From Chitinophagales bacterium (GTDB lineage: Bacteria > Bacteroidota > Bacteroidia > Chitinophagales > Saprospiraceae), in NCBI GenBank assembly GCA_026928325.1, contig JAIXKS010000037.1, positions 46,711-110,710 on the forward strand: 64,000 bases of DNA. Direction: 5' to 3'. The notes below the pieces were generated by a model that saw only the letters and a list, made by a program, of their open reading frames with translations, was not told where the DNA came from and did not search any database. Positions within the stretch are counted from its first letter, which is position 1. Each line of letters opens with the position of its first letter. This document shows positions 1-64,000 of the stretch, one piece after another. A program made the position numbers and the translations under genes.

Positions 1-117
1 TTTTTTTAAGATCAAGGCAAAAAACGCAGGCATAGTGGTAACAATGGTGCGTATTTTTAACGATGAGATTTGAAAAAAAACGACATTTCATTAATATTTT
101 TTGTTGACAGAGTACTA
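1..117 (+). repeat. MITE-like element, copy 1 (left end outside window)
   Basis: This is the right part of a repeat that occurs in full at 1339-1485, 17001-17164 and 36167-36328. It carries the shared core (aagatcaaggc, then cgcaggcatagtggtaac, then cgatgagattt) and the right terminal repeat GACAGAGTACTA, one base off the form in the other copies. The final TA doubles, on the minus strand, as the start of the TAG stop codon of the acyltransferase-like gene next to it. The left end lies before base 1. Confidence 0.85.
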
Positions 118-1311
118 GGATTTAAATGGATGCCGCATCATATATTTGTTTTCCGGATTGATGATACTAATTAAGGCATCCAATGATTTATTCATGATCG
201 GATTGGCGTGTTTGACAAATAAATATAAGTCCTCAGGTGCTGCACCTACCGTTGATTTAATTTCGATGGCTGTTCGCGAAAAATCAATTTTCTTCATTTT
301 CCGTTCAATACCCTCGCCTATGATATCTAATAACATATTGAGGTACAATTTATATCTCAGATTATCGTCGGGACTATATCCTAAAAAATGTGCGTTCAAA
401 GTGTCATGATTAATGATTACACTGTAAAAAGCGACCATCTTATCATCTAACCAATAAGCATTAAATTCGATACTGTTACCAAGAGCGAGTTTGAGATTTT
501 CGAAGTAATGCGGTTGAAGGAGAAAAGCATTAAATCCCGCTTGATCGGATATATTTTTATATAGATTAAAGATAACATCTCGATGAGCGACAAGGTCTTC
601 ATAGGTCAGGATTTTCCTTTCTAATTCTCGTCCTAATTCAAAGGCCTTATTGGCCCGAACCCGATATTTAGACCGAAGTTCTGATAGATAATCTCCCATG
701 GTATTCCAATGTGACCTAAGCAAAAAAACCATTTTAGGTTGTACTTTAAATTTTGTATAACCATATTGATTTTTTTTCTTTTCAGGGATTTGCGGCTCGA
801 AAACATCCTTAATGAGCATCAATTCCACTACTATCCCTTCCTTTTCGAGGTTATTTTTAACCACATCCATCGCCTTAGAAACGATTAAAAACATTTCCTC
901 AGGAGTCTCGACCTGCCTAAAATCCACACCATAAGGCCCGGTAACCAATAGATTTCCACAAATGAGGGTTTGATACTGAATAGACTTTACGATGGCGTTT
1001 CGCAATGGAAGAATAGCCTTTTGAACACGTGAGACCTTCTCAGCATCTTGGATGCGAAGATTTTCCGAAAGCCTTACATATTTCAACTGAAAATACAAAA
1101 ATACAACCTTTCCGTCATTTTTATCTACTCGAACATAAATCGGACGAATACCATCTGGAATATACCGTTCTACGACCTTCAAAAAAGCTTCACCAAACAA
1201 TATATCATCTTCTTTCGAATGTCGAATCCATTCGGAAGCGACTTCATTAAATTGATGAAATACTGAAAATTTGTAATTTGACATTGAATGTTCTAGAACG
1301 TTAATTGGCAT
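115..1311 (-). CDS. GNAT/FemAB-fold acyltransferase-like protein
   Basis: The 398-aa protein has the layout of the large GNAT-like acyltransferases of Bacteroidota. A variable N-terminal half is followed by a C-terminal acyltransferase-like part with a conserved-looking stretch around residues 300-345 (FNAYWLDDKMVAFYSVI, then HFLGYSPDDN). It ends in RHPFKS, close to the RNPFK/RHPFK ending common in this group. The substrate cannot be read from sequence. A second Met at residue 10 (base 1284) is an equally good start. The gene is bracketed by two same-orientation copies of the MITE-like repeat, and the right end of copy 1 supplies its TAG stop codon. No signal peptide or membrane helix is evident. 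Family assignment is from motif memory, not a search. Confidence 0.65.
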   Translation of the reverse strand: MPINVLEHSMSNYKFSVFHQFNEVASEWIRHSKEDDILFGEAFLKVVERYIPDGIRPIYVRVDKNDGKVVFLYFQLKYVRLSENLRIQDAEKVSRVQKAILPLRNAIVKSIQYQTLICGNLLVTGPYGVDFRQVETPEEMFLIVSKAMDVVKNNLEKEGIVVELMLIKDVFEPQIPEKKKNQYGYTKFKVQPKMVFLLRSHWNTMGDYLSELRSKYRVRANKAFELGRELERKILTYEDLVAHRDVIFNLYKNISDQAGFNAFLLQPHYFENLKLALGNSIEFNAYWLDDKMVAFYSVIINHDTLNAHFLGYSPDDNLRYKLYLNMLLDIIGEGIERKMKKIDFSRTAIEIKSTVGAAPEDLYLFVKHANPIMNKSLDALISIINPENKYMMRHPFKS

Positions 1312-1338
1312 TAAAAATTAAAGTATAAACACGAAAGT

Positions 1339-1485
1339 TAGTGCTTTGTCTATATAATGGAAGATATTTTTTTAAGATCAAGGCAAAAAACGCAGGCATA
1401 GTGGTAACTATGACGAGTATTTTCAACGATGAGATTTGAAAAAATAACGACATTTCATTAAGATTTTTTTATTGACAGAGCACTA
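1339..1485 (+). repeat. MITE-like element, copy 2
   Basis: This 147-bp copy begins TAGTGCTTTGTC and ends GACAGAGCACTA, inverted repeats with one mismatch. The core contains the hairpin CATAGT-GGTA-ACTATG. It is about 15 bp shorter than copies 3 and 4 just inside the left end. It lies between the divergent acyltransferase (-) and FMN reductase (+) genes, so it may affect their promoters. Confidence 0.9.
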
Positions 1486-1683
1486 GGCTATAAATACCGT
1501 AAATAAGGTCAAATTGTAATACGCCGTTTCATGATGTTTAAAAACTCATGTATTGATACAAATATTTATTGCAATTGGTTTTATTTATTGGCTAGTATTT
1601 TATGCATTATACCTAAACAAATACGATACAACGACGTTATAAAGAGGCTATTGTGAAGCATTAGACTTAAAACCAAAAGAATC

Positions 1684-2250
1684 ATGAAAACAAACATTAA
1701 AGTAATAACTTCGACCACACGAGAAGGGCGAACGGGCATTTATATTGCGAATTGGATAACTTTAGTGTTGGAGGATAGACCTGAATGGAACGTCGAATTA
1801 TTAGATTTAGCAACTATCAACCTGCCGCTCATGGACGAACCTAATCATCCTAGATTACAACAATACACCCATGAACATACGAAGCATTGGAGTCAGAAGA
1901 TTCAAGATGGGGATGCTTATATTATCGTCTTAGGAGAATACAATTATGGTTTTCCGGCACCTATAAAGAATGCCTTAGACTATTTATTTTTAGAGTGGAA
2001 GTACAAACCGGTAGGTTTTGTGAGTTATGGCGGCATATCTGCGGGACTTCGTTCCACCCAAATGCTCAAGCAAGTTGTAACCACGCTTGGAATGATGCCA
2101 ATTCCTGAACAAGTCAATATTCCCTTTCATGCCAATTTCATTGATGAAAATAAGGTATTCAATCCAGATGAGGCCATCATAAGAAGTGCAAACACGATGT
2201 TAGAACAACTTCATAAATGGGCGATTGCTCTAAACACGTTAAGAAAGTAA
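1684..2250 (+). CDS. NAD(P)H-dependent FMN reductase
   Basis: This 188-aa flavodoxin-fold protein belongs to the NADPH-dependent FMN reductase family, which reduces flavin or quinone-like substrates with NAD(P)H in the cytosol. Seen in sequence: an N-terminal beta strand and phosphate-binding loop (VITSTTREGRTG, residues 7-18), and the family's central motif GEYNYGFPAPIKNALDYL at about residues 83-100, which contacts flavin. Length is typical (170-200 aa). It stands alone, with the minus-strand transporter gene converging on it. The physiological substrate is unknown. Confidence 0.9.
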   Translation: MKTNIKVITSTTREGRTGIYIANWITLVLEDRPEWNVELLDLATINLPLMDEPNHPRLQQYTHEHTKHWSQKIQDGDAYIIVLGEYNYGFPAPIKNALDYLFLEWKYKPVGFVSYGGISAGLRSTQMLKQVVTTLGMMPIPEQVNIPFHANFIDENKVFNPDEAIIRSANTMLEQLHKWAIALNTLRK

Positions 2251-2296
2251 GCAAAATAGGCATCGCTAAGTGACGGATGATGGTGGTTCGTATGAC

Positions 2297-3496
2297 TTAT
2301 ATTGAAGGCTTATACACATCAACCATGGTATTCTTTGTTGCTGGCATTCCCGTTAAAAAGATGATTATTGGTAAGAAAATCAATAGAGTTAGTGGTATTT
2401 CCCAAGACCCTAACACCTGAAACAACCAACCAAACAATGGAGGAAAGCACCCGGCAATAAAATATCCAATGGCCTGTGCCATACCGGATAAACCGGCCGA
2501 TATTTCAACTGTTGTGGCACGAATGGCAAAAAAGACGGTTGCAAGTGAAAAAATCAAGCCTACCGAAACACCAGATAAGACACAGGCTAATACAATAAAC
2601 TCCAATTTCCAGAAAAGAATTAAAAGTACGCCTGACATCATCATTAAGGATCCTGCTACGATCATCCATTTCTGAAAAATCGGCTTCGCAGCCAATAAAG
2701 AGCCCAAAAACAAGGCTGGCACTTGACTGAACTGTACATAAAACAACATCCATCCTGCTCGGGAAGCCGACATACCCCAATCCTGAAGGATAGCAGGAAG
2801 CCATGCGACAAATACATAGTAGAGCACTGATTGCATACCCATAAATATTGATATCTGCCATGCTAACTTTGACTTCCATACGCCAATTTGTATGCCTCCC
2901 TTATGGGTATGGCTTCCAGCAGGTATTCGATATTTATAAATATATAACCAAATCGGAATTGTAACTATCGTCAAAACAACCCAAAAACCAAGTGCACCAC
3001 GCCAACTTCCATCATAAACCCTACTTAATTGGCTACTAAAACCAACTGCCAAAGCGGAAGATATGTTGATAAAAGCCAGATAAAACGCCGTCATCAAGCC
3101 GATATGATTTTCAAAGTATTTTTTAATAAATGGCGGTACCAATACGTTGGCGATGGTTATACCTATACCCATGATGATAGAACCCACAAACAAGGCCGTA
3201 GCTCCTCCAGATACACGAGCTAAGATGCCGACTCCTGTCAAAATCACGGAATAAATCATGGCTGCTTCTAGCCCTATCCGATACGCTAGTTTGGGTATAA
3301 ATATAGAACCAATAGCGAAACACAATAAAGGAATCGTAGTTATCAATCCAATAAAAAACGGAGAAAGATGTAAAGATGCTATAATACTAGGTGTAACCGG
3401 ACCAACGATGACGATAGGAGCGCGAAGATTGGCAGCAATCAGTAGGATTCCGATTAGAAAAAATAAAACTGTCCAATTTTTATGCTTGGTTATCAT
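2297..3496 (-). CDS. MFS transporter, CynX/NimT type
   Basis: This 399-aa integral membrane protein has about twelve hydrophobic helices. The first part reads LRAPIVIVGPVTPSI followed by SPFFIGLITTIPLLCFAI, the typical opening of the CynX/NimT (cyanate and 2-nitroimidazole transporter) branch of the major facilitator superfamily. A long loop near residues 195-205 separates the two six-helix halves. Members export or import small anions or drugs. The substrate here is not predictable. It is monocistronic, convergent with the FMN reductase gene. Confidence 0.9.
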   Translation of the reverse strand: MITKHKNWTVLFFLIGILLIAANLRAPIVIVGPVTPSIIASLHLSPFFIGLITTIPLLCFAIGSIFIPKLAYRIGLEAAMIYSVILTGVGILARVSGGATALFVGSIIMGIGITIANVLVPPFIKKYFENHIGLMTAFYLAFINISSALAVGFSSQLSRVYDGSWRGALGFWVVLTIVTIPIWLYIYKYRIPAGSHTHKGGIQIGVWKSKLAWQISIFMGMQSVLYYVFVAWLPAILQDWGMSASRAGWMLFYVQFSQVPALFLGSLLAAKPIFQKWMIVAGSLMMMSGVLLILFWKLEFIVLACVLSGVSVGLIFSLATVFFAIRATTVEISAGLSGMAQAIGYFIAGCFPPLFGWLFQVLGSWEIPLTLLIFLPIIIFLTGMPATKNTMVDVYKPSI

Positions 3497-3593
3497 GATT
3501 ATTTTTGAGGGTTCTACTAACAGAAACGTTGAATGTCATCGTCTTTTAGGTAAAGAAATACCATTTAGCGATAGCTCATAAGAAAATTATAAC

Positions 3594-4316
3594 TCAGGTA
3601 AAATGTTTAATAAAAACCGTTTCCTTTTCAGACAATGGCCTGCTCCACCCTCTTTTCAGATCTTTTTTTGTGATGCCTCCAAAAAACGTGCAATCTACTT
3701 TGGTCACTTTATATCCTCTAGCCTCAAAATAATCCACAACATCCTGATAGAGGCCTCCTAGCATCTCCACACCTACGATATTATCATGATTCGGTTTTGG
3801 AACTTGTACGCCCATAATTCTGGCTGCATCCATTTTGGGAGATTCCTCCTTCTCGGTAATTTCAACAGCTTCCCACTTTTTATCCAACGTAACTTCGTAA
3901 ACTGTTTTCAGTTTGTGTCCGGAAATCTTTAGTTTTTCAAGAAGGTCGCTATCATCGGTCATGACTACTAAGCCGCAAGTATCCACATCCGGCGTGCCAA
4001 CAACAGATAATGATTTAACGGTTTGCTTTTGGATTAATGTTTGTAGTGATGGTAAATCATCTGTTGCTGCTTTTTCAATCGGAATATGCCACGGCTTGTT
4101 GATGACGTAATACGTATATTCTATTTTCGGTACTACCCTTTTGTTTTTGACGGTAACGACATCATCTGTCCCAACCTCTGTAAATGGTATTTTTACCACT
4201 TCATCATTAACTTTTACGTGGCCGGCTTTTATCCATTCAGAAGCTTCGTTTCTTCCACATAAGCCAGATTGGGCAATAAACTTATTTAAACGTACCTTTT
4301 CTTGATCTATGCTCAT
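3594..4316 (-). CDS. S4-domain, RsuA/RluF-like pseudouridine synthase, divergent
   Basis: The 240-aa protein starts with an S4 RNA-binding domain (residues 8-55: RLNKFIAQSGLCGRNEASEWI). It continues into a pseudouridine-synthase-like domain of the RsuA/RluB/E/F group. The catalytic loop normally reads GRLDxxTxGLLLLTND. Here it is GTPDVDTCGLVVMTDD (residues 107-122): the catalytic Asp (D110) is kept but the Arg and Leu before it are lost. The usual C-terminal N-x-QVRRM segment is replaced by GLYQDVVDYFEARGYKV. It may modify rRNA or tRNA, or may have kept only RNA binding. It lies 24 bp downstream of dnaB on the same strand and could be co-transcribed. Confidence 0.8.
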   Translation of the reverse strand: MSIDQEKVRLNKFIAQSGLCGRNEASEWIKAGHVKVNDEVVKIPFTEVGTDDVVTVKNKRVVPKIEYTYYVINKPWHIPIEKAATDDLPSLQTLIQKQTVKSLSVVGTPDVDTCGLVVMTDDSDLLEKLKISGHKLKTVYEVTLDKKWEAVEITEKEESPKMDAARIMGVQVPKPNHDNIVGVEMLGGLYQDVVDYFEARGYKVTKVDCTFFGGITKKDLKRGWSRPLSEKETVFIKHFT

Positions 4317-4340
4317 GAGATGATTGTTTCTTTTAGAACT

Positions 4341-5888
4341 TTAAAATGGAATATTTCCATCATCTGAATTCAAATCCATATTAGTATCTATATCGAAATT
4401 AGGATTCAATTTAGACGGTTTGGTGATCATGATATTAGAGGAAAAAGGATCCGTTTGAAATCCAGTCACCAAATCGTCATTAAACCCAGATGCACCCATG
4501 TCTTCAAATCGAACAAAGTGAGGCACAAACCTAAGGTTAACCGTACCCAAACTTCCGTTACGGTGCTTGGCAATAATAATCTCTGCAAGGTCTTTAGGTA
4601 CTTCAAGATCATCCACACCATAGTAACCCGGTCTATATATAAAAGTAACAATATCTGCATCCTGCTCTATTGCTCCTGATTCTCTTAGGTCAGACAACTG
4701 TGGACGTTTGTCAGAGCCTCCTCTAGTTTCTACGGCTCGCGACAATTGGGACAAGGCGATAATCGGTACATTCAATTCCTTGGCCAATCCTTTGAGAGCT
4801 CTTGAAATGGACGAAATCTCTTGCTCTCTGTTTCCACCGCCCTTACCTATAGGCGCACCTGACATCAACTGTAGATAATCTATGATAATCATTTTGATGT
4901 CATGATTTTGTTTCAACCGGCGACATTTGGCTCTTAATTCAAAGATATTGATGCCCGGAGTATCATCTATATAAATCGGAACTTGGGACAATTTATCGAC
5001 AGCGGCATGGAGTTTAGCCCATTCACTATCTTCGAGTTGGCCATTTCTCAATTTAGACGAATTAATTTCGGCTTCCATTGAAATCAATCTCTGTACAAGC
5101 TGCACATTCGCCATCTCTAGTGAGAAAAACGCAATAGGATTATTGGCTTCAGCCGCATTTTTGGCTAGAGACAGCGTAAAGGCGGTCTTTCCCATACCCG
5201 GACGAGCTGCCATAATAATCAAGTCGGAAGGTTGCCAGCCATTGGTCATTTTATCCAACTCTGTAAAACCCGTCGTCACACCTGTAACATCTGTACCTTT
5301 CGAACTAATGGCTTCGATTTCTTTCTGTGCTTTTACAACGAGTGAAGCAAGCTTTTCGTAACCAGTATTCAAGTTTTGGTCGGATATTTCGTATAGATTT
5401 CTTTCAGCTTCATCTAGCAATTCCAATACATCCTTCGTGTCTTCAAAAGCCTCTGATATGGTCTGGGTACTTATTCTGATTAACTCTCTCTGAATATATT
5501 TTTGCGCTATGATCCGAGCGTGAAACTCTATATTAGCGGCAGAACCTACCTTATTGGTCAATTCCATCAGATAGGCAATACCTCCTACCATTTCTAATTC
5601 GCCTGACTTTTTTAAGCCTTCATGTACCGTTAATAGGTCGATGGGTTGGGACTTTGCAAAAAGTTGGGTCATTAATTCGTAAATCACTTGATGTTTTTCA
5701 AGATAAAAACTATCCTTCCTGAGGATCTCAATGATGGACGGGAAGCCATCTTTATCTATCATAATCGCACCCAACACGGCTTCCTCCAATGGCACAGCTT
5801 GAGGTTGCACCTTGCCATAGAGCAAATCCGAATCACCTCTATTATACTTTAATTTATTACTGACTGCCTTGAGTGGAACTTCTGCCAT
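4341..5888 (-). CDS. dnaB: replicative DNA helicase DnaB
   Basis: This is the hexameric 5'-3' helicase that unwinds DNA ahead of the replisome. An N-terminal DnaB domain (PQAVPLEEAVLGAIMID onward) and linker precede a RecA-type ATPase domain. Walker A is ARPGMGKTAF, Walker B is IIIDYLQLM, and the arginine-finger region is SQLSRAVETR with LSDLRESGAIEQDAD. The start is placed at 5888 (MAEVPLK) although the frame stays open to 5966. A TACCTTTG promoter element at 5931-5938 lies inside that extension, and the extra residues match nothing in DnaB. The 515-aa length is normal. The C-terminal tail ends in acidic IDTNMDLNSDDGNIPF. Confidence 0.97.
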   Translation of the reverse strand: MAEVPLKAVSNKLKYNRGDSDLLYGKVQPQAVPLEEAVLGAIMIDKDGFPSIIEILRKDSFYLEKHQVIYELMTQLFAKSQPIDLLTVHEGLKKSGELEMVGGIAYLMELTNKVGSAANIEFHARIIAQKYIQRELIRISTQTISEAFEDTKDVLELLDEAERNLYEISDQNLNTGYEKLASLVVKAQKEIEAISSKGTDVTGVTTGFTELDKMTNGWQPSDLIIMAARPGMGKTAFTLSLAKNAAEANNPIAFFSLEMANVQLVQRLISMEAEINSSKLRNGQLEDSEWAKLHAAVDKLSQVPIYIDDTPGINIFELRAKCRRLKQNHDIKMIIIDYLQLMSGAPIGKGGGNREQEISSISRALKGLAKELNVPIIALSQLSRAVETRGGSDKRPQLSDLRESGAIEQDADIVTFIYRPGYYGVDDLEVPKDLAEIIIAKHRNGSLGTVNLRFVPHFVRFEDMGASGFNDDLVTGFQTDPFSSNIMITKPSKLNPNFDIDTNMDLNSDDGNIPF

Positions 5889-5930
5889 TGTTGAAATTGA
5901 GAATTGAATGAATACATTTTTTCGAAGAGA

Positions 5931-5938
5931 CAAAGGTA
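5931..5938 (-). promoter_or_regulatory. -7 promoter element for dnaB
   Basis: On the minus strand this reads TACCTTTG, a perfect match to the Bacteroidota TAnnTTTG element. It would start transcription about 35 nt before the dnaB ATG at 5888. No clear TTG is present 19-21 nt upstream. Confidence 0.55.
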
Positions 5939-5992
5939 ACTCGAATTCTTCATATATAGAAATCACTCATCTTTCTGTGAATGTTGAAAAGA

Positions 5993-6022
5993 TGTGGATA
6001 ATACGACCACCTATGTGGATAA
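5993..6022 (-). promoter_or_regulatory. two perfect DnaA boxes upstream of dnaB
   Basis: TGTGGATAA occurs at 5993-6001 and again at 6014-6022. On the minus strand each is the consensus DnaA box TTATCCACA. They share orientation and are spaced 21 bp apart, two helical turns, so both would lie on the same DNA face. A weaker version (TGTGGAAAT) is at 6243-6251. The pair could be part of a replication origin or a DnaA-controlled operator of dnaB. Confidence 0.65.
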
Positions 6023-6363
6023 ATCAACAATAATACATGTGAAAAGATTTCAATATATGCTCAATATTATTCCTCCCAAGAGTATTTTTTTTAATAATTA
6101 TCTTCAGAACTTTTATAAGATACTGAAAATCACTCAATAGATATTTTCATTCAGGAAATTTTAAAACTAAATAGGTATATTTGTAACAATCGCCATTAAA
6201 TCGTCAGCATAAAATTGTTAAGGCATAACAAGGCTAAAAAATGTGGAAATTAATTCATATATAAATTTACACTATATATAATTTATAATAATATTTTAAA
6301 TTACCTGCTTGTAATTTGCTAACAACTTGCCAATCAAACTTTTTAATCTATGATTTCGATGGA
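6023..6363. other. A+T-rich non-coding region next to DnaA boxes
   Basis: No gene is visible in about 340 bp. The stretch 6240-6310 is almost pure A/T (attaattcatatataaattt and similar), as in a DNA-unwinding element. It also contains two small palindromes, TTGTAACAA (6181-6189) and TTGTTA-aggca-TAACAA (6215-6231), that could bind a regulator. Its role as an origin is inference. Confidence 0.4.
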
Positions 6364-7644
6364 TCAACTAAAGTCCATCAACTCGATAGGTTTTGGCCGC
6401 TCATATAAATAAAAATAGAAACTCAACAATAAAGAAAGGCTCAGATATCCTAACACAAAATATGTACCTCCCAAAAAGTATTGTTCGATACCAAACCAAG
6501 AATATCCATTTAATGATAACAAAACAAAAGCTATCAAACATTTTATGGCTTCAAATACGACACCCAAGAAACTACCGTCCATTAAGCTCGTGTAAGCAAA
6601 AATAGAAACAAAAATAAAAAAGCCGTAACCGATAACCATTTGCATAGGTAATGTCCCGATGTTATTAAACAAATACAGCATAAACAGCAAGGTCATGACA
6701 AGCTGAACAACAGACCAAATCTTAAAAAATGTAGAAGATTCCGTTTCGTATTTGGGTCTGTGATATATATCTTCTGAATAGGTCATTGGGTATTTCTCAG
6801 CTACATCCTGAGGTCGCCAACCTGTAGGCATAAACCAAACTTTAATTTTATCAATCCAATTAGAGGTTCGCCAAGCATCCTTTATGATATTCCAAATGTG
6901 ATGATAATTGATAATCCAAGGATTCCAAGTTTTCACGGCTTTAGTTATCCCATAGACAGCCGGTTCATTGGGCAATTCCGGTTGAAAAGTACCAAACCAC
7001 TTATCCCATACGATAAATACTTGACTGTAATTTTTATCTAAATACATAGGATTAATCGCATGATGGACTCTATGATGAGATGGTGTAACCAAAATATACT
7101 CAAGCCATCCCATTTTTCCTATCAACCGCGTGTGATACCAAAATTGTGCAAAAAGCTGTATTGGTGCCACTACTGCAATCACCTTCCCAGGAATGCCGAT
7201 CAGGGCCATCGGTAGATAAGTAAACGTAAACAAGGCAACAATGTCCGAGGCTGACTGACGAAGCGCACAAGGTAAATTAAACTCTTCACTACTGTGATGA
7301 ACTACATGCCGATTCCAGAACACATTGACTTCATGGCTCCACCGATGAACCCAATATCCGGAAAAATCAATGCCAATAAACGCCAATACATACAAGAGCC
7401 ATGTCGATTCTAAGTGAAACACCGCTAGTTTACTTACCATCCATTGATAACTTATAATCACGATAGAAAGGCCTAAAACGTCCTTTACCACATTAGTTAT
7501 TCCCGAACTCAAACTCGAAATTGTATCAAACAGCCTTAGCGTATGATGTCCCATTCTAAATCCAGCGATATACTCTATTAAGATGAGTACCAAAAAGAAA
7601 GGAATGGCATAATTGAGCACTTGAGCGTACGCTTCCATATTCAA
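6364..7644 (-). CDS. sterol desaturase/fatty acid hydroxylase family protein
   Basis: This 426-aa multi-pass membrane protein is a di-iron hydroxylase-family member. The eight-histidine signature is visible: HRWSH (HX3H), HVVHH (HX2HH) and HHRVHH (HX2HH), the first two within about 20 residues near 97-120. The order and the motif YSQVFIVWDKWFGTF resemble alkylglycerol monooxygenase (TMEM195) and related bacterial enzymes, which oxidise lipid chains. The C-terminal third (about residues 310-420) is an additional set of hydrophobic helices. The substrate is not known. It lies downstream of the PEP carboxykinase gene on the same strand, with a gap of about 110 bp. Confidence 0.88.
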   Translation of the reverse strand: MNMEAYAQVLNYAIPFFLVLILIEYIAGFRMGHHTLRLFDTISSLSSGITNVVKDVLGLSIVIISYQWMVSKLAVFHLESTWLLYVLAFIGIDFSGYWVHRWSHEVNVFWNRHVVHHSSEEFNLPCALRQSASDIVALFTFTYLPMALIGIPGKVIAVVAPIQLFAQFWYHTRLIGKMGWLEYILVTPSHHRVHHAINPMYLDKNYSQVFIVWDKWFGTFQPELPNEPAVYGITKAVKTWNPWIINYHHIWNIIKDAWRTSNWIDKIKVWFMPTGWRPQDVAEKYPMTYSEDIYHRPKYETESSTFFKIWSVVQLVMTLLFMLYLFNNIGTLPMQMVIGYGFFIFVSIFAYTSLMDGSFLGVVFEAIKCLIAFVLLSLNGYSWFGIEQYFLGGTYFVLGYLSLSLLLSFYFYLYERPKPIELMDFS

Positions 7645-7754
7645 TTTTAAATTTTAGAAAGAAGAGCTATCCATTTATATCTGTAATAAAAATGGGAAAA
7701 CTGAGCAAATGCCCAATTCTCCCTATCATTATCGATATATTTCTTTAAAATCAA

Positions 7755-9605
7755 TTAAAAATCTTCCGGTTGTTGTCCCCATTGTTCAGGTGAACGCCAG
7801 AGTGCAGACAACAATAATTCTCTCATAAATAAGAATTCTTTAGGCAGTCTGTTATAGAATGAAGAGAAAAGTTCTTGATGAGACAACAACTCTTTTTTCC
7901 AAACTTCTCTGTCAATGGTCATGATCTTTTCGAATTTATCTTGTGGATAATCCAAGCCTTTCCAATCTAAATCCTTATATCTTGGTACCCATCCGATTGG
8001 ACTTTCAACAGCCGAGCCTTTTCCGTGAATACGGTCAAAAATCCATTTTAGAACTCGAATATTGTCTCCAAATCCAGGCCAAATAAACTTACCATTTTCA
8101 TCCTTTCTAAACCAATTCACATTGAAGATACGCGGTGCATCAGGAAGATTTCTACCAAACTGAAGCCAGTGATTGATATAGTCACCGATATTGTATCCCA
8201 TAAATGGCAACATAGCAAATGGATCTCTTCGAACGACACCTTGTGCTCCAACAGCCGCAGCCGTGGTTTCGCTCCCCATAGTCGCTGCGGTGTAAACGCC
8301 AAAATTCCAGTTAAAGGATTGATATACCAATGGAATACCGGAAGCTCTTCTTCCACCAAAGATAAAAGCTGAAACCGGAACACCTTCCTTGCTATCATAC
8401 TTTTCGTCCACAGCCGGATTTTGGGAAGCTCTCGCTGTAAATCGGCTATTCGGGTGAGCGGCTGGTTTTCCGCTATTCTTATCATACGGTTGTCCATGCC
8501 AATCCAAGAGATTGTCCGGAATTTCTTTTGATTTGCCTTCCCACCAAACATCACCATCCGCTGTGACGGCTACGTTGGTAAATATCGTATTTGCTTTGAT
8601 GGTTTCCATCGCATTGGGGTTGGTATCATAATTAGTACCTGGAACGACACCAAAATAACCACTTTCCGGATTAATCGCTACTAATCGACCAGATTTCTCT
8701 CGATGGATCCAAGCGATATCATCACCTACCGTGGTTATTTTCCAACCATCAAAAGAAGATGGCGGTATTAACATAGAAAAATTCGTCTTACCACATGCAC
8801 TTGGAAATGAAGCTGCGATATAGGCCTTTTTCTTTTCTGGAGATTCTACACCCATAATCAGCATGTGCTCTGCCATCCATCCTTCTTCCCTTGCCATAAC
8901 GGAAGCGATCCTGAGTGCAAAACATTTTTTACCCAATAAGGCATTTCCACCGTAACCACTACCATAAGAAATGATTAATCTTTCTTCTGGGAAATGGGTA
9001 ATATATTTTTCTTTATTACATGGCCATTTGACATCATCTTCACCCGAATTGAGCGGTGCTCCTACGGTGTGAACACATTTGACATACGGACCATTTTCTA
9101 TATATGGCATCGCTTGGTCACCCATGCGTGTCATGATATTCATACTTACGACTACATACTCCGAATCGGTAATCTGTATCCCATACCTCGAATACGGTGA
9201 TCCTACCGGACCCATACAAAAAGGTATCACATACAATGTTCGCCCTTTCATACATCCTTTGGTCAATTCGTTGAGGATACCTTTCATTTGTCCCGGATCC
9301 ATCCAATTATTAGTCGGACCAGCTTCATCTTTCGTTCGGCTACATATAAACGTTCTATCCTCTACCCTAGCTACATCACTCGGATCACTAAAACACGCGA
9401 AACTATTAGGTCTCAATTCCTGATTTAATTTGATAAAGGTACCTTTATCTACCAGCAACTGACATAAACGGTTATACTCCTCATCGGAGCCATTACACCA
9501 ATATACACTATCGGCTTCAAAATAGGCAGCTACACATTCTACCCATGCATTGATGCTCTCTCTTCCTGAAACAGCATCTTTAGAGGCAAAGACTGAATTA
9601 TTCAT
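7755..9605 (-). CDS. pckG: phosphoenolpyruvate carboxykinase (GTP)
   Basis: This cytosolic enzyme converts oxaloacetate and GTP to phosphoenolpyruvate and CO2 at the start of gluconeogenesis. The GTP-dependent class is identified by the P-loop FPSACGKTN (the ATP class has GLSGTGKTT), by VGDDIAWI with the metal-binding Asp, and by the guanine-pocket region [18 protein letters not shown]. The 616-aa length is normal. The frame extends to 9650, but I start at 9605 ([10 protein letters not shown]). A TAAATTTG promoter element at 9632-9639 lies in the extension, and the added residues ([14 protein letters not shown]) look like translated leader. Confidence 0.96.
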
Positions 9606-9631
9606 GATAAGATTTGTTTTAATAATAATCA

Positions 9632-9639
9632 CAAATTTA
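9632..9639 (-). promoter_or_regulatory. -7 promoter element for pckG
   Basis: The minus strand reads TAAATTTG, matching TAnnTTTG. The predicted leader is about 20 nt. No convincing -33 TTG is seen at normal spacing. Confidence 0.45.
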
Positions 9640-9842
9640 GCAATAATCAAGATATTATTTTAATAAAACTTTAATTTTAATCTTGATTTCTCAATAAAGG
9701 TCAATTTAGTCTGAATAAGCTAGACAATCTTGTCAATCATATTAACATTTTGTCCAATATTAAACAATTGAAATTGAAAATCTAGTCATTTAATACAAAA
9801 AATCGTTATTTTGCACGCTCATATAATAATGCACCTATTTTT

Positions 9843-10613
9843 ATGATACTTATTACCAATGATGATGGTATTGCTGCGCCTGGAATCAGGGCTTTAATCG
9901 AGGTAGCGTCGGCATTCGACGACATCCTTGTTGTAGCTCCAGATTCTCCTCAATCCGGCAAAGGGCATGCGGTCACACTCAATCAGCCCTTAAAACTCCG
10001 AAAGGTTCAACTTTTCGAAGGTATCGAAGCCTACGAATGTTCAGGAACACCCGTGGATTGCGTAAAATTAGCAAAACATGTTTTAGCCAAAGACCAACCA
10101 ATCAATTTGTGTCTCTCTGGGATTAACCACGGCTCCAATGCTTCAATAAACATTATTTATAGCGGAACGATGTCCGCAGCTATGGAAGCCAGTCTCGAAG
10201 GAATTCCATCGATTGGTTTTTCTCTTTTGGATTTTAGCTTTGACGCTAACTTTGAAGGTGCTAAGGTCTATGTTAAAAAGATAATTCGACAAGTTCTAGC
10301 CACGCCTATGACAGATTGTAAATTACTCAATGTAAACATTCCATCATGTCCGGCGGAGGATATACGTGGCATCAAAGTATGTAGGCAGGCTCACGGGCTT
10401 TGGGAAGAGGATTTTCAAATCGGTACAGATCCGAGAGGTGATCATTATTATTGGTTAACGGGAGCCTTTGTTTGTAAAGAAGATGCAGACAAAGCAGATC
10501 ATGACATTTGGGCACTTGACCATAATTTCGTATCTGTAGTACCTTCGGGTCATGATTTAACTCATTATCACTATTTGAATGATTTTAAATATTTAGAAAA
10601 TATAAAAGAATAG
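9843..10613 (+). CDS. surE: 5'/3'-nucleotidase SurE
   Basis: SurE is a metal-dependent phosphatase acting on nucleoside monophosphates and linked to stationary-phase survival. The family signature is at the N terminus: ILITNDDGIAAPGI (metal-binding Asp8-Asp9), followed by VVAPDSPQSGKGHAVTL and CSGTPVDCVKLA. SGINHGSNASINIIYSGTMSAAMEA carries the later metal ligand Asn. The 256-aa length is normal. It is the first gene of a tight plus-strand group (surE, small membrane protein, lpxB, pnuC). A weak promoter-like TTATTTTG lies at 9806-9813. Confidence 0.96.
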   Translation: MILITNDDGIAAPGIRALIEVASAFDDILVVAPDSPQSGKGHAVTLNQPLKLRKVQLFEGIEAYECSGTPVDCVKLAKHVLAKDQPINLCLSGINHGSNASINIIYSGTMSAAMEASLEGIPSIGFSLLDFSFDANFEGAKVYVKKIIRQVLATPMTDCKLLNVNIPSCPAEDIRGIKVCRQAHGLWEEDFQIGTDPRGDHYYWLTGAFVCKEDADKADHDIWALDHNFVSVVPSGHDLTHYHYLNDFKYLENIKE

Positions 10614-10614
10614 T

Positions 10615-10917
10615 ATGGAAAAGAATTCTGTATTAATGGGATTTGTAGTTGGTGCCATAGTTCCTGTTTTAGGGTTTTACCTTATTGAAAACATTTTTGA
10701 CCTATTGACCAATATGGGCTGGATGGACGAAGTCACGATGTCCACCGGAGGAAAAAGATATAGAACGATGGCCTTACTAGCGATTTGCTGCAATCTCATC
10801 CCTGTCAATATCTTTAAAGTTAGGAAATGGGATGAAACCATGCGCGGCATTGTTTTTCCCACGCTTATCTATGTTGGTGCTTGGATTTATACGTTTTATG
10901 ATCAATTATTTGTATAA
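10615..10917 (+). CDS. small membrane protein of unknown function
   Basis: A 100-aa protein starts 1 bp after the surE stop and ends 6 bp before lpxB, so it is almost certainly co-translated with both. Three hydrophobic segments are visible (about residues 5-27, 46-66 and 79-98), with a basic loop KVRKWDETMRG between the second and third. I recognise no named family. The position between surE and lpxB suggests an envelope-related role, but that is only context. Confidence 0.8.
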   Translation: MEKNSVLMGFVVGAIVPVLGFYLIENIFDLLTNMGWMDEVTMSTGGKRYRTMALLAICCNLIPVNIFKVRKWDETMRGIVFPTLIYVGAWIYTFYDQLFV

Positions 10918-10923
10918 AGATCC

Positions 10924-12030
10924 ATGAAGTACTACCTGATAGCCGGCGAAGCATCCGGAGATTTACACGCTTCCAACCTGATGAAGGGTTTAAAAAAACT
11001 GGACGGTGATGCTCAATTTATTTGTTGGGGCGGTGATAAAATGCAAGAAGCCGGAGGAACCTTGGTAGAGCATTATCGGAATACGGCCTTCATGGGTTTT
11101 ATAGAAGTTGTCAAAAACCTTCGTACTATTTTTGCTTATATTCGCAAATGTAAGGCAAGCATTTTAAGAGAAAAACCAGATGTTCTGATTTTAATAGATT
11201 ATCCAGGATTTAATCTTAGAATTGCCAAATGGGCTGCCAGCCAAAAAATAAAAATTGTCTATTATATAACGCCTCAAGTGTGGGCTTGGCATCAATCCAG
11301 AGTGCATGCCTTGGCAAAATTTACAGATCTTTTGCTCGTTATCCTACCATTTGAAAGTGCTTTTTTCAATAAATTTGGGTATCGGGCTTTTTATGTAGGT
11401 CATCCGCTAACAGACGCCATTCATCAATATAAACCTGATGCTCAGTTTACCAATTTATATAAAAACAAAGACGTCATAGCTTTGCTGCCAGGTAGCCGAA
11501 AACAAGAAATTGCTTTAATTTTGCCGCGGATGTTGGAAGCATTAAAATCATCTGATCAAGATATATTACTTGCAGGTGCGCCTGCTATACCCGACCATTT
11601 GTATCTAGACATTTTGGAGCAACACGGTATGAAAAATAAAGTTACCTTGGTTAGAGATAAAACTTACGATATTCTATCCATTGCTTCAAGCGCCTTAGTG
11701 GGGAGTGGAACAGCTACCCTTGAAACAGCCTTATTTAAGGTACCACAAGTGGTTTGTTATAAAGGTCATTTTATTTCTTATCAGATAGCAAAACGGCTGG
11801 TCAACATTCCTTACATTTCTTTGGTCAACCTCATAGCAGAAAAGGAAGTGGTCAAAGAACTCATTCAAGACCAACTCACAACCGAAAACATCCAACAAGA
11901 ACTTAAAACCCTGGCACTTCGCAGATCAGAAATCATAGCTGACTATGAAGCATTAACGCAATTATTAGGCAATGCCGGAGCTTCAGACAAAGCCGCCGGT
12001 CAAATCTACCAATTACTTCAAGAATCATGA
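10924..12030 (+). CDS. lpxB: lipid-A-disaccharide synthase
   Basis: LpxB joins UDP-2,3-diacylglucosamine to lipid X, forming the lipid A disaccharide on the inner face of the inner membrane. Family marks: YLIAGEASGDLHASNLM at the N terminus, GGDKMQEAGG, FMGFIEVVKNL, LIDYPGFNLRIA, YYITPQVWAWHQSR and LLPGSRKQEI, then GSGTATLETALFKVPQVVCYK in the nucleotide-binding C-terminal half. The 368-aa length is typical. It overlaps pnuC by 4 bp (ATGA), indicating translational coupling. Confidence 0.97.
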   Translation: MKYYLIAGEASGDLHASNLMKGLKKLDGDAQFICWGGDKMQEAGGTLVEHYRNTAFMGFIEVVKNLRTIFAYIRKCKASILREKPDVLILIDYPGFNLRIAKWAASQKIKIVYYITPQVWAWHQSRVHALAKFTDLLLVILPFESAFFNKFGYRAFYVGHPLTDAIHQYKPDAQFTNLYKNKDVIALLPGSRKQEIALILPRMLEALKSSDQDILLAGAPAIPDHLYLDILEQHGMKNKVTLVRDKTYDILSIASSALVGSGTATLETALFKVPQVVCYKGHFISYQIAKRLVNIPYISLVNLIAEKEVVKELIQDQLTTENIQQELKTLALRRSEIIADYEALTQLLGNAGASDKAAGQIYQLLQES

Positions 12031-12674
12031 CAATACAAGATATATGCGCACAGTTCATGGATGAAATCATGACTACGCAGTGGCAGGAATTAGTGAGCAC
12101 CTTCGCCCAAATAGCAAGTGTTTGGTACGCTCGAAAAAACAACATCTTGGTATATCCGACTGGAATCATCGGCGTCATTCTCGCTTCGTGGGTTTATTTA
12201 TTTATCGCACATCCTCCATTGTATGCAGATGGCATTTTAAATATCTATTATTTTGGAATGAGTGCGTATGGTTGGTACAATTGGATGCAAAAAAATGACA
12301 GTGATACCGACACCTTTCCGATCAGTTGGTGTACAAAATCTGAATTAACTACAGGGATAATAGGTTTTGTCTTGGCTTGGGCAGCCATTTATTTTCTTTT
12401 GCACTATATGACCAATTCCAATACACCATTTTTAGATGCATTGGTATCTTCTACTGCAATGACTGCGATGTGGTGGATGGCTAAACGAAAGATAGAAAAC
12501 TGGATTGCGTGGATTGTTAGTAATATTGTAGCCATTCCTTTAAATTTCTACAAAGGATTTATGTTATTTACGGTCATGTATGTTATATTTTTAGTATTGG
12601 CATATATGGGATACTTGTCTTGGAAAAAAGAAGCAATAGCCTCTGCGAACTCAAAGGATGCTGACGCACACTAA
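12027..12674 (+). CDS. pnuC: nicotinamide riboside transporter PnuC
   Basis: This 215-aa membrane protein imports nicotinamide riboside for NAD salvage. It has about seven hydrophobic helices and PnuC marks: ASVWYARKNNILVYPTGIIGV near residues 30-50, NIYYFGMSAYGWYNWM near 72-87, and a conserved Trp/Lys-rich final region (MWWMAKRKIENWIAWI). The ATG overlaps the lpxB stop. No NAD-pathway gene is adjacent, so its operon partners do not explain its function. Confidence 0.92.
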   Translation: MTIQDICAQFMDEIMTTQWQELVSTFAQIASVWYARKNNILVYPTGIIGVILASWVYLFIAHPPLYADGILNIYYFGMSAYGWYNWMQKNDSDTDTFPISWCTKSELTTGIIGFVLAWAAIYFLLHYMTNSNTPFLDALVSSTAMTAMWWMAKRKIENWIAWIVSNIVAIPLNFYKGFMLFTVMYVIFLVLAYMGYLSWKKEAIASANSKDADAH

Positions 12675-12812
12675 TTTTTAGGATTATAAAATGGGCATTC
12701 AAAAAAAAGTATCGCAACCAGCAATAGGAATCCACGGTATAAAATGTAAGCATTCATAGATTTATTTTGTTAATTAATCAGCAAAAACCTTATGTTTCAT
12801 ATATCAATTACC

Positions 12813-12841
12813 TTGAATATCAAAGTAAAACGTTATCTTTG
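12813..12841 (+). promoter_or_regulatory. promoter of lepB
   Basis: TTG (12813-12815), an 18-nt spacer and TATCTTTG (12834-12841) match the Bacteroidota -33/-7 pattern. The GTG start of lepB is at 12867, giving a leader of about 20 nt. Confidence 0.6.
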
Positions 12842-12866
12842 CCATCCAAATTAAACTTAGTCTAAA

Positions 12867-14492
12867 GTGAGTATTCTAATATTTTTAATTATATCCTACA
12901 TTTTATTAAGCATCAGCTTATATATGTTGTTTCCAAAAGCAGGAGTTGATGCTACAAAAGGTCTGATACCCGGTGTTAATTTTATAGAATGGTGTAAACT
13001 CATCGGGCGCAAACCGAGTTATGCTTTATGGCTATTATTTCCGGTCGTCAATTTATTTATTTTTTGTGGCATGGCCGTTGATTTAGTCAGGTCTTTCAAC
13101 AAATTATCTTTTGCTGATACTGCACTAGCCGTAATTTATGCACCTGCAGCTTTTTTCAAACTAGCGACTTCCGCCCATGAAAAATATACCGGTGCTACCC
13201 TACCTAAGGAGGCAGCCTATGCCAAAAGCATCGAGGATGCTAGAGCGGCTGGCGATACTTACAACCTAAAAAAATTAGAAGAAAATAATCCTTATAAAAA
13301 ATCAGTCATTAGAGAGTGGACAGAATCCATCGTCTTTGCAGTGTTTGCAGCATCCTTTATTCGGATGTTCTTGATTGAAGCCTATGTGATACCGACGCCA
13401 TCAATGGAAGGTTCACTCAATGTAGGCGACTTTTTATTTGTATCTAAAGCCAATTATGGAATCAGAATGCCGATGACCGTTGCGATGTTGCCTTTAGTGC
13501 ATAATCAGGTTCCGTTTTTAGGTACTGAATCCTATTTAAAATCACCGAGTTTGCCTTACAAAAGACTTCCTGCCATTGAAAAAGTCGAGGCAGGCAAACC
13601 CTTTGTATTCAATTGGCCAGTCGGCGATAGTGTGTATATTACGCAGCAACGTTCTTACGCAGTCAGTCAAGTGACGAGCAATCCACAATTATTAGGAGAT
13701 CCTGAGCTTGCCGCTTTGGTAAAAAACAAAGGATACGTAGTAAGACCTATAGACAAAAAAGATCACTATATCAAAAGGTGTGTTGCCGGCCCGGGAGATT
13801 CTCTTCAAATCATCAATAAGCAAATTTACCTAAACGGTCAACCATTGGCTAATCCTAAGCATCTCCAATTTCATTATCACGTATTTTTACCACCTAATGT
13901 TTCGATTAGTAATAAAAGACTTGACGAGTGGGGCATTGATTATGGCGATAATGTCTATTTTATGGGCTCCAAAGACGTCTTCTTCAATGGAAGAGGTGAA
14001 TTGCACTTAGATAACGAACAAGTTGAGAAACTCAAATCGTTAGACCCAAATGTTCAAGTTGTTCCTGCCAATCAGGAGCCTGATCCTTTAAAGTTATTTC
14101 CTTTTGACAGTATTGTCGGATCGCAAAATTGGACACTTGATGATTATGGTCCTATTTGGATACCTAAAGCCAATGCTACGACATCGCTTACTTTAAAAAA
14201 TCTCCCATTTTATAGAAGGGTTATAGCTGTTTATGAAAACAATCAGTTGGAAGTAAAAGGAGATGATATCTTCATCAATGGTCAGAAAGCGGATAGCTAT
14301 ACCTTCAAACAAGATTATTTTTGGGCCATGGGAGACAATCGTCATAATTCGGAAGACTCTAGAATGTGGGGCTTTGTCCCGGAAGATCACGTTGTAGGCA
14401 AACCGCTCTTTATTTGGTTTTCAACTAAAGAAGGTAATATGAGCAATGGTATCAATTGGGACAGAATATTTAAGTCTGCAACCAAGGACTAA
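12867..14492 (+). CDS. lepB: signal peptidase I
   Basis: Signal peptidase I cleaves Sec and Tat signal peptides on the outer face of the inner membrane. It starts with GTG. Residues 1-100 hold hydrophobic segments of the DUF5684 type (AGVDATKGLIPGVNFIEWCKLIGR). A further helix (about 153-172) leads to the catalytic box IPTPSMEGSLNVGDFL, with nucleophile Ser179. The general-base Lys is K303 in YIKRCVAGPGD, and the C-terminal box GDNRHNSEDSRMWGFVP is intact. At 541 aa it is much longer than the E. coli enzyme (324 aa), mainly from the N-terminal domain and an insert between Ser and Lys. Such long forms are usual in this phylum. Confidence 0.95.
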   Translation: MSILIFLIISYILLSISLYMLFPKAGVDATKGLIPGVNFIEWCKLIGRKPSYALWLLFPVVNLFIFCGMAVDLVRSFNKLSFADTALAVIYAPAAFFKLATSAHEKYTGATLPKEAAYAKSIEDARAAGDTYNLKKLEENNPYKKSVIREWTESIVFAVFAASFIRMFLIEAYVIPTPSMEGSLNVGDFLFVSKANYGIRMPMTVAMLPLVHNQVPFLGTESYLKSPSLPYKRLPAIEKVEAGKPFVFNWPVGDSVYITQQRSYAVSQVTSNPQLLGDPELAALVKNKGYVVRPIDKKDHYIKRCVAGPGDSLQIINKQIYLNGQPLANPKHLQFHYHVFLPPNVSISNKRLDEWGIDYGDNVYFMGSKDVFFNGRGELHLDNEQVEKLKSLDPNVQVVPANQEPDPLKLFPFDSIVGSQNWTLDDYGPIWIPKANATTSLTLKNLPFYRRVIAVYENNQLEVKGDDIFINGQKADSYTFKQDYFWAMGDNRHNSEDSRMWGFVPEDHVVGKPLFIWFSTKEGNMSNGINWDRIFKSATKD

Positions 14493-14597
14493 GCTAAAGA
14501 ATTTAATATAAATATCCTTGAATTTCATGAAACTCAAAGATTACATGAGGTAGGTTGTTTTTTAAAAAAAGTAGAACTCACCATAAAGATAATAACC

Positions 14598-14637
14598 TAT
14601 TCAAGGGATTTTGATGTCGGTTAGATACCCTTGAATA
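14598..14637. terminator. inverted repeat between convergent genes
   Basis: TATTCAAGGG and its exact complement CCCTTGAATA are separated by 20 nt. The site lies between the 3' ends of lepB (+) and the acyl-CoA synthetase gene (-), so it may end both transcripts. No U-run directly follows on either strand, so intrinsic termination is uncertain. Confidence 0.4.
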
Positions 14638-14691
14638 AATCAAGTATTGGGCTTATTTTTTTTGTGGCTTCTCAATTTGCAGATAGAAAAT

Positions 14692-16743
14692 TTATTTTTC
14701 AATACTCACACGAGCATCAACAACAATCATATCGTTTTTATCAGCCTTGATTGGATTAAGATCCAGTTCGCTAATTTCTGGTGCAATTAATACTAAGGCA
14801 CCTACGCGCATGATGATGTCTATAAAATGAGTTTCGCTGAGCTTTATCTTATTTCTATATCCGTGAAATAAAGGATAAGCTTTTAGTGATGCTATCATAG
14901 ATTGAGCTTCGGCATGAGCAACCGGTGCTAAGGCTGATGCCGTATCGTTGAGCAATTCTAAAAATATACCACCCAAGCCGCCTAAAACGACGTGTCCAAA
15001 ATTTCCTTGCCGGATAGCACCACAGTATAGTTCTTCACCCGAAACCATCTCTTGGAGTAGTACAGCATTGGCGCCCTCTATAGACATCAAAGTATCAAAA
15101 GCCTGCAATGCTTGGTCAACATTGATAATATTGAGTAAAACTCCGCCAACATCCGATTTGTGTACGGGTCCAATGACTTTCATAACTATAGGAAATGACA
15201 CTTTAACCGCTGCGGCTTGAAGTTGGGTTGTATCCCGAATGATGATTTGTTGGGCCATTGGAATACCTGCGGCTGTGAGCAACTCTAATGTTTCAGAAGC
15301 GTTCAGATAACCATTATTTGCAGTATTGATCACAGATCGAATGGCTAAAACGTCCATTTCAGGCAGCACGGCCTTTTCAAAACTGTGTTTTTGTGCACCA
15401 TACACGATGGATAAGGCTTTGCCCAAATTTACTTCATCCGGAAAATTGACTCGACCTTTAGCTAAAAATTCCTTGATTTCATTTTCGGCATTAATCAAAG
15501 AAGGTAGTACAGGATAAATTGGCTTTGTACAAGTAGTCATCTTATTATCCAAGACTTCATATACATCTCTAACATTAAACAGCCCAGGGCTACCAAAGAC
15601 AACCACCATAGCATCGACTCCTTCGTAATCTTCACAAAAATCTATGATTTCTCCGAGTTGCGTCGCCGTACCTGTAGCCAAAAAATCAATCGGGTTCCCT
15701 ACAGATGATCCTGGATTCAGTTTTTTTCTAAGTTCTATCGTCCGATCTTCCGCAAAGACCGGAACTTTCAAACCATTGGAAGAAAGCGTATCTGTCAACA
15801 TCACAGCAGATCCGCCGGCATGCGTTATAACTGCAAAGCGATCTCCATCCAAAACCTTGGATTGAAAAACACTAGCTACCGCAATTAATTCATCCCGACT
15901 ACTACAATAGACGATTCCACACTTCCTAAATAGCGCGCGAATCACCATATCCGATGTTGCCAAAGCGCCCGTATGAGAGGATGCTGCCCTACCTCCCGCC
16001 TCGGAATAACCGGACTTTATAGCGGCTATTCTACAACCCTTCTGCACCAAAGAAGAAGCATGCTTTAAAAACTTAAATGGGTTTTTGACTTGTTCTAGGT
16101 ATAGTAATTTCACCCTCGAACTTGTGGTAGGATCAAAGGTATCATCCAAATATTCTAGGATCTCCTCTACTCCGGTCTGTGCGGCATTGCCTATGGAATA
16201 TATATTAGAAAATCTCAATCCGGTCAAGATAGCAGATTCCATAAAAAACACTGCTGTGGCTCCCGAACTCGATATCAGCTCACAACCTTTTGGATCATAA
16301 ACAGGAACCGGCGTTGTAAAAATCCCTTTATAGCTACCATTGATTACGCCAATACAATTGGGTCCTATTAAAGTACCATTGGCCTTATTGACGAGATCCA
16401 CTAATTCCTTTTCAATCAACTTTCCTTCTTCTCCGGCTTCTGAAAATCCCGCTGAAAAAACAATAAATGCCTTTGATCCTTTTTGTATTAGAATTCGCAT
16501 TGCCTCAGGACAATCGACAGCCCGAATGGCTAAAATGGCTAAATCAGCAGTCGGAAGTGCACCTAAATCATGTATGTGTTCTACACCTTCGACTTGGATT
16601 GATTTAGGATTTACACCGTAAATCTTACCCTCAAGCCCACCTTGTATCAAATTTTGCAATATCATACCACCGGGTTTTGTGGTATTATCTGAAGCACCAA
16701 CGACTACGATACTTTGGGGTTTGATGAGTTGCCTGACTATCAT
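14692..16743 (-). CDS. acyl-CoA synthetase (ADP-forming), fused alpha-beta
   Basis: This 683-aa NDP-forming acyl-CoA synthetase interconverts acetyl- or acyl-CoA, ADP and phosphate with free acid, CoA and ATP. The N-terminal CoA-binding Rossmann domain starts KPQSIVVVGASDNTTKPGG. A succinyl-CoA-ligase-like domain follows, with GRAASSHTGALATSDM near residue 260, the region carrying the phospho-His. An ATP-grasp domain follows from about residue 470, including PIVMKVIGPVHKSDVGGV. Alpha and beta parts are fused in one chain, as in many bacterial members. It is monocistronic. A candidate -7 element, TAGATTTG, is at 16768-16775. Substrate preference is unknown. Confidence 0.93.
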   Translation of the reverse strand: MIVRQLIKPQSIVVVGASDNTTKPGGMILQNLIQGGLEGKIYGVNPKSIQVEGVEHIHDLGALPTADLAILAIRAVDCPEAMRILIQKGSKAFIVFSAGFSEAGEEGKLIEKELVDLVNKANGTLIGPNCIGVINGSYKGIFTTPVPVYDPKGCELISSSGATAVFFMESAILTGLRFSNIYSIGNAAQTGVEEILEYLDDTFDPTTSSRVKLLYLEQVKNPFKFLKHASSLVQKGCRIAAIKSGYSEAGGRAASSHTGALATSDMVIRALFRKCGIVYCSSRDELIAVASVFQSKVLDGDRFAVITHAGGSAVMLTDTLSSNGLKVPVFAEDRTIELRKKLNPGSSVGNPIDFLATGTATQLGEIIDFCEDYEGVDAMVVVFGSPGLFNVRDVYEVLDNKMTTCTKPIYPVLPSLINAENEIKEFLAKGRVNFPDEVNLGKALSIVYGAQKHSFEKAVLPEMDVLAIRSVINTANNGYLNASETLELLTAAGIPMAQQIIIRDTTQLQAAAVKVSFPIVMKVIGPVHKSDVGGVLLNIINVDQALQAFDTLMSIEGANAVLLQEMVSGEELYCGAIRQGNFGHVVLGGLGGIFLELLNDTASALAPVAHAEAQSMIASLKAYPLFHGYRNKIKLSETHFIDIIMRVGALVLIAPEISELDLNPIKADKNDMIVVDARVSIEK

Positions 16744-16767
16744 AGGTATTTAAGATTTAAAAGTCCG

Positions 16768-16775
16768 CAAATCTA
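16768..16775 (-). promoter_or_regulatory. -7 promoter element for the acyl-CoA synthetase gene
   Basis: The minus strand reads TAGATTTG, about 24 nt before the ATG at 16743. The nearest TTG upstream is 26 nt away, which is longer than usual. The stretch 16776-17000 behind it holds no gene. Confidence 0.4.
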
Positions 16776-17000
16776 GTAAAATCCTCGAAAAAAATGGATG
16801 ACAATAATCATTTATCAATAAAAATGATAGCCAGGATACATTTATGATTTAATTTTGGAATTGCCGATATCTTGGTTTATTGAGTTGGATGAGGTGATTT
16901 AATGACGTTAGGTATGAAATTTATGGATTGAATGGTTGAAACTACAGATTTAGGTCCATTAAATAATAAAAAATTAAAGACTATCGACTTTTCAAAAATG

Positions 17001-17164
17001 TAGTGCTCTGTCTATAAAAAGATTTAAATAATAATGGAAGTTATTTTTTTTAAAGATCAAGGCGAAAAACGCAGGCATAGTGGTAACTATGACGAGTATT
17101 TTTAACGATGAGATTTGAAAAAAGAACAACATTTCATTAAGATATTTTTGTGGACAGAGCACTA
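17001..17164 (+). repeat. MITE-like element, copy 3 (best preserved)
   Basis: This 164-bp copy has perfect 12-bp inverted ends, TAGTGCTCTGTC and GACAGAGCACTA. If TA is the target duplication, the element proper is the 160 bp inside it. It contains the hairpin CATAGT-GGTA-ACTATG and no reading frame of note. It sits between the divergent acyl-CoA synthetase (-) and mfd (+) genes, ending 53 bp before the mfd promoter. Confidence 0.93.
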
Positions 17165-17217
17165 GCTTGCTTTGGCATCAATCGAAGCGAAACAGAACTA
17201 ATATTTTGGGTGGGTCA

Positions 17218-17248
17218 TTGCATAGTATTTTAATAATCTCTAACTTTG
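17218..17248 (+). promoter_or_regulatory. promoter of mfd
   Basis: TTG (17218-17220), a 20-nt spacer and TAACTTTG (17241-17248) fit the Bacteroidota promoter exactly. The first possible start codon, GTG at 17253, lies only 4 nt beyond the -7 element, so the transcript is probably leaderless. Confidence 0.7.
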
Positions 17249-17252
17249 TGCT

Positions 17253-20200
17253 GTGAGTAATATTCAAGAACTAATCAGCATTTATGAGCGTGACCCTCGA
17301 ATTCAGCAATTAAATGCTAAAACACGGGCTAACGACCCGACACAATTGCAAATTCGTGGGCTAAAAGGCGCATTGGACTGTTTTGTATTGGCAGGTGCTT
17401 TTTTACAATCCAACAGATCGCATATCTATATTGCTAGTGATCTGGAAGAGGCCGCTTATATCCAAAACACGTTGCAATCCATCCTTCAAGATAAACATAT
17501 CCATTTTTATCCGGATTCCTTCAAGCGTCCAATGCAGTATGATGAACTGGATCGACAAAATGTGTTAAGTCGTACCGATGCTATCAATAAAATCCATGCA
17601 GCACACGGGAAAAACCAAATTGTAATCTCCTATCCTGAGGCTATTTTCGAAAAAGCGGTTGACCCAAGACATCTGGACAAAGAAAAAATTACCATCGAAA
17701 AAGGCGGATTGGTAGAATTAAACGAATTGATAGAATCCTTGGTCAAATTTGGATTTGAAAGAGTGGAATTTGTGTATCAACCCGGTCAATTTTCCATCCG
17801 CGGTGGTATTTTTGACCTTTTTAGCTATGGCAATGAATACCCGTATCGATTGGAATTGTTCGATATTGAAGTAGAAAGCATTCGTACTTTTGATCCCGTT
17901 ACGCAGCTTTCGATTAAAAATATTAGCAAGCTTTCTATCATTCCTAACATTAACAAGCAATTTAGTCAAGAACAAAAAATATCTATTTTCAATATCTTCC
18001 CGAATGATACTTGCATTTGGATCAAGGAACCAGATTTATTGGTAGAAAAACTTCAACTATGCTTTGAAAAAGTGGAAGATTTTGCCTCAAAAATCGCCTT
18101 GCAATCCGAAGAAGACCTGCAAGATACTTTCGCCGAAAGAGCTTTTATTTATCCACATGAAATCGTAAGTGAAGTATCAAATTTTAATGTTATTTCCTTA
18201 GCTAAGTCCCAATACTTCAATACAGGAGAAGAGATCCTATTTAATGCGTCGGGACAACCCACTTTCAATAAAAATTTTCAATTGTTGATTCAAAATCTTC
18301 ATGAAAATACGGAAAAAGGTTATACCAATTATATTTTTACAGATAATGTTAAGCAAATAGAGCGCTTTTACAACATCTTTCAAGACATGGGTGTCTCGGT
18401 TCAGTTTTATCCACTGCACTATTCTGTGTTCGGTGGTTTTATTGACCATGCTAATCAATTGGCTTGTTATACAGATCACCAAATATTCGAGCGATTCCAT
18501 AGGTATAAAACCCGTCAAGGTTTCACTCAAGATATGGCATTGACCCTAAAGTTAATAAAAGAACTACAAGCGGGTGATTATGTGACACATATAGATCACG
18601 GTATCGGAAAATACGCAGGACTTGAGACCATAGAAATCAATGGACACAAGCAGGAGACAGTCAGGCTCGTCTATCAAAATAACGATATTCTCTATGTAGG
18701 CATCCAGTCTTTGCATAAAATATCGAGATATACTGGAAAAGATGGTACAGAACCCAAACTGAGTAAAATCGGAGGCGACGCTTGGAAAAATCTCAAGCGA
18801 AAGACCAAGGCTAAAGTCAAGGATATCGCTAAAGAACTTATCCAACTTTATGCACAGCGCAAGGCTTCCAAGGGTTTTGCCTACGCACCGGATGGTTATC
18901 TCCAAAATGAACTTGAAGCTTCCTTCATTTATGAGGATACACCGGATCAGTTTACCGCAACCCAAGATGTCAAAGCCGATATGGAACGCAGCTATCCGAT
19001 GGATAGGCTCATCTGTGGAGACGTAGGTTTTGGTAAAACAGAAGTGGCAATCCGAGCAGCTTTCAAGGCTGTTGTCAATGGAAAACAAGTTGCCATCTTA
19101 GTGCCAACCACCATATTGGCGTTACAGCATTTTAAAACATTTACAGAGCGATTAAAAGAATTTGGCGTCACCATCGATTACATCAACCGCTTTAGGAGTA
19201 CCAAGGAGAAAAACGCCATTCTAAAAGGCATTGAGGATGGTAAAGTCGAGATTCTTATCGGTACACACGCTATTCTAAACAAACAAATCAAATTTAAAGA
19301 TTTAGGGCTTCTCATTATTGATGAGGAACAGAAATTTGGAGTGGCTGCCAAAGAAAAACTCCGTACGTTGCAAGTGAATGTCGATACCTTAACCTTAACT
19401 GCAACACCAATTCCGCGTACCTTACAGTTTAGTCTGATGGCCGCCCGTGACCTATCCATCATACGGACACCGCCACCCAATCGCCAGCCAATCTATACAG
19501 AAAGACGGATATTTAACGAAGATTTGATCAAAGATGCTATTTTTCAAGAAGTGCATCGAGGAGGACAGGTTTTTTTCGTTCACAATCGAGTTAAATCCCT
19601 TCAGGAAACCGCCGATATGATCCAACACCTTTGTCCGGGCGTGAGTATTGCCGTAGCTCATGGACAAATGGAAGCCCACAATTTAGAAACGACCTTGGTG
19701 GATTTTATTGACGGAAAATTTGATGTACTCGTTTGTACAAATATCATAGAAACCGGGCTCGACATCCCGAATGCCAACACCATGATTATCAACAACGCAC
19801 ATCAATTTGGGTTAAGTGATTTGCATCAACTCCGAGGTCGAGTCGGGCGATCCAATAAACGTGCTTTTTGCTATCTTTTTGCACCGCCAATATCGGTATT
19901 GACGGACGACGCTCGCAAACGTATCAAAACATTAGAAGAATTTTCAGATCTTGGCTCTGGATTTCAAATCGCAATGAAAGACATGGACATACGCGGTGCG
20001 GGCAATCTACTCGGCGCTGAACAAAGTGGCTTTATTGCGGATATAGGATATGAAACATATCAAAAAATACTAGAAGAAGCCATTCAGGAACTTAAGGAAA
20101 CTGAATTTAAAGAGCTCTTTAAAGACGAAAACCTACAAAGACAAACCTTCGTCCACGGTGTAGATATCGATACTGACATCGAAATGCTCATTCCAGATAG

Positions 20201-20621
20201 CTATGTGTCTAATATTCAAGAGCGGCTTTCTCTTTATACGGAGATGAACAAACTAGAAAGTGAATCGGATATCGAGCGATTTAACACCATGCTTCAAGAT
20301 CGATTCGGGCAAGTACCCAATCAGGTATCCGAACTCTATGATGGCCTTAGAATAAGGAGATTGGCTAAAAAATTGGGCTTCGAACGCATTACGTTGAAAA
20401 ATAAAAAACTCATTTGCTTCTTTGTGAGCAATCCTCAGTCATCCTATTTTGAGACAAAAACATTCAACGGTATTATGCAATATATCGCATCGACTGGGCA
20501 ATATCAAGGACTGACGATGAAGCAAAGCAAAACAGCGCTCTTGATGATTAAAGAAAATACTAAAAACCTCAAAGAAATGCGAACCTTATTCGAACAAATC
20601 ATGACCGCCGTCGAATCATAA
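17253..20621 (+). CDS. mfd: transcription-repair coupling factor Mfd
   Basis: Mfd displaces RNA polymerase stalled at DNA lesions and recruits UvrA. The 1122-aa protein shows the UvrB-like N-terminal modules (GGLVELNELIESLVKFGFERVEFVYQPGQFSIRGGIFDLF), a CarD-like RNA-polymerase-interacting domain (GDYVTHIDHGIGKYAGLETI, near residue 440), and the RecG-like translocase. Helicase motifs: GDVGFGKTEVAIRAA (Walker A), IDEEQKFGV (Walker B, DEEQ), TATPIPRTL and TNIIETGLDIPNANT, then QLRGRVGRSNKRAFCY. A C-terminal TRCF domain follows. The start is GTG, since an in-frame stop at 17241-17243 excludes anything further upstream. Confidence 0.97.
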   Translation: MSNIQELISIYERDPRIQQLNAKTRANDPTQLQIRGLKGALDCFVLAGAFLQSNRSHIYIASDLEEAAYIQNTLQSILQDKHIHFYPDSFKRPMQYDELDRQNVLSRTDAINKIHAAHGKNQIVISYPEAIFEKAVDPRHLDKEKITIEKGGLVELNELIESLVKFGFERVEFVYQPGQFSIRGGIFDLFSYGNEYPYRLELFDIEVESIRTFDPVTQLSIKNISKLSIIPNINKQFSQEQKISIFNIFPNDTCIWIKEPDLLVEKLQLCFEKVEDFASKIALQSEEDLQDTFAERAFIYPHEIVSEVSNFNVISLAKSQYFNTGEEILFNASGQPTFNKNFQLLIQNLHENTEKGYTNYIFTDNVKQIERFYNIFQDMGVSVQFYPLHYSVFGGFIDHANQLACYTDHQIFERFHRYKTRQGFTQDMALTLKLIKELQAGDYVTHIDHGIGKYAGLETIEINGHKQETVRLVYQNNDILYVGIQSLHKISRYTGKDGTEPKLSKIGGDAWKNLKRKTKAKVKDIAKELIQLYAQRKASKGFAYAPDGYLQNELEASFIYEDTPDQFTATQDVKADMERSYPMDRLICGDVGFGKTEVAIRAAFKAVVNGKQVAILVPTTILALQHFKTFTERLKEFGVTIDYINRFRSTKEKNAILKGIEDGKVEILIGTHAILNKQIKFKDLGLLIIDEEQKFGVAAKEKLRTLQVNVDTLTLTATPIPRTLQFSLMAARDLSIIRTPPPNRQPIYTERRIFNEDLIKDAIFQEVHRGGQVFFVHNRVKSLQETADMIQHLCPGVSIAVAHGQMEAHNLETTLVDFIDGKFDVLVCTNIIETGLDIPNANTMIINNAHQFGLSDLHQLRGRVGRSNKRAFCYLFAPPISVLTDDARKRIKTLEEFSDLGSGFQIAMKDMDIRGAGNLLGAEQSGFIADIGYETYQKILEEAIQELKETEFKELFKDENLQRQTFVHGVDIDTDIEMLIPDSYVSNIQERLSLYTEMNKLESESDIERFNTMLQDRFGQVPNQVSELYDGLRIRRLAKKLGFERITLKNKKLICFFVSNPQSSYFETKTFNGIMQYIASTGQYQGLTMKQSKTALLMIKENTKNLKEMRTLFEQIMTAVES

Positions 20622-20713
20622 GGCTAACGAGAGCATTATTTAAACAAAACCTATGACTCTTCCAATTAGCTCATGTTGACTATGCTGCTTTTCCAAGATT
20701 AGAGTTTTCCGAA

Positions 20714-22237
20714 TTATTGCTTTATCCATTTACCACTATGCAACTCCTTACTACCTTGATAGACTTTGTATATATAACTTCCAGTCGATAATCCGGATAA
20801 ATCCAAAGTGGTCACGCCTGAGATGACATTAGACCTCACAAATACATTACTTCCAGCCATATCAAATACTCGAACATCCAAATTCCCTACAATACCTACA
20901 ATATCAATCGTCATTAGGCCGCTGGAAATCGTAGGATAGGATTTTATCGTATAGGCAGCATTCGGCGTGTTATTCGTCCACGAAAGACCACCATTCGAAT
21001 CAAATTTAGTCACAAAAGGATAATTACCCGTGGTATAATCGTCCGTTCGATATCCATAGATGACAAATCCTAAGTCCGAAGTGGCTTTTATGCCTAATGT
21101 TGTTGAATATTGATGGTCTTCGACATATTGCATCTGCCATACTTTTTTCAATTCTTTATCCAACTTTGTAATGGTCGTTTTGGTATTTCGATGATCTAAA
21201 TATGAAAAATGCAATGCTCCTGTATAAATGGATGTGTCTTTAGCTACGTCCATTGAAGACAAATGGAAGCCATCATTGCCTTCCCACGTTGCATAAAATT
21301 CCTGCAATTTATAGTCTTTGGGTGAATATTGGAAGACGACTGTATTGCCTTGGCTCGCCATATTATTGTAATTGCCCATAAAGGTATTGCTAATCAGAAA
21401 AGTATTATTTAACCATGGAAAACAACTTTGATTATTTTGGAAGAATAAAGTGTTAGGCCATATAGATGTAATTAATTCCGATCCAGGTTCATTAGCCTCC
21501 CAACTTTTTATATTCATATTTTTATCTAAGTTGAAGCCTGTACCACCTGGGCAGTGAAAGCCGTCATCAAATGCTGATGGCAATATACACTGACAAATAT
21601 CAACATCATCTAAAAAATTCATATTCAAAACATCTCCTTCTTTGGATAAGTCTATAAAAGAAAGTATCCAGTTTCTATCGTTGATATCACTGTAGTAAAG
21701 TATATTCCAGCCGGATGAAGCAACAATTTTAAAACCTTGTCCGTCAAAATAATAACCAATATCACTGTAACCTAATTGTTTATTGTCAGAAGTGATTGGA
21801 TTTTCAAGCCTAACAACTTTCACAGGTCCGACCGCTCCCGATTCATCAATCGTCGTTGTTACAAAATACTCAAAGTCAAATCTGCTAAATGGCGCCTTTA
21901 CTCCAAATCCAAACAATCGAATCTTGTGCGTCGATGGGTCGTAAAAACTCTTTGTAAAATTCAAATCCAAACTATCGTTTGAAATAAAATTTTGCTGTAT
22001 TTCTTGTCCATCATTATCTAGGATAATGACTTTACAAGTCGGTATGTCAAAATGATTCGATTTTTCTTCGACGACGGTCAGATATTTTTGCAAATCACCA
22101 AATTCTTCAAAAATAAAAGCTGCCTCGCCAAAGGCCTTATCTTCATAATCCCATGTTGGCTTGACATTTTGTGAAATTCCGATTGTAGAAATTGCACCTA
22201 ACACAACAACTAAAATGCCAATATAAAAACTCCTCAT
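20714..22237 (-). CDS. secreted protein with type IX sorting domain
   Basis: This 507-aa protein starts with a signal peptide (MRSFYIGILVVVLGAISTIG, cleavage near SQN). It ends with a Por-secretion-type C-terminal domain (about residues 435-507: LDVRVFDMAGSNVF, then TTLDLSGLSTGSYIYKVYQG and a basic KWIKQ tail). Such domains direct export through the T9SS and attachment to the cell surface. The body is beta-rich and may be a propeller, with repeated stretches like FVIYGYRTDDYTTGNYPFVTKFD. No catalytic motif is recognised. A -7-like TATGTTTG lies upstream at 22277-22284. Confidence 0.85.
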   Translation of the reverse strand: MRSFYIGILVVVLGAISTIGISQNVKPTWDYEDKAFGEAAFIFEEFGDLQKYLTVVEEKSNHFDIPTCKVIILDNDGQEIQQNFISNDSLDLNFTKSFYDPSTHKIRLFGFGVKAPFSRFDFEYFVTTTIDESGAVGPVKVVRLENPITSDNKQLGYSDIGYYFDGQGFKIVASSGWNILYYSDINDRNWILSFIDLSKEGDVLNMNFLDDVDICQCILPSAFDDGFHCPGGTGFNLDKNMNIKSWEANEPGSELITSIWPNTLFFQNNQSCFPWLNNTFLISNTFMGNYNNMASQGNTVVFQYSPKDYKLQEFYATWEGNDGFHLSSMDVAKDTSIYTGALHFSYLDHRNTKTTITKLDKELKKVWQMQYVEDHQYSTTLGIKATSDLGFVIYGYRTDDYTTGNYPFVTKFDSNGGLSWTNNTPNAAYTIKSYPTISSGLMTIDIVGIVGNLDVRVFDMAGSNVFVRSNVISGVTTLDLSGLSTGSYIYKVYQGSKELHSGKWIKQ

Positions 22238-22276
22238 AGCATTAAATTTTAATATTTAAAGAAAATAACATATACA

Positions 22277-22284
22277 CAAACATA
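22277..22284 (-). promoter_or_regulatory. -7 promoter element for the T9SS-secreted protein gene
   Basis: The minus strand reads TATGTTTG. The predicted leader is about 35 nt before the ATG at 22237. A TTG lies 23 nt upstream (22308-22310), slightly longer than the usual spacing. Confidence 0.4.
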
Positions 22285-22453
22285 ATTAATTTTCTAAACA
22301 ACCATTACAAAAAAAAACTTTAACAACTTATTAACTATATATCAAGACAATTAATGCATATACAGCATCAAAACGTGTAATTCTGTTTAACTAATAACTT
22401 AACACATTGACATTCCATCGATTAGTATGTTCGAGATGGTAGTCTGACTCGTC

Positions 22454-22804
22454 CTACAACTCCATCGTTATCACTGATTTGGCGACCTTACCACCTAATT
22501 GAGGTGCTATTTTTTCAATGACTACTTGCGCTCCTACTATTTCCGGCCATGTCACTTTAACCGTTTGTAAAATGCGATGCGCTACTGTTTCTATTAAACG
22601 TTGGGGTTCTCGCATTTCTAACTTGCAAATTTGGTACAATTGTTCATAATTGACCGTAAGGTTGATATCATCACTACTCATATCTTTTTCAGCAAGTTCA
22701 ACTTCGAGGTCAACAACAAACCAATTGCCTGCTAGCTGCTCCTCATCATAAAATCCATGATAAGCAAAAAATTCCGCACCTTTGATGGATACTTTCGTCT
22801 TCAT
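22454..22804 (-). CDS. folB: dihydroneopterin aldolase
   Basis: FolB converts 7,8-dihydroneopterin to 6-hydroxymethyl-dihydropterin and glycolaldehyde in folate synthesis. The 116-aa length is typical. Family marks: KGAEFFAYHGFYDEEQLAGNWFVVDLEVEL (substrate-binding Tyr and Glu), VNYEQLYQI, LIETVAHRIL, then the C-terminal catalytic Lys region VVIEKIAPQLGGKVAKSVITMEL. It is monocistronic, with its own well-formed promoter 17 bp upstream. Confidence 0.94.
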   Translation of the reverse strand: MKTKVSIKGAEFFAYHGFYDEEQLAGNWFVVDLEVELAEKDMSSDDINLTVNYEQLYQICKLEMREPQRLIETVAHRILQTVKVTWPEIVGAQVVIEKIAPQLGGKVAKSVITMEL

Positions 22805-22820
22805 AATTCCAATTTACCAG

Positions 22821-22851
22821 CAAATATACCCTAATATCCTAGAACCGGCAA
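22821..22851 (-). promoter_or_regulatory. promoter of folB
   Basis: On the minus strand TTG (22851-22849), a 20-nt spacer and TATATTTG (22828-22821) match the consensus exactly. The folB ATG at 22804 follows after a leader of about 10 nt. Confidence 0.7.
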
Positions 22852-22957
22852 CGATTCATAGAGTATCGCATCTCTACTATCTAACCCGAATACCGCAATT
22901 GGGATGATACTTAGAATTATTGATAAGGAATAATGCGATTTATTGTATCGTAGGCAC

Positions 22958-22965
22958 TATCTTTG
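22958..22965 (+). promoter_or_regulatory. -7 promoter element for the acyl-CoA dehydrogenase gene
   Basis: TATCTTTG matches TAnnTTTG. Its last three bases (TTG) are also the first possible in-frame start of the downstream frame. That rules the TTG out as the translation start and supports the ATG at 23032. Confidence 0.5.
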
Positions 22966-23031
22966 CACCACCTATTCACAAAAAAATCAACAAATAGACA
23001 TAAAAATAAAATATTTCAAATCTTTTTAATA

Positions 23032-24234
23032 ATGAGTCAAGAAATTAAAAAATCATCAAAGACTGATCTATACGAACATCATGATTACTACGGCATTGAC
23101 GAATTGCTGAGTGAAGATCACTTGTTGGCTAGAGATGCAGTCCGACAATGGGTCAAACAAGAAGTCAGCCCAATCATTGAGGATTATGCCAATCGTGCGG
23201 CTTGTCCCGTTCACTTATTCAAGGGACTCGCTGAAGTCGGCGCATTTGGACCTAGTCTTCCTGTAGAATATGGCGGTGGCGGCATGGACGAGATGGCGTA
23301 TGGGGTCATTATGCAAGAATTAGAGCGTGGCGATTCCGGTATCCGGTCGATGGCTTCTGTTCAAGGTTCTCTAGTGATGTACCCTATTTATAAATTTGGA
23401 AGTGAGGAACAACGGCGCAAATACCTACCCAAATTAGGTAGTGGAGAATTTATCGGCTGTTTTGGTCTGACAGAACCGGATCATGGGTCTAATCCTGCCG
23501 GTATGATTACCAACATCAAAGACGATGGAGATGCCTATATCCTCAATGGTGCAAAAATGTGGATTACCAACGCTCCGGTTGCAGATATAGCCGTAGTTTG
23601 GGCAAAAGACGAAGAAGGTGTCATCCGGGGCATGGTCGTAGAGAAGGACATGAAAGGCTTTTCAGCACCCGAAATCCATGGCAAATGGTCATTGCGGGCA
23701 TCTGTTACAGGAGAATTGGTATTTGAAGACGTACGCGTACCTAAAGCCAATGTTTTTCCGGAGATTAGAGGGTTAAAAGGCCCATTAAGTTGTCTTTCTA
23801 AAGCTCGATATGGGATCGCATGGGGCGCTGTAGGCGCAGCCTTAGATTGTTATGATTCGGCGCTTAGATATAGTCAAGAGCGAGAACAATTTGGCAAAAA
23901 ACTAGGTCAATTCCAGCTCACACAAAAGAAACTTGCTGAGATGATAACAGAAATCACCAAAGCTCAATTGTTGGTATGGAGACTGGGAACCCTTGCCAAT
24001 CAAGGAAAAGCAACACCTGCTCAAATCTCAATGGCTAAGAGAAACAATGTAGCTATGGCCTTGGAAGTAGCCCGTGAAGCACGACAGATGCACGGCGGCA
24101 TGGGTATCACTGCCGAATATCCAATCATGAGACACATGATGAATCTCGAATCTGTAGTAACCTATGAAGGTACACATGATATCCACTTGTTGATTACAGG
24201 TATGGATGTCACGGGCTACAATGCTTTTGGATAA
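23032..24234 (+). CDS. acyl-CoA dehydrogenase, glutaryl-CoA dehydrogenase-like
   Basis: This 400-aa FAD-dependent acyl-CoA dehydrogenase begins MSQEIKKSSKTDLYEHHDYYGIDELL. Its FAD/substrate motif CFGLTEPDHGSNPAGM and catalytic-base region TYEGTHDIHLL (Glu in YEGTHDIH) match the glutaryl-CoA dehydrogenase branch (lysine and tryptophan breakdown, glutaryl-CoA to crotonyl-CoA). The C-terminal RQMHGGMGITAEYPIMRHMMNLESV is characteristic of the family. The frame extends upstream to 22963, but that region is promoter. A strong terminator follows at 24255-24295. GcdH-type specificity is inferred from motifs. Confidence 0.92.
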   Translation: MSQEIKKSSKTDLYEHHDYYGIDELLSEDHLLARDAVRQWVKQEVSPIIEDYANRAACPVHLFKGLAEVGAFGPSLPVEYGGGGMDEMAYGVIMQELERGDSGIRSMASVQGSLVMYPIYKFGSEEQRRKYLPKLGSGEFIGCFGLTEPDHGSNPAGMITNIKDDGDAYILNGAKMWITNAPVADIAVVWAKDEEGVIRGMVVEKDMKGFSAPEIHGKWSLRASVTGELVFEDVRVPKANVFPEIRGLKGPLSCLSKARYGIAWGAVGAALDCYDSALRYSQEREQFGKKLGQFQLTQKKLAEMITEITKAQLLVWRLGTLANQGKATPAQISMAKRNNVAMALEVAREARQMHGGMGITAEYPIMRHMMNLESVVTYEGTHDIHLLITGMDVTGYNAFG

Positions 24235-24254
24235 AAATTCAGCATCGACGATAT

Positions 24255-24295
24255 AAAAAAAAGGTCTGTTTTCTATTGGAAGCAGGCCTTTTTTT
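24255..24295 (+). terminator. intrinsic terminator after the acyl-CoA dehydrogenase gene
   Basis: An A-run and AAGGTCTG pair with CAGGCCTT plus a T-run across a loop of about 14 nt (one G·T pair). The stem is flanked by seven A and seven T, so it could act in both directions, but the gene on the left is the clear client. Confidence 0.85.
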
Positions 24296-24365
24296 CATAC
24301 CCAAGCCATTCAAAATTGATCATTCTAAATCAAGCCAAAAATTGTCAAAATAGTTACATTTTTTC

Positions 24366-24395
24366 TTTGTGTTTTCCGAAAAAAGTTGTATCTTG
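24366..24395 (+). promoter_or_regulatory. promoter of the 121-aa protein gene
   Basis: TTTG (24366-24369), a 19-nt spacer and TATCTTG (24389-24395, one T short of TAnnTTTG). The ATG follows at 24416. Confidence 0.5.
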
Positions 24396-24415
24396 TACGC
24401 ATAATTTAGAGACGT

Positions 24416-24781
24416 ATGATTCCATTTTATTTAACACATTTGGACAGCCTTGGGCAATTCTCGGATGATGCTCTTTCTATTTTGAATAAAAATGATAAGA
24501 TTGTTAAGTTTATTATCAGGAGTGGTATGTATTTTCCAGATGAGATACTAGATATTAACATGACATCGCTAACCAAAGAGGCAAGCATAGACTATTGTAC
24601 GATCTTGAATTATGACAAAGAAGGAGACTTGCCAGATGATTTAACGCAAACGGAATTAATTTTGACGAAGGTATTACACGGAGAGATGCATAAAGACTAT
24701 GCCAAGCTATTGGTATGTGCTCTTGAAAACATGGAGATGTACGCTGTAGATAAACAGATGAGAAATATCTTCAAATATTAA
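24416..24781 (+). CDS. hypothetical protein
   Basis: The 121-aa protein is soluble and mildly acidic, without signal peptide, membrane helix or recognised motif. It has a predicted promoter and sits between the dehydrogenase terminator and a convergent oxidoreductase gene, so it is a single-gene unit. Composition and codon use look like normal coding sequence. I do not recognise a family. Confidence 0.7.
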   Translation: MIPFYLTHLDSLGQFSDDALSILNKNDKIVKFIIRSGMYFPDEILDINMTSLTKEASIDYCTILNYDKEGDLPDDLTQTELILTKVLHGEMHKDYAKLLVCALENMEMYAVDKQMRNIFKY

Positions 24782-24895
24782 GCACTTCAACTTCACAAAC
24801 TTATCATACAATGCAAATAGGGATTGGATTACAATGGATAAAATGCCATGTAATTTCAATCGTTATTGAATACCAATATATATACCGCCTATGTA

Positions 24896-26254
24896 TTAAT
24901 ACACGTCATTCAACGCAAAGATTGGCTTGCGAGTCATCCATTTTCCATCCGTAAAGTCAGGAAATGGTTGTGGCTCACTTCCTTGCGCGATAGACTGCTC
25001 AGACAGACAGGTAATCGCTGCCCATGAAGCATGATCATAAACATCCAACGGCATAGGTTCATCTCGTTTCAAAGCTTCTACAAACGCATTCAACACGAAC
25101 CAATCCATGCCTCCATGTCCTGCACCGGCTGCTTGATCTTCATATTTCTTCCAAAGTGGATGATCGTAGGTCTTCAGGTAAGATTCTGCTTCTTCCCATC
25201 GATGCGCCGGGCTCTTTCCTTCTATGTAAATCGATTTATTCACATCCATCCAAAGGCCCTTAGTACCTTGAACTCTAAAACCTATCGAATAAGGTCTTGG
25301 CAGATTCGTATCGTGGGTAAGTGTAATGGTCTCACCGTTAGAAGTCATGATATGAGTCGTCACAATATCACCCAATCTAAACTTGACATTAGCATTTGGG
25401 TGACTTGGTCCACCTTGAGGATGATTGACGATATATTCATGTAGGCCTCGAGCTTTAGAAGACATCGAAGTCAAATACTCAAATCGATTACCTCGATTAT
25501 TATTGATGATGCTTCCGATAGGCCCTATTCCATGCGTAGGATATAAATCGCCGTTTCTATATACAGAATGGGTTGTTCGCCACTGAGCTTCAGAGTATCC
25601 TTTATCTCCAAATTCTACACCACCACCATAATATTTGACACCATCATTAAATTTCACTTCTCTAAGATCATGTTGGTATCCGCCTTCGAAATGCACTAAT
25701 TCTCCGAACATATTCTGTCGCGTCATGTTGAGGATGGCCATTACATCTCGACGGTAGCAAACATTTTCTAAAACCATAAATGGAACTTTGGTGCGTTCTT
25801 GAGTGCGTACCATTTGCCAACACTCGTCGAGGCTCATCGCTCCCGCCACTTCACAACCAACGGCCTTACCGGCTTGCATTGCATCGATAGACATCGGCGT
25901 ATGCCATTCCCAAGGCGTACTAATGATGACCGCATCCAGATTTTTAAACTCCAACATTGATTTGTACGCATAATCGCTACCAGTAAAGACTTCCGGCTTG
26001 GGTTTGCCCGCTTTTTCGATCATTTCCAAGGCCTTCTTTATGGTGATCGGATCAATATCGCAGATCGTTGTTACCACGATATCATCTCGGCGTAAGGCTA
26101 GGTATAAGGTCGAAAGTCCACGTGCGCCCACGCCGATAAACCCAAGTTTTATTTGAGCCTTTTGATAATTCTTTATAAATGCAACCGATGGAGCCATCAT
26201 GACAATAGCTGCGGCTTTAGAGGTGTCTTTAATAAATTTTCTTCTTTGCATCAC
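24896..26254 (-). CDS. Gfo/Idh/MocA oxidoreductase, GH109-like, Tat-exported
   Basis: The 452-aa protein starts with a twin-arginine signal (MMQRRKFIKDTSKAAAIVMMAPS). A Rossmann NAD-binding domain follows (IKLGFIGVGARGLSTL), then the Gfo/Idh/MocA C-terminal domain. The motifs EVAGAMSLDECWQMV, VLENVCYRRDVMAILNM and NGDLYPTHGIGPIGSI closely resemble glycoside hydrolase family 109 (NAD-dependent alpha-N-acetylgalactosaminidase). In that family NAD takes part in a redox elimination mechanism. Where GH109 usually has N-CYG-RE, this has N-VCY-RRD. It probably works in the periplasm on sugar conjugates. A -7-like TACTTTTG lies at 26291-26298. The substrate is inferred. Confidence 0.87.
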   Translation of the reverse strand: MMQRRKFIKDTSKAAAIVMMAPSVAFIKNYQKAQIKLGFIGVGARGLSTLYLALRRDDIVVTTICDIDPITIKKALEMIEKAGKPKPEVFTGSDYAYKSMLEFKNLDAVIISTPWEWHTPMSIDAMQAGKAVGCEVAGAMSLDECWQMVRTQERTKVPFMVLENVCYRRDVMAILNMTRQNMFGELVHFEGGYQHDLREVKFNDGVKYYGGGVEFGDKGYSEAQWRTTHSVYRNGDLYPTHGIGPIGSIINNNRGNRFEYLTSMSSKARGLHEYIVNHPQGGPSHPNANVKFRLGDIVTTHIMTSNGETITLTHDTNLPRPYSIGFRVQGTKGLWMDVNKSIYIEGKSPAHRWEEAESYLKTYDHPLWKKYEDQAAGAGHGGMDWFVLNAFVEALKRDEPMPLDVYDHASWAAITCLSEQSIAQGSEPQPFPDFTDGKWMTRKPIFALNDVY

Positions 26255-26757
26255 AAGTATGAATTGATAGGATTAATAAAAGAATAAAGACAAAAGTATC
26301 TATTTAAATTGAAAACACCATAAAAAAATATTCGAAGATGCAGACAAGCTATGGATTTTATTCATTTTTTCATGGATTTAACCCAGCTTTTCATTAGCAA
26401 ATCTATTATGAACCAGATGCCTTATCCGCATTCAAGTCAAAGGTCGAAAAAATGAATTTCAATAAAAAATAATAAAAATTTTAACATTTTTTAACAAAAT
26501 AATGATTTTAAGATATGTTATCTTATATTTGACTTTGAATTTAAGAGTAATTTGTGTTAAATTTTTAAATCATAAGGTTTTAAATACAGTAATTTAATAT
26601 TTGAATTAGGATATTTTAAAATTTTATTTTGAATATATTTTATGCAAAATCGACCATTTTTACAAAAACAATTAAAAAACGCGCTAAAAATGAAAATTTT
26701 TTATAAAAATTTCAACAACAAATTTATTTATTTATAATTTTTAAAACACTTCGAATT
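26255..26757. other. A+T-rich intergenic region between divergent genes
   Basis: No gene is visible in about 500 bp. On the minus side, TACTTTTG (26291-26298) is a candidate promoter for the GH109-like gene. On the plus side, TATATTTG (26524-26531) is a perfect -7 element for the heme-copper cluster and would give a long leader of about 220 nt. Within that leader, TGAAAATTTTT and AAAAATTTCA near 26690-26713 form an A/T-only hairpin. No regulator site (FNR/CRP- or NsrR-like) was clear. Confidence 0.4.
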
Positions 26758-27345
26758 ATGAGTCTGGTCATTTTACCTCTGACAATACAAACGACTGCTG
26801 CGCTCGTCTCTCTTTTGGGAACATTGCTCGTAGTTAGTGTTGTAGTGTACTTATTTAAGACGTCCTCAGATTATGAGGAAAAGTCGAGTGCCAAGGCCAA
26901 AGTCTATCGTATGCGAGACCGATATTTTTTAGGTTTAGCCTTAACGATACTCATTGTGCTGATTACTTCTCTTAGCATGCTTCCTTATCCAAAATTCCAT
27001 AAGAATCCGGATTCGGTAGTCACAGTAGTTGCCATGCAATGGTTATGGAAGATGGCTCCTGAAGCGATCGCTGCCGATCAGGATTTGGTAGCTTTTGCCG
27101 GCAAAAACGAAATCACCTTGCCTGTTGATAAGTTGATTGAGTTTAGAGTAACCTCTGCCGATGTAAACCACAACTTTGCCATTTACAACAGTAAAGGGAC
27201 ATTGATTGCTCAAACTCAGGCCATGCCAAAATACTACAATAACCTTCAGTACAAGTTTACTGAAAAAGGTGAGTATGAAGTCTTATGCCTTGAGTATTGT
27301 GGAATGCCCCATGCATATATGGTCGCAAAAATTCATATTGAGTAA
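26758..27345 (+). CDS. heme-copper oxidoreductase subunit II (CuA); candidate sNOR small subunit
   Basis: This 195-aa membrane-anchored cupredoxin passes electrons to the catalytic subunit. Two hydrophobic helices (about residues 5-33 and 55-75) precede the CuA domain. All CuA ligands are present: His138, and C177-L-E-Y-C181-G-M-P-H185-A-Y-M188. The domain faces the periplasm. It is the first gene of a four-gene set, 19 bp before subunit I. The order subunit II - subunit I - SCO/SenC - orf matches the norSY-senC-orf1 clusters described in ammonia oxidisers, so NorS is an alternative name. The sequence alone cannot separate an oxidase subunit from an NO-reductase subunit. Confidence 0.88.
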   Translation: MSLVILPLTIQTTAALVSLLGTLLVVSVVVYLFKTSSDYEEKSSAKAKVYRMRDRYFLGLALTILIVLITSLSMLPYPKFHKNPDSVVTVVAMQWLWKMAPEAIAADQDLVAFAGKNEITLPVDKLIEFRVTSADVNHNFAIYNSKGTLIAQTQAMPKYYNNLQYKFTEKGEYEVLCLEYCGMPHAYMVAKIHIE

Positions 27346-27364
27346 TAGTTAAAAAACAAGAATC

Positions 27365-28837
27365 ATGATACAAATAAATACAACAGAAAAACAGCAACAT
27401 AGAAAATTATTTGTTACTTGGGCGATAACCTTTCTTATACTTTTCCCAGTACTTATTCTTTTGGGTATGTTGATGCGTATAAAACAGGGTGAAATTATTG
27501 ACATTTCAATGAGTAAGTTTTATTCCTTTATGACCTTACACGGTCTAGGAATGGCCGGCGTCTTATTTAGTATCGCCTTGGCTTCCCTATCCTATTTACT
27601 CGGCACGAGATATTCCAAAATTAGCGTTTCTCTAGGCTACTATGTCTATTATGGCGTCGTCATTGGCGTCGTAGGGCTCGTGATTGGTACCTTAATTGGA
27701 GAATTTGGAGCAGGATGGTATATGCTATATCCGCTACCGTTCAAAGGTGCTTACTGGACCGATTGGTCATTAGGCGTATCCTTTTTCTCTATCCTGATAC
27801 TAGGCGTAGCTTGGCTGATCCAATGTCTGCATATCCTTAATTCTATCGCTAAACAATATGGAGGATTCAAAAATATCCTTGGGTGGCAATATTTAGGCAA
27901 ATCTGAGCCGGCACAAGAACTACCTTCTATTATTCTCATCTCTGCGGTGAGTGTGTTAGCTAGTGTTTTTGCGGTATTGGCAGGTGCAGTCATGGACATC
28001 CTGTTTTTAATGCAATATTTTGAGCCAAGTTTGGAATTAGATCCATTGATGATGAAGAATATTATCTTCTTTTTCGGTCATACGATCGTAAATGCTACGA
28101 TGTATATCGGTATCGCTTGGTTATATGCAATATTACCAGAATTTACAGGAAGGGATTGGAAGATAACGAAAGTCGTCGCCATAGCTTGGAATGCTACTTT
28201 CTTCTTCATTTTATTTGCTTACTTGCATCACCTATATATGGACTTTGTCCAACCGCTTGCATTGCAATATGTCGGTCAAATGGCTTCTTACTTCAGCTCT
28301 GTCCCTGCAACGGCAGTAACGATGTTTGGTGTAATCGGGCAGCTTTATCGTTCAAAAGTCGGATGGAGTATGGTGCCTGTCATGTTTCTCTTAGGCGTAG
28401 CTGGATGGGCTATTGGAGGTTTTGCGGCAGTAGTCGATTCTACGATTGCGGTCAATAGAGCTTTACACAATACACTTTGGGTACCGGCTCACTTTCACAC
28501 CTATATGCTTATGGGAATAGTTTTGATTATTTTTGCTTTTCTATATTACATCGGTGCTAATGAGAATAAAGACAATGACATCGAACCAGGTTGGGGCTTC
28601 AAAACTTTTGTGACAGGTTCTTACGGTTTCTTATTGATGTTCTATCTAGGTGGTTTATTTAGTATTCCTAGACGGTTTTCTGACTATGCCGGAATAGATA
28701 CCCAAGTCATTCACGAAACTGGGGCGCTCTTAGCAAAAATAGCTGTCGTTTTTATAACTTTTATTTTAATTGGTCTTGCAAGTATGTATAGTACCTTAAT
28801 CAAAAAATTATTGCAAAGTCTTAAATTTCAAGCATAA
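27365..28837 (+). CDS. heme-copper oxidoreductase subunit I, B-type; candidate NO reductase (sNOR)
   Basis: This 490-aa polytopic membrane protein is the catalytic subunit of a heme-copper enzyme. Ligands are visible: His59 (TLHG) and His378 for the low-spin heme, His376 for the high-spin heme (VPAHFH), and His239, His288 and His289 for CuB. The His239-His288 spacing (49) equals that of Thermus ba3 oxidase, placing it near the B type, and HNTLWVPAHFH is also B-type. The position four residues after His239, which is the cross-linked Tyr of oxygen reductases, is Asn243 (GHTIVN). Loss of that Tyr is typical of nitric oxide reductases derived from oxidases. With its neighbours it resembles sNOR (NorY). 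NO reduction is inferred. Confidence 0.88.
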   Translation: MIQINTTEKQQHRKLFVTWAITFLILFPVLILLGMLMRIKQGEIIDISMSKFYSFMTLHGLGMAGVLFSIALASLSYLLGTRYSKISVSLGYYVYYGVVIGVVGLVIGTLIGEFGAGWYMLYPLPFKGAYWTDWSLGVSFFSILILGVAWLIQCLHILNSIAKQYGGFKNILGWQYLGKSEPAQELPSIILISAVSVLASVFAVLAGAVMDILFLMQYFEPSLELDPLMMKNIIFFFGHTIVNATMYIGIAWLYAILPEFTGRDWKITKVVAIAWNATFFFILFAYLHHLYMDFVQPLALQYVGQMASYFSSVPATAVTMFGVIGQLYRSKVGWSMVPVMFLLGVAGWAIGGFAAVVDSTIAVNRALHNTLWVPAHFHTYMLMGIVLIIFAFLYYIGANENKDNDIEPGWGFKTFVTGSYGFLLMFYLGGLFSIPRRFSDYAGIDTQVIHETGALLAKIAVVFITFILIGLASMYSTLIKKLLQSLKFQA

Positions 28838-28877
28838 AAAATCCATTTATTGGAACATACCATAAAAATACATCAAG

Positions 28878-29501
28878 ATGAAAAAGGTAATCATTCCCAT
28901 ATCAACATTCATATTATGTGTTTTTATTGTTTATAACTGGACTGCCGGTTTTAGTGCGTTTACGGTATTTTCGGATACCTTGCATAAAGCCGGCAGTTTA
29001 CCTCGTACTTTTCCTGACATCGAACTTATTAGTCAAGATAGTGTTCATTTTAAAATCGGAGATAAAAAAAAATTCAAGCTCGTTAATTACGTTTATCTCA
29101 ATTGTCCACTTGTTTGCCACAAGGTCAACAATCGGCTTGAAGATATCTACCACTCGGTAAGTGATTCGATCATTCCTGCGCAATTGGAATTAATCACCAT
29201 TAGCTTTGACTTAAAATACGATAATATTCAAAAGATAAAAAACTATAGAGCCCGGTTTACGGAAGATATCCATGGATGGACTTTCGCCATCCCAAGTACA
29301 GAGGCACATACTTCTTTTGAGCAGTATCTCCTCGATGTAGGGATTTGGGCAAAACCGGCCAATCAAACCGGCATCATCAACCACTCGGTTTACTTGTTTT
29401 TGCTCTCGCCTGATAATCAAGTAATTGCTGTTTTTGATCCTGCCAGAGAAGATAATTCAGAAATCATCAACAAAACTTTGGGATGGATTCAAAAAGCATA
29501 A
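28878..29501 (+). CDS. SCO1/SenC-type copper chaperone
   Basis: This 207-aa thioredoxin-fold protein delivers or reduces copper for the CuA site of its partner oxidoreductase. An N-terminal membrane anchor (about residues 3-20) is followed by the copper motif C76-P-L-V-C80 and the third ligand His169 (IINHSVYLFLL). It faces the periplasm. It starts 40 bp after subunit I and overlaps the next gene by 19 bp, so it belongs to the same operon. Length and motifs are standard for the family. Confidence 0.92.
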   Translation: MKKVIIPISTFILCVFIVYNWTAGFSAFTVFSDTLHKAGSLPRTFPDIELISQDSVHFKIGDKKKFKLVNYVYLNCPLVCHKVNNRLEDIYHSVSDSIIPAQLELITISFDLKYDNIQKIKNYRARFTEDIHGWTFAIPSTEAHTSFEQYLLDVGIWAKPANQTGIINHSVYLFLLSPDNQVIAVFDPAREDNSEIINKTLGWIQKA

Positions 29502-30049
29502 AATTGCTCTTATTATTTTTTACAGCCATCGTCTTGGTAGTCATAGCTTTCCCCATGAACGAATGGCTGGCGAAGACCATGCTACGCCATCAGCTTATAG
29601 AGATACCTTTAATCTTCTTTTGCGGTATTTTTACCGGCCGGTATATCTGGAAATTATCCGCTAAAGACTCGTACATTGCAGTTTCTATGATTATTTTCAT
29701 CATGTTTTCCTTGATATTTTGGATGCTACCCAAATCCGTGGATCTTGCTGCACTTTCTCCTAGTTTCAACAAAATCATGAATATTCACATCTTTATTGTA
29801 GGATGGTTAACCACATCGGTGTTAAAAGACACCATTTTCGAACTCAAGATCTTTCTGCTAGGTATGATTGCTGCTAAATTGATGGCTGTCGGTGTAACAC
29901 TACGAGTTTTTAATTTATTGCTTTGTAGTGCATTTAGCATAGAGCAGCAAGAAGAAACCGGCTTTTACATGATTTTACTGGCTATTGTCTTATTCATTTA
30001 TACAACTTATGTCCTTATACAAGGCATCTCTCGAACAGCTGCTCAATAG
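29483..30049 (+). CDS. membrane protein of the heme-copper cluster, unknown function
   Basis: The 188-aa protein has about six hydrophobic helices. It starts inside the 3' end of the SCO gene (19-bp overlap). Possible metal- or heme-contacting residues are His37 (KTMLRHQLIEIP) and His101 (MNIHIFIVGW). The sequence has a faint likeness to small oxidase-assembly membrane proteins but no match I can name. It occupies the orf1 position of norSY-senC-orf1 clusters. An assembly or subunit role is likely from context only. Confidence 0.8.
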   Translation: MDSKSIKLLLLFFTAIVLVVIAFPMNEWLAKTMLRHQLIEIPLIFFCGIFTGRYIWKLSAKDSYIAVSMIIFIMFSLIFWMLPKSVDLAALSPSFNKIMNIHIFIVGWLTTSVLKDTIFELKIFLLGMIAAKLMAVGVTLRVFNLLLCSAFSIEQQEETGFYMILLAIVLFIYTTYVLIQGISRTAAQ

Positions 30050-30330
30050 AAAAATAGTATCTTGATTGTTTTGTGTGACATATGACCACAGTGCCCTACC
30101 AAATAGTTGGATTGTAAGACTATATCAACCCGATTTATTTCGAGGTAAATAATCCATGGGTAAAAATATATTCGAATATACTTCATCGTTCGATTTTTAT
30201 AAATTATCTGTCATTGATATGGACTATTTTCATTTGACTCAAAGCTAGTAAATACATAAGCTACAGCGTTTTTTAGACCCATTTTTGTCTATTAACCACA
30301 TATTAAAAATCTAGCTCAAAGCTCCCCATA
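30050..30330. other. non-coding spacer
   Basis: About 280 bp without a credible gene lie between the heme-copper cluster and the tricorn terminator. No terminator for the cluster was found. The only pattern noted is a small imperfect repeat of ctcaaagct near 30238 and 30315. Confidence 0.4.
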
Positions 30331-30331
30331 T

Positions 30332-30367
30332 AAAAAGCCGGACTTTTACCCGATAAAAGCCCGGCTT
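30332..30367 (-). terminator. intrinsic terminator for the tricorn protease gene
   Basis: AAGCCGG-a-CTTTTA pairs with TAAAAG-c-CCGGCTT around a 5-nt loop. On the minus strand the stem is followed by TTTTT (bases 30336-30332). It lies 117 nt beyond the tricorn stop. A fragment of the MITE-like repeat sits between gene and terminator. Confidence 0.8.
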
Positions 30368-30399
30368 AAGGTGATTATATCCGTATTGCACGGAGGTAA

Positions 30400-30421
30400 T
30401 TTTTTTGTTGACAGAGCACTA
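30400..30421 (+). repeat. MITE-like element, right-end fragment
   Basis: TTTTTTTGTTGACAGAGCACTA is shared with the right end of the full copies and nothing else of the element is present. It is a remnant of an element lost by deletion, or a partial insertion, in the 3' untranslated region of the tricorn gene. Confidence 0.75.
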
Positions 30422-30483
30422 AATAGAAGACAATTATTTTTCTTAATGCATATTAAGTCATTAATTGTCATTTGTTTATCATA

Positions 30484-33400
30484 TTATTTATTCCAAATCC
30501 TAGGAGCAGGAACCGGTTTTAATGGTTGCCTATTTTTCAATTCCTTCATGACTTCTTCTATCGCCTTATTCAACTGTTCGTCCTCGCCATTCCACTCTTT
30601 AATCGGGTCGTTGTCGATTTCAATATCCGGATCTACGCCATGATTTTCTATAATCCATTCTCCTGTTTTAGCATCATAGCTGGTAAAGAAAGGCACGCGA
30701 ATATCAGTACCATCCATATATGGCATAGAACCCGAAATACCTATAATACCGCCCCAAGTGCGCGTACCAATCAGCTTACCCAAGCCTAGGGTTTTGAATC
30801 CCCATGGGAACAAATCTCCATCTGAAGCTGAGTATTTATTGATAAGACAAACCTTAGGACCAACCTGTGTTCCATTGGGAATAGTTCCGATTCTATTGGT
30901 ACCTCGTCCCATGGTCAACCTATAGGGTTCTCTCGACAATCTTTCGAGAATCATCGGCGAAACATTGCCACCACCATTTGCACGATCATCGATAATAAGG
31001 CCTTCCTTATCCAACTGTGGATAATAATAGCGTGCAAACTCATTCAACCCTTCTACACCCATATCCGGAATGTATATATAACCGATTTTGCCGCCTGACG
31101 CTTGCTCAACTTTACGGATATTATTCTGAACCCATTCGTATTGGTACAAAGCACTTTCGTTTTCTATCGGCTTGATTACTATTTTAACGGCACCTTCTAA
31201 CTTAGCCTTGCTATTGACCATTAGTTCTGTTGCTACGTTGGCTTTACCTACGAGAAGTGCGTACATATCCTTGACTGTATTGGTAGGCACACCATCAATA
31301 GACACGATAAAATCACCTTTTTTGACCTGAACACCAGGCTCCATCAATGGTGACCGAAGTTCAGGATCCCAAGAAGCACCTTCAAGGATTTTCTCAATTT
31401 TAAAAAATCCACTTTTATCTCTTGATATTTCTGCTCCGAGTAAGCCCATTTTTACTCTGTCGGCTCTTTTGGCTTCACCTGGATTCACATAAGCATGACC
31501 GCTGTTCAACTCACCGATCATCTCTCCTATCAAGTAATTGAGATCTAATCGATTTTTAACATAAGGCAACATCACCGCATACTTTTGCTTCATCGCTTTC
31601 CAATCCACGCCATGCATATTGCTAACATAAAATCCATCTCGATACACGCGCCAAGCCTCGTCAAATATTTGTGGCCACTCTTGCGAATAATCAACCGTAA
31701 TCTTTAAATCAGAAAGATTGATACCTTCTTTCAAATCTGCCTTTGCTTTTGGAATATTCATCACAAAATATTGTCCTCTCTTCGAAAAAAGAGCCTTCTT
31801 ACTTCCGTAATCAACCCGCATAGAAGCACCTTCCACTACAGTTTCCTCCTTGGATGTCTGAAGATCAAAAACCATGGTGTTACCGCCCTTAGAATAGAAG
31901 ACTTTGTCTCCTTCCATATAAAAATTACGATACGATCCGGCATCTACAGGAAGGCGCACGATACGATCGGTGATACCTTCAAAATCAAACGACACTTGGA
32001 CCGTGCTGTCTTTCTTTTCAGGTACCTTCTTTTCATTAACAACTGCATCTTTTCCTAAAAATGGAGATGGTGTATCCTTCTTCAATAGGCTTAGATATAC
32101 TGCACTTGAATTGTTAAAAGTATAAACGTGGTTCCATTCTTTACTGCCATATACCGGATTAAAATCTCTAGCCGATGAAAATACAATATACTTGCCGTCG
32201 GTACTAAATACTGGACTATATGATTCATACCATTTGTCTGTTATAGCATATTCTTTCTTTGAGGACAACTCCATCACATAAACTACATTAAAGTTATTGG
32301 AAGCTCTTCTGGTATAAGTTATCCATTTGCTATCCGGAGAGAAAGCAACGCTTCTTGGTTCATCCGAAGGTTCTTGTAGTAAGACGGTCTTTTGTTTGGA
32401 AGCTATGTTTACATGGGCGATCCTGTTTTCTCGATCTGTATAAACGATAGACTTCGAATCTGGACTCCAATCAAATCCACGAATATAGGTATCATTTTTT
32501 TGTGTCAATTGAACTACCGCTCCGTTTCCAACTTCATAAGTGTATAACTCTGTCTCGCCGCTCTTGTCCGAAATATACGCAATATACTTGCCATCTGGCG
32601 ACCACTGCGCGCCACGTTCATGCGCTCCCGGAGTTCGTGTAATATTTCTGGTAACGCCTTTACTCGCTGGCACATCAAACACTTCTCCTCTACTTGTGAT
32701 GGCCAATCGTTCGCCATCAGGAGAAAGACTTGCATAGGTTATGTAATCCTTGCCATCTTTTATTTCGTTTCGCGCATATATATTATCTGAAGTTAGTGTT
32801 ATACTTATTTTCTCAGGACTTCCTTTTGTTACATCCAATTTATACAAAAATCCGCCATTTTCAAAAACCACGATATTGCCGTGATGGCTTGGAAATTTAA
32901 TATCGTACTCCTTAAAATTGGTTACTTTAGACGTTTGCTTGGTCTTGGTATCATACACAAATAGATTCATAATGCGGTCTCTATCCGATATAAAATAAAT
33001 CTTATCTCCGATCCACATTGGCATGATATCTTGGGCTTTGTTTTCAGTGATATTTTGAACAGACTTGGCATTCGGATCATAAATCCAAATATCGTCTGCC
33101 ATACCACCTTGGTAATATTTCCAAGTTCTAAATTCACGCATCACACGATTATACGCCAATCTTTTACCATCCGGAGCATAGGAGCAAAAACCGCCTTCTG
33201 GCAATGGCAATCCTTCCGACAAACCGCCTTCTTTATCAACCAGATATAATCTACCGGTAAAACTACTTGTGATTCTATTGCGATAAATGACGCTCTGACC
33301 ATTTGGCGTCCAGCCCATGACGATATTATTCGGCCCCATCCGATCACCAATATCATCACGCTTATTGGTAGCAGTATAGGTCAATCTCAAGGGTTCTCCA

Positions 33401-33681
33401 CCTTGGACGGGCACTGTATATACTTCCGTATTTCCGTCGTACTGTCCGGTAAAAGCAATGGTTTTCCCATCTGGCGAAAACTTCGGAAACATCTCATAGC
33501 CAATATGGGATGTCAATCGCACCGCAGCACCACCACCGATCGACACCTTATAAAGGTCGCCAGCATAAGAAAAAACAACTTCACTGCCATTGGTCGTTGG
33601 AAATCGAAGCAACCTAGCTTCTTGCGCCGAAAGCCATGAAATAACTAAGGTAAATAATACAACAAGATTTAATCTCTTCAT
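30484..33681 (-). CDS. tricorn-like protease, S41 family
   Basis: This 1065-aa exported peptidase has a signal peptide (MKRLNLVVLFTLVISWLSAQ). An N-terminal region of WD40/TolB-type beta-propeller repeats follows (FSPDGKTIAFTGQ, WSPDGKYIAYISD, FSPDSKWITYT). Then come a tricorn C1-type domain, a PDZ domain (about 790-860) and the S41 catalytic core. Catalytic residues fit tricorn: His in LNSGHAYV, nucleophile Ser953 in YSASDGDLFPWGF, and Glu in IIENHGVDPD. Such proteins degrade oligopeptides. The signal peptide indicates action outside the cytoplasm, unlike archaeal tricorn. A TATCTTTG promoter element lies upstream. Confidence 0.94.
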   Translation of the reverse strand: MKRLNLVVLFTLVISWLSAQEARLLRFPTTNGSEVVFSYAGDLYKVSIGGGAAVRLTSHIGYEMFPKFSPDGKTIAFTGQYDGNTEVYTVPVQGGEPLRLTYTATNKRDDIGDRMGPNNIVMGWTPNGQSVIYRNRITSSFTGRLYLVDKEGGLSEGLPLPEGGFCSYAPDGKRLAYNRVMREFRTWKYYQGGMADDIWIYDPNAKSVQNITENKAQDIMPMWIGDKIYFISDRDRIMNLFVYDTKTKQTSKVTNFKEYDIKFPSHHGNIVVFENGGFLYKLDVTKGSPEKISITLTSDNIYARNEIKDGKDYITYASLSPDGERLAITSRGEVFDVPASKGVTRNITRTPGAHERGAQWSPDGKYIAYISDKSGETELYTYEVGNGAVVQLTQKNDTYIRGFDWSPDSKSIVYTDRENRIAHVNIASKQKTVLLQEPSDEPRSVAFSPDSKWITYTRRASNNFNVVYVMELSSKKEYAITDKWYESYSPVFSTDGKYIVFSSARDFNPVYGSKEWNHVYTFNNSSAVYLSLLKKDTPSPFLGKDAVVNEKKVPEKKDSTVQVSFDFEGITDRIVRLPVDAGSYRNFYMEGDKVFYSKGGNTMVFDLQTSKEETVVEGASMRVDYGSKKALFSKRGQYFVMNIPKAKADLKEGINLSDLKITVDYSQEWPQIFDEAWRVYRDGFYVSNMHGVDWKAMKQKYAVMLPYVKNRLDLNYLIGEMIGELNSGHAYVNPGEAKRADRVKMGLLGAEISRDKSGFFKIEKILEGASWDPELRSPLMEPGVQVKKGDFIVSIDGVPTNTVKDMYALLVGKANVATELMVNSKAKLEGAVKIVIKPIENESALYQYEWVQNNIRKVEQASGGKIGYIYIPDMGVEGLNEFARYYYPQLDKEGLIIDDRANGGGNVSPMILERLSREPYRLTMGRGTNRIGTIPNGTQVGPKVCLINKYSASDGDLFPWGFKTLGLGKLIGTRTWGGIIGISGSMPYMDGTDIRVPFFTSYDAKTGEWIIENHGVDPDIEIDNDPIKEWNGEDEQLNKAIEEVMKELKNRQPLKPVPAPRIWNK

Positions 33682-33751
33682 ATACTTATTTTTATTATAA
33701 TGGTTAATACAATTACATTGAATTCTAGGCGCCCATCTCTAAGCTTATGTC

Positions 33752-33785
33752 AAAGATAGGCTTTTAGTTGTATATCACCACAAAT
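33752..33785 (-). promoter_or_regulatory. promoter of the tricorn protease gene
   Basis: On the minus strand TTTG (33785-33782), a 22-nt spacer and TATCTTTG (33759-33752). The predicted leader is about 65 nt before the ATG at 33681. Confidence 0.5.
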
Positions 33786-33928
33786 TTCTGCGAAACACTT
33801 TAAATTAGAAGGATAATTAGCCATTTAACCCTAAAAAATGCACCTCCATTTGTAAATAACGGCTCGATTAAACATGTAAATGTATAAGCTACTTTACATC
33901 CATCCTTCTTTTGACTCCCTAAAAATGG

Positions 33929-33936
33929 TACATTTG
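33929..33936 (+). promoter_or_regulatory. -7 promoter element before the broken membrane-protein gene
   Basis: TACATTTG matches TAnnTTTG and lies 20 nt before the ATG at 33956. TTTG at 33910-33913 is only 15 nt upstream, shorter than usual. Confidence 0.45.
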
Positions 33937-33955
33937 CAAGTAATAACCCAATGCT

Positions 33956-34580
33956 ATGATTATGCGCTCCACAAAATACTCAACAAAGAACCTTTTAAAA
34001 TCAATGAATGGAATGCATCCAATAAAGCTTTTAGGATTGATAATTATCGGGCTTGCTGTCGGTTCTTCATTGAAGGCCCAAGTCTCACAAATTGATGATT
34101 ACATTGGCATTGGATCAGCTTGACAAACCTTCGTCTTTCCTGATCAACTCGAATGGAAAAAGAATAAGGCTGCATTATTATTTTATGTTTGGCGGCAATG
34201 TAGGCTATGCTCTTGTGAATAATAGAACCTTTTTGATTAGTCCGGTTGCAGGGCTGGGTCTCAACATTTTAACTTCTTCGCCCTTTCCTAGCTCCAATGA
34301 TAACACTAATAACGAGCCGACCCTAGTATATTATAACTTGGGTGGCTTTATAAACATAAAACCCTTCCAGCTCTTTAGGAGGCGCTACTTGCTTAATGGT
34401 CAAGACATTCAGTATTCTTATTTGAGAATCAATGCGGGCGTCAAACAAGGTATTGTCAATACAAAATATCCGGAATACTATACAGGTTCTATGGTTTATA
34501 TCTCCTTGGGTTTGGGTGAATTTTATGGAAAGATGACTCCAGCATCGTTGGATTTATCGCCCGACGACCTTCCATACTAA
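33956..34580 (+). pseudogene. outer-membrane beta-barrel-like protein, frameshifted
   Basis: Two overlapping frames look like one broken gene. The first (33956-34123, 55 aa) carries a signal peptide (HPIKLLGLIIIGLAVGSSLKAQ) and then VSQIDDYIGIGS before a TGA at 34121. The second (open from 34092 to 34580, 162 aa, +1 frame) has beta-barrel character (FMFGGNVGYALVNNRTFLISPVAGLGLNI, then YYNLGGFINIKPFQLFRRRY) but no signal peptide of its own. A one- or two-base indel between about 34100 and 34125 would join them. A sequencing error would give the same picture. The alternative is that 34092-34580 is an intact short gene. Confidence 0.55.
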
Positions 34581-34756
34581 TCATATAATAACAACATAGC
34601 TCATCGATTCTATCACCTTCTATCCTATTGGAATTATCGCCCATTTCCTTATCAAATACACAGAATCAACGAAAAATCAATGACGTTCAAAAACCATTTA
34701 TAATCAGCACAATGAGGTCTTTGTCGCATTTTGTCTGAATTTTCGCAGGAAAGCCT

Positions 34757-34764
34757 TACCTTTG
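34757..34764 (+). promoter_or_regulatory. -7 promoter element for the DEAD-box helicase gene
   Basis: TACCTTTG, with TTTG at 34730-34733 (23-nt spacer). The ATG at 34792 follows after a leader of about 20 nt. Confidence 0.5.
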
Positions 34765-34791
34765 TAGCCATTAATATCGTAATATCGCTGG

Positions 34792-36126
34792 ATGACCTTT
34801 AAAGCATTTAATCTAAACAATCCATTGTGGAACGCATTGGATGACGCCGGTATCTCTATACCCACACATATTCAAAAAGAAACCTTTCCGGTGATTATGT
34901 CCGGACGAGATGTTCTAGGAATAGCTCAAACAGGTACAGGAAAAACGCTGGCTTATCTCCTACCGTTGCTCAAATTATGGAATTTCAACAAAACCAGACA
35001 CACGTCAGTACTGATCATCGTACCTACCCGAGAACTCGTAATCCAAGTTGTCGAAACTGCTGAAATGCTCGCAAAATACATGAATGTTGTCGTTCGTGGT
35101 GTATATGGTGGCACCAACTTAAAAACACAAGCTTACGAACTTGCCGAAGGTTGCGATATCTTGGTCGGAACGCCAGGAAGATTGTTGGATCTAGGATATC
35201 ACGGTTCCTTAAACTTAAAATCCATCAAAAAACTGGTTATTGACGAAGTGGATGAAATGCTTTCACTAGGTTTTAGAAGCCAATTGCAACACATTTTCGA
35301 CCTCCTACCAGAGAAGCGCCAAAACTTGATGTTTTCTGCTACGATGACCGACGATGTAGCGCAATTGCTCGAAGATGAATTTAACAATCCAGAAAGTATC
35401 GAAGCCGCACCTTCAGGAACACCGCTAGACAATATCCATCAACTCGCTTACAGAATACCTAACTTCAATACAAAACTCAATTTGCTGGATATATTATTGG
35501 ATGCCCATCCCGAAATGACCAAAATATTGATGTTCGTATCGACCAAGGCACTCGCAGATGCATTATTTCACCGGATGGAAGAAAAGCACGAAGGAAAAAT
35601 CGGAGTCATCCACTCCAATAAAGATCAAAATTATCGTTTTAATGCCGTAAATAGCTTTAAAAACGGCTCCTACCGAATGCTTATAGCAACGGATATTGTC
35701 GCCCGTGGTATAGATATAGAAGACGTATCCCATGTGATCAATTTTGACCTACCCGAAGAACCACAAAATTATATTCACAGAATCGGAAGAACCGGAAGAG
35801 CCGATAAAACAGGAGAAGCCATCACTTTTATTAGTGACTTTGACACCGAAAAGCACGCAGCTATCGAAGATTTTATGTCCTATGTTATCCCACAGCAACC
35901 ACTACCCGAAAACTTAGAAATATCGGATATACTCATTGAGGCCGAAAAGCCGGAAATAAAAATGAAAAACGTCTTAATCAAACTACCACAAGTAGGAGAC
36001 AACAGCGCCTTTCATGAGAAAAAATCTAAAAACCAAAAAGTAAATATAAAAATCCGCTACAAAGACAAAATGATGGCCAAATACGGCAAGCCCAAGACAA
36101 GAGGTCAAAAAAAGAAGAAAAAATAA
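34792..36126 (+). CDS. DEAD-box RNA helicase
   Basis: This 444-aa ATP-dependent RNA helicase probably acts in ribosome assembly or RNA decay. Motifs in order: Q-motif region NPLWNALDDAGISIPTHIQKETFPVI, motif I AQTGTGKT, Ia PTRELVIQV, Ib GTPGRLLDL, motif II DEVD (in place of DEAD), motif III SAT, motif V ATDIVARGIDI and motif VI HRIGRTGRA. The tail after about residue 400 is strongly basic (KYGKPKTRGQKKKKK), as in RhlE-like proteins, and would aid RNA binding. The Ala to Val change in motif II should be tolerated, since the metal-binding Asp-Glu is intact. Confidence 0.93.
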   Translation: MTFKAFNLNNPLWNALDDAGISIPTHIQKETFPVIMSGRDVLGIAQTGTGKTLAYLLPLLKLWNFNKTRHTSVLIIVPTRELVIQVVETAEMLAKYMNVVVRGVYGGTNLKTQAYELAEGCDILVGTPGRLLDLGYHGSLNLKSIKKLVIDEVDEMLSLGFRSQLQHIFDLLPEKRQNLMFSATMTDDVAQLLEDEFNNPESIEAAPSGTPLDNIHQLAYRIPNFNTKLNLLDILLDAHPEMTKILMFVSTKALADALFHRMEEKHEGKIGVIHSNKDQNYRFNAVNSFKNGSYRMLIATDIVARGIDIEDVSHVINFDLPEEPQNYIHRIGRTGRADKTGEAITFISDFDTEKHAAIEDFMSYVIPQQPLPENLEISDILIEAEKPEIKMKNVLIKLPQVGDNSAFHEKKSKNQKVNIKIRYKDKMMAKYGKPKTRGQKKKKK

Positions 36127-36166
36127 ATGGGTGAAATTGACAGGTAGTAACTTCTTGTTAGCTAGC

Positions 36167-36328
36167 TAGTGTAGCGTCCATAAAAAGACTTAAATTATAA
36201 TGGAAGTTATTTTTTTAAAGATCAAGGCGAAAAACGCAGGCATAGTGGTAACTATGGTGAGTATTTTTAACGATGAGATTTAAAAAACAACAAGATTTCA
36301 TTAAGATCCTTTTGTTGACGGAGCACAA
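36167..36328 (+). repeat. MITE-like element, copy 4
   Basis: This 162-bp copy has decayed ends (TAGTGTAGCGTC and GACGGAGCACAA) but a well-kept interior, including CATAGT-GGTA-ACTATG. It lies between the DEAD-box helicase gene and the restriction island, about 155 bp before the flanking repeat of that island. Confidence 0.88.
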
Positions 36329-36408
36329 GTCATTACGCATACGAAGCATACTTTTAAGTACGGTGAAAGATTCATAAAGGATACTTTCAGGTGGTTATAA
36401 GAAGAGTA

Positions 36409-36440
36409 TTTGAATATTTATAAGAGTTTGCTTATATTTG
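36409..36440 (+). promoter_or_regulatory. promoter of the hsd island
   Basis: TTTG (36409-36412), a 20-nt spacer and TATATTTG (36433-36440), an exact Bacteroidota promoter. The predicted leader to hsdR (ATG 36562) is about 115 nt and contains the flanking repeat at 36484-36536. Confidence 0.7.
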
Positions 36441-36483
36441 CGTGTTATGAGCGTACAATTATACCTTTCCTTGTAAAATATAA

Positions 36484-36536
36484 AACGACACAACTCGTAT
36501 AACAATTTTAAAACCAGAACTCCGTATTTTAACAGG
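36484..36536 (+). repeat. left flanking direct repeat of the restriction island
   Basis: Two blocks recur in the same order beyond hsdM. AACGACACAACTCGTAT (36484-36500) resembles 47082-47098 (14 of 17). The block 36508-36536, with core GAACTCCGTATTTTAAC, resembles 47131-47161 (24 of 29 plus a 2-base gap). It may mark the limits of an inserted module. Confidence 0.5.
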
Positions 36537-36561
36537 CTAATATTGATTACAGTTTAATATA

Positions 36562-39339
36562 ATGACTAACCAAAACCCGGAACAAATAGCAAGAGACAAC
36601 ATCGACAAGCAGTTGATTGCTTGTGGCTGGATCATTCAAAGCATCAAACAAATTAATTTGAATGCTGGTATTGGAGTTGCTGTAAGAGAATATTTGACAG
36701 ATGTCGGTCCTGCCGATTATGTTTTATTTGTGGGCGGAAAACCTTGTGGTATCATTGAAGCCAAACGGGAAGAAGAAGGACACAGAATGAATGTTCACGA
36801 AGCACAAGGAGAAGATTATGCTAAGGCTAAATTGAAGCATCTCAATAATGAACCCTTGCCTTTTGTGTATATCAGTACGGGAGAAGTAACACGATTCACT
36901 AACTTCACTGACCCAAAACCAAGAGCCAGAGAAGTTTTTAGTTTTCACAGACCGGAAACTTTGAGAGAATGGCTAAAACAAGATAAATCACTTCGTAGAA
37001 GATTGTTAGATTTACCAATTTTGCATACGGATGGATTGCGAGATTGTCAAATCAACGCCATCACCAATCTTGAAAAATCTTTTAAAGAAAACCGACCGAG
37101 AGCGTTGGTTCAAATGGCAACCGGTTCAGGAAAAACATTTACTGCCATTACCACCATTTATCGTTTGCTCAAATATGCAAAGGCTAAACGAGTCTTATTT
37201 TTAGTGGATACCAAAAACTTAGGCGAACAAGCTGAACAAGAATTCATGTCGTTTGTGCCGAATGATGACAATCGTAAATTTACGGAATTATATAGTGTAC
37301 AACGGCTAAAATCAAGTTATATCGCTAGTGATAGTCAGGTTTGCATCAGCACTATTCAACGGTTATATTCTGTTTTAAAAGGAACAGATTTAGAAGAAAC
37401 CGCCGAAGAAGAAAATCCGAACGAATGGAAATATCAGCCTAAGGAAATTCCACCGATTGAATACGACCCTAAAATGCCGATTGAGTTTTTTGACTTTATC
37501 GTTATTGACGAATGTCACCGCAGTATTTACAACCTTTGGAAACAGGTTTTGGAATATTACGATGCGTTTGAAATCGGGTTAACTGCCACGCCCGACAAAA
37601 GAACGATTGGTTATTTCGACCAAAATTTGGTGAGTGAATATTCACACGAAATGGCAGTAGCAGATGGTGTAAATGTGGGGTATGATGTATTTATCATTGA
37701 TACCAAAGTCACCCAACAAGGTGCAACGATATGGAAAGGTGAATATATTGAACACCGTGAACGATTGACCCGAAGAAAACGAATGGAAATGCAGGATGAA
37801 GATGAAGCTTATTCCAAACAACAACTGGATAAAGATGTCGTTAATCCGAATCAAATCCGAACGATTATCCGCACATTCAAAGAATATTTACCGAGTATTT
37901 TCAAAGACCGATATGATAAAGACGGAAACTTTGAAGTGCCTAAAACCTTGATTTTCGCCAAAACCGACAGCCACGCCAACGACATTATTGATATTGTTAG
38001 AGAAGAATTTAACGAAGAAAATAAGTTTTGCAAAAAAATCACTTATAACAGTGAGGACCCCAAAAGTACGTTGGCTCAATTCCGAAACGATTATCATCCA
38101 CGCATCGCTGTAACGGTGGATATGATTGCCACTGGAACCGATGTAAAACCATTGGAATGTCTGTTGTTTATGCGTGATGTAAAAAGCAAAAACTACTTTG
38201 AACAGATGAAAGGTAGAGGAACACGCACCATTGATTTAGATAGTCTGCAAAAAGTTACACCAACGGCAAAGTTTACCAAAGACCATTTTGTGATTGTAGA
38301 TGCCATTGGCGTTACCAAAAGTTTAAAAACAGATAGTCGTCCGTTGGAGAAAAAACCGGGTGTTCCGTTGAAAGAATTATTACAAGCGATTGCTGTGGGA
38401 GCGAGAGATGAAGAATTGTTCACTTCTTTAGCTAACCGACTAACCCGATTAGACAAACAAATTTCCGAGAAAGAGAAAAAACAATTTGCTGAAAAAGCCA
38501 ATGGGAAAACGGTTTCACAAGTGGTAAAAGACTTGTTGAATGCATATAATCCTGATACCCTTGAAGATATTGAACACCAAGTCAGAACGGAAATGATGGG
38601 TGCGGCACCAGTAGAAATTGAAGCAGTGATTCAAGAAAAAACAGAGGCGTTGCAAAATGAAGCCGCAAAGGTTTTTACCGGTGAATTAAATTCATACATC
38701 GAAAATGTAAGAAAAGCTCACGAACAAAAAATTGATTTAACCAATCCCGATGAAGTCATTCAAGTGGGTTGGGACAAAGACAATGCTCAAAAAGCGGAAG
38801 AGTTAATCAGTAGTTTTGCAGAATGGATGTTAGAAAATAAAGATGAATTAACCGCTTTACAAATTTTCTACAACCAACCTTACCGCAGACGGGAATTGAC
38901 CTACACGATGATAAAAGAAGTGTTGGAAAAATTACAAACCGATAAACCTTTATTAGCACCTATGAATGTTTGGCGAGCCTACGAAACCTTAGACCAATGC
39001 AACGGTTCTCCCAAAAATGAATTGACCGCCATTGTTTCTCTGATTCGTAAGATTACCGATATAGATGCAACTCTAACGAGTTATGACAAAACGGTTGATA
39101 AGAATTTCCAAGAATGGATTTTTAAGAAAAACGCCGGACAACACAATGCTTTTAACGAAGAGCAAATGCAATGGCTGCGAATGATTAAAGATTATGTCAT
39201 CAACAGTTTTCATATCGAAAAAGATGATTTTGACTTGAATCCGTTCAATGCACAAGGCGGATTAGGGAGGTTTTATCAGTTGTTTGGAGAACAGACAGAA
39301 GAAATTATTAATGAATTAAATGAAGTATTAGCAGCGTAA
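36562..39339 (+). CDS. hsdR: type I restriction enzyme, R subunit
   Basis: HsdR is the ATP-driven DNA translocase and nuclease of a type I restriction system. The N-terminal nuclease domain shows the PD-(D/E)XK residues in VGPADYVLF (Asp52) and GIIEAKRE (Glu66, Lys68). The helicase part has Walker A MATGSGKT (residues 185-192), DECHRS, LTATPDKRT and MKGRGTRTI. A C-terminal helical domain follows (about 640-925). At 925 aa it is shorter than EcoKI HsdR but normal for this subgroup. It is the first gene of the island, with the kinase gene 17 bp downstream. The order R-S-M with inserted genes is unusual. Confidence 0.95.
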   Translation: MTNQNPEQIARDNIDKQLIACGWIIQSIKQINLNAGIGVAVREYLTDVGPADYVLFVGGKPCGIIEAKREEEGHRMNVHEAQGEDYAKAKLKHLNNEPLPFVYISTGEVTRFTNFTDPKPRAREVFSFHRPETLREWLKQDKSLRRRLLDLPILHTDGLRDCQINAITNLEKSFKENRPRALVQMATGSGKTFTAITTIYRLLKYAKAKRVLFLVDTKNLGEQAEQEFMSFVPNDDNRKFTELYSVQRLKSSYIASDSQVCISTIQRLYSVLKGTDLEETAEEENPNEWKYQPKEIPPIEYDPKMPIEFFDFIVIDECHRSIYNLWKQVLEYYDAFEIGLTATPDKRTIGYFDQNLVSEYSHEMAVADGVNVGYDVFIIDTKVTQQGATIWKGEYIEHRERLTRRKRMEMQDEDEAYSKQQLDKDVVNPNQIRTIIRTFKEYLPSIFKDRYDKDGNFEVPKTLIFAKTDSHANDIIDIVREEFNEENKFCKKITYNSEDPKSTLAQFRNDYHPRIAVTVDMIATGTDVKPLECLLFMRDVKSKNYFEQMKGRGTRTIDLDSLQKVTPTAKFTKDHFVIVDAIGVTKSLKTDSRPLEKKPGVPLKELLQAIAVGARDEELFTSLANRLTRLDKQISEKEKKQFAEKANGKTVSQVVKDLLNAYNPDTLEDIEHQVRTEMMGAAPVEIEAVIQEKTEALQNEAAKVFTGELNSYIENVRKAHEQKIDLTNPDEVIQVGWDKDNAQKAEELISSFAEWMLENKDELTALQIFYNQPYRRRELTYTMIKEVLEKLQTDKPLLAPMNVWRAYETLDQCNGSPKNELTAIVSLIRKITDIDATLTSYDKTVDKNFQEWIFKKNAGQHNAFNEEQMQWLRMIKDYVINSFHIEKDDFDLNPFNAQGGLGRFYQLFGEQTEEIINELNEVLAA

Positions 39340-39356
39340 ATTTTTATTTTTGTATT

Positions 39357-40160
39357 ATGATAAAAGAATGTAAAATACTTGAAGAAATAGCAGAAGGTGG
39401 GCAAAAAAAAGTATTTTTGGCTGAACACCCTGATGTTGGCAAGGTGGTTTTAAAAATAGGAGAAATAAGAAGCTTTACCTCACTTGAAAGAATAAAAAGA
39501 GAAGTAGAATTACTTACAGGGCTTGATTCAGAATATTACCCGAAACAGTATTATTTTAATATAGATGTGATAGCGATGAAGTTTGATATCATTGAACAAT
39601 ATATTGAAGGAAAAACACTTCGTGACTCAATGACGGAGTTTAATGATACTGAAAGTATTTTAAGGTTGATTTCGGAATTGATAAACGGACTTTCAATTAT
39701 TTGGGGAAGAAATATTGTTCACAGAGATTTGAAGCCTGAAAATATCATTATTAAACCAAATGGTCTGCCCTGTATTTTGGATTTGGGAATAGCAAGATTT
39801 TTAGATTTGGAGGCTTTGACCAAAACCATTTCGCCTATGGGACCTTGCACTCCGATTTATGCTTCTCCCGAACAGTTGACAAACAATAAAAACATAATTG
39901 ACCAACGAACAGATTTTTTTAGTTTAGGAATTATGGCTCTTGAATTATTTTTGGGAGTTCATCCTTTTGATCCCAATTATGTTAGAAACAAATTTTCAAT
40001 AGTGGAAAACATAATGCAAAATAATTATATTACTGAAATACCAACCGTGAAAAGTGATGAAAAGTTAAAAGCATTTGCTAAAAAAACACTACAAACTCAA
40101 CCTTTCAACAGGTTTCGGAATTTTAAAATTTTAAATGAATTCATCGCTAAAAATATTTAA
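39357..40160 (+). CDS. Hanks-type serine/threonine protein kinase
   Basis: This 267-aa soluble kinase consists only of a catalytic domain, with no membrane helix, PASTA or other sensor domain. Catalytic residues are all present: VLK Lys33, helix-C Glu49, HRDLKPEN (His122, Asp124), DLG (Asp142) and SPE (170-172). The glycine loop is altered (EGGQKKVF for GxGxxG), so nucleotide binding may differ. It lies 17 bp after hsdR and 2 bp before the next gene, hence one transcript with both. Possible roles are phosphorylating a restriction subunit or acting as its own toxin or sensor. Neither can be read from sequence. Confidence 0.9.
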   Translation: MIKECKILEEIAEGGQKKVFLAEHPDVGKVVLKIGEIRSFTSLERIKREVELLTGLDSEYYPKQYYFNIDVIAMKFDIIEQYIEGKTLRDSMTEFNDTESILRLISELINGLSIIWGRNIVHRDLKPENIIIKPNGLPCILDLGIARFLDLEALTKTISPMGPCTPIYASPEQLTNNKNIIDQRTDFFSLGIMALELFLGVHPFDPNYVRNKFSIVENIMQNNYITEIPTVKSDEKLKAFAKKTLQTQPFNRFRNFKILNEFIAKNI

Positions 40161-40162
40161 TT

Positions 40163-41329
40163 ATGAAAGTATATCATCAAACAGGATTTCGGGATAAATG
40201 GAATATCGAAAGTTATTCTTCAGGTGTTGGAGATGGTCTCATTTTTTCTCCAATAAATATTGATGCTGATAAATTATTGGCTTTAGAAACAGAACTTAAA
40301 AAAACAGGTTTCCTTGACCCTCAATTGTATTTATTAAATGAAGCTAAAGGAACTTTAGACACCTACCCATATTTCCCAGGAAATTTAAAACCCGATTTCA
40401 CAACACCTGATTTAGATAATAGCCATTTGCAATTGGCTAAACTTTGTGTTGATTACCAAATAGGAAATGAATTTGAATATTTAGTGATTCCCACCAGATA
40501 TTATGCAGATAATCCAACTAATTTTTTTGTACAAAGTTCGGATTATTTTGTAACACCATTCTGCGACTACATTAAAGAAAACACAATTGATAAAAAAGTC
40601 CTTTTATCGGTGATTGTGAAACCAATAATGCTAACCGATGAAGAAAAAAGAAACGAAATATTAAACTGGATTACAGGACATTTGGATATAGATGGCGTTT
40701 ACCTGATATTTGAAAATAATTTTACCAGTAAACAGATTAAAGATTTTGAATACCTATTAAATGTTTTAAGGTTCATTACAATTCTAAAAAATAATGAGTT
40801 GGAAGTTCATTTAGGTTATACAAACAATGAGGCTCTTTTGTATAGTATTGCTATGCCAGATTCTGTAACAGTGGGGTCTTATGAGAACTTAAGGTCATTT
40901 GGCATTAAAAGATTTCAGGATTTGGAAAAAAGCCCAATGAAGTCTCCAAATGCCAGATTGTATAGTTCAAAACTCTTGCAGTGGATTGATTATGAATATA
41001 TTCAAGCAATGAGAAGTTTGATAGCTGATTATAGTGATTATTTTGACGATTCGGAGTATAAACCTTTAATGTTTACGCCAGAATTTAAGTGGCATTTTGC
41101 AAAACCAGAACCTTACAAACATTATTTTTATGTTTTTGACAAGCAAATGAAAAACTTACCAGAATCGCAAGAAGAAAGAATAGAAATTATTAAAAACACA
41201 ATAAAAACTGCAATAAGCTTGTTTAAGAAAATAGAAGATGATGTCTTTTTAGATGATAACAGTGACGGATCACATTTGCCAACTTGGATAAATGTAATTA
41301 ACACTTTTAAAAAAGAAATTAGTCAGTAG
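40163..41329 (+). CDS. unknown protein of the hsd-embedded kinase trio
   Basis: The 388-aa soluble protein is acidic, with no signal peptide or membrane helix. I do not recognise the family. The alternation of strand-like and helix-like stretches in the middle (VLLSVIVKPIML, DGVYLIFENNF, LEVHLGYTNNEALLYSIAMPDSVTVGSYENL) would suit a TIM barrel, but no catalytic motif is certain. It starts 2 bp after the kinase stop and ends 2 bp before the nuclease-like gene, so the three form a tight unit. It could be the kinase target or a partner of the nuclease. The DNA is visibly more A+T-rich than the housekeeping genes. Confidence 0.8.
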   Translation: MKVYHQTGFRDKWNIESYSSGVGDGLIFSPINIDADKLLALETELKKTGFLDPQLYLLNEAKGTLDTYPYFPGNLKPDFTTPDLDNSHLQLAKLCVDYQIGNEFEYLVIPTRYYADNPTNFFVQSSDYFVTPFCDYIKENTIDKKVLLSVIVKPIMLTDEEKRNEILNWITGHLDIDGVYLIFENNFTSKQIKDFEYLLNVLRFITILKNNELEVHLGYTNNEALLYSIAMPDSVTVGSYENLRSFGIKRFQDLEKSPMKSPNARLYSSKLLQWIDYEYIQAMRSLIADYSDYFDDSEYKPLMFTPEFKWHFAKPEPYKHYFYVFDKQMKNLPESQEERIEIIKNTIKTAISLFKKIEDDVFLDDNSDGSHLPTWINVINTFKKEISQ

Positions 41330-41331
41330 TT

Positions 41332-41784
41332 ATGTTTGATACAGAATTAGATATGTCTAAACAATTTGAGAAGTATCTCAAATTGAACTTTGGTAATACT
41401 TTTATAAAGGAATATCAAGGATTGTTTGGTGTGCCTGATTTTCTATTTTATATTAAGCACGAAAGCGGAATTTCTATAATTTCTTTTGAACTGAAACTAA
41501 AGAATTGGAAAAGAGCTGCGAAACAGGCCTTCAGATATAAAAACTTTTCAAACATCTCCTATGTAGTTCTTCCTGAAAACACCCTACAAAATGCTTTGGC
41601 AAACATAGAATTATTTGAGAAATACAATATTGGATTAGCTAAATTTGATATCAATGGAGACTTTGAAATAGTATTTAAGCCCACGCCAAATCTTCCGTAT
41701 TCCGAAGAATTAAATAAAAGAGTTGTCAATTCTGTGGCTTCTAGCAGAAAAAAAACAAAGAATGCCGAAATATTCATTTCATAG
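41332..41784 (+). CDS. PD-(D/E)XK-like nuclease-fold protein
   Basis: The 150-aa protein shows a probable PD-(D/E)XK core: PD at 35-36 (FGVPDFLFYI), E53-L-K55 (ISFELKLKNW) and a trailing Gln65 in AAKQAFRYK. This is the pattern seen in small restriction-like nucleases and their inactive relatives. The tail is basic (RVVNSVASSRKKTKNAE). It is the third gene of the kinase trio, 2 bp after its neighbour. Its size suggests a single-domain nuclease or DNA-end-binding factor. Activity is inferred from the motif only. Confidence 0.75.
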   Translation: MFDTELDMSKQFEKYLKLNFGNTFIKEYQGLFGVPDFLFYIKHESGISIISFELKLKNWKRAAKQAFRYKNFSNISYVVLPENTLQNALANIELFEKYNIGLAKFDINGDFEIVFKPTPNLPYSEELNKRVVNSVASSRKKTKNAEIFIS

Positions 41785-41800
41785 TATTCAATCTGTATTT

Positions 41801-41884
41801 TGCTTAATTAGAAAAACGACAACGAATTTAAGTTATTGATAATCAATTAGTTTTTGCTTCATTAGAATAACGACAGAGCAATTA
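41801..41884 (+). repeat. imperfect 30-bp direct repeat in the spacer before hsdS
   Basis: The block at 41801-41830 (core tagaaaaacgacaacgaatt) recurs at 41855-41884 (core tagaataacgacagagcaat). The spacer from 41785 to 42154 otherwise holds only a doubtful 73-codon frame (41913-42134), whose end is made of the AATTAAAAATTA repeat. Confidence 0.5.
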
Positions 41885-42092
41885 AAAATTATAAATGACG
41901 AATTTAGAATAAATGAATAGCGAGAAAACAAATACAAATAGGAGCGTAATTTTATGTATCGACTTTATAACTAAAAAAGCAACTTCTCTCAAAGTTTTAT
42001 TTGACTGGAAATCTTTTTGTAACACAAAAAACAGTGTAATTCACTCATTATCAATGAAATGTTTATTTGACGGTTATTTGACTGGAGGAAAC

Positions 42093-42154
42093 AATTACGA
42101 ATTAAAAATTAGTGAACAACCGGAAGACAATTAAAAATTACGAATTAAAAATTA
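42093..42154 (+). repeat. AATTACGAATTAAAAATTA repeats at the hsdS start
   Basis: A 19-bp unit occurs identically at 42093-42111 and 42136-42154, the second touching the hsdS ATG at 42155. Related sequence occurs before it (about 41880-41895), inside hsdS at 42694-42725 and at its end (43340-43361). Low-complexity AATTAAAAATTA families of this kind are scattered in many Bacteroidota genomes. Confidence 0.75.
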
Positions 42155-43360
42155 ATGGACAACTGGAAAATTAAAAAACTCGGAGAGGTTTGTGATAAAA
42201 TTTCCCTCAATAAAATCAAGATTAAACAAAAAGAATATTTGATTGAGGGAAAATATCCGGTTATTGACCAAGGACAAGAATTAATTGGAGGTTATTTTAA
42301 TAATGAAGATTTGCTTGTACCTAATGAACCTCCATATATTATTTTTGGAGACCACACAAAAGTTAAAAAATTTATTCCTTTTAAATTTATCGCAGGAGCT
42401 GATGGAGTTAAAGTCTTGAAAGCCAAGAAAAATGTTAATCCAAAGTTTCTTTATTTTCTTTTACACACCATCAAAATTGAGAATAAAGGATATGCACGAC
42501 ATTTCCAATTATTAGAAAAAGAATCATTTTTATTTCCTGAAGATGAAAAGGTGCAGCAAGCCATCGTTTCCAAAATAGAAGAACTATTCAGTGAGTTAGA
42601 CCAAGGCATTGCAGCACTCAAAAAAGCACAAGAACAACTCAAAACCTACCGACAAAGTGTATTGAAATGGGCGTTTGAAGGAAAACTTTTGGCAATTAAA
42701 AATGAAGAATTAAAAATTAAAAATCAAAAAGAAGGAGAATTGCCGGAGGGCTGGGAATGGAAGAAATTGAAAGATATTTCAAGTGATGTTTCTGACGGAG
42801 ACCATCAGGCACCGCCGAAATCTGTAGAAGGCATTCCATTTATTACCATATCAAATGTCAACAAAATAACAGGCAAAATTGATTTCTCCGATACTTTCAA
42901 AGTTAATGTAGAATACTTTAAGAACTTAAAAGAAAACCGAAAACCGAAAATTGGAGACGTTTTATATACTGTTACAGGTTCTTTTGGAATACCAATTATA
43001 ATTGACTTTGAAAAGGATTTTTGTTTTCAGCGCCATATTGGGTTAATAAGACTTCTGCCTGAAATCAGTCAAAAATGGTTATATTATTTATTGCAAAGTC
43101 CTCAAATATATGCACAAGCAAAAGAAACAGCTACAGGAACAGCTCAAAAAACAGTTGCTTTAAATTCTTTAAGAAATTTCAATATTCCATATTGCTCTCA
43201 CACAGAACAGCACCTTATCGTCCAAGCCATCGAAAGTCGCCTGAGTGTAGCCGATAAATTAGCAGAAAACATCCACGAAAGTTTGCAAAAAGCAGAAACG
43301 TTACGGCAGAGTATTTTGAAGCAAGCGTTTGAGGGGAAGTTAAAAATTGGAAATTCGTAA
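42155..43360 (+). CDS. hsdS: type I restriction enzyme, specificity subunit
   Basis: HsdS chooses the DNA site for both methylation and cleavage. The 401-aa protein has the standard two halves. Target-recognition domain 1 (about 1-135) is followed by a conserved helix (KIEELFSELDQGIAALKKAQEQLKTYRQSVLKWAFEGKL). Target-recognition domain 2 (about 200-350) is followed by a matching helix ending AETLRQSILKQAFEGKL. The joint between the first helix and domain 2 is encoded by the AATTAAAAATTA-type repeat and reads IKNEELKIKNQKE, so the repeat has become a linker. The methylated sequence cannot be predicted. Confidence 0.95.
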   Translation: MDNWKIKKLGEVCDKISLNKIKIKQKEYLIEGKYPVIDQGQELIGGYFNNEDLLVPNEPPYIIFGDHTKVKKFIPFKFIAGADGVKVLKAKKNVNPKFLYFLLHTIKIENKGYARHFQLLEKESFLFPEDEKVQQAIVSKIEELFSELDQGIAALKKAQEQLKTYRQSVLKWAFEGKLLAIKNEELKIKNQKEGELPEGWEWKKLKDISSDVSDGDHQAPPKSVEGIPFITISNVNKITGKIDFSDTFKVNVEYFKNLKENRKPKIGDVLYTVTGSFGIPIIIDFEKDFCFQRHIGLIRLLPEISQKWLYYLLQSPQIYAQAKETATGTAQKTVALNSLRNFNIPYCSHTEQHLIVQAIESRLSVADKLAENIHESLQKAETLRQSILKQAFEGKLKIGNS

Positions 43361-43370
43361 TTGAAAGATA

Positions 43371-43988
43371 ATGGCTAAGAAAGAAAGTAATATTAACCCA
43401 ATACTGTCCAACCGTAAGGTGAAAATTATGGTAGGCTCAACCGTGTATGGCTTTGAAGACCAGTTGTCTCAAATCGTTGCTCAGTTAAATACCTTGGGAT
43501 ATGATGTGCTGAATTCTCATCACGGAAGTATCAAGGTTAATCCCAATTTATCTAATTTAGAAAATTGTTTGAAAGCAGTCGCTGAATGTGATTTGTTTTT
43601 GGGTATTATTCGACCTTATTGCGGGACAGACAAAATTGGAGAAAAGAATATCACATTCGAGGAAATTAAAGAAGCAATCCGATTGAAAAAGCCTTATTGG
43701 TTCTTGGTTCATCGGGATGTTGTTTATACCCGACTGCTTTTAAGGAAAATGAAATTAAAAAGTGGCGATGAAGTGGTTTTTACTGATAACCGATTGTTTG
43801 ACAAACTTTCGATTGAGATGTATGAATATGTTATAAAAAATCACATTCCTGTCACACTGCGTAATGGCAACTGGGCTCAAGAGTTTTATCGTTTGGACGA
43901 GATGATGGTTTATATCAATGCTCAATTTACTGACAAAGATTTCATTAATGAAATTTTAAACTTTAAAATCAACGAAGATGAAAAATAG
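43371..43988 (+). CDS. stand-alone DUF4062 protein
   Basis: The 205-aa protein matches the DUF4062 pattern: VKIMVGSTVYGFEDQLSQIVAQLNTLGYDV near the N terminus, then LKAVAECDLFLGIIRPYCGTD and ITFEEIKEAIRLKKPYWFLVH. The fold is related to TIR and nucleoside-deoxyribosyltransferase domains. In other proteins it is the N-terminal domain of large signalling ATPases, but here it is alone. It starts 10 bp after hsdS and overlaps the next gene by 11 bp, so the two should be translated together. Whether it has enzymatic activity or only senses a ligand is unknown. Confidence 0.85.
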   Translation: MAKKESNINPILSNRKVKIMVGSTVYGFEDQLSQIVAQLNTLGYDVLNSHHGSIKVNPNLSNLENCLKAVAECDLFLGIIRPYCGTDKIGEKNITFEEIKEAIRLKKPYWFLVHRDVVYTRLLLRKMKLKSGDEVVFTDNRLFDKLSIEMYEYVIKNHIPVTLRNGNWAQEFYRLDEMMVYINAQFTDKDFINEILNFKINEDEK

Positions 43989-45453
43989 TTTTATCATAGA
44001 AAATCTGTTGCAACAGAAAGAAGGCGTTCGTTTGGAGTTTATAGAACAACCAAACATTGATTCCATTGCTAAATCCATTACTTCATTTATTAATACCGAA
44101 GGCGGTGATTTAGTTATTGGGATTGATGGCAAGAAAAATGTGTTAGGAGTTGAAAATGCTCAACAACAATCCATTGAAATACAAAACATTTTGGTGGAAT
44201 CAATTAAACCGACTGCACCCATTTCAATTCAGGTAATCCCTTACAAAAAAAAGGATGTTATTTTAATCAGTGTTTGGGAGGGAGCAAAAAAACCTTATCA
44301 ATACAAAGGCTCCATTTACAATAGAATTGGAAAAACAACAAAAGCTACAAGTCCTGACAAACTTTCTCAACTTATTTTAGAGCGTAAGCAAGCTGATTTT
44401 CATTGGGAGCGAATGCCCGTATTGGGAGCTGAGATAGAAGATTTGGATGAAGTTGAAATTAAAAAAACAATCAAATCCTATCAGGAATATAGAAATAATA
44501 CAAATATAGAAGATGTTGAAGATTTTTTAATTCAGGTTGGACTGCTTCAAAATGGCAATATTACCAATGCCTGTATGTTATTATTTGGTAAAAACCCAAC
44601 TCGTTTTATCCCACAATCAAGGATTAGAATCACCATTTATCCTTCCAATATTTCCGGAGATCAGTTTTTAGATGATAAGATATTTGAAGGAAATGTTTTT
44701 AAAAATATCACTTCAATCTTTGATTATTTAGAAATCGTTTACGGTAAAAACCTATTGGTTAAAGGTCTTGAAAGAACTGAAAAAGCCAATTATCCGGTGT
44801 TAGCTATGCGTGAAGGTATCTTAAACGCCATTGTGCATCGTGATTATAATTCCGTGAAAGGTTTCCTTCAAATAGCTATTTATTCCGACCGAACAGAAAT
44901 CAGTAATTATGGCGCTTTACCTGACGGCATTACAATCGCTGATTTAAAAACAGAGCACAGTTCTATTCTTCGCAATCCTGATATTGCCCAAATGTGTTTT
45001 TATAGGAAATATATAGAAATGCTTGGAACAGGTACACAAAGAATGATTAGAGATTGCAAAGAAAATAAGTTTAAACTTCCTGTATGGAAGCAGAGCGATA
45101 ATGTTACTACTGTAATTTTCCCGGGTGTAGAACACAACAGAAAGGATCAGGCGATTGATGGCGTAGTAAATGGCGTAGTAAATGGCGTAGTAAATGACGC
45201 TGTAAAGAAAGGGATAATTGGCGCTGTAAATGACGTAGTAAATGACGTTCTAATTGAAATAATAAAAGCCCTAAAAATCAGTGAAGACGGAATATCCATA
45301 AATGAACTGACTTTAAACATAAACAAGTCACACAGAACAATGCAACGATATATCCAACTTTTGAGAACACTCGATTTAATAGAGTTCAGAGGTGCCCCAA
45401 AGACTGGTAAATATTATTTGACAGATGAAGCTGAGAAAAATTTGAAACAATAA
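43978..45453 (+). CDS. AlbA_2 (Schlafen-like)/RecG-related putative ATP-binding regulator
   Basis: The 491-aa protein begins with an AlbA_2 domain (about 12-130: GVRLEFIEQ, ITSFINTEGGDLVIGIDGKKNVLGVE). It continues with the GHKL-type ATP-binding segment usual in these proteins (LAMREGILNAIVHRDYNS, near residue 280, then GTGTQRMIRDC). It ends in a winged-helix domain (ISINELTLNINKSHRTMQRYIQLLRTLDLIEF). It is often labelled ATP-dependent DNA helicase but has no helicase motifs. A 12-bp in-frame tandem repeat (45160-45195 and decayed copies) encodes GVVN units just before the winged helix. The domain set suits a DNA- or RNA-binding regulator or effector in defence loci. Confidence 0.88.
   Translation: MKNSFIIENLLQQKEGVRLEFIEQPNIDSIAKSITSFINTEGGDLVIGIDGKKNVLGVENAQQQSIEIQNILVESIKPTAPISIQVIPYKKKDVILISVWEGAKKPYQYKGSIYNRIGKTTKATSPDKLSQLILERKQADFHWERMPVLGAEIEDLDEVEIKKTIKSYQEYRNNTNIEDVEDFLIQVGLLQNGNITNACMLLFGKNPTRFIPQSRIRITIYPSNISGDQFLDDKIFEGNVFKNITSIFDYLEIVYGKNLLVKGLERTEKANYPVLAMREGILNAIVHRDYNSVKGFLQIAIYSDRTEISNYGALPDGITIADLKTEHSSILRNPDIAQMCFYRKYIEMLGTGTQRMIRDCKENKFKLPVWKQSDNVTTVIFPGVEHNRKDQAIDGVVNGVVNGVVNDAVKKGIIGAVNDVVNDVLIEIIKALKISEDGISINELTLNINKSHRTMQRYIQLLRTLDLIEFRGAPKTGKYYLTDEAEKNLKQ
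45160..45255 (+). repeat. in-frame 12-bp tandem repeat
   Basis: GGCGTAGTAAAT occurs three times exactly (45160-45171, 45172-45183, 45184-45195). Decayed units follow at 45196-45207, 45220-45231, 45232-45243 and 45244-45255. Each unit encodes G/D-V/A-V-N, so changes in copy number keep the frame and alter linker length. Confidence 0.9.
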
Positions 45454-45462
45454 TTACCAGAC

Positions 45463-45536
45463 TTACCGGATACAAAAACAAAAAGCAATGAAAACAAGGC
45501 TTTTATAACACAAACAAATTACCGGATATTACCGGA
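45463..45536 (+). promoter_or_regulatory. three TTACCGGA sites before hsdM
   Basis: TTACCGGA occurs at 45463-45470, 45519-45526 and 45529-45536 in the 97-bp gap before hsdM, the last two 10 bp apart. The number of copies in so short a gap suggests a binding site for a regulator, or methylation sites. No promoter match is convincing here. Confidence 0.35.
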
Positions 45537-45550
45537 ATAAAATAAAAAAT

Positions 45551-47035
45551 ATGAGCAACAATACATCTTCAATCGTCAGTAAAGTATGGAGTTTCTGTAA
45601 TCCTCTACGCGATGTAGGCGTAGGATACGGTGATTATTTGGAACAACTTACTTATTTGCTTTTCCTGAAAATGGCAGATGAATACAGCAAACCGCCACAC
45701 AACCGAGAACTGCCTATTCCAAAGGAATATAATTGGGAAAGTTTGACCAATAAAAAAGGGGCAGAATTGGAATTGCATTATGTGCATTTGCTTCGTGAAT
45801 TGAGTAATGCCAAAGGAATTTTGGGGCAAATATTTACCAAAAGTCAAAACAAAATCCAAGACCCTGCAATGTTGGCAAAAATCATTGATATGATTGACAG
45901 CGAACAATGGCTAGTTTTGGGTGCTGATGTGAAAGGCGATATTTATGAAAGACTCTTGGAGCAAAACGCACAAGATGTCAAAAGTGGTGCAGGACAGTAT
46001 TTTACGCCTCGACCTTTGATTCGGGCGATGGTGGAATGTGTTCAACCAAAACCGATGAAAACCATTGCCGACCCTGCTTGCGGAACAGGTGGTTTCTTCT
46101 TGGCTGCTTATGATTATATTGTCGAAAACAACAAACTCAATAAAGAACAAAACCAATTTTTGAAATTGGAAACGTTTTTTGGAAATGAGATTGTTGCCGG
46201 GACCAGACGATTGGCTTTAATGAATTTGTTTTTACACAACATCGGCGACATCGAAAGCGATAACTTTATTTCTCCTGCCGATGCCTTGATTGCTGCTTCG
46301 CCCATCACTTATGATTATGTTTTAGCTAATCCGCCATTTGGAAAAAAGAGTTCGCAAACCTTTACCAATGAAGAAGGCGAGTTGGAAAAAGACGATTTAA
46401 CCTATAACAGGCAAGACTTTTGGGCGACTACAAGTAACAAACAATTGAATTTTGTGCAACATATTCGTTCGATGCTTAAAACGACCGGAATGGCGGCAGT
46501 GGTTGTTCCAGACAATGTTTTGTTTGAGGGTGGTGCCGGCGAAACCGTTCGTAAAAAATTATTGGAAACCACCGATTTACATACCATTTTGCGTTTACCA
46601 ACAGGTATATTTTATGCACAAGGTGTAAAAGCAAACGTAATTTTCTTCGATAACAAACCGGCAAGCAAAGACCCGTGGACAAAAGAGATTTGGGTGTATG
46701 ATTACCGAACCAATATCCATCATACCTTGAAGAAAAATCCGTTGAACATTGAAGTTTTAAGAGATTTTATCGAATGTTACCAAGCCGAAAACAGAAACAA
46801 ACGTACAGAAACCTATCACCCGGAAACCAATCCTGATGGGCGTTGGAGAAGGTTCACTTATGAGGAAATCATAGCGAGAGATAAAACAAGTTTGGATATT
46901 TCTTGGCTCAAAGACCAGTCTTTAGCAGATTTGGACAATCTTCCCGACCCTGATGAATTGGCAGAAGAAATTATTGAAAATTTGGAAGCAGGATTGGAAA
47001 GTTTCAGAGCGATAATATCGTCTCTAAATAAATAG
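45551..47035 (+). CDS. hsdM: type I DNA methyltransferase, M subunit
   Basis: HsdM transfers a methyl group from S-adenosylmethionine to adenine N6 at the site chosen by HsdS. The N-terminal HsdM domain (about 5-135, LRDVGVGYGDYLEQLTYLLFLKMADE) precedes the N6-methylase domain, with motif I DPACGTGGF (174-182) and motif IV NPPF (260-263). The 494-aa length is normal. It is the last gene of the island, separated from hsdS by the DUF4062 and AlbA_2 genes. Confidence 0.96.
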   Translation: MSNNTSSIVSKVWSFCNPLRDVGVGYGDYLEQLTYLLFLKMADEYSKPPHNRELPIPKEYNWESLTNKKGAELELHYVHLLRELSNAKGILGQIFTKSQNKIQDPAMLAKIIDMIDSEQWLVLGADVKGDIYERLLEQNAQDVKSGAGQYFTPRPLIRAMVECVQPKPMKTIADPACGTGGFFLAAYDYIVENNKLNKEQNQFLKLETFFGNEIVAGTRRLALMNLFLHNIGDIESDNFISPADALIAASPITYDYVLANPPFGKKSSQTFTNEEGELEKDDLTYNRQDFWATTSNKQLNFVQHIRSMLKTTGMAAVVVPDNVLFEGGAGETVRKKLLETTDLHTILRLPTGIFYAQGVKANVIFFDNKPASKDPWTKEIWVYDYRTNIHHTLKKNPLNIEVLRDFIECYQAENRNKRTETYHPETNPDGRWRRFTYEEIIARDKTSLDISWLKDQSLADLDNLPDPDELAEEIIENLEAGLESFRAIISSLNK

Positions 47036-47081
47036 AACAAATATGATAGTAAAGCATAACAACGTCAATAATAAAGTTTAG

Positions 47082-47161
47082 AACGAGACAGCTCGAATCG
47101 ATACCAAGTTTTTGTATCTGGCAGAATGACTTAAAACACTAGAACTTTGTATTTCAACTGG
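47082..47161 (+). repeat. right flanking direct repeat of the restriction island
   Basis: AACGAGACAGCTCGAAT (47082-47098) and the block 47131-47161 (core GAACTTTGTATTTCAAC) match the blocks before hsdR in order and orientation, with about 25 extra bases between them here. The rest of the 297-bp gap after hsdM holds no gene. Confidence 0.5.
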
Positions 47162-47231
47162 AGTTTTTCGTTCCGAAACTTGCACAAATACCCTAAAATC
47201 TGCCAGACCCTAGCCAAAAAAACATATAATC

Positions 47232-47273
47232 AAAAAAAAGTGGCAACCTGCTTACATGCTGGTTAGCCACTTT
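47232..47273 (-). terminator. intrinsic terminator for the tyrosine phenol-lyase gene
   Basis: AAGTGGC-AACC-tGC pairs with GC-tGGTT-aGCCACTT around a short loop. On the minus strand the stem is followed by a run of T (complement of 47232-47239). It lies about 60 nt beyond the stop codon. Confidence 0.85.
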
Positions 47274-47332
47274 CATAAAATCGCTTCGTTATATTTTCTA
47301 TTACCTTTCTTGATATAGCGATCTACTTTCTA

Positions 47333-48742
<1,410 letters not shown>

Positions 48743-48982
48743 TTAAGACATTTTTGTCTTATTAACAAAACGAAGGTATTCCTGTTTATCAAATCTGTAT
48801 GACTTTCGTCATATTAATGTCAATTTAAACCCAATAATTATCCCGAAATTATTCAATTGCACATAAGTTTAAATTCACCCAATGGCATCCTTGCAAATGC
48901 TGTCATCCAACATGCGAACAGCTCTATTCCTAATAATGGGTTAAATTCATGCCTTGAATGTCACGATTTTCAGATAAAACTC

Positions 48983-48990
48983 TAATTTTG
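48983..48990 (+). promoter_or_regulatory. -7 promoter element for the lipoprotein gene
   Basis: TAATTTTG matches TAnnTTTG and lies 29 nt before the ATG at 49020. The nearest TTG upstream is 26 nt away. The remainder of the 310-bp gap (48710-49019) shows no gene. Confidence 0.45.
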
Positions 48991-49019
48991 CATTTCTAAA
49001 ACCTAAAAACATAAAGCAC

Positions 49020-49529
49020 ATGAAGCAATTTCTTATATTTTGTCTTGCCTTGACATTATTTGCATGTAAAAACACGCCCGCTACTACTAGCGAACCAGCG
49101 GTTTCCAATGAAGTACAAACAGAGCAAGCGGCACCAACCGTAGAAGCAAATTCTAATGATAAACCCTCTATGGCCGATGCTGGTCAATATGTGGGTAAAA
49201 AGCCGTCTGAAGTTGACCTTTTCAGCAAATACAACTTGGAAAACCGAATTGAGCAAATGTTGAAAGGAGAATATCAAAATTTCGTAGAAAGCCGTACCGA
49301 AGAATCTGTGATTAATAAAGACGGAGAAATTCTGTATTTCGTCGTTTGTAAAGCATCCAGCTGCCCGGCCAACAAATATTTTGTTATTTTGGATATGTTG
49401 GATAGCAATGTCAATGTCATTTCTATAAGAGGTAATCTCCCAAAAAGTTACGAAGAATCCGCTATCATTGGTATGACGGATAAGATTGCTAATTATTTTC
49501 AAAGAACACTAGGATCTCCAAAAATATAA
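49020..49529 (+). CDS. putative lipoprotein of unknown function
   Basis: The 169-aa protein has a lipoprotein signal (MKQFLIFCLALTLFAC, Cys16 as the acylated residue). A low-complexity Thr/Ala/Glu-rich linker (about 18-50) precedes a globular domain containing VCKASSCPANKYFVILD, with two Cys that could form a disulfide. It is probably anchored in the envelope facing the periplasm. I do not recognise the domain. It stands alone between the tpl gene and a convergent DUF4249 gene. Confidence 0.8.
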   Translation: MKQFLIFCLALTLFACKNTPATTSEPAVSNEVQTEQAAPTVEANSNDKPSMADAGQYVGKKPSEVDLFSKYNLENRIEQMLKGEYQNFVESRTEESVINKDGEILYFVVCKASSCPANKYFVILDMLDSNVNVISIRGNLPKSYEESAIIGMTDKIANYFQRTLGSPKI

Positions 49530-49549
49530 GCACGAAATCCTTTTTTTAA

Positions 49550-50512
49550 CTATTTCGGCGGACAATAAAGGCGATATACACGAACGGTATAGCCACCCCA
49601 AATCCCAAGTCCTCCTTGAATATTGGAGGTTACTCTCGTGTAGGACGAAAAGGAACCACTATTGGCAGCAGCATAATCTCGAGTATTCCAAAAGTCAAAA
49701 TGGGCTTTGTCTATCGTACACCATTTGATGTATGCACTATCTCCTCGTACATAGAGACCAAAAGTGTCCGGATCAAAGTCTCCGTTTCGCCTTTGGGCAC
49801 GTTGTAAAGGTATCTCGAAAGCCTTGCCATTAAATATTGCATCGTCAATCACAGACCCAAAAGGTGGTGGTATAAACTGTCTGTCTCGTTCTGTTGCCGT
49901 CAAGTATCGATAAAAATTAGCTTCTTCTGCCGGATCTTCAACCATCACCCTTAATTCAGCCATTGTATCAATAGCTAATCCTGCCGGCTCGACCCATTTG
50001 AAATCATATAAGTCAACACCGCTAGGAAGCGTTGTCGTAGCTGTCAATATCTGATCATCAACCTTCACCGTCAAATCGTATCGCCGACCTTCTGCTCTTA
50101 TCAACTGGTCAGCCAGATCGATATAGACACAAATATTGGATTGCAATGAATCTGTATTGATGCCGAGCAGCTCTCCAGCTTTCTTTTTGATGTCGTCCGG
50201 TAGATCCTGCAAACACAACGCTGTAAATTGTACGGTTTGATCGCCATCGAACACGGATACCTCCGCATTTTTTACAAATAAATCGCCAAAATCTTGCCCA
50301 TCTATAGAGGCAATAAAAGGAATGCTCTTCGTCAAAAACACGTAAGCTGGTAGCGAGCCAATCCCAGTTTCAACATAGCCTTCGACCACGATTTGCGGCT
50401 CATATAGGGATGTATCTGGTGTAAATGGCTCTTCACACGATACAAACACGACCATCGCAAACAAAACGAAGCTCCAATACTTCAAAATATCGGTATTTTT
50501 GATCTTAATCAT
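49550..50512 (-). CDS. DUF4249 outer-membrane lipoprotein
   Basis: This 320-aa lipoprotein has its signal at the N terminus (YWSFVLFAMVVFVSC) and the DUF4249 opening CEEPFTPDTSLYEPQIVVEGYVETG. Later parts (VYIDLADQLIRAEGRRYDLTVKV, TATTTLPSG) are usual for the family. Such proteins are encoded next to TonB-dependent receptors and are thought to be accessory lipoproteins of the transport complex. It overlaps the receptor gene upstream by 8 bp, so the two are translationally coupled. Confidence 0.9.
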   Translation of the reverse strand: MIKIKNTDILKYWSFVLFAMVVFVSCEEPFTPDTSLYEPQIVVEGYVETGIGSLPAYVFLTKSIPFIASIDGQDFGDLFVKNAEVSVFDGDQTVQFTALCLQDLPDDIKKKAGELLGINTDSLQSNICVYIDLADQLIRAEGRRYDLTVKVDDQILTATTTLPSGVDLYDFKWVEPAGLAIDTMAELRVMVEDPAEEANFYRYLTATERDRQFIPPPFGSVIDDAIFNGKAFEIPLQRAQRRNGDFDPDTFGLYVRGDSAYIKWCTIDKAHFDFWNTRDYAAANSGSFSSYTRVTSNIQGGLGIWGGYTVRVYRLYCPPK

Positions 50513-52844
50513 TCCACTTAAAATTATAGGTGATACTTGGTATTAATGGAAAAATAGTGATTTGAGTCGCATCAATACTTGTTTTTCCTGATTCGAAGTC
50601 AGATTGTGTTTCGTAATTGATGAAGAATGGGTTTTTTCTGTTATATGTATTGTACAAAGAAAAAGTCCAACTTCCTTTAAATTTCCTTTTTGAATCCGGT
50701 CTTGGCGTATAAGTAGCCGATATATCCAATCTGTGATAATCATTGAGCCGTGCACTATTCCGAGGCCCATAAAAGAGATTTAAGTTTTGCTCTATGAGAA
50801 AAAAACCACTTACTGGCGTATATAGTTTTCCAGTACCATAAATAAAGACCGCACCAAAATCCCATTTTTTTGACAAGTTATAATTGGCTACTATCGACAA
50901 ATCATGCGGACGATCATATACCGCCGGATACCACCTGCCCGATTCGATATCCGGAAACGAGCGTTCTGACTTAGACAAGGTATATCCAATCCAACCATTG
51001 AGTTTGCCTTTTGACTTTTTAATAAAAAACTCTGCGCCATACGCTCTCCCTATCCCTGAAACGAAGGCATCTTCGACATCCTTGGAGATGTCCGCAACGT
51101 AATTATCGGCATAATCAATCTGGTTTTTCAAGTCTTTATAATAAACCTCAAAAGATATTTCATAAATGTCATTTTGTAGATTTTTAAATATTCCCGCTGC
51201 ATACTGAATGCCTCGCTGAGGCTTCACAGTTTCTGTGCTGGGTACCCATACATCCGCAGGCAAGGTACTTGAAGAGTTGGATACCAAATGTACATATTGG
51301 GTCGTTGCTGCTACACCCGATTTAAAACTTAGATCTTTATTTATTCTATAATTTACCGATAATCTGGGTTCTAAGCCACCATAAGTTTTTACGGATTCTA
51401 AACGACCATATTCTTTAAAATCAATTTTCGAAGTATAGGGACCTGTTTGCTGAAATGCACTCAAGCGGATTCCTGCATTCACATGCCATTTATTGCTAAG
51501 TTTCATATCATCTAAAAAATAAACCGCTGTTTCGTGACCGTATTTGGATTGGAGATTACTACTAAACTCGACTTCTCCACTTGATGCTTGGGCTGTATTG
51601 GGTGTCATCGTGTGGTAGGTGTAGTTTGCTCCATACTTTAAGGTATGGATCGTATTATAATAATGCTCCACTTCAGCCTTTAAATTCCAATCTTTAACGC
51701 CTGAAAACAATTTAAAAACAAAATCTTCTTGTCCACCTGTAAATGTAAATCTATAATCATTGTAAATGGCCGAAACATTCATAAACATTTTATGGTTGAA
51801 CAGATGGTTCCATCGCAAGGTTGCCGTTTTATTTCCATAAGGCATATCAAAATAAAAATTGCGCGTTGCTTGCCTAAATTTCAAAATGTCATCACCAAAA
51901 TATCCGCTGAAGAATATTCGATCTTTATCCGAAAATGTATAATTCCATTTGGTATTCAGGTCATAAAAATAATAATTCGTTCCTTCAAATTTCCCACCTT
52001 TTAGTGCGGGTTGTACTAGATCCAAAATGTAGGTACGTCGTCCCGAAATGATAAAGGAACTTTTGTTTTTTACGACGGGACCTTGCACCGTAAGTCTTGA
52101 AGATATTAAGCCAATACCTCCTTCTACAATATATCTTTGATCATTGCCTTCCTTCATTTGAATGTCCAAAACGGACGATAAGCGACCACCAAAATTGGCT
52201 GGCATTCCTCCTTTGATCAAGGTCGTATTTTTCAAGGCATCGGAATTAAACACCGAAAAAAATCCCAGCATATGCCCGGAATTATATACCAAGGCTTCAT
52301 CTAATAACACTAGGTTTTGGTCTGGTCCGCCACCGCGCACATAAAATCCGGCATTCCCTTCGCCCGATGACAGCACACCAGGAAGTAATTGAATCGATTT
52401 TAACACGTCAATTTCACCGAAAATAGCAGGTAGCTTTTTAATATTCTCAATCGGCACTTCGATGGTGCCCATTTGCGTACTTTCTACATTTTTACGGCGC
52501 TCTTCCCGATCCGCCGAAATGATCACTTCCTGGATAACGACACCTTCTGAAAGTTGAATATTTTTAGCCAGATTTTGACTGATGCTTACGGGAATGACAT
52601 ATGGTTCGTAACCGACATAACTAACGCTCAATTGGTATTCACCCTTGGGTATCGTCAAAGAATAAAATCCATAATGATTGGTCACTGTCGTGAATGTCTT
52701 CTCGCCAACTAGCACGATACTCACGCCGATCATGGTTTCGCCGCTGTCCTGATCTTTCACATAACCACTGATGGAGAAATTTCCTTGCCCCATTGCAACG
52801 GTAGTCAAAAAAAACAACGAAAACAAGACAAAAAACGGGTTCAT
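50505..52844 (-). CDS. TonB-dependent receptor
   Basis: This outer-membrane beta-barrel transporter is powered by TonB. The start is placed at 52844 (MNPFFVLFSLFFLTTVAMGQ, a good signal peptide) rather than 52886. A carboxypeptidase-regulatory-like domain (FSISGYVKDQDSGETMIGVSI) is followed by the plug (IQLLPGVLSSGEGNAGFYVRGGGPDQNLVLLDEA) and a barrel of about 550 residues ending in SITYNFKWND. The ligand is unknown. This subgroup paired with DUF4249 is common in Bacteroidota and usually not tied to a glycan locus. No SusD partner is present. Confidence 0.94.
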   Translation of the reverse strand: MNPFFVLFSLFFLTTVAMGQGNFSISGYVKDQDSGETMIGVSIVLVGEKTFTTVTNHYGFYSLTIPKGEYQLSVSYVGYEPYVIPVSISQNLAKNIQLSEGVVIQEVIISADREERRKNVESTQMGTIEVPIENIKKLPAIFGEIDVLKSIQLLPGVLSSGEGNAGFYVRGGGPDQNLVLLDEALVYNSGHMLGFFSVFNSDALKNTTLIKGGMPANFGGRLSSVLDIQMKEGNDQRYIVEGGIGLISSRLTVQGPVVKNKSSFIISGRRTYILDLVQPALKGGKFEGTNYYFYDLNTKWNYTFSDKDRIFFSGYFGDDILKFRQATRNFYFDMPYGNKTATLRWNHLFNHKMFMNVSAIYNDYRFTFTGGQEDFVFKLFSGVKDWNLKAEVEHYYNTIHTLKYGANYTYHTMTPNTAQASSGEVEFSSNLQSKYGHETAVYFLDDMKLSNKWHVNAGIRLSAFQQTGPYTSKIDFKEYGRLESVKTYGGLEPRLSVNYRINKDLSFKSGVAATTQYVHLVSNSSSTLPADVWVPSTETVKPQRGIQYAAGIFKNLQNDIYEISFEVYYKDLKNQIDYADNYVADISKDVEDAFVSGIGRAYGAEFFIKKSKGKLNGWIGYTLSKSERSFPDIESGRWYPAVYDRPHDLSIVANYNLSKKWDFGAVFIYGTGKLYTPVSGFFLIEQNLNLFYGPRNSARLNDYHRLDISATYTPRPDSKRKFKGSWTFSLYNTYNRKNPFFINYETQSDFESGKTSIDATQITIFPLIPSITYNFKWND

Positions 52845-52954
52845 AACCTTCGTACCTCTTAAAACATCCCTAAAAAAAAATCCCACACTTATAATATTTA
52901 AAATCTCTTATACTCAAACCATTGTAGCAACCATCATAAAAAGCGAATGACCTT

Positions 52955-54229
52955 TTACGTCTTACGCTTCTTTTTTTCAGCTGCAGGAAAAAGGATATTA
53001 TTCAAAATCAATCGATATCCCGGACTATTGGGATGCAAACTAAGGTCTGTTTCCGGATCACCCACCAAATGTTGGTAATCTTCAGGATCATGCCCACCGT
53101 AAAATGTCCATGTCCCAAATCCTCTCGTTCCATGAATATACCGTGCCTCTCCAGCTGATTTATTATCTCCGAGAATCAATACATCCGGTTTAATTGTTGA
53201 TTTTTTGAATGCTGTGGTCTGCCCCATAAACCCTTTAACCGTAGTGGTATGATTCTGCACGAGCATCGTCGGTATCGGATCCCACTTTGCCGAAAATTCA
53301 AAAAGATTGAAGTAATCTAACTCTGGTTTGACCTTTCTACCCTTATTCTCTATTTCTGAATGTTCGTAAATCATAGGATTCAAATTGAGTTGAAAGTTTC
53401 TAAAGGCAAAAGTTTTACTAAAATCCAATTTGCTATTGGCGTCCACATCATAGCCATCGTTATCATAGACATCGGCACAGATATCGATACCTTCTGCCGC
53501 AAGGGCTATATCATAAGTATCCGTAGCCGAACACATAGCAAACATAAATCCACCGCCTTCTACGTATTCTTTAATCTTTTTGGCTACAGCCAATTTTAAT
53601 TGAGACACCTTATTAAATCCTAGACTTTTGGCCAATTGCTCGGTCTTTTGTTCATTTAGTTTATACCAAGCCGTCCCTCCTTGACTCGCATAAAACTTAC
53701 CATATTGCCCCGTAAAGTCTTCGTGGTGTAAGTGCAACCAATCGTATTGTGCAAGTTTACCCTCGAGCACTTCGCGGTCATAAACTTGTTCAAATGGTAT
53801 CTCGGCATAGGTAAGTACCAAAGTCACCGCATCATCCCAAGGCTGTATCCGACCTCCGCGAGGATTGAAATCCGGTGTATAAACCGCAATTTTAGGTGCT
53901 TTCTCCAATTTTACGGCTTCTTGATTGAGTTCGGGATTTGCTATTTCATTTCGAATGGATATCCATTGAGCATCGGAAATCACATTGTACGAAACACCAC
54001 GCACCTTCAATTCTGTTTCGATTCGATTGGCATACGGAAAGGCAAAACTGCCTCCGCGATAGTTCAATAGCCAATAAGCTTCAATACCTTGATCGATGAC
54101 CCAATAGGTAATTCCATAAGCTTTCAGATGATCTTTTTGTTTATCATGCTCCATCGGAACAAGAATATAGGACGCATCCAACCGGAATACTGAAAATATT
54201 CCCAAAAGAAATACAATTAATAACCTCAC
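52955..54229 (-). CDS. secreted GATase-like protein, family often named 'asparagine synthetase B'
   Basis: The 424-aa protein has a signal peptide (LLIVFLLGIFSVFRLDAS). It opens with ILVPMEHDKQKDHLKAYGITYWVIDQGIEAYWLLNYRGGSF, typical of a Bacteroidota family widely labelled asparagine synthetase B. It has none of the parts of that enzyme: no N-terminal Cys nucleophile, no PP-loop SGGxDS. The stretch EYVEGGGFMFAMCSATDTYDIAL instead resembles the nucleophile-elbow region of class I glutamine-amidotransferase folds. Function is unknown, and the export signal argues against amino-acid synthesis. Confidence 0.82.
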   Translation of the reverse strand: MRLLIVFLLGIFSVFRLDASYILVPMEHDKQKDHLKAYGITYWVIDQGIEAYWLLNYRGGSFAFPYANRIETELKVRGVSYNVISDAQWISIRNEIANPELNQEAVKLEKAPKIAVYTPDFNPRGGRIQPWDDAVTLVLTYAEIPFEQVYDREVLEGKLAQYDWLHLHHEDFTGQYGKFYASQGGTAWYKLNEQKTEQLAKSLGFNKVSQLKLAVAKKIKEYVEGGGFMFAMCSATDTYDIALAAEGIDICADVYDNDGYDVDANSKLDFSKTFAFRNFQLNLNPMIYEHSEIENKGRKVKPELDYFNLFEFSAKWDPIPTMLVQNHTTTVKGFMGQTTAFKKSTIKPDVLILGDNKSAGEARYIHGTRGFGTWTFYGGHDPEDYQHLVGDPETDLSLHPNSPGYRLILNNILFPAAEKKKRKT

Positions 54230-54366
54230 TATAATCTTTTTTTATTTTAAAACGTTTATGCTATTCATAAGATTGCAAATAATATTTAAAAATTTCTTAA
54301 TCCATTAATTTATAATAAATAAATGTATAATTTTTTAAATATTTGCACCGTAATAGAAATTAACAC

Positions 54367-56469
54367 GTGATAAATACATTTAGTTTTCCATACCCTTGGT
54401 GGTTTTTCTTTTTTTGTCTAATTTCTGGAATAGGCTATGCGCTAGCCATGTACCTAAAAGAAAAAAGATTTTCAGACCAAAGCCCATGGTTTACTAGAAT
54501 CCTTGGTACTCTTAGAGCTCTTAGTGTATTTCTTATCGCCCTCCTTTTATTGTCGCCTTTTATTAAAACAATCCAAGAAGACATTAAGCGACCTTTGATC
54601 GTCATTGCTTCCGATAGATCCGCTTCTATTGAGGCTGTAGAAAGCCCTGAAAACCTAAAACGCTATAACGAGGAGGTTGGCAATTTAAGCAAAACACTTG
54701 CTAACCAATATGAAGTCAAAACGCTGGACTTTGCCACGGAGGTCTATCCTCAAAAGCAGGACAGCCTCCTAGATAAAAGCACCAATATCAGTCAACTTTT
54801 CCGCTATATAGACGATAATTATGGCGATCAGAATCTTGGCGCCGTCATAGTCGGAACGGATGGTATCTACAATGAAGGCAGCAATCCATTGTATATGTCT
54901 TATCGTTCGGCTGCGCCTATCTACACGATTGCATTAGGCGATACAACGCAGAAAAAAGACTTGTATATACAAAATGTCCTTTATAACAACATCGCGTATC
55001 TTGGTGACAAATTTCCGGTTCAAATCGACATCTCAGCCTTCAATGGCGAAGGACAGACTACTCGCGTGTCCCTTGAAGCCATTAGCGGAAGCAGCACAAG
55101 AAAAATCGCTGATGAAGTCATCAATTTAGACACCAAGCACTTCTTTACGACAAAAACCTTTATCATTGACGCCCTAAATAGCGGTGTGAATCGATACAGA
55201 GTGCACCTCACAACCATAGATGGCGAACAAAATATTCATAATAACACCAAGGATTTTTTTGTTGAGATCCTCGATGCTCGTCAAAAAATCTTGGTTATCG
55301 GCAATGCACCACATCCCGATTTAGGCGCTATAAAAAACATCATCACCGAAAACAAAAATTATGAGGTTACCCTTAGTTTTATAAGTGATTTCAAAGATAA
55401 TCCTGCTAATTACAACATGGTTATTTTTCACAATCTGCCTTCTGAAACCAACGGCATTGCACCGATTATTTCCCAGATGAATAAACTTGGTATTCCTAGA
55501 ATATTCATTATTGGTATGCAGACCTCAATCGGACAGCTTAACGCAATCCAAGACGTGGTCAACATCATCGGAAACAGTAGAAATATCGAAGAAATACAGG
55601 CAGACTACAATCCCGGATTTACGCTATTTACTACTACGGATGAATTAAAAAACAACCTAAAAATGTTTCCGCCTTTAAAAACGCCATTTGGCGAATATCG
55701 GGCGAGTAATACCGCTTCCGTATTTTTGTATCAAAATATAAAAAAGATTAAAACGAATTATCCGCTGATTGCTTTTGAAGAAAAAAACAATGTAAAAACT
55801 GCAATTATAGCCGGTGAAGGTTTATGGCGATGGCGATTGGTGGATTACTTACAGCACAAAAATTATGACCTTGTCAAAGAGCTAGTCAATAAAACAGTGC
55901 TTTTAACTTCCGTAAAATCCGATAAAAGAAAATTTAGAGTCAGTACATCAAAAAATCTGTACAAAGACAATGAACCCATCCAATTTGATGGCCAATTGTA
56001 TAATGAAAGCTACGAATTGATTAATGATCCTGACGTAAAACTCACGATAAAAGATGAAAATGGCAAAGAATATCCTTTCACCTTTTCAAAAACTTTAAAT
56101 TATTATACCCTAAATGCAGGCCTTTTCCCACAAGGTAGTTATAGCTATACCGCTACGACTCAACAAAATGGAAAAACGCTCACTGCTACAGGTCAATTCA
56201 ATTGCGAATCCTTGCAATTAGAATTATTCGACCTAACAGCCCGACATGGTCTATTGAGAAGCATGAGCGACCAGCATGGAGGAATGATGGTGTACCCTTC
56301 GAACATATCAGAACTTCAGCGTATTTTAGTGGAAAATAAAAACATCAAACCCGTCATGTACGAAACTAGGAGTACCATCGGTATTATTCATTTAAAATGG
56401 TTGTTTTTCGTTATCCTGGGATTGTTGACTATAGAGTGGTTTGTACGAAGGTATTCGGGTAATTATTAA
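54367..56469 (+). CDS. VWA-like membrane protein
   Basis: This 700-aa protein starts with GTG. Two N-terminal membrane helices (about 9-30 and 46-65) precede a von Willebrand A-like domain. The metal-site signature DxSxS is present (VIASDRSASIEA), with VGTDGIYNEG as a later loop. Beta-sandwich-like repeats and a glutamine-amidotransferase-like segment follow (KILVIGNAPHPDLGAIKNII). A final helix (about 676-693) anchors the C terminus. This domain order occurs in uncharacterised Bacteroidota membrane proteins near BatA-like genes. The cysteine desulfurase gene begins 11 bp later, so the two may be co-transcribed. Confidence 0.8.
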   Translation: MINTFSFPYPWWFFFFCLISGIGYALAMYLKEKRFSDQSPWFTRILGTLRALSVFLIALLLLSPFIKTIQEDIKRPLIVIASDRSASIEAVESPENLKRYNEEVGNLSKTLANQYEVKTLDFATEVYPQKQDSLLDKSTNISQLFRYIDDNYGDQNLGAVIVGTDGIYNEGSNPLYMSYRSAAPIYTIALGDTTQKKDLYIQNVLYNNIAYLGDKFPVQIDISAFNGEGQTTRVSLEAISGSSTRKIADEVINLDTKHFFTTKTFIIDALNSGVNRYRVHLTTIDGEQNIHNNTKDFFVEILDARQKILVIGNAPHPDLGAIKNIITENKNYEVTLSFISDFKDNPANYNMVIFHNLPSETNGIAPIISQMNKLGIPRIFIIGMQTSIGQLNAIQDVVNIIGNSRNIEEIQADYNPGFTLFTTTDELKNNLKMFPPLKTPFGEYRASNTASVFLYQNIKKIKTNYPLIAFEEKNNVKTAIIAGEGLWRWRLVDYLQHKNYDLVKELVNKTVLLTSVKSDKRKFRVSTSKNLYKDNEPIQFDGQLYNESYELINDPDVKLTIKDENGKEYPFTFSKTLNYYTLNAGLFPQGSYSYTATTQQNGKTLTATGQFNCESLQLELFDLTARHGLLRSMSDQHGGMMVYPSNISELQRILVENKNIKPVMYETRSTIGIIHLKWLFFVILGLLTIEWFVRRYSGNY

Positions 56470-56480
56470 AATCCAAGACC

Positions 56481-57608
56481 ATGCACATTTACTTTGACAA
56501 TGCATCAACGACGCCCATGCATCCCGAAGTGTTAAGTAACATGTATGACGTGTTAGCCCAAGACTTTGGCAATCCTTCTTCGATTCATTGGCACGGTAGA
56601 AAAGCTAAAAGCCTCATCGAGCAATCCAGAAAATCAGTAGCGAAGGCCTTAAATGCGTCTATTGGCGAAATATTTTTCACCTCGTGCGCCACCGAGGCTA
56701 CCAATATGATATTAAAAATGGCGGTAGAAGATCTTGGCGTCCGTCGCATCATTTCCTCTCCTACCGAGCATCATTGCGTCCTTCATACCCTTGATTATTT
56801 GAAATCAAAAAATCTTTGCGATATTGTTTATTTGCAAGTAGATCAAGAAGGCCATATTCAGGAAGAGGCACTCATCAACCTCCTTGAAAACGACGACACA
56901 AAAACACTCGTTAGCTTGATGCACGGCAACAACGAAATTGGGACCATGCATGATATCACACGCATTGGCCAAATTTGTCATGAACACGGCGCATTATACC
57001 ATTGTGACGCTGTGCAAACGATTGGGAAATATGCCATTGACGTACAAAAATCAAACATCAATTTTCTAACAGGAAGTGGGCATAAATTTCATGGGCCTAA
57101 AGGTATAGGCTTTGTATTTATCAGTAATGACAATATTATCTCGCCTTACATCTTAGGAGGTGCTCAGGAACGCAATATGCGAGCAGGCACAGAAAACATT
57201 GCAGGCATAACCGGTATTGCAAAGGCTCTTGAACTCGCTACGTCAGATATGGATAAAAATCATCAGTATGTTACTAGCTTAAGAGAACGATTTAAATCGC
57301 TATTAAATCAACATATTCACGACGTACGTTATAACGGTGACCAGAACAATAGCTTTATGGCACATGTATTGAACGTTTCATTTCCACCTTCTTTACATGC
57401 CGATCTTTTGGTAATGAATCTGGATATAGAAGGCATATCGACTTCTTCGGGTAGTGCTTGCAGCTCAGGCATTGAAGAGGATTCTCATGTGCTCCAAGCC
57501 ATCGGGCATCCGACGGAACGCAAAGCGATTCGTTTTTCCTTTTCTCCTAACAACACCCTCGAAGAAGTAGCTTATACGATCGAAGTGCTCAAAAGGTTAT
57601 TAGCTTAA
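56481..57608 (+). CDS. cysteine desulfurase, NifS/IscS family
   Basis: This 375-aa PLP enzyme removes sulfur from cysteine for Fe-S clusters or thiolated cofactors. Marks: YFDNASTTPMHPEVL at the N terminus, FTSCATEATNMIL, the PLP Lys in TGSGHKFHGPKG, AGTENIAGI, and the persulfide Cys in STSSGSACSSGIEE. The short active-site loop is of the NifS/IscS (group I) kind. No iscU, sufE or scaffold gene is adjacent, so the acceptor is not evident. Confidence 0.94.
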   Translation: MHIYFDNASTTPMHPEVLSNMYDVLAQDFGNPSSIHWHGRKAKSLIEQSRKSVAKALNASIGEIFFTSCATEATNMILKMAVEDLGVRRIISSPTEHHCVLHTLDYLKSKNLCDIVYLQVDQEGHIQEEALINLLENDDTKTLVSLMHGNNEIGTMHDITRIGQICHEHGALYHCDAVQTIGKYAIDVQKSNINFLTGSGHKFHGPKGIGFVFISNDNIISPYILGGAQERNMRAGTENIAGITGIAKALELATSDMDKNHQYVTSLRERFKSLLNQHIHDVRYNGDQNNSFMAHVLNVSFPPSLHADLLVMNLDIEGISTSSGSACSSGIEEDSHVLQAIGHPTERKAIRFSFSPNNTLEEVAYTIEVLKRLLA

Positions 57609-57609
57609 A

Positions 57610-58227
57610 TCAAGGCTTCGTTTTTCGGCCAACAAATCGAACCACATGACCGATTCCCTTATGGTGTTCGCCTTCGGATAAGGTTATTTCCGTTTCTTCT
57701 AAATGTATGATTTCAAGCTGTTCGAAGTCTTTGCGAATGTCTTCCTTAGAAAATAACATAGCAACATCTTTAGGGCCTCCAACTTGTGGATTTTTCGAAG
57801 CATATTCAAGATTCTTTTTACTAAAACCTTCTAAAATTATTACGCCGCCTGGTTTTAATACTTGCACTAAACTTTGATGGAACTGTGCTCTATCCGCTTC
57901 AAGCCAATGTGCAAAAATCAAAGCCACAGCGTCATAATCATTTCCCGAAAATGGGTTATGGCGCATATCACCTTGCACGTAATTTACAGATACATCAAAC
58001 TCAGAAGCGAGCTGTTTGGCCTTTTCGATTCCTGCAGCACTTTGATCAAAAGCATCCGCCACCCATTGTTTTTGAGCGGCATATACACTATTTCGACCTT
58101 CGCCTTCTGCGGGCAACAATATCTTCCCTGGTGATAAGGTATCTATAACTTGCTTATAAAAAACATTGGGTGATTTTCCATAAACAAATTCATCCGTATT
58201 GTAGCGAATATCCCAAAAATTCTCCAT
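57610..58227 (-). CDS. class I SAM-dependent methyltransferase
   Basis: This 205-aa methyltransferase has a TehB-like layout. It begins NFWDIRYNTDEFVYGKSPNVF. The SAM-binding motif I is altered to ILLPAEGEGRNSVYAA, a pattern found in TehB/thiopurine-type methyltransferases. It continues with VADAFDQSAAGIEKAKQLA and GDMRHNPF, then VLKPGGVIILEGFSKKNL. It converges on the cysteine desulfurase gene, the stop codons being 2 bp apart. The substrate is unknown, with small molecules (tellurite, thiols, halides) being typical of relatives. Confidence 0.88.
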   Translation of the reverse strand: MENFWDIRYNTDEFVYGKSPNVFYKQVIDTLSPGKILLPAEGEGRNSVYAAQKQWVADAFDQSAAGIEKAKQLASEFDVSVNYVQGDMRHNPFSGNDYDAVALIFAHWLEADRAQFHQSLVQVLKPGGVIILEGFSKKNLEYASKNPQVGGPKDVAMLFSKEDIRKDFEQLEIIHLEETEITLSEGEHHKGIGHVVRFVGRKTKP

Positions 58228-58303
58228 GTTTATTTTTTTAAGAATTTAATTCTATAATAAGAACGGTGCCTTTAGCCTCTAAGTTTTCTATAAAACCGAG
58301 ATC

Positions 58304-58735
58304 TTATGATTTAATTGCCTCATAAGAGGTAAGCATTTCGCGAATCCAGTCCGGAATAGCGATCGATTTACGTTCCTTCATATCAAACATGATTTGAGTT
58401 GTCGTCCCAAAAGCATGTTGAACTTGAGTCCCTTCTAACTCAGAGACAATACCGTATTCTAATACAAAACTCTTGTTTCCCATCGACGACATCCGAACCA
58501 AAACCTTAACATGTTGATCCGTCAATTTGATTTCCTTTATAAAGTTCAAATTGACGTTTGCAATCAAAAACATATCCTTTTGCCAATTCCACTCCGGACA
58601 TGCAGCCATAATATACTGGCTTCTCGCGATCTCTAGATATGTAAGATAGGTCGCATTATTGACATGACCTAAAGCATCGAGGTCTTTCCATCGCATTTGG
58701 ATTTCTATCCCAAATTTAAAATCTTCAAGGTTCAT
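58304..58735 (-). CDS. acyl-CoA thioesterase, 4-hydroxybenzoyl-CoA thioesterase type
   Basis: This single hot-dog-fold domain protein is 143 aa from the chosen start at 58735 (MNLEDFKFGIEIQMRW). The frame opens at 58759, but those residues are probably leader. The catalytic signature WKDLDALGHVNNATYLTYLE (Asp and His-Val-Asn-Asn) is intact. Such enzymes hydrolyse acyl-CoA thioesters in the cytosol. It is followed on the same strand by the methyltransferase gene and preceded by accD, which would suit a role in acyl-CoA housekeeping. Confidence 0.9.
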   Translation of the reverse strand: MNLEDFKFGIEIQMRWKDLDALGHVNNATYLTYLEIARSQYIMAACPEWNWQKDMFLIANVNLNFIKEIKLTDQHVKVLVRMSSMGNKSFVLEYGIVSELEGTQVQHAFGTTTQIMFDMKERKSIAIPDWIREMLTSYEAIKS

Positions 58736-58840
58736 GAATACCAGCTTTATGTAAAACAAAAATGTTGCTTATGATACAAATACCATAAACACACTAATTA
58801 TTAATTAAGTTAATCATTTTAAAACGGAATGGGCACCCAA

Positions 58841-59716
58841 TCAAGATGCCTCCACGATTTCACTGTCAGTTTTCTTGATATCGAAATAAGAAAGTAAATC
58901 ACCTACCCTATTTTTCAAATCCTTCCTATTGACAATAAAATCCAAAAAACCATGTTCTAGTAAATATTCCGCAGTCTGAAATCCCTCGGGCAAATCTCTT
59001 TTGATGGTCTCTTTAATGACTCTCGGACCAGCAAATCCTATTAAAGCTTCTGGTTCGGAGAAATTAATATCACCCAACATCGCATACGAAGCGGTCACGC
59101 CACCTGTAGTCGGATCCGTCATAAATGAAAGATAAGGAATACCCTCCTTAGCTAATAAGGTCAACTTAGCAGAGGCTTTAGCCATTTGCATTAGTGAAAA
59201 TGCGGATTCCATCATACGAGCACCTCCAGACTTAGAGATAATCATAAAAGGTGTGCGATTTTCAATCGAATAATCAATAGCACGCGAAATCTTTTCACCA
59301 ACTACAGAACCCATCGAACCACCAATAAAACCAAAATCCATACAAGCTATCGTCAGCGAATGTCGATTGACCTTACCGGTCGCTACCGACATCGAATCGT
59401 TGAGTTTCGTCTTTTTATAAGCCTCATCTAAGCGATTTTTATAAGATTTCATATCCGAAAACTCAAGAATATCCACGGATTTTATTTCATCAAAAAGCCG
59501 CATATATTTTCCATCAAAGAAGATATCAAAATATTCCGTAGAGTTTATTCTAGTGTGATACTCACACTTAGGACAAATATAAAGATTTTCTTTCAACTCC
59601 TTTATGGTCGTCATTTCTCCACATCTGACACATTTATGCCAGAGACCATCCGGAGTTTCTTTTTTATTTTTTGTTGCAGTTTGAATACCTTCCTTAAGAC
59701 GCTTAAACCAACTCAT
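58841..59716 (-). CDS. accD: acetyl-CoA carboxylase carboxyltransferase, beta subunit
   Basis: AccD moves the carboxyl group from biotin to acetyl-CoA, making malonyl-CoA for fatty acid synthesis. The N-terminal zinc ribbon has its four Cys (CVRCGEM, then CPKCEYH). The crotonase-fold core shows SGGARMMESAFSLMQMAKASAKL, FMTDPTTGGVTASYAMLGDI and EPEALIGFAGPRVI, then LPEGFQTAEYLLEHGFLD. The 291-aa length is normal. It has its own promoter at 59767-59795. Confidence 0.97.
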   Translation of the reverse strand: MSWFKRLKEGIQTATKNKKETPDGLWHKCVRCGEMTTIKELKENLYICPKCEYHTRINSTEYFDIFFDGKYMRLFDEIKSVDILEFSDMKSYKNRLDEAYKKTKLNDSMSVATGKVNRHSLTIACMDFGFIGGSMGSVVGEKISRAIDYSIENRTPFMIISKSGGARMMESAFSLMQMAKASAKLTLLAKEGIPYLSFMTDPTTGGVTASYAMLGDINFSEPEALIGFAGPRVIKETIKRDLPEGFQTAEYLLEHGFLDFIVNRKDLKNRVGDLLSYFDIKKTDSEIVEAS

Positions 59717-59766
59717 AAATTAAAAATTTAAGGCATTTGACTATTATCTGAATGCAATACAATCAG

Positions 59767-59795
59767 CAAAAGTAACAATAACAAGTTAGAAGCAA
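59767..59795 (-). promoter_or_regulatory. promoter of accD
   Basis: On the minus strand TTG (59795-59793), an 18-nt spacer and TACTTTTG (59774-59767). The predicted leader is about 45 nt before the ATG at 59716. Confidence 0.55.
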
Positions 59796-60149
59796 GCAAT
59801 ATTCTTGAAAATTTATTATATAATTTATTTAGATATGTATAAGTAATACGAAAGCAATTTTTGAAGCAGCCGAAAGATTTACCCTACAAAATATCTTAAT
59901 TCAAGGCTAAAAACACAGATTAAGCCCTTACAATCCCGAGGATTTCAAATAAAGGAATCCATTGTTTTAATGGAAAATGGACTTATATGAAAGTCACTTT
60001 CGCCTAACAACCTACCCACTTCGGATAAAAAATGGGCAAAACTTCCTTTTTCCTCCAATCAAAAGCCAATTCGAAACGTCACCAACAAAATAGCCACAAA
60101 AGAAAAATTGTAAAATTGTAGAAAATTTTTTTATATTAGAAATAACTCG
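59796..60149. other. non-coding spacer between divergent genes
   Basis: About 350 bp between accD (-) and the DUF2249 gene (+). No frame with coding character, RNA gene or repeat was seen. Confidence 0.4.
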
Positions 60150-60157
60150 TATCTTTG
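60150..60157 (+). promoter_or_regulatory. -7 promoter element for the DUF2249 gene
   Basis: TATCTTTG matches TAnnTTTG and would start a leader of about 90 nt. No TTG lies at the normal distance upstream (nearest 31 nt), so an activator may be needed. Confidence 0.5.
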
Positions 60158-60168
60158 CCAAGTAAATT

Positions 60169-60197
60169 AAAAGGCCGCATTTTCAGGGCTTTTTTTT
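60169..60197 (+). terminator. terminator-like hairpin in the DUF2249 gene leader
   Basis: AAAAGGCC pairs with GGCTTTTT (one G·U) across a 10-nt loop, followed by the rest of an eight-T run. It begins only about 10 nt after the expected transcript start and 55 nt before the ATG. It may therefore be an attenuator rather than the end of an upstream unit, since no plus-strand gene precedes it. Confidence 0.45.
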
Positions 60198-60254
60198 AAA
60201 CATATTTTTAGATAATTTTGTCTTAAATAATAATTAAATTTACACTTTATTATA

Positions 60255-61010
60255 ATGAACATTGAATTTGATTTATCGAAGGAAATAGATGTAAGGGATT
60301 TAATTCCTATTAAAAGACACGAAAATCTTTTGAGAATATTTAAAGATTTGCCTGTAAATCAAAGTTTTATTTTTATCAATGACCATGATCCACTTCCATT
60401 ATATTATGAGTTCCGCTCTATACATGGAGATGTAGTCGGTTGGGAGTATCTAAATAAGGGTGGTCGAGAATGGAAAGTAAAAGTAACCAGAACAGAAGAT
60501 TCTGTTAGTAAGGAATTTAAAGACATTTCTACACTCATTGATTTGAGAAAAGTCGATGAAAAGGATTGGAAACACGTTGTATTTCATAGATATGGGATGA
60601 TGGAAGAAGGTGACACTATGGAGTTAGTTGCTGCCCTTGATCCTAAGTCGATACATGGAATATTTGTTCAGAAATTTGATGGTAAACATACTTGGATTTA
60701 TAAGAAAAATGATCCTGAAGAATATGTAGTTCATATTACAAAAAAAGCTGCCAGTGGCTTAGGAGACGACGGATATGCAGTTGTCAATGAATTTGACGTT
60801 CGTCCCTACTCTCCCACAGATCGACACGAAATGTTTTATAAGGCATTCGCAGATTTAAAGCCCGGTGAAGCATTTGTATTTGTAAATGATCACGACCCCA
60901 AACCATTATATTATCAGATGGAAGCCGAAAGCAAGGAACCCTTCAAATGGGAATACTTGGAAAAAGGACCGGATGATTGGAAAGTAAGGGTCATAAAAAC
61001 AATTGCCTAA
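60255..61010 (+). CDS. protein with three DUF2249-like repeats
   Basis: The 251-aa soluble protein appears to be three tandem DUF2249-like units. Unit 1 (about 8-76: IDVRDLIPIKRHENL, FINDHDPLPLYYEF, REWKVKVTR) and unit 3 (about 178-250: FDVRPYSPTDRHEMF, VNDHDPKPLYYQM, DDWKVRVIKT) are complete. Unit 2 (about 93-170: IDLRKVDEKDWKH, EYVVHITKK) has lost the NDHDP core (LVAALDPKSIHGIF). DUF2249 proteins often occur near denitrification and nitric oxide stress genes, with uncertain function. Promoter and hairpin leader suggest individual regulation. Confidence 0.82.
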   Translation: MNIEFDLSKEIDVRDLIPIKRHENLLRIFKDLPVNQSFIFINDHDPLPLYYEFRSIHGDVVGWEYLNKGGREWKVKVTRTEDSVSKEFKDISTLIDLRKVDEKDWKHVVFHRYGMMEEGDTMELVAALDPKSIHGIFVQKFDGKHTWIYKKNDPEEYVVHITKKAASGLGDDGYAVVNEFDVRPYSPTDRHEMFYKAFADLKPGEAFVFVNDHDPKPLYYQMEAESKEPFKWEYLEKGPDDWKVRVIKTIA

Positions 61011-61530
61011 ATAGGCATTTTCAACAAGCTTCTCATATTCAAACATTGTTATAGATTTTGTATATAGGAGCGGACTAAAGAGTTCGTTCCTGTATACTAT
61101 TTTAGCCCATTTCAAATTATGATTATGTTAGCTTATAAGATAAACTACTCAACGACAATAGAAAAAATAGAAATCAGAAAGTCTCAATTTGAAGTAAAAG
61201 CAGGTTGCATATTCAGATTTGGTGACGTAATCCATGTTAATATCTCATCCAAATACTAGTCTCTATGATTAAATTATCAACGGCATAATATGCAGTCATC
61301 AAATTATTCGTATCTTTACAGCTATAATCCGAATGATGCATTAGTAAATGTATTACGAGTCAATATAGCATTAGATCAGCCGTTTATCGGACTTATTAGC
61401 CGAAACTCTAGCGATGGACTATGTTTTTCGATAATAAAACCATGATATTTTGCGCTTTTGCCACTTTAACAAAATCGTGTACATCAGTCGGGATGATAAT
61501 TCTTAATAGTTCTATATCTAGTGATATTAT
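61011..61530. other. intergenic region with two doubtful tiny frames
   Basis: No established gene in about 520 bp. Two small plus-strand frames start with ATG: 61119-61259 (46 codons, MIMLAYKINYSTTIEKIEIR at the start) and 61290-61445 (51 codons, MQSSNYSYLYSYNPNDALVN at the start). Neither has a convincing promoter or known family. They could be remnants or chance. Confidence 0.35.
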
Positions 61531-62409
61531 ATGAGTCAATGCCTTGTTTGTGGTCATAACGAGATTAGCCCAATACTCGAAGTTTCTGATTATTCGATTT
61601 CCAACGAAACGTTCCATATTCACCAATGCGATCATTGTGGATTTCGGTTTACCGCCAATCCTCCTTTAGAGGATGCATGTGGCAAATACTATCAAGATGA
61701 AAAATATATTTCCCACTCCAATACCAGTAAAGGCATCGTAGCAAAATTGTATCACCAGGTGCGCTATATTATGCTTCGTAGAAAGCATCAACTACTCACT
61801 AAAATATCTAATGGCACCAAAGTTTTAGATGTGGGTTCTGGAACGGGTTATTTTTTGAACCATTTAAAATCAAATGGTTATCAAGTACAGGGCGTAGAAA
61901 TGAGCGATAGCGCCAGAACATTCAGTATCCATGAATTTGGAATTAATGTCGTAAAATCTATTGACGAAATTGAAAAGCATCAGAAATTTGATTGCATCAC
62001 ATTATGGCATGTATTAGAGCATTTGTACAACCCTAATAAGTACATGCAAATATTTAAAGAACTTTTGGATACTCATGGGACACTCGTGATTGCCCTACCC
62101 AATCACCTGAGTTTTGATGCAAAAAAATACAATACATATTGGGCAGCCTATGATGTTCCGCGGCACTTATGGCACTTCAATCCATCAACGCTAAGTAGCT
62201 TTGCGCAAAATAATGGATTTAAGGTAACTCAAAAATATATGATGCCATTCGATCCATTTTATAATTCAATTTTAAGTGAAAAATATAAAAACAACCAGTT
62301 TGGGCTAATTAGTGGCTTTTGGAATGGATTGAAAGCTTATTTTACTGGTCTAAAATCAGTGGATCACGCTAGTTCTGTGATTTACATTTTGAAGCCCATC
62401 CAAAACTAA
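61531..62409 (+). CDS. class I SAM methyltransferase with N-terminal zinc ribbon
   Basis: This 292-aa protein starts with a Cys-rich treble-clef-like segment (CLVCGHNEISPIL, then HQCDHCGFRF) often seen before methyltransferase domains acting on sugars or lipids. The methyltransferase domain (about 85-200) has motif I VLDVGSGTGYFLNHL and the later LWHVLEHLYNP and HGTLVIALPNHLSF. The C-terminal part (YWAAYDVPRHLWHFNPSTL) fits the Methyltransf_23 family. No glycan cluster surrounds it, so the substrate is open. Confidence 0.9.
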   Translation: MSQCLVCGHNEISPILEVSDYSISNETFHIHQCDHCGFRFTANPPLEDACGKYYQDEKYISHSNTSKGIVAKLYHQVRYIMLRRKHQLLTKISNGTKVLDVGSGTGYFLNHLKSNGYQVQGVEMSDSARTFSIHEFGINVVKSIDEIEKHQKFDCITLWHVLEHLYNPNKYMQIFKELLDTHGTLVIALPNHLSFDAKKYNTYWAAYDVPRHLWHFNPSTLSSFAQNNGFKVTQKYMMPFDPFYNSILSEKYKNNQFGLISGFWNGLKAYFTGLKSVDHASSVIYILKPIQN

Positions 62410-62414
62410 AGATT

Positions 62415-63140
62415 CTAAAATAAACTCAATTGCTGGCCTTCATTTGCCTTTTGGTCATCATCTTGTATAGGCAATATCAAATCTTTGTCATTGGCATAAA
62501 CGCTGTTAATATCCGAAGAAACCCGATAAGATTCCATGGCATCCGAATCATAAGATACCAATAACTTGAGCGCTTCGCTTTCAGAGATCGTTTGATCAAG
62601 CCAAAGGAATTCATGATTAGGTTCTACAATGGCAGGCATCCGATGATGCAACGGACTCATAAATGCATTGGCTTCCACCGTTATGATGGTAAAAGTATCT
62701 ATTGGCTCATTATTGTCGCTATCTATCCATGTATCCCATATTCCTGCTACGCTAAATATTTCAAGGGATTTCAACATAATTCTATATGGAACTTTAGTAG
62801 CGCCTCGTTTCTCCCATTCATAAAATCCGTCCATTGGAATCAGGCATCGATGCGAGGCCAAAAGATGCTTAAAAGCCGGTTTTTCTCCCAGCGTCTCTGC
62901 CCTAGCATTAATCAATTTAGACCCAATACGCATATCCTTACTCCAAGAGGGAATGAGACCCCATCTTAAAAAACTCAATTGAAAACCGTCTTTATTAAGA
63001 CATATAGGAAAATAATGCGTAGGAGCTACATTAAAGTTAGGAAGTATCAACGTTTGATCTAAATCCGTATTACAAAACGATGATTTATATCTTTGCTCTA
63101 ATTCTTTCTTGGTTTTAGTCAATGAAAAACGACCACACAT
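62415..63140 (-). CDS. SRAP domain protein (YedK/HMCES type)
   Basis: This 241-aa SRAP protein binds abasic sites in single-stranded DNA by a covalent link through its Cys2. Initiator Met removal exposes Cys in MCGRFSLTKTKKELE. Other conserved parts: NVAPTHYFPI, RWGLIPSWSK, INARAETLGEKPAFKHLL, CLIPMDGFYEWEK and, near the end of the domain, SPLHHRMPAIV with the catalytic His. It is coupled to the SPOR gene upstream, the stop and start codons sharing one base (TAATG). Confidence 0.94.
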   Translation of the reverse strand: MCGRFSLTKTKKELEQRYKSSFCNTDLDQTLILPNFNVAPTHYFPICLNKDGFQLSFLRWGLIPSWSKDMRIGSKLINARAETLGEKPAFKHLLASHRCLIPMDGFYEWEKRGATKVPYRIMLKSLEIFSVAGIWDTWIDSDNNEPIDTFTIITVEANAFMSPLHHRMPAIVEPNHEFLWLDQTISESEALKLLVSYDSDAMESYRVSSDINSVYANDKDLILPIQDDDQKANEGQQLSLF

Positions 63141-63763
63141 TACTGTGCCGTTTTAACATAGTTGTCAATTCCCTTTTGTTTAAGTTGGGCAGAAACATTA
63201 CGAGCTTTATCCTCAGAATCATATTTTGCAGCTAATACAGAGTGATATTGAGAAGATTGAAATATCACAATCCGAGCATCTTTATAACCTAATTTATGCA
63301 ACTTTGCAACTAGGGACTCTGCATTTTCCTTAAGCAAGAAACTACCAGCCATCACTAAATATTTGCCTTCGGGATTAGATTGATCAATCGTCTCGATTGA
63401 CTGAACCGGTTTATCTGCTTGAGTAACGGGCTTATCCTTTTTTGGAGGAGGATTACTTGGAATACCCGACTTCTTTGGTGGCTCTGGATCTTGTTTTGTC
63501 TTTTCCAATTCTAAGACTTTTTCATCTAAGCCCTCATAGTCAAAATCTCCATTTACAATATCGGCATCACTTATAAACTCATTGCCGACATCTATTGTAT
63601 CTACAACAACATCTGAAGGTGCATCTATGATACTATCCATAGGCACAACTTCTTTGACATCCATTTTTGTTTTACTCGTATAGGTATCCATGGTATTCAC
63701 TACCAAAAAATATACAAGCATAATAGCTACCGCATAAATAATAATTCTGACTAAACGTCCCAA
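63140..63763 (-). CDS. SPOR domain membrane protein
   Basis: The 207-aa protein has a single N-terminal membrane helix (about 4-22), an acidic then Pro/Lys-rich periplasmic linker (about 25-115), and a C-terminal SPOR domain (about 130-205: YLVMAGSFLLKENAESLVAKL, YKDARIVIFQSSQYHSVLA). SPOR domains bind denuded glycan strands of septal peptidoglycan, which points to a role at the division site. It overlaps the SRAP gene by one base, and the two are likely one operon. Confidence 0.88.
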   Translation of the reverse strand: MGRLVRIIIYAVAIMLVYFLVVNTMDTYTSKTKMDVKEVVPMDSIIDAPSDVVVDTIDVGNEFISDADIVNGDFDYEGLDEKVLELEKTKQDPEPPKKSGIPSNPPPKKDKPVTQADKPVQSIETIDQSNPEGKYLVMAGSFLLKENAESLVAKLHKLGYKDARIVIFQSSQYHSVLAAKYDSEDKARNVSAQLKQKGIDNYVKTAQ

Positions 63764-63887
63764 TTCCCTTACTTTTTTATCAATATTAAAACCAAAAAGA
63801 TCTAATAATTATTACAAAAATAATTAAAAATATGATTCATTGCATCATTAATTCAGATATATTATATATTTTTTTATATTTATAGAC

Positions 63888-63918
63888 AAAAAAAGGGAGA
63901 ATCATCATAAATTCTCCC
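63888..63918 (-). terminator. intrinsic terminator of the partial gene at the window end
   Basis: GGGAGAAT and ATTCTCCC (perfect 8-bp stem, 8-nt loop) are followed on the minus strand by seven T. It stands about 27 nt beyond the stop codon at 63945-63947. Confidence 0.88.
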
Positions 63919-63944
63919 TCCTTTTATCAATAATCAATAATATT

Positions 63945-64000
63945 CTATCGAATCACGGTAACATCTCCAGTTGCTATGATCTCGTCATCTGTATCACTCG
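63945..64000 (-). CDS. partial protein, C-terminal 17 residues only
   Basis: On the minus strand one frame reads SDTDDEIIATGDVTVIR followed by TAG, entering from beyond base 64000. The terminator just behind it supports a real gene end here. The fragment is too short to name a family. Confidence 0.55.
   Translation of the reverse strand, partial: SDTDDEIIATGDVTVIR

Follow-up and report, generated by a model that had tools for sequence, protein, structure and literature searches.

Genes of other defence systems are known to reside inside type I restriction-modification loci. TgvAB, RloF and PrrC are described as genes embedded in such loci (PMC11411939, PMC12707154), RloF being located between hsdR and hsdS. 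PrrC is activated when Stp inhibits the restriction enzyme of its locus, EcoprrI, according to the account given in PMC12707154. The DUF4062 protein of the Swarozyc system, KpSwz, has been presented in a 2026 preprint as a TIR-like NADase acting in abortive defence, with E97 as its catalytic glutamate and with the phage portal, not restriction, as its trigger (PMC13174449); the terms 'AlbA', 'Schlafen' and 'restriction' are absent from the main text of that preprint. AlbA_2 domains are reported to occur fused to or beside argonautes (PMC6299218).

The locus considered here belongs to a Chitinophagales bacterium and lies in a window of 64,000 nucleotides, the whole stretch of DNA that was analysed. 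It comprises a type I restriction-modification operon in the order R-S-M, whose reading frames are complete and whose restriction activity is predicted, and in which five further genes are found (Table 1). HsdR carries the nuclease, translocase and C-terminal domains of a type I subunit (Pfam HSDR_N 3e-7, ResIII 9e-41 and EcoEI_R_C 2e-41), HsdS has the two recognition stretches typical of type I enzymes (Methylase_S 7e-22), and HsdM combines a type I N6-methyltransferase domain (N6_Mtase 4.6e-67) with HsdM_N. All eight genes lie on the + strand in the ORF listing of the window, which returned every gene and spacing of an earlier note on this DNA, the gaps of 17, 2, 2 and 10 bp and the overlap of 11 bp being exact. 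The spacer before hsdS measures 370 bp, versus 8-10 bp in three measurable relatives, so that the five extra genes form two runs, a trio between hsdR and hsdS (module 1, slot 1) and a pair between hsdS and hsdM (module 2, slot 2). The reading that we prefer, at a probability of roughly 0.6, is that of a restriction operon with two separately acquired slot modules, most likely devoted to immunity: a kinase-controlled nuclease and an abortive NADase pair.

Table 1. The type I operon and its two embedded gene runs, in window coordinates.
Feature	Position	Strand	Product and basis
hsdR	36562..39339	+	925 aa; restriction subunit of type I with HSDR_N nuclease domain, ResIII/SWI2 translocase and EcoEI_R_C; Pfam and PADLOC
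kinase, module 1 gene 1	39357..40160	+	267 aa Ser/Thr protein kinase; Pfam Pkinase and motifs
388-aa protein, module 1 gene 2	40163..41329	+	unnamed family; predicted TIM barrel, C-terminal helices
PD-(D/E)XK-like, module 1 gene 3	41332..41784	+	150 aa; alignment, AlphaFold2, Foldseek
spacer module 1 / hsdS	41785..42154	+	370 bp; four AATTAAAAATTA repeats, the last one reaching the hsdS start
hsdS	42155..43360	+	401 aa; two target-recognition stretches; Pfam Methylase_S
DUF4062, module 2 gene 1	43371..43988	+	205 aa; likely TIR-like NADase; PF13271
AlbA_2/Schlafen, module 2 gene 2	43978..45453	+	491 aa; AlbA_2/Schlafen, RecG-C/HATPase_c_4 and winged helix; Pfam
hsdM	45551..47035	+	494 aa; N6-adenine methyltransferase subunit; Pfam N6_Mtase, HsdM_N

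The HsdM subfamily of the window (E <= 1e-150) is present in 37 of the 395 genomes of the phylum, the window's own included, at 38 places, 35 of which were fetched (its own, G071 and G350 left out). Both hsdR and hsdS lie upstream of hsdM on the same strand in 21 of these 35 loci, a count that looked upstream only, and neither label appeared among the four genes listed downstream of hsdM in 33 loci; the R-S-M order pointed out in the earlier note is usual for this family. The long HsdR ORFs of the related R-S-M loci are 46-79% identical to that of the window. As hsdM was not called in two of the 35 loci, nor a usable hsdS in six more, 27 loci were left for the hsdS-hsdM slot, which holds ORFs in 13, and the 21 with hsdR for the hsdR-hsdS slot, which holds ORFs in 17. 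The cargo of these slots is diverse, its 59 ORFs of at least 100 aa falling into 38 clusters, and IS200-type transposase genes are among it in two loci (L015 and L084). Such variety would suit passive hitch-hiking, according to which the slots are permissive insertion points and the extra genes unrelated cargo, of toxin-antitoxin-like or mobile-element type, with no functional tie to restriction. This is the best of the alternatives, albeit an unlikely one, since the genes follow one another in the direction of hsd at distances of a few bp, and since five of ten chosen slot ORFs of relatives, when scanned, proved to be of defence-linked types (Fic twice, GmrSD_N, YhcG and PDDEXK_4). For Fic, YhcG and PDDEXK_4, the link to defence is general background. 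Comparison with the same-genus genome of most similar flanks gave no clean empty site, the flanks being 25 kb apart there, with apparent housekeeping genes between them.

Module 1 recurs as a unit. The PD-(D/E)XK-like gene adjoins the gene of the 388-aa protein in all 25 genome loci, which include two repeats (L025 of L002/L005 and L029 of L003), and the kinase gene is directly upstream of the latter in 24 (partial in L014), the 25th contig beginning inside the 388-aa gene. Beyond these loci, the full trio is also found on a plasmid (L004) and on a phage-like contig (L006). A reciprocal search with the PD-(D/E)XK-like protein matched four of 395 genomes, with the 388-aa family adjacent in all four and the kinase in three; one locus (L136) holds relatives of the barrel and nuclease proteins without the kinase, and in another (L022) the barrel frame stops early, at 335 aa. 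Six of the 25 loci have a PP2C partner (Pfam PP2C_2 1.3e-6 for L025), the PP2C query itself coming from a locus that it then matches. Bacteria carry the module, as does an archaeal plasmid; its mobile settings comprise plasmids (L003/L029 and L004) and the phage-like contig, as well as neighbourhoods with a recombinase (L010, L020 and L030) or a relaxase (L026), names that were assigned by eye. Plasmid searches gave no further trio beyond those already found, and two 388-aa family members used as queries against a phage collection gave no match. The combination of kinase, barrel and nuclease was not met in the literature searched, although it may still be published.

The relation of module 1 to restriction is looser than the earlier note had supposed. 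In the window it belongs to an hsd locus, as it does in four of the 25 loci (L015, L018, L019 and L021, the last two cut by contig ends), and 13 of the 14 loci that are well flanked, with about 10 kb on each side, yielded no hsd relative when searched by BLAST with the genes of the window, so that the module does not generally travel with restriction. On a tree of 21 barrel proteins (window, L007-L024, L026 and L031), the 'in hsd' label requires four changes, at least three of them forced by starred branches, and it is no more clustered than chance, 170 of 500 shuffles being as low. This last result, together with the many loci outside hsd, is again compatible with hitch-hiking; against it, hsd loci have gained or lost module 1 on more than one occasion, always in the same slot as far as the contigs show.

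Module 2 has its own distribution. In 23 of 29 loci AlbA_2 comes after DUF4062, the other six being distant DUF4062 matches without an AlbA_2 relative; outside the window 32 matches were listed, of which 29 had loci for this count, and three of its queries came from loci that they then match. Twelve regions, mostly the best ones, were fetched with longer flanks. An hsdM relative is near the pair in five, including L063, where the pair lies between hsdS and hsdM, and in the other seven a BLAST search with the hsdM of the window found none, some contigs being cut. None of the 25 module-1 loci, several of them on short contigs, shows a DUF4062 or AlbA_2 relative, and in L063 module 2 is present and module 1 is not; the slot 1 trio and the slot 2 pair are thus independent modules. 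The idea of one or two added modules therefore holds in its second form: each module recurs singly inside type I loci, but the five do not make up a single set, and all of them together were not met again.

As most well-flanked module-1 loci show no hsd relative, and seven of the twelve module-2 regions no hsdM relative, the data do not point to a link with failed restriction. This bears on the notion of a restriction guardian, in which one or both modules would sense inhibition of HsdRMS and respond by killing the cell, on the model of PrrC and EcoprrI. The embedding of PrrC and its activation by Stp offer a precedent for it, and module 2, between hsdS and hsdM, has a predicted effector of NADase type; the portal trigger reported for KpSwz speaks against it, as do the settings of both modules. 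We regard it as improbable, and it was dropped as the main reading.

The DUF4062 protein of module 2 is assigned by Pfam PF13271 at 42.1 bits over a cut-off of 24.7 (9.8e-11), and no PADLOC model matched it. Its profile weakly matches KpSwz (10wc_A, E 0.024) over about 100 residues (4-101 of a chain of 326), whereas the single sequence found no match in the PDB; the protein, of 205 aa, lacks the C-terminal auxiliary domain of KpSwz type. Glu98 is invariant in 11 of 11 sequences, and a glutamate of the KpSwz chain falls two columns away in this weak alignment. The pair probably includes an NAD-destroying enzyme, as predicted by analogy; the activity, likely as it is, is carried over from what PMC13174449 describes for another DUF4062 protein. 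The partner protein has SLFN_AlbA_2 (1e-17), HATPase_c_4 (2e-18) and a C-terminal winged helix (HrcA_DNA-bdg 1e-4) in Pfam, and by profile it resembles Schlafen proteins of solved structure (best 1.7e-7). This winged helix, and a wHTH insert carried by some members of the nuclease family, could point to a regulatory role, the AlbA_2/wHTH and kinase genes controlling hsd expression instead of being defences; as both modules occur where no hsd relative is seen, such a role is highly improbable.

The first protein of module 1 is a kinase by Pfam (Pkinase 6.5e-29), with VLK at 31-33, HRDLKPEN from 122 and DLG from 142. Its best PADLOC matches are PD-T4-6 (2e-32) and MAD6 (1e-31), which could make it a defence kinase of PD-T4-6 or MADS type with incidental neighbours; this is the least probable alternative of all and neither system was kept as the main reading, since MAD2, MAD5 and MAD6 (98.1/720, 34.4/400 and 84.9/460 bits) are far below the NCBIfam cut-offs and the gene is part of a trio with constant partners, unlike the stand-alone PD-T4-6, whose kinase domain does match.

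The Pfam match of the 388-aa protein is no better than chance (0.094), the protein has none in NCBIfam, PADLOC or PHROG, and no known family was matched by more than three of 24 members; PDB searches by sequence gave nothing convincing for this family or for the nuclease family. Its AlphaFold2 model (pLDDT 86.4, pTM 0.89) predicts a TIM barrel, Foldseek listing TIM-barrel enzymes, and ten of the 11 family invariants follow barrel strand ends in the model, the conserved loop 242-260 being of low confidence. As the family was gathered with two peptide patterns from its most conserved stretches, much of this invariance is built in: seven of the 11 lie inside the patterns, and three of the other four follow strand ends. 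The alignment covers 22 of the 25 loci (L015, L018 and L021 left out), the window and L006.

The 150-aa protein has no Pfam or PADLOC match. The invariants of its family, in an alignment of 26 (23 of the 25 loci, L012 and L014 left out, plus the window, L006 and L004), are E5, E27, G33, D36, E53, K55, L56, Q65, F95, G101 and L102, among which D36, E53, K55 and Q65 form the D...ExK motif of PD-(D/E)XK enzymes in 26 of 26. The AlphaFold2 model (pLDDT 92) has the helix-strand order of this fold, and its top Foldseek matches, which are weak (best E 4e-3) and partly not nucleases, include BamHI, AF2093 and FokI. The nuclease model used 23 rows, without L012, L014, L015, L023 and L004.

For the preferred reading of two immunity modules, the following working model is proposed, in which we infer every signalling step and the anti-phage role. 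In slot 1, the Ser/Thr kinase would receive a signal of infection or damage and, by phosphorylation, switch a complex in which the PD-(D/E)XK nuclease is joined to the TIM-barrel protein; the latter would be an enzyme acting on a small molecule or nucleotide, or a sensor of one, and the nuclease, once switched, would cut nucleic acid. The PP2C phosphatase, in one lineage, may reset the switch. In slot 2, the AlbA_2/Schlafen protein would bind nucleic acid, serving as a sensor or a repressor, and the DUF4062 protein, as a TIR-like NADase, would empty NAD+ once released. Both modules would act as further layers once a phage passes restriction. More tentatively, module 1 may represent an as yet unnamed bacterial and archaeal immune system, borne by phages and plasmids, in which the kinase, opposed by PP2C in one lineage, arms the nuclease through a barrel enzyme whose task is the synthesis, recognition or removal of a small molecule or modified base, and which has repeatedly been loaded into a two-slot type I operon as interchangeable payload.

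Should the preferred reading be correct, it would bring to light an uncharacterised module of kinase-nuclease immunity whose TIM-barrel family lacks a curated entry, make one restriction operon family of this phylum a two-slot cargo site, and connect the recently described DUF4062 NADases with a partner of Schlafen type. Reading the hsdR-hsdS and hsdS-hsdM gaps would then be a simple way to further defence genes.

Among known systems, PD-T4-6, MADS, Mokosh (MkoA) and BREX PglW resemble module 1 in having a Ser/Thr kinase domain that occurs in a defence context (PADLOC, NCBIfam), but their partners are unlike those found here, and the window kinase reaches no NCBIfam cut-off. The sce7726 family (NCBIfam NF033832) is a weak relative of the PD-(D/E)XK-like family, matched by five of 26 members (best 8e-6); membership of the window protein was rejected at 12.9 bits versus a cut-off of 70. 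TGT, the queuine tRNA-ribosyltransferase, was suggested for the barrel by eye and by viral TGT-named models at BFVD ranks 2, 4, 8 and 32 (query TM 0.33-0.42), and was discarded when profile comparison with 17 of 18 TGTs was negative (hhalign probability <=0.1). The AlbA_2 protein matches PADLOC pAgo models (best 1.8e-25), and its setting differs from the AlbA_2-argonaute ones in that no argonaute gene is among the ORFs of at least 80 aa at 34000-50500. Swarozyc, as presented in the preprint, has in common with module 2 the DUF4062 domain and a likely NADase and abortive effector, the activity in the window being predicted; KpSwz is a single protein with a 326-residue chain and an auxiliary domain, whereas here a protein of 205 aa has a separate AlbA_2 partner. 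TgvAB, RloF and PrrC are reported as GmrSD-type or anticodon nucleases, and neither the trio nor the DUF4062-AlbA_2 pair belongs to these types; what the window shares with them, as they are described, is the placement of independent defence genes inside an hsd operon, and embedding of this kind is an established theme.

An ORF listing of the window confirms, on the + strand, the gene order hsdR, kinase, 388-aa, 150-aa, hsdS, DUF4062, AlbA_2, hsdM, with exactly the intergenic gaps claimed in the earlier note. The three hsd genes are complete open frames bearing the expected domains, and Pfam backs the named genes but finds no meaningful match for either the 388-aa or the 150-aa protein. A 370-bp spacer, matched by a gap of 8–10 bp in three relatives, divides the extra genes into two runs: module 1, a trio of a Ser/Thr kinase, the TIM-barrel-like 388-aa protein (barrel) and the PD-(D/E)XK-like 150-aa protein (nuclease), and module 2, the DUF4062–AlbA_2 pair. 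This spacer, which precedes hsdS, contains four copies of the 12-mer AATTAAAAATTA, and a fifth copy lies inside hsdS, approximately where the linker between the two recognition stretches is encoded; a 25-mer of the repeat has a single occurrence in the genome. A 73-aa ORF in the spacer has no sign of being a gene.

Coordinates of the features discussed (L-numbers are loci of relatives)
Feature	Locus	Position
Restriction locus, + strand	window	36562-47035
AATTAAAAATTA, spacer	window	41880, 42100, 42129, 42143
AATTAAAAATTA, hsdS	window	42708
73-aa ORF	window	41913-42134
Barrel, PIN, nuclease	L136	5028-7343
Metallophosphatase-like gene	L029	11177-11866
Trio near ArdC-like gene and recombinase	L010	2786-6489
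Transposase	L015	12871-13353
Transposase	L084	10775-11431
AAA_21 ATPase, 169-aa protein	L021	2425-4066

The 388-aa protein is found in two of the 395 phylum genomes searched, the window's own counted; two plasmids also carry it, one from the archaeon Natribaculum breve and the other from Polaromonas. A scan with one genome per species gave 25 loci of its family, including Parabacteroides gordonii (where an integrase, judged by eye, adjoins), Ignavibacteria and a possibly misbinned short contig filed under Aenigmatarchaeota. A nuclease-like gene adjoins the 388-aa gene in all 25, and the kinase lies immediately upstream in 24, the remaining contig starting within the 388-aa gene. The layouts are kinase-barrel-nuclease (window, L007–L023), kinase-barrel facing nuclease-PP2C (6/25) and nuclease-kinase-barrel (L029, L030, L004 and the viral contig L006, where the trio lies amid phage structural genes, named by eye). 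The nucleases of the second layout, of L029 and of L030 contain an additional segment, which winged-helix models match in some members. A reciprocal search with the 150-aa protein matched four of the 395 genomes, with the 388-aa family adjoining in all four (weakest in L136, E 5e-11) and the kinase present in three; in L136 a PIN-domain gene lies between the barrel and nuclease relatives, without a kinase. On the archaeal plasmid L029 a metallophosphatase-like gene (by eye) immediately downstream of the trio perhaps stands in for the PP2C of other loci, and close to the trio of L010 are genes that by eye resemble a tyrosine recombinase and an antirestriction gene of ArdC type.

Trios within an hsd locus occur in the window, L015, L018, L019 and L021, and wherever the contigs extend far enough to tell they occupy the hsdR–hsdS slot; in L019 a short ORF separates hsdR from the kinase. 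The proposal that the extras form one or two modules travelling with the restriction system holds for the modules, as two units recur, but for module 1 the travelling is not general: relatives of the window's hsd genes, a search that other hsd types could escape, were not seen in 13 of the 14 trio loci with about 10 kb on either side (L007, L009, L011, L012, L013, L016, L020, L023, L024, L025, L029, L030, L031), L015 being the sole exception. A tree of 21 barrel proteins gives four state changes for hsd-borne copies, of which well-supported branches force at least three. L009, without hsd, pairs with the hsd-borne L015 (99/97), and L007, likewise without hsd, with the hsd-borne L021 (96/90). 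The hsd label is not clustered on this tree (170/500 shuffles as low), on which the short contigs L008, L014, L017 and L022 may be wrongly labelled. From the location pattern and the tree it therefore follows that module 1 moves into and out of hsd loci.

The window's HsdM family is present in 37 of the 395 genomes and, among ten of the same genus, in the window's own only. Upstream of hsdM, the side covered by the order count, hsdS lies ahead in 27 of 35 places fetched, with hsdR additionally ahead of hsdS in 21; in the 33 loci displayed, none of the four genes listed after hsdM is labelled hsdR or hsdS. At least one ORF of at least 100 aa occupies the hsdR–hsdS slot in 17/21 loci and the hsdS–hsdM slot in 13/27, counts that imply no gene status, three of the former (L083, L089, L105) being a single small or opposite-strand ORF. 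The 59 slot ORFs fall into 38 clusters, and eight of ten chosen by hand match Pfam: Fic (2), GmrSD_N, PDDEXK_4, DUF5131, GMT-wHTH, Y1_Tnp and YhcG. By BLAST with the window genes, module 1 is in none of these HsdM-family loci and module 2 in a single one, L078, a second handle for the L063 place. The hsdS–hsdM slot holds IS200/Y1-type transposase genes in L015 and L084, two further slot ORFs clustering with the latter; in the trio-bearing L021, an AbiEii-like AAA_21 ATPase and a 169-aa protein replace the DUF4062–AlbA_2 pair there.

Regarding the parts of module 1, the kinase carries the lysine, HRD and DLG motifs and matches general and defence kinase models. In the 150-aa family, E5, E27, G33, D36, E53, K55 and Q65 are kept in 26/26 aligned sequences; its model (pLDDT 92) has BamHI, AF2093 and FokI among the top PDB matches, with weak E-values (best 4e-3), and weak sce7726 and wHTH matches were obtained. 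The 388-aa family model is a confident TIM barrel (pLDDT 86.4) resembling many such enzymes, with no clear nearest (query TM at most 0.40 among 50 listed). Ten of its 11 invariants, initiator Met excluded, fall within 14 residues after C-terminal strand ends, where 34.5% of all positions lie, a count inflated because seven of the 11 sit in the two peptide patterns used for collecting the family; outside these, 3/4 still fall there. The conserved loop 242–260 is modelled with low confidence. Neither Pfam, NCBIfam nor PADLOC 2023 matches this family consistently (the best value for any single member is 0.0026), and PHROGs gave nothing for the two proteins tried.

Module 2 is a pair: DUF4062 relatives occur in 24 of the 395 genomes, the window's own counted, with an AlbA_2 relative downstream in 23 of 29 loci (L043 and L061 being overlapping places), and the six without it are the most distant matches (L050–L055). 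Among 12 regions with longer flanks, both genes are intact in 11 and fragmented in the twelfth, and five have an hsdM relative (L062, L063, L065, L066, L071); L063, which belongs to the same taxonomic order as the window, reads hsdR-hsdS-DUF4062-AlbA_2-hsdM, the window's arrangement minus module 1. L046 and L048, two genomes of one family, carry fragmented copies, as if the pair were being lost there. The AlbA_2 profile matches solved Schlafen proteins. According to a 2026 preprint, DUF4062 proteins are TIR-like NADases, and one of them, KpSwz (Swarozyc), is an abortive defence protein activated by phage portal and requiring its active-site Glu (PMC13174449). The window's family matches KpSwz by profile at only E 0.024, and has an invariant Glu, E98, at a TIR-like place, but in the alignment a KpSwz Glu stands two columns off.

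Folds, neighbours and this published relative suggest a model in which restriction would be the first action. Module 2 would be an abortive unit, whose AlbA_2/Schlafen protein may sense or bind nucleic acid and whose DUF4062 protein would destroy NAD+, and module 1 a putative nuclease under phosphorylation control, whose barrel would be an enzyme or would sense a ligand; the second layout's PP2C gene is compatible with such a switch.

Defence genes within type I operons are already known, namely PrrC, RloF and TgvAB (PMC12707154, PMC11411939), and so is a DUF4062 NADase (PMC13174449). The trio did not turn up in a literature search confined to open-licence papers and a small set of wordings, and the 388-aa family has no consistent match in the databases named above, so that one part of the locus may deserve its own name.
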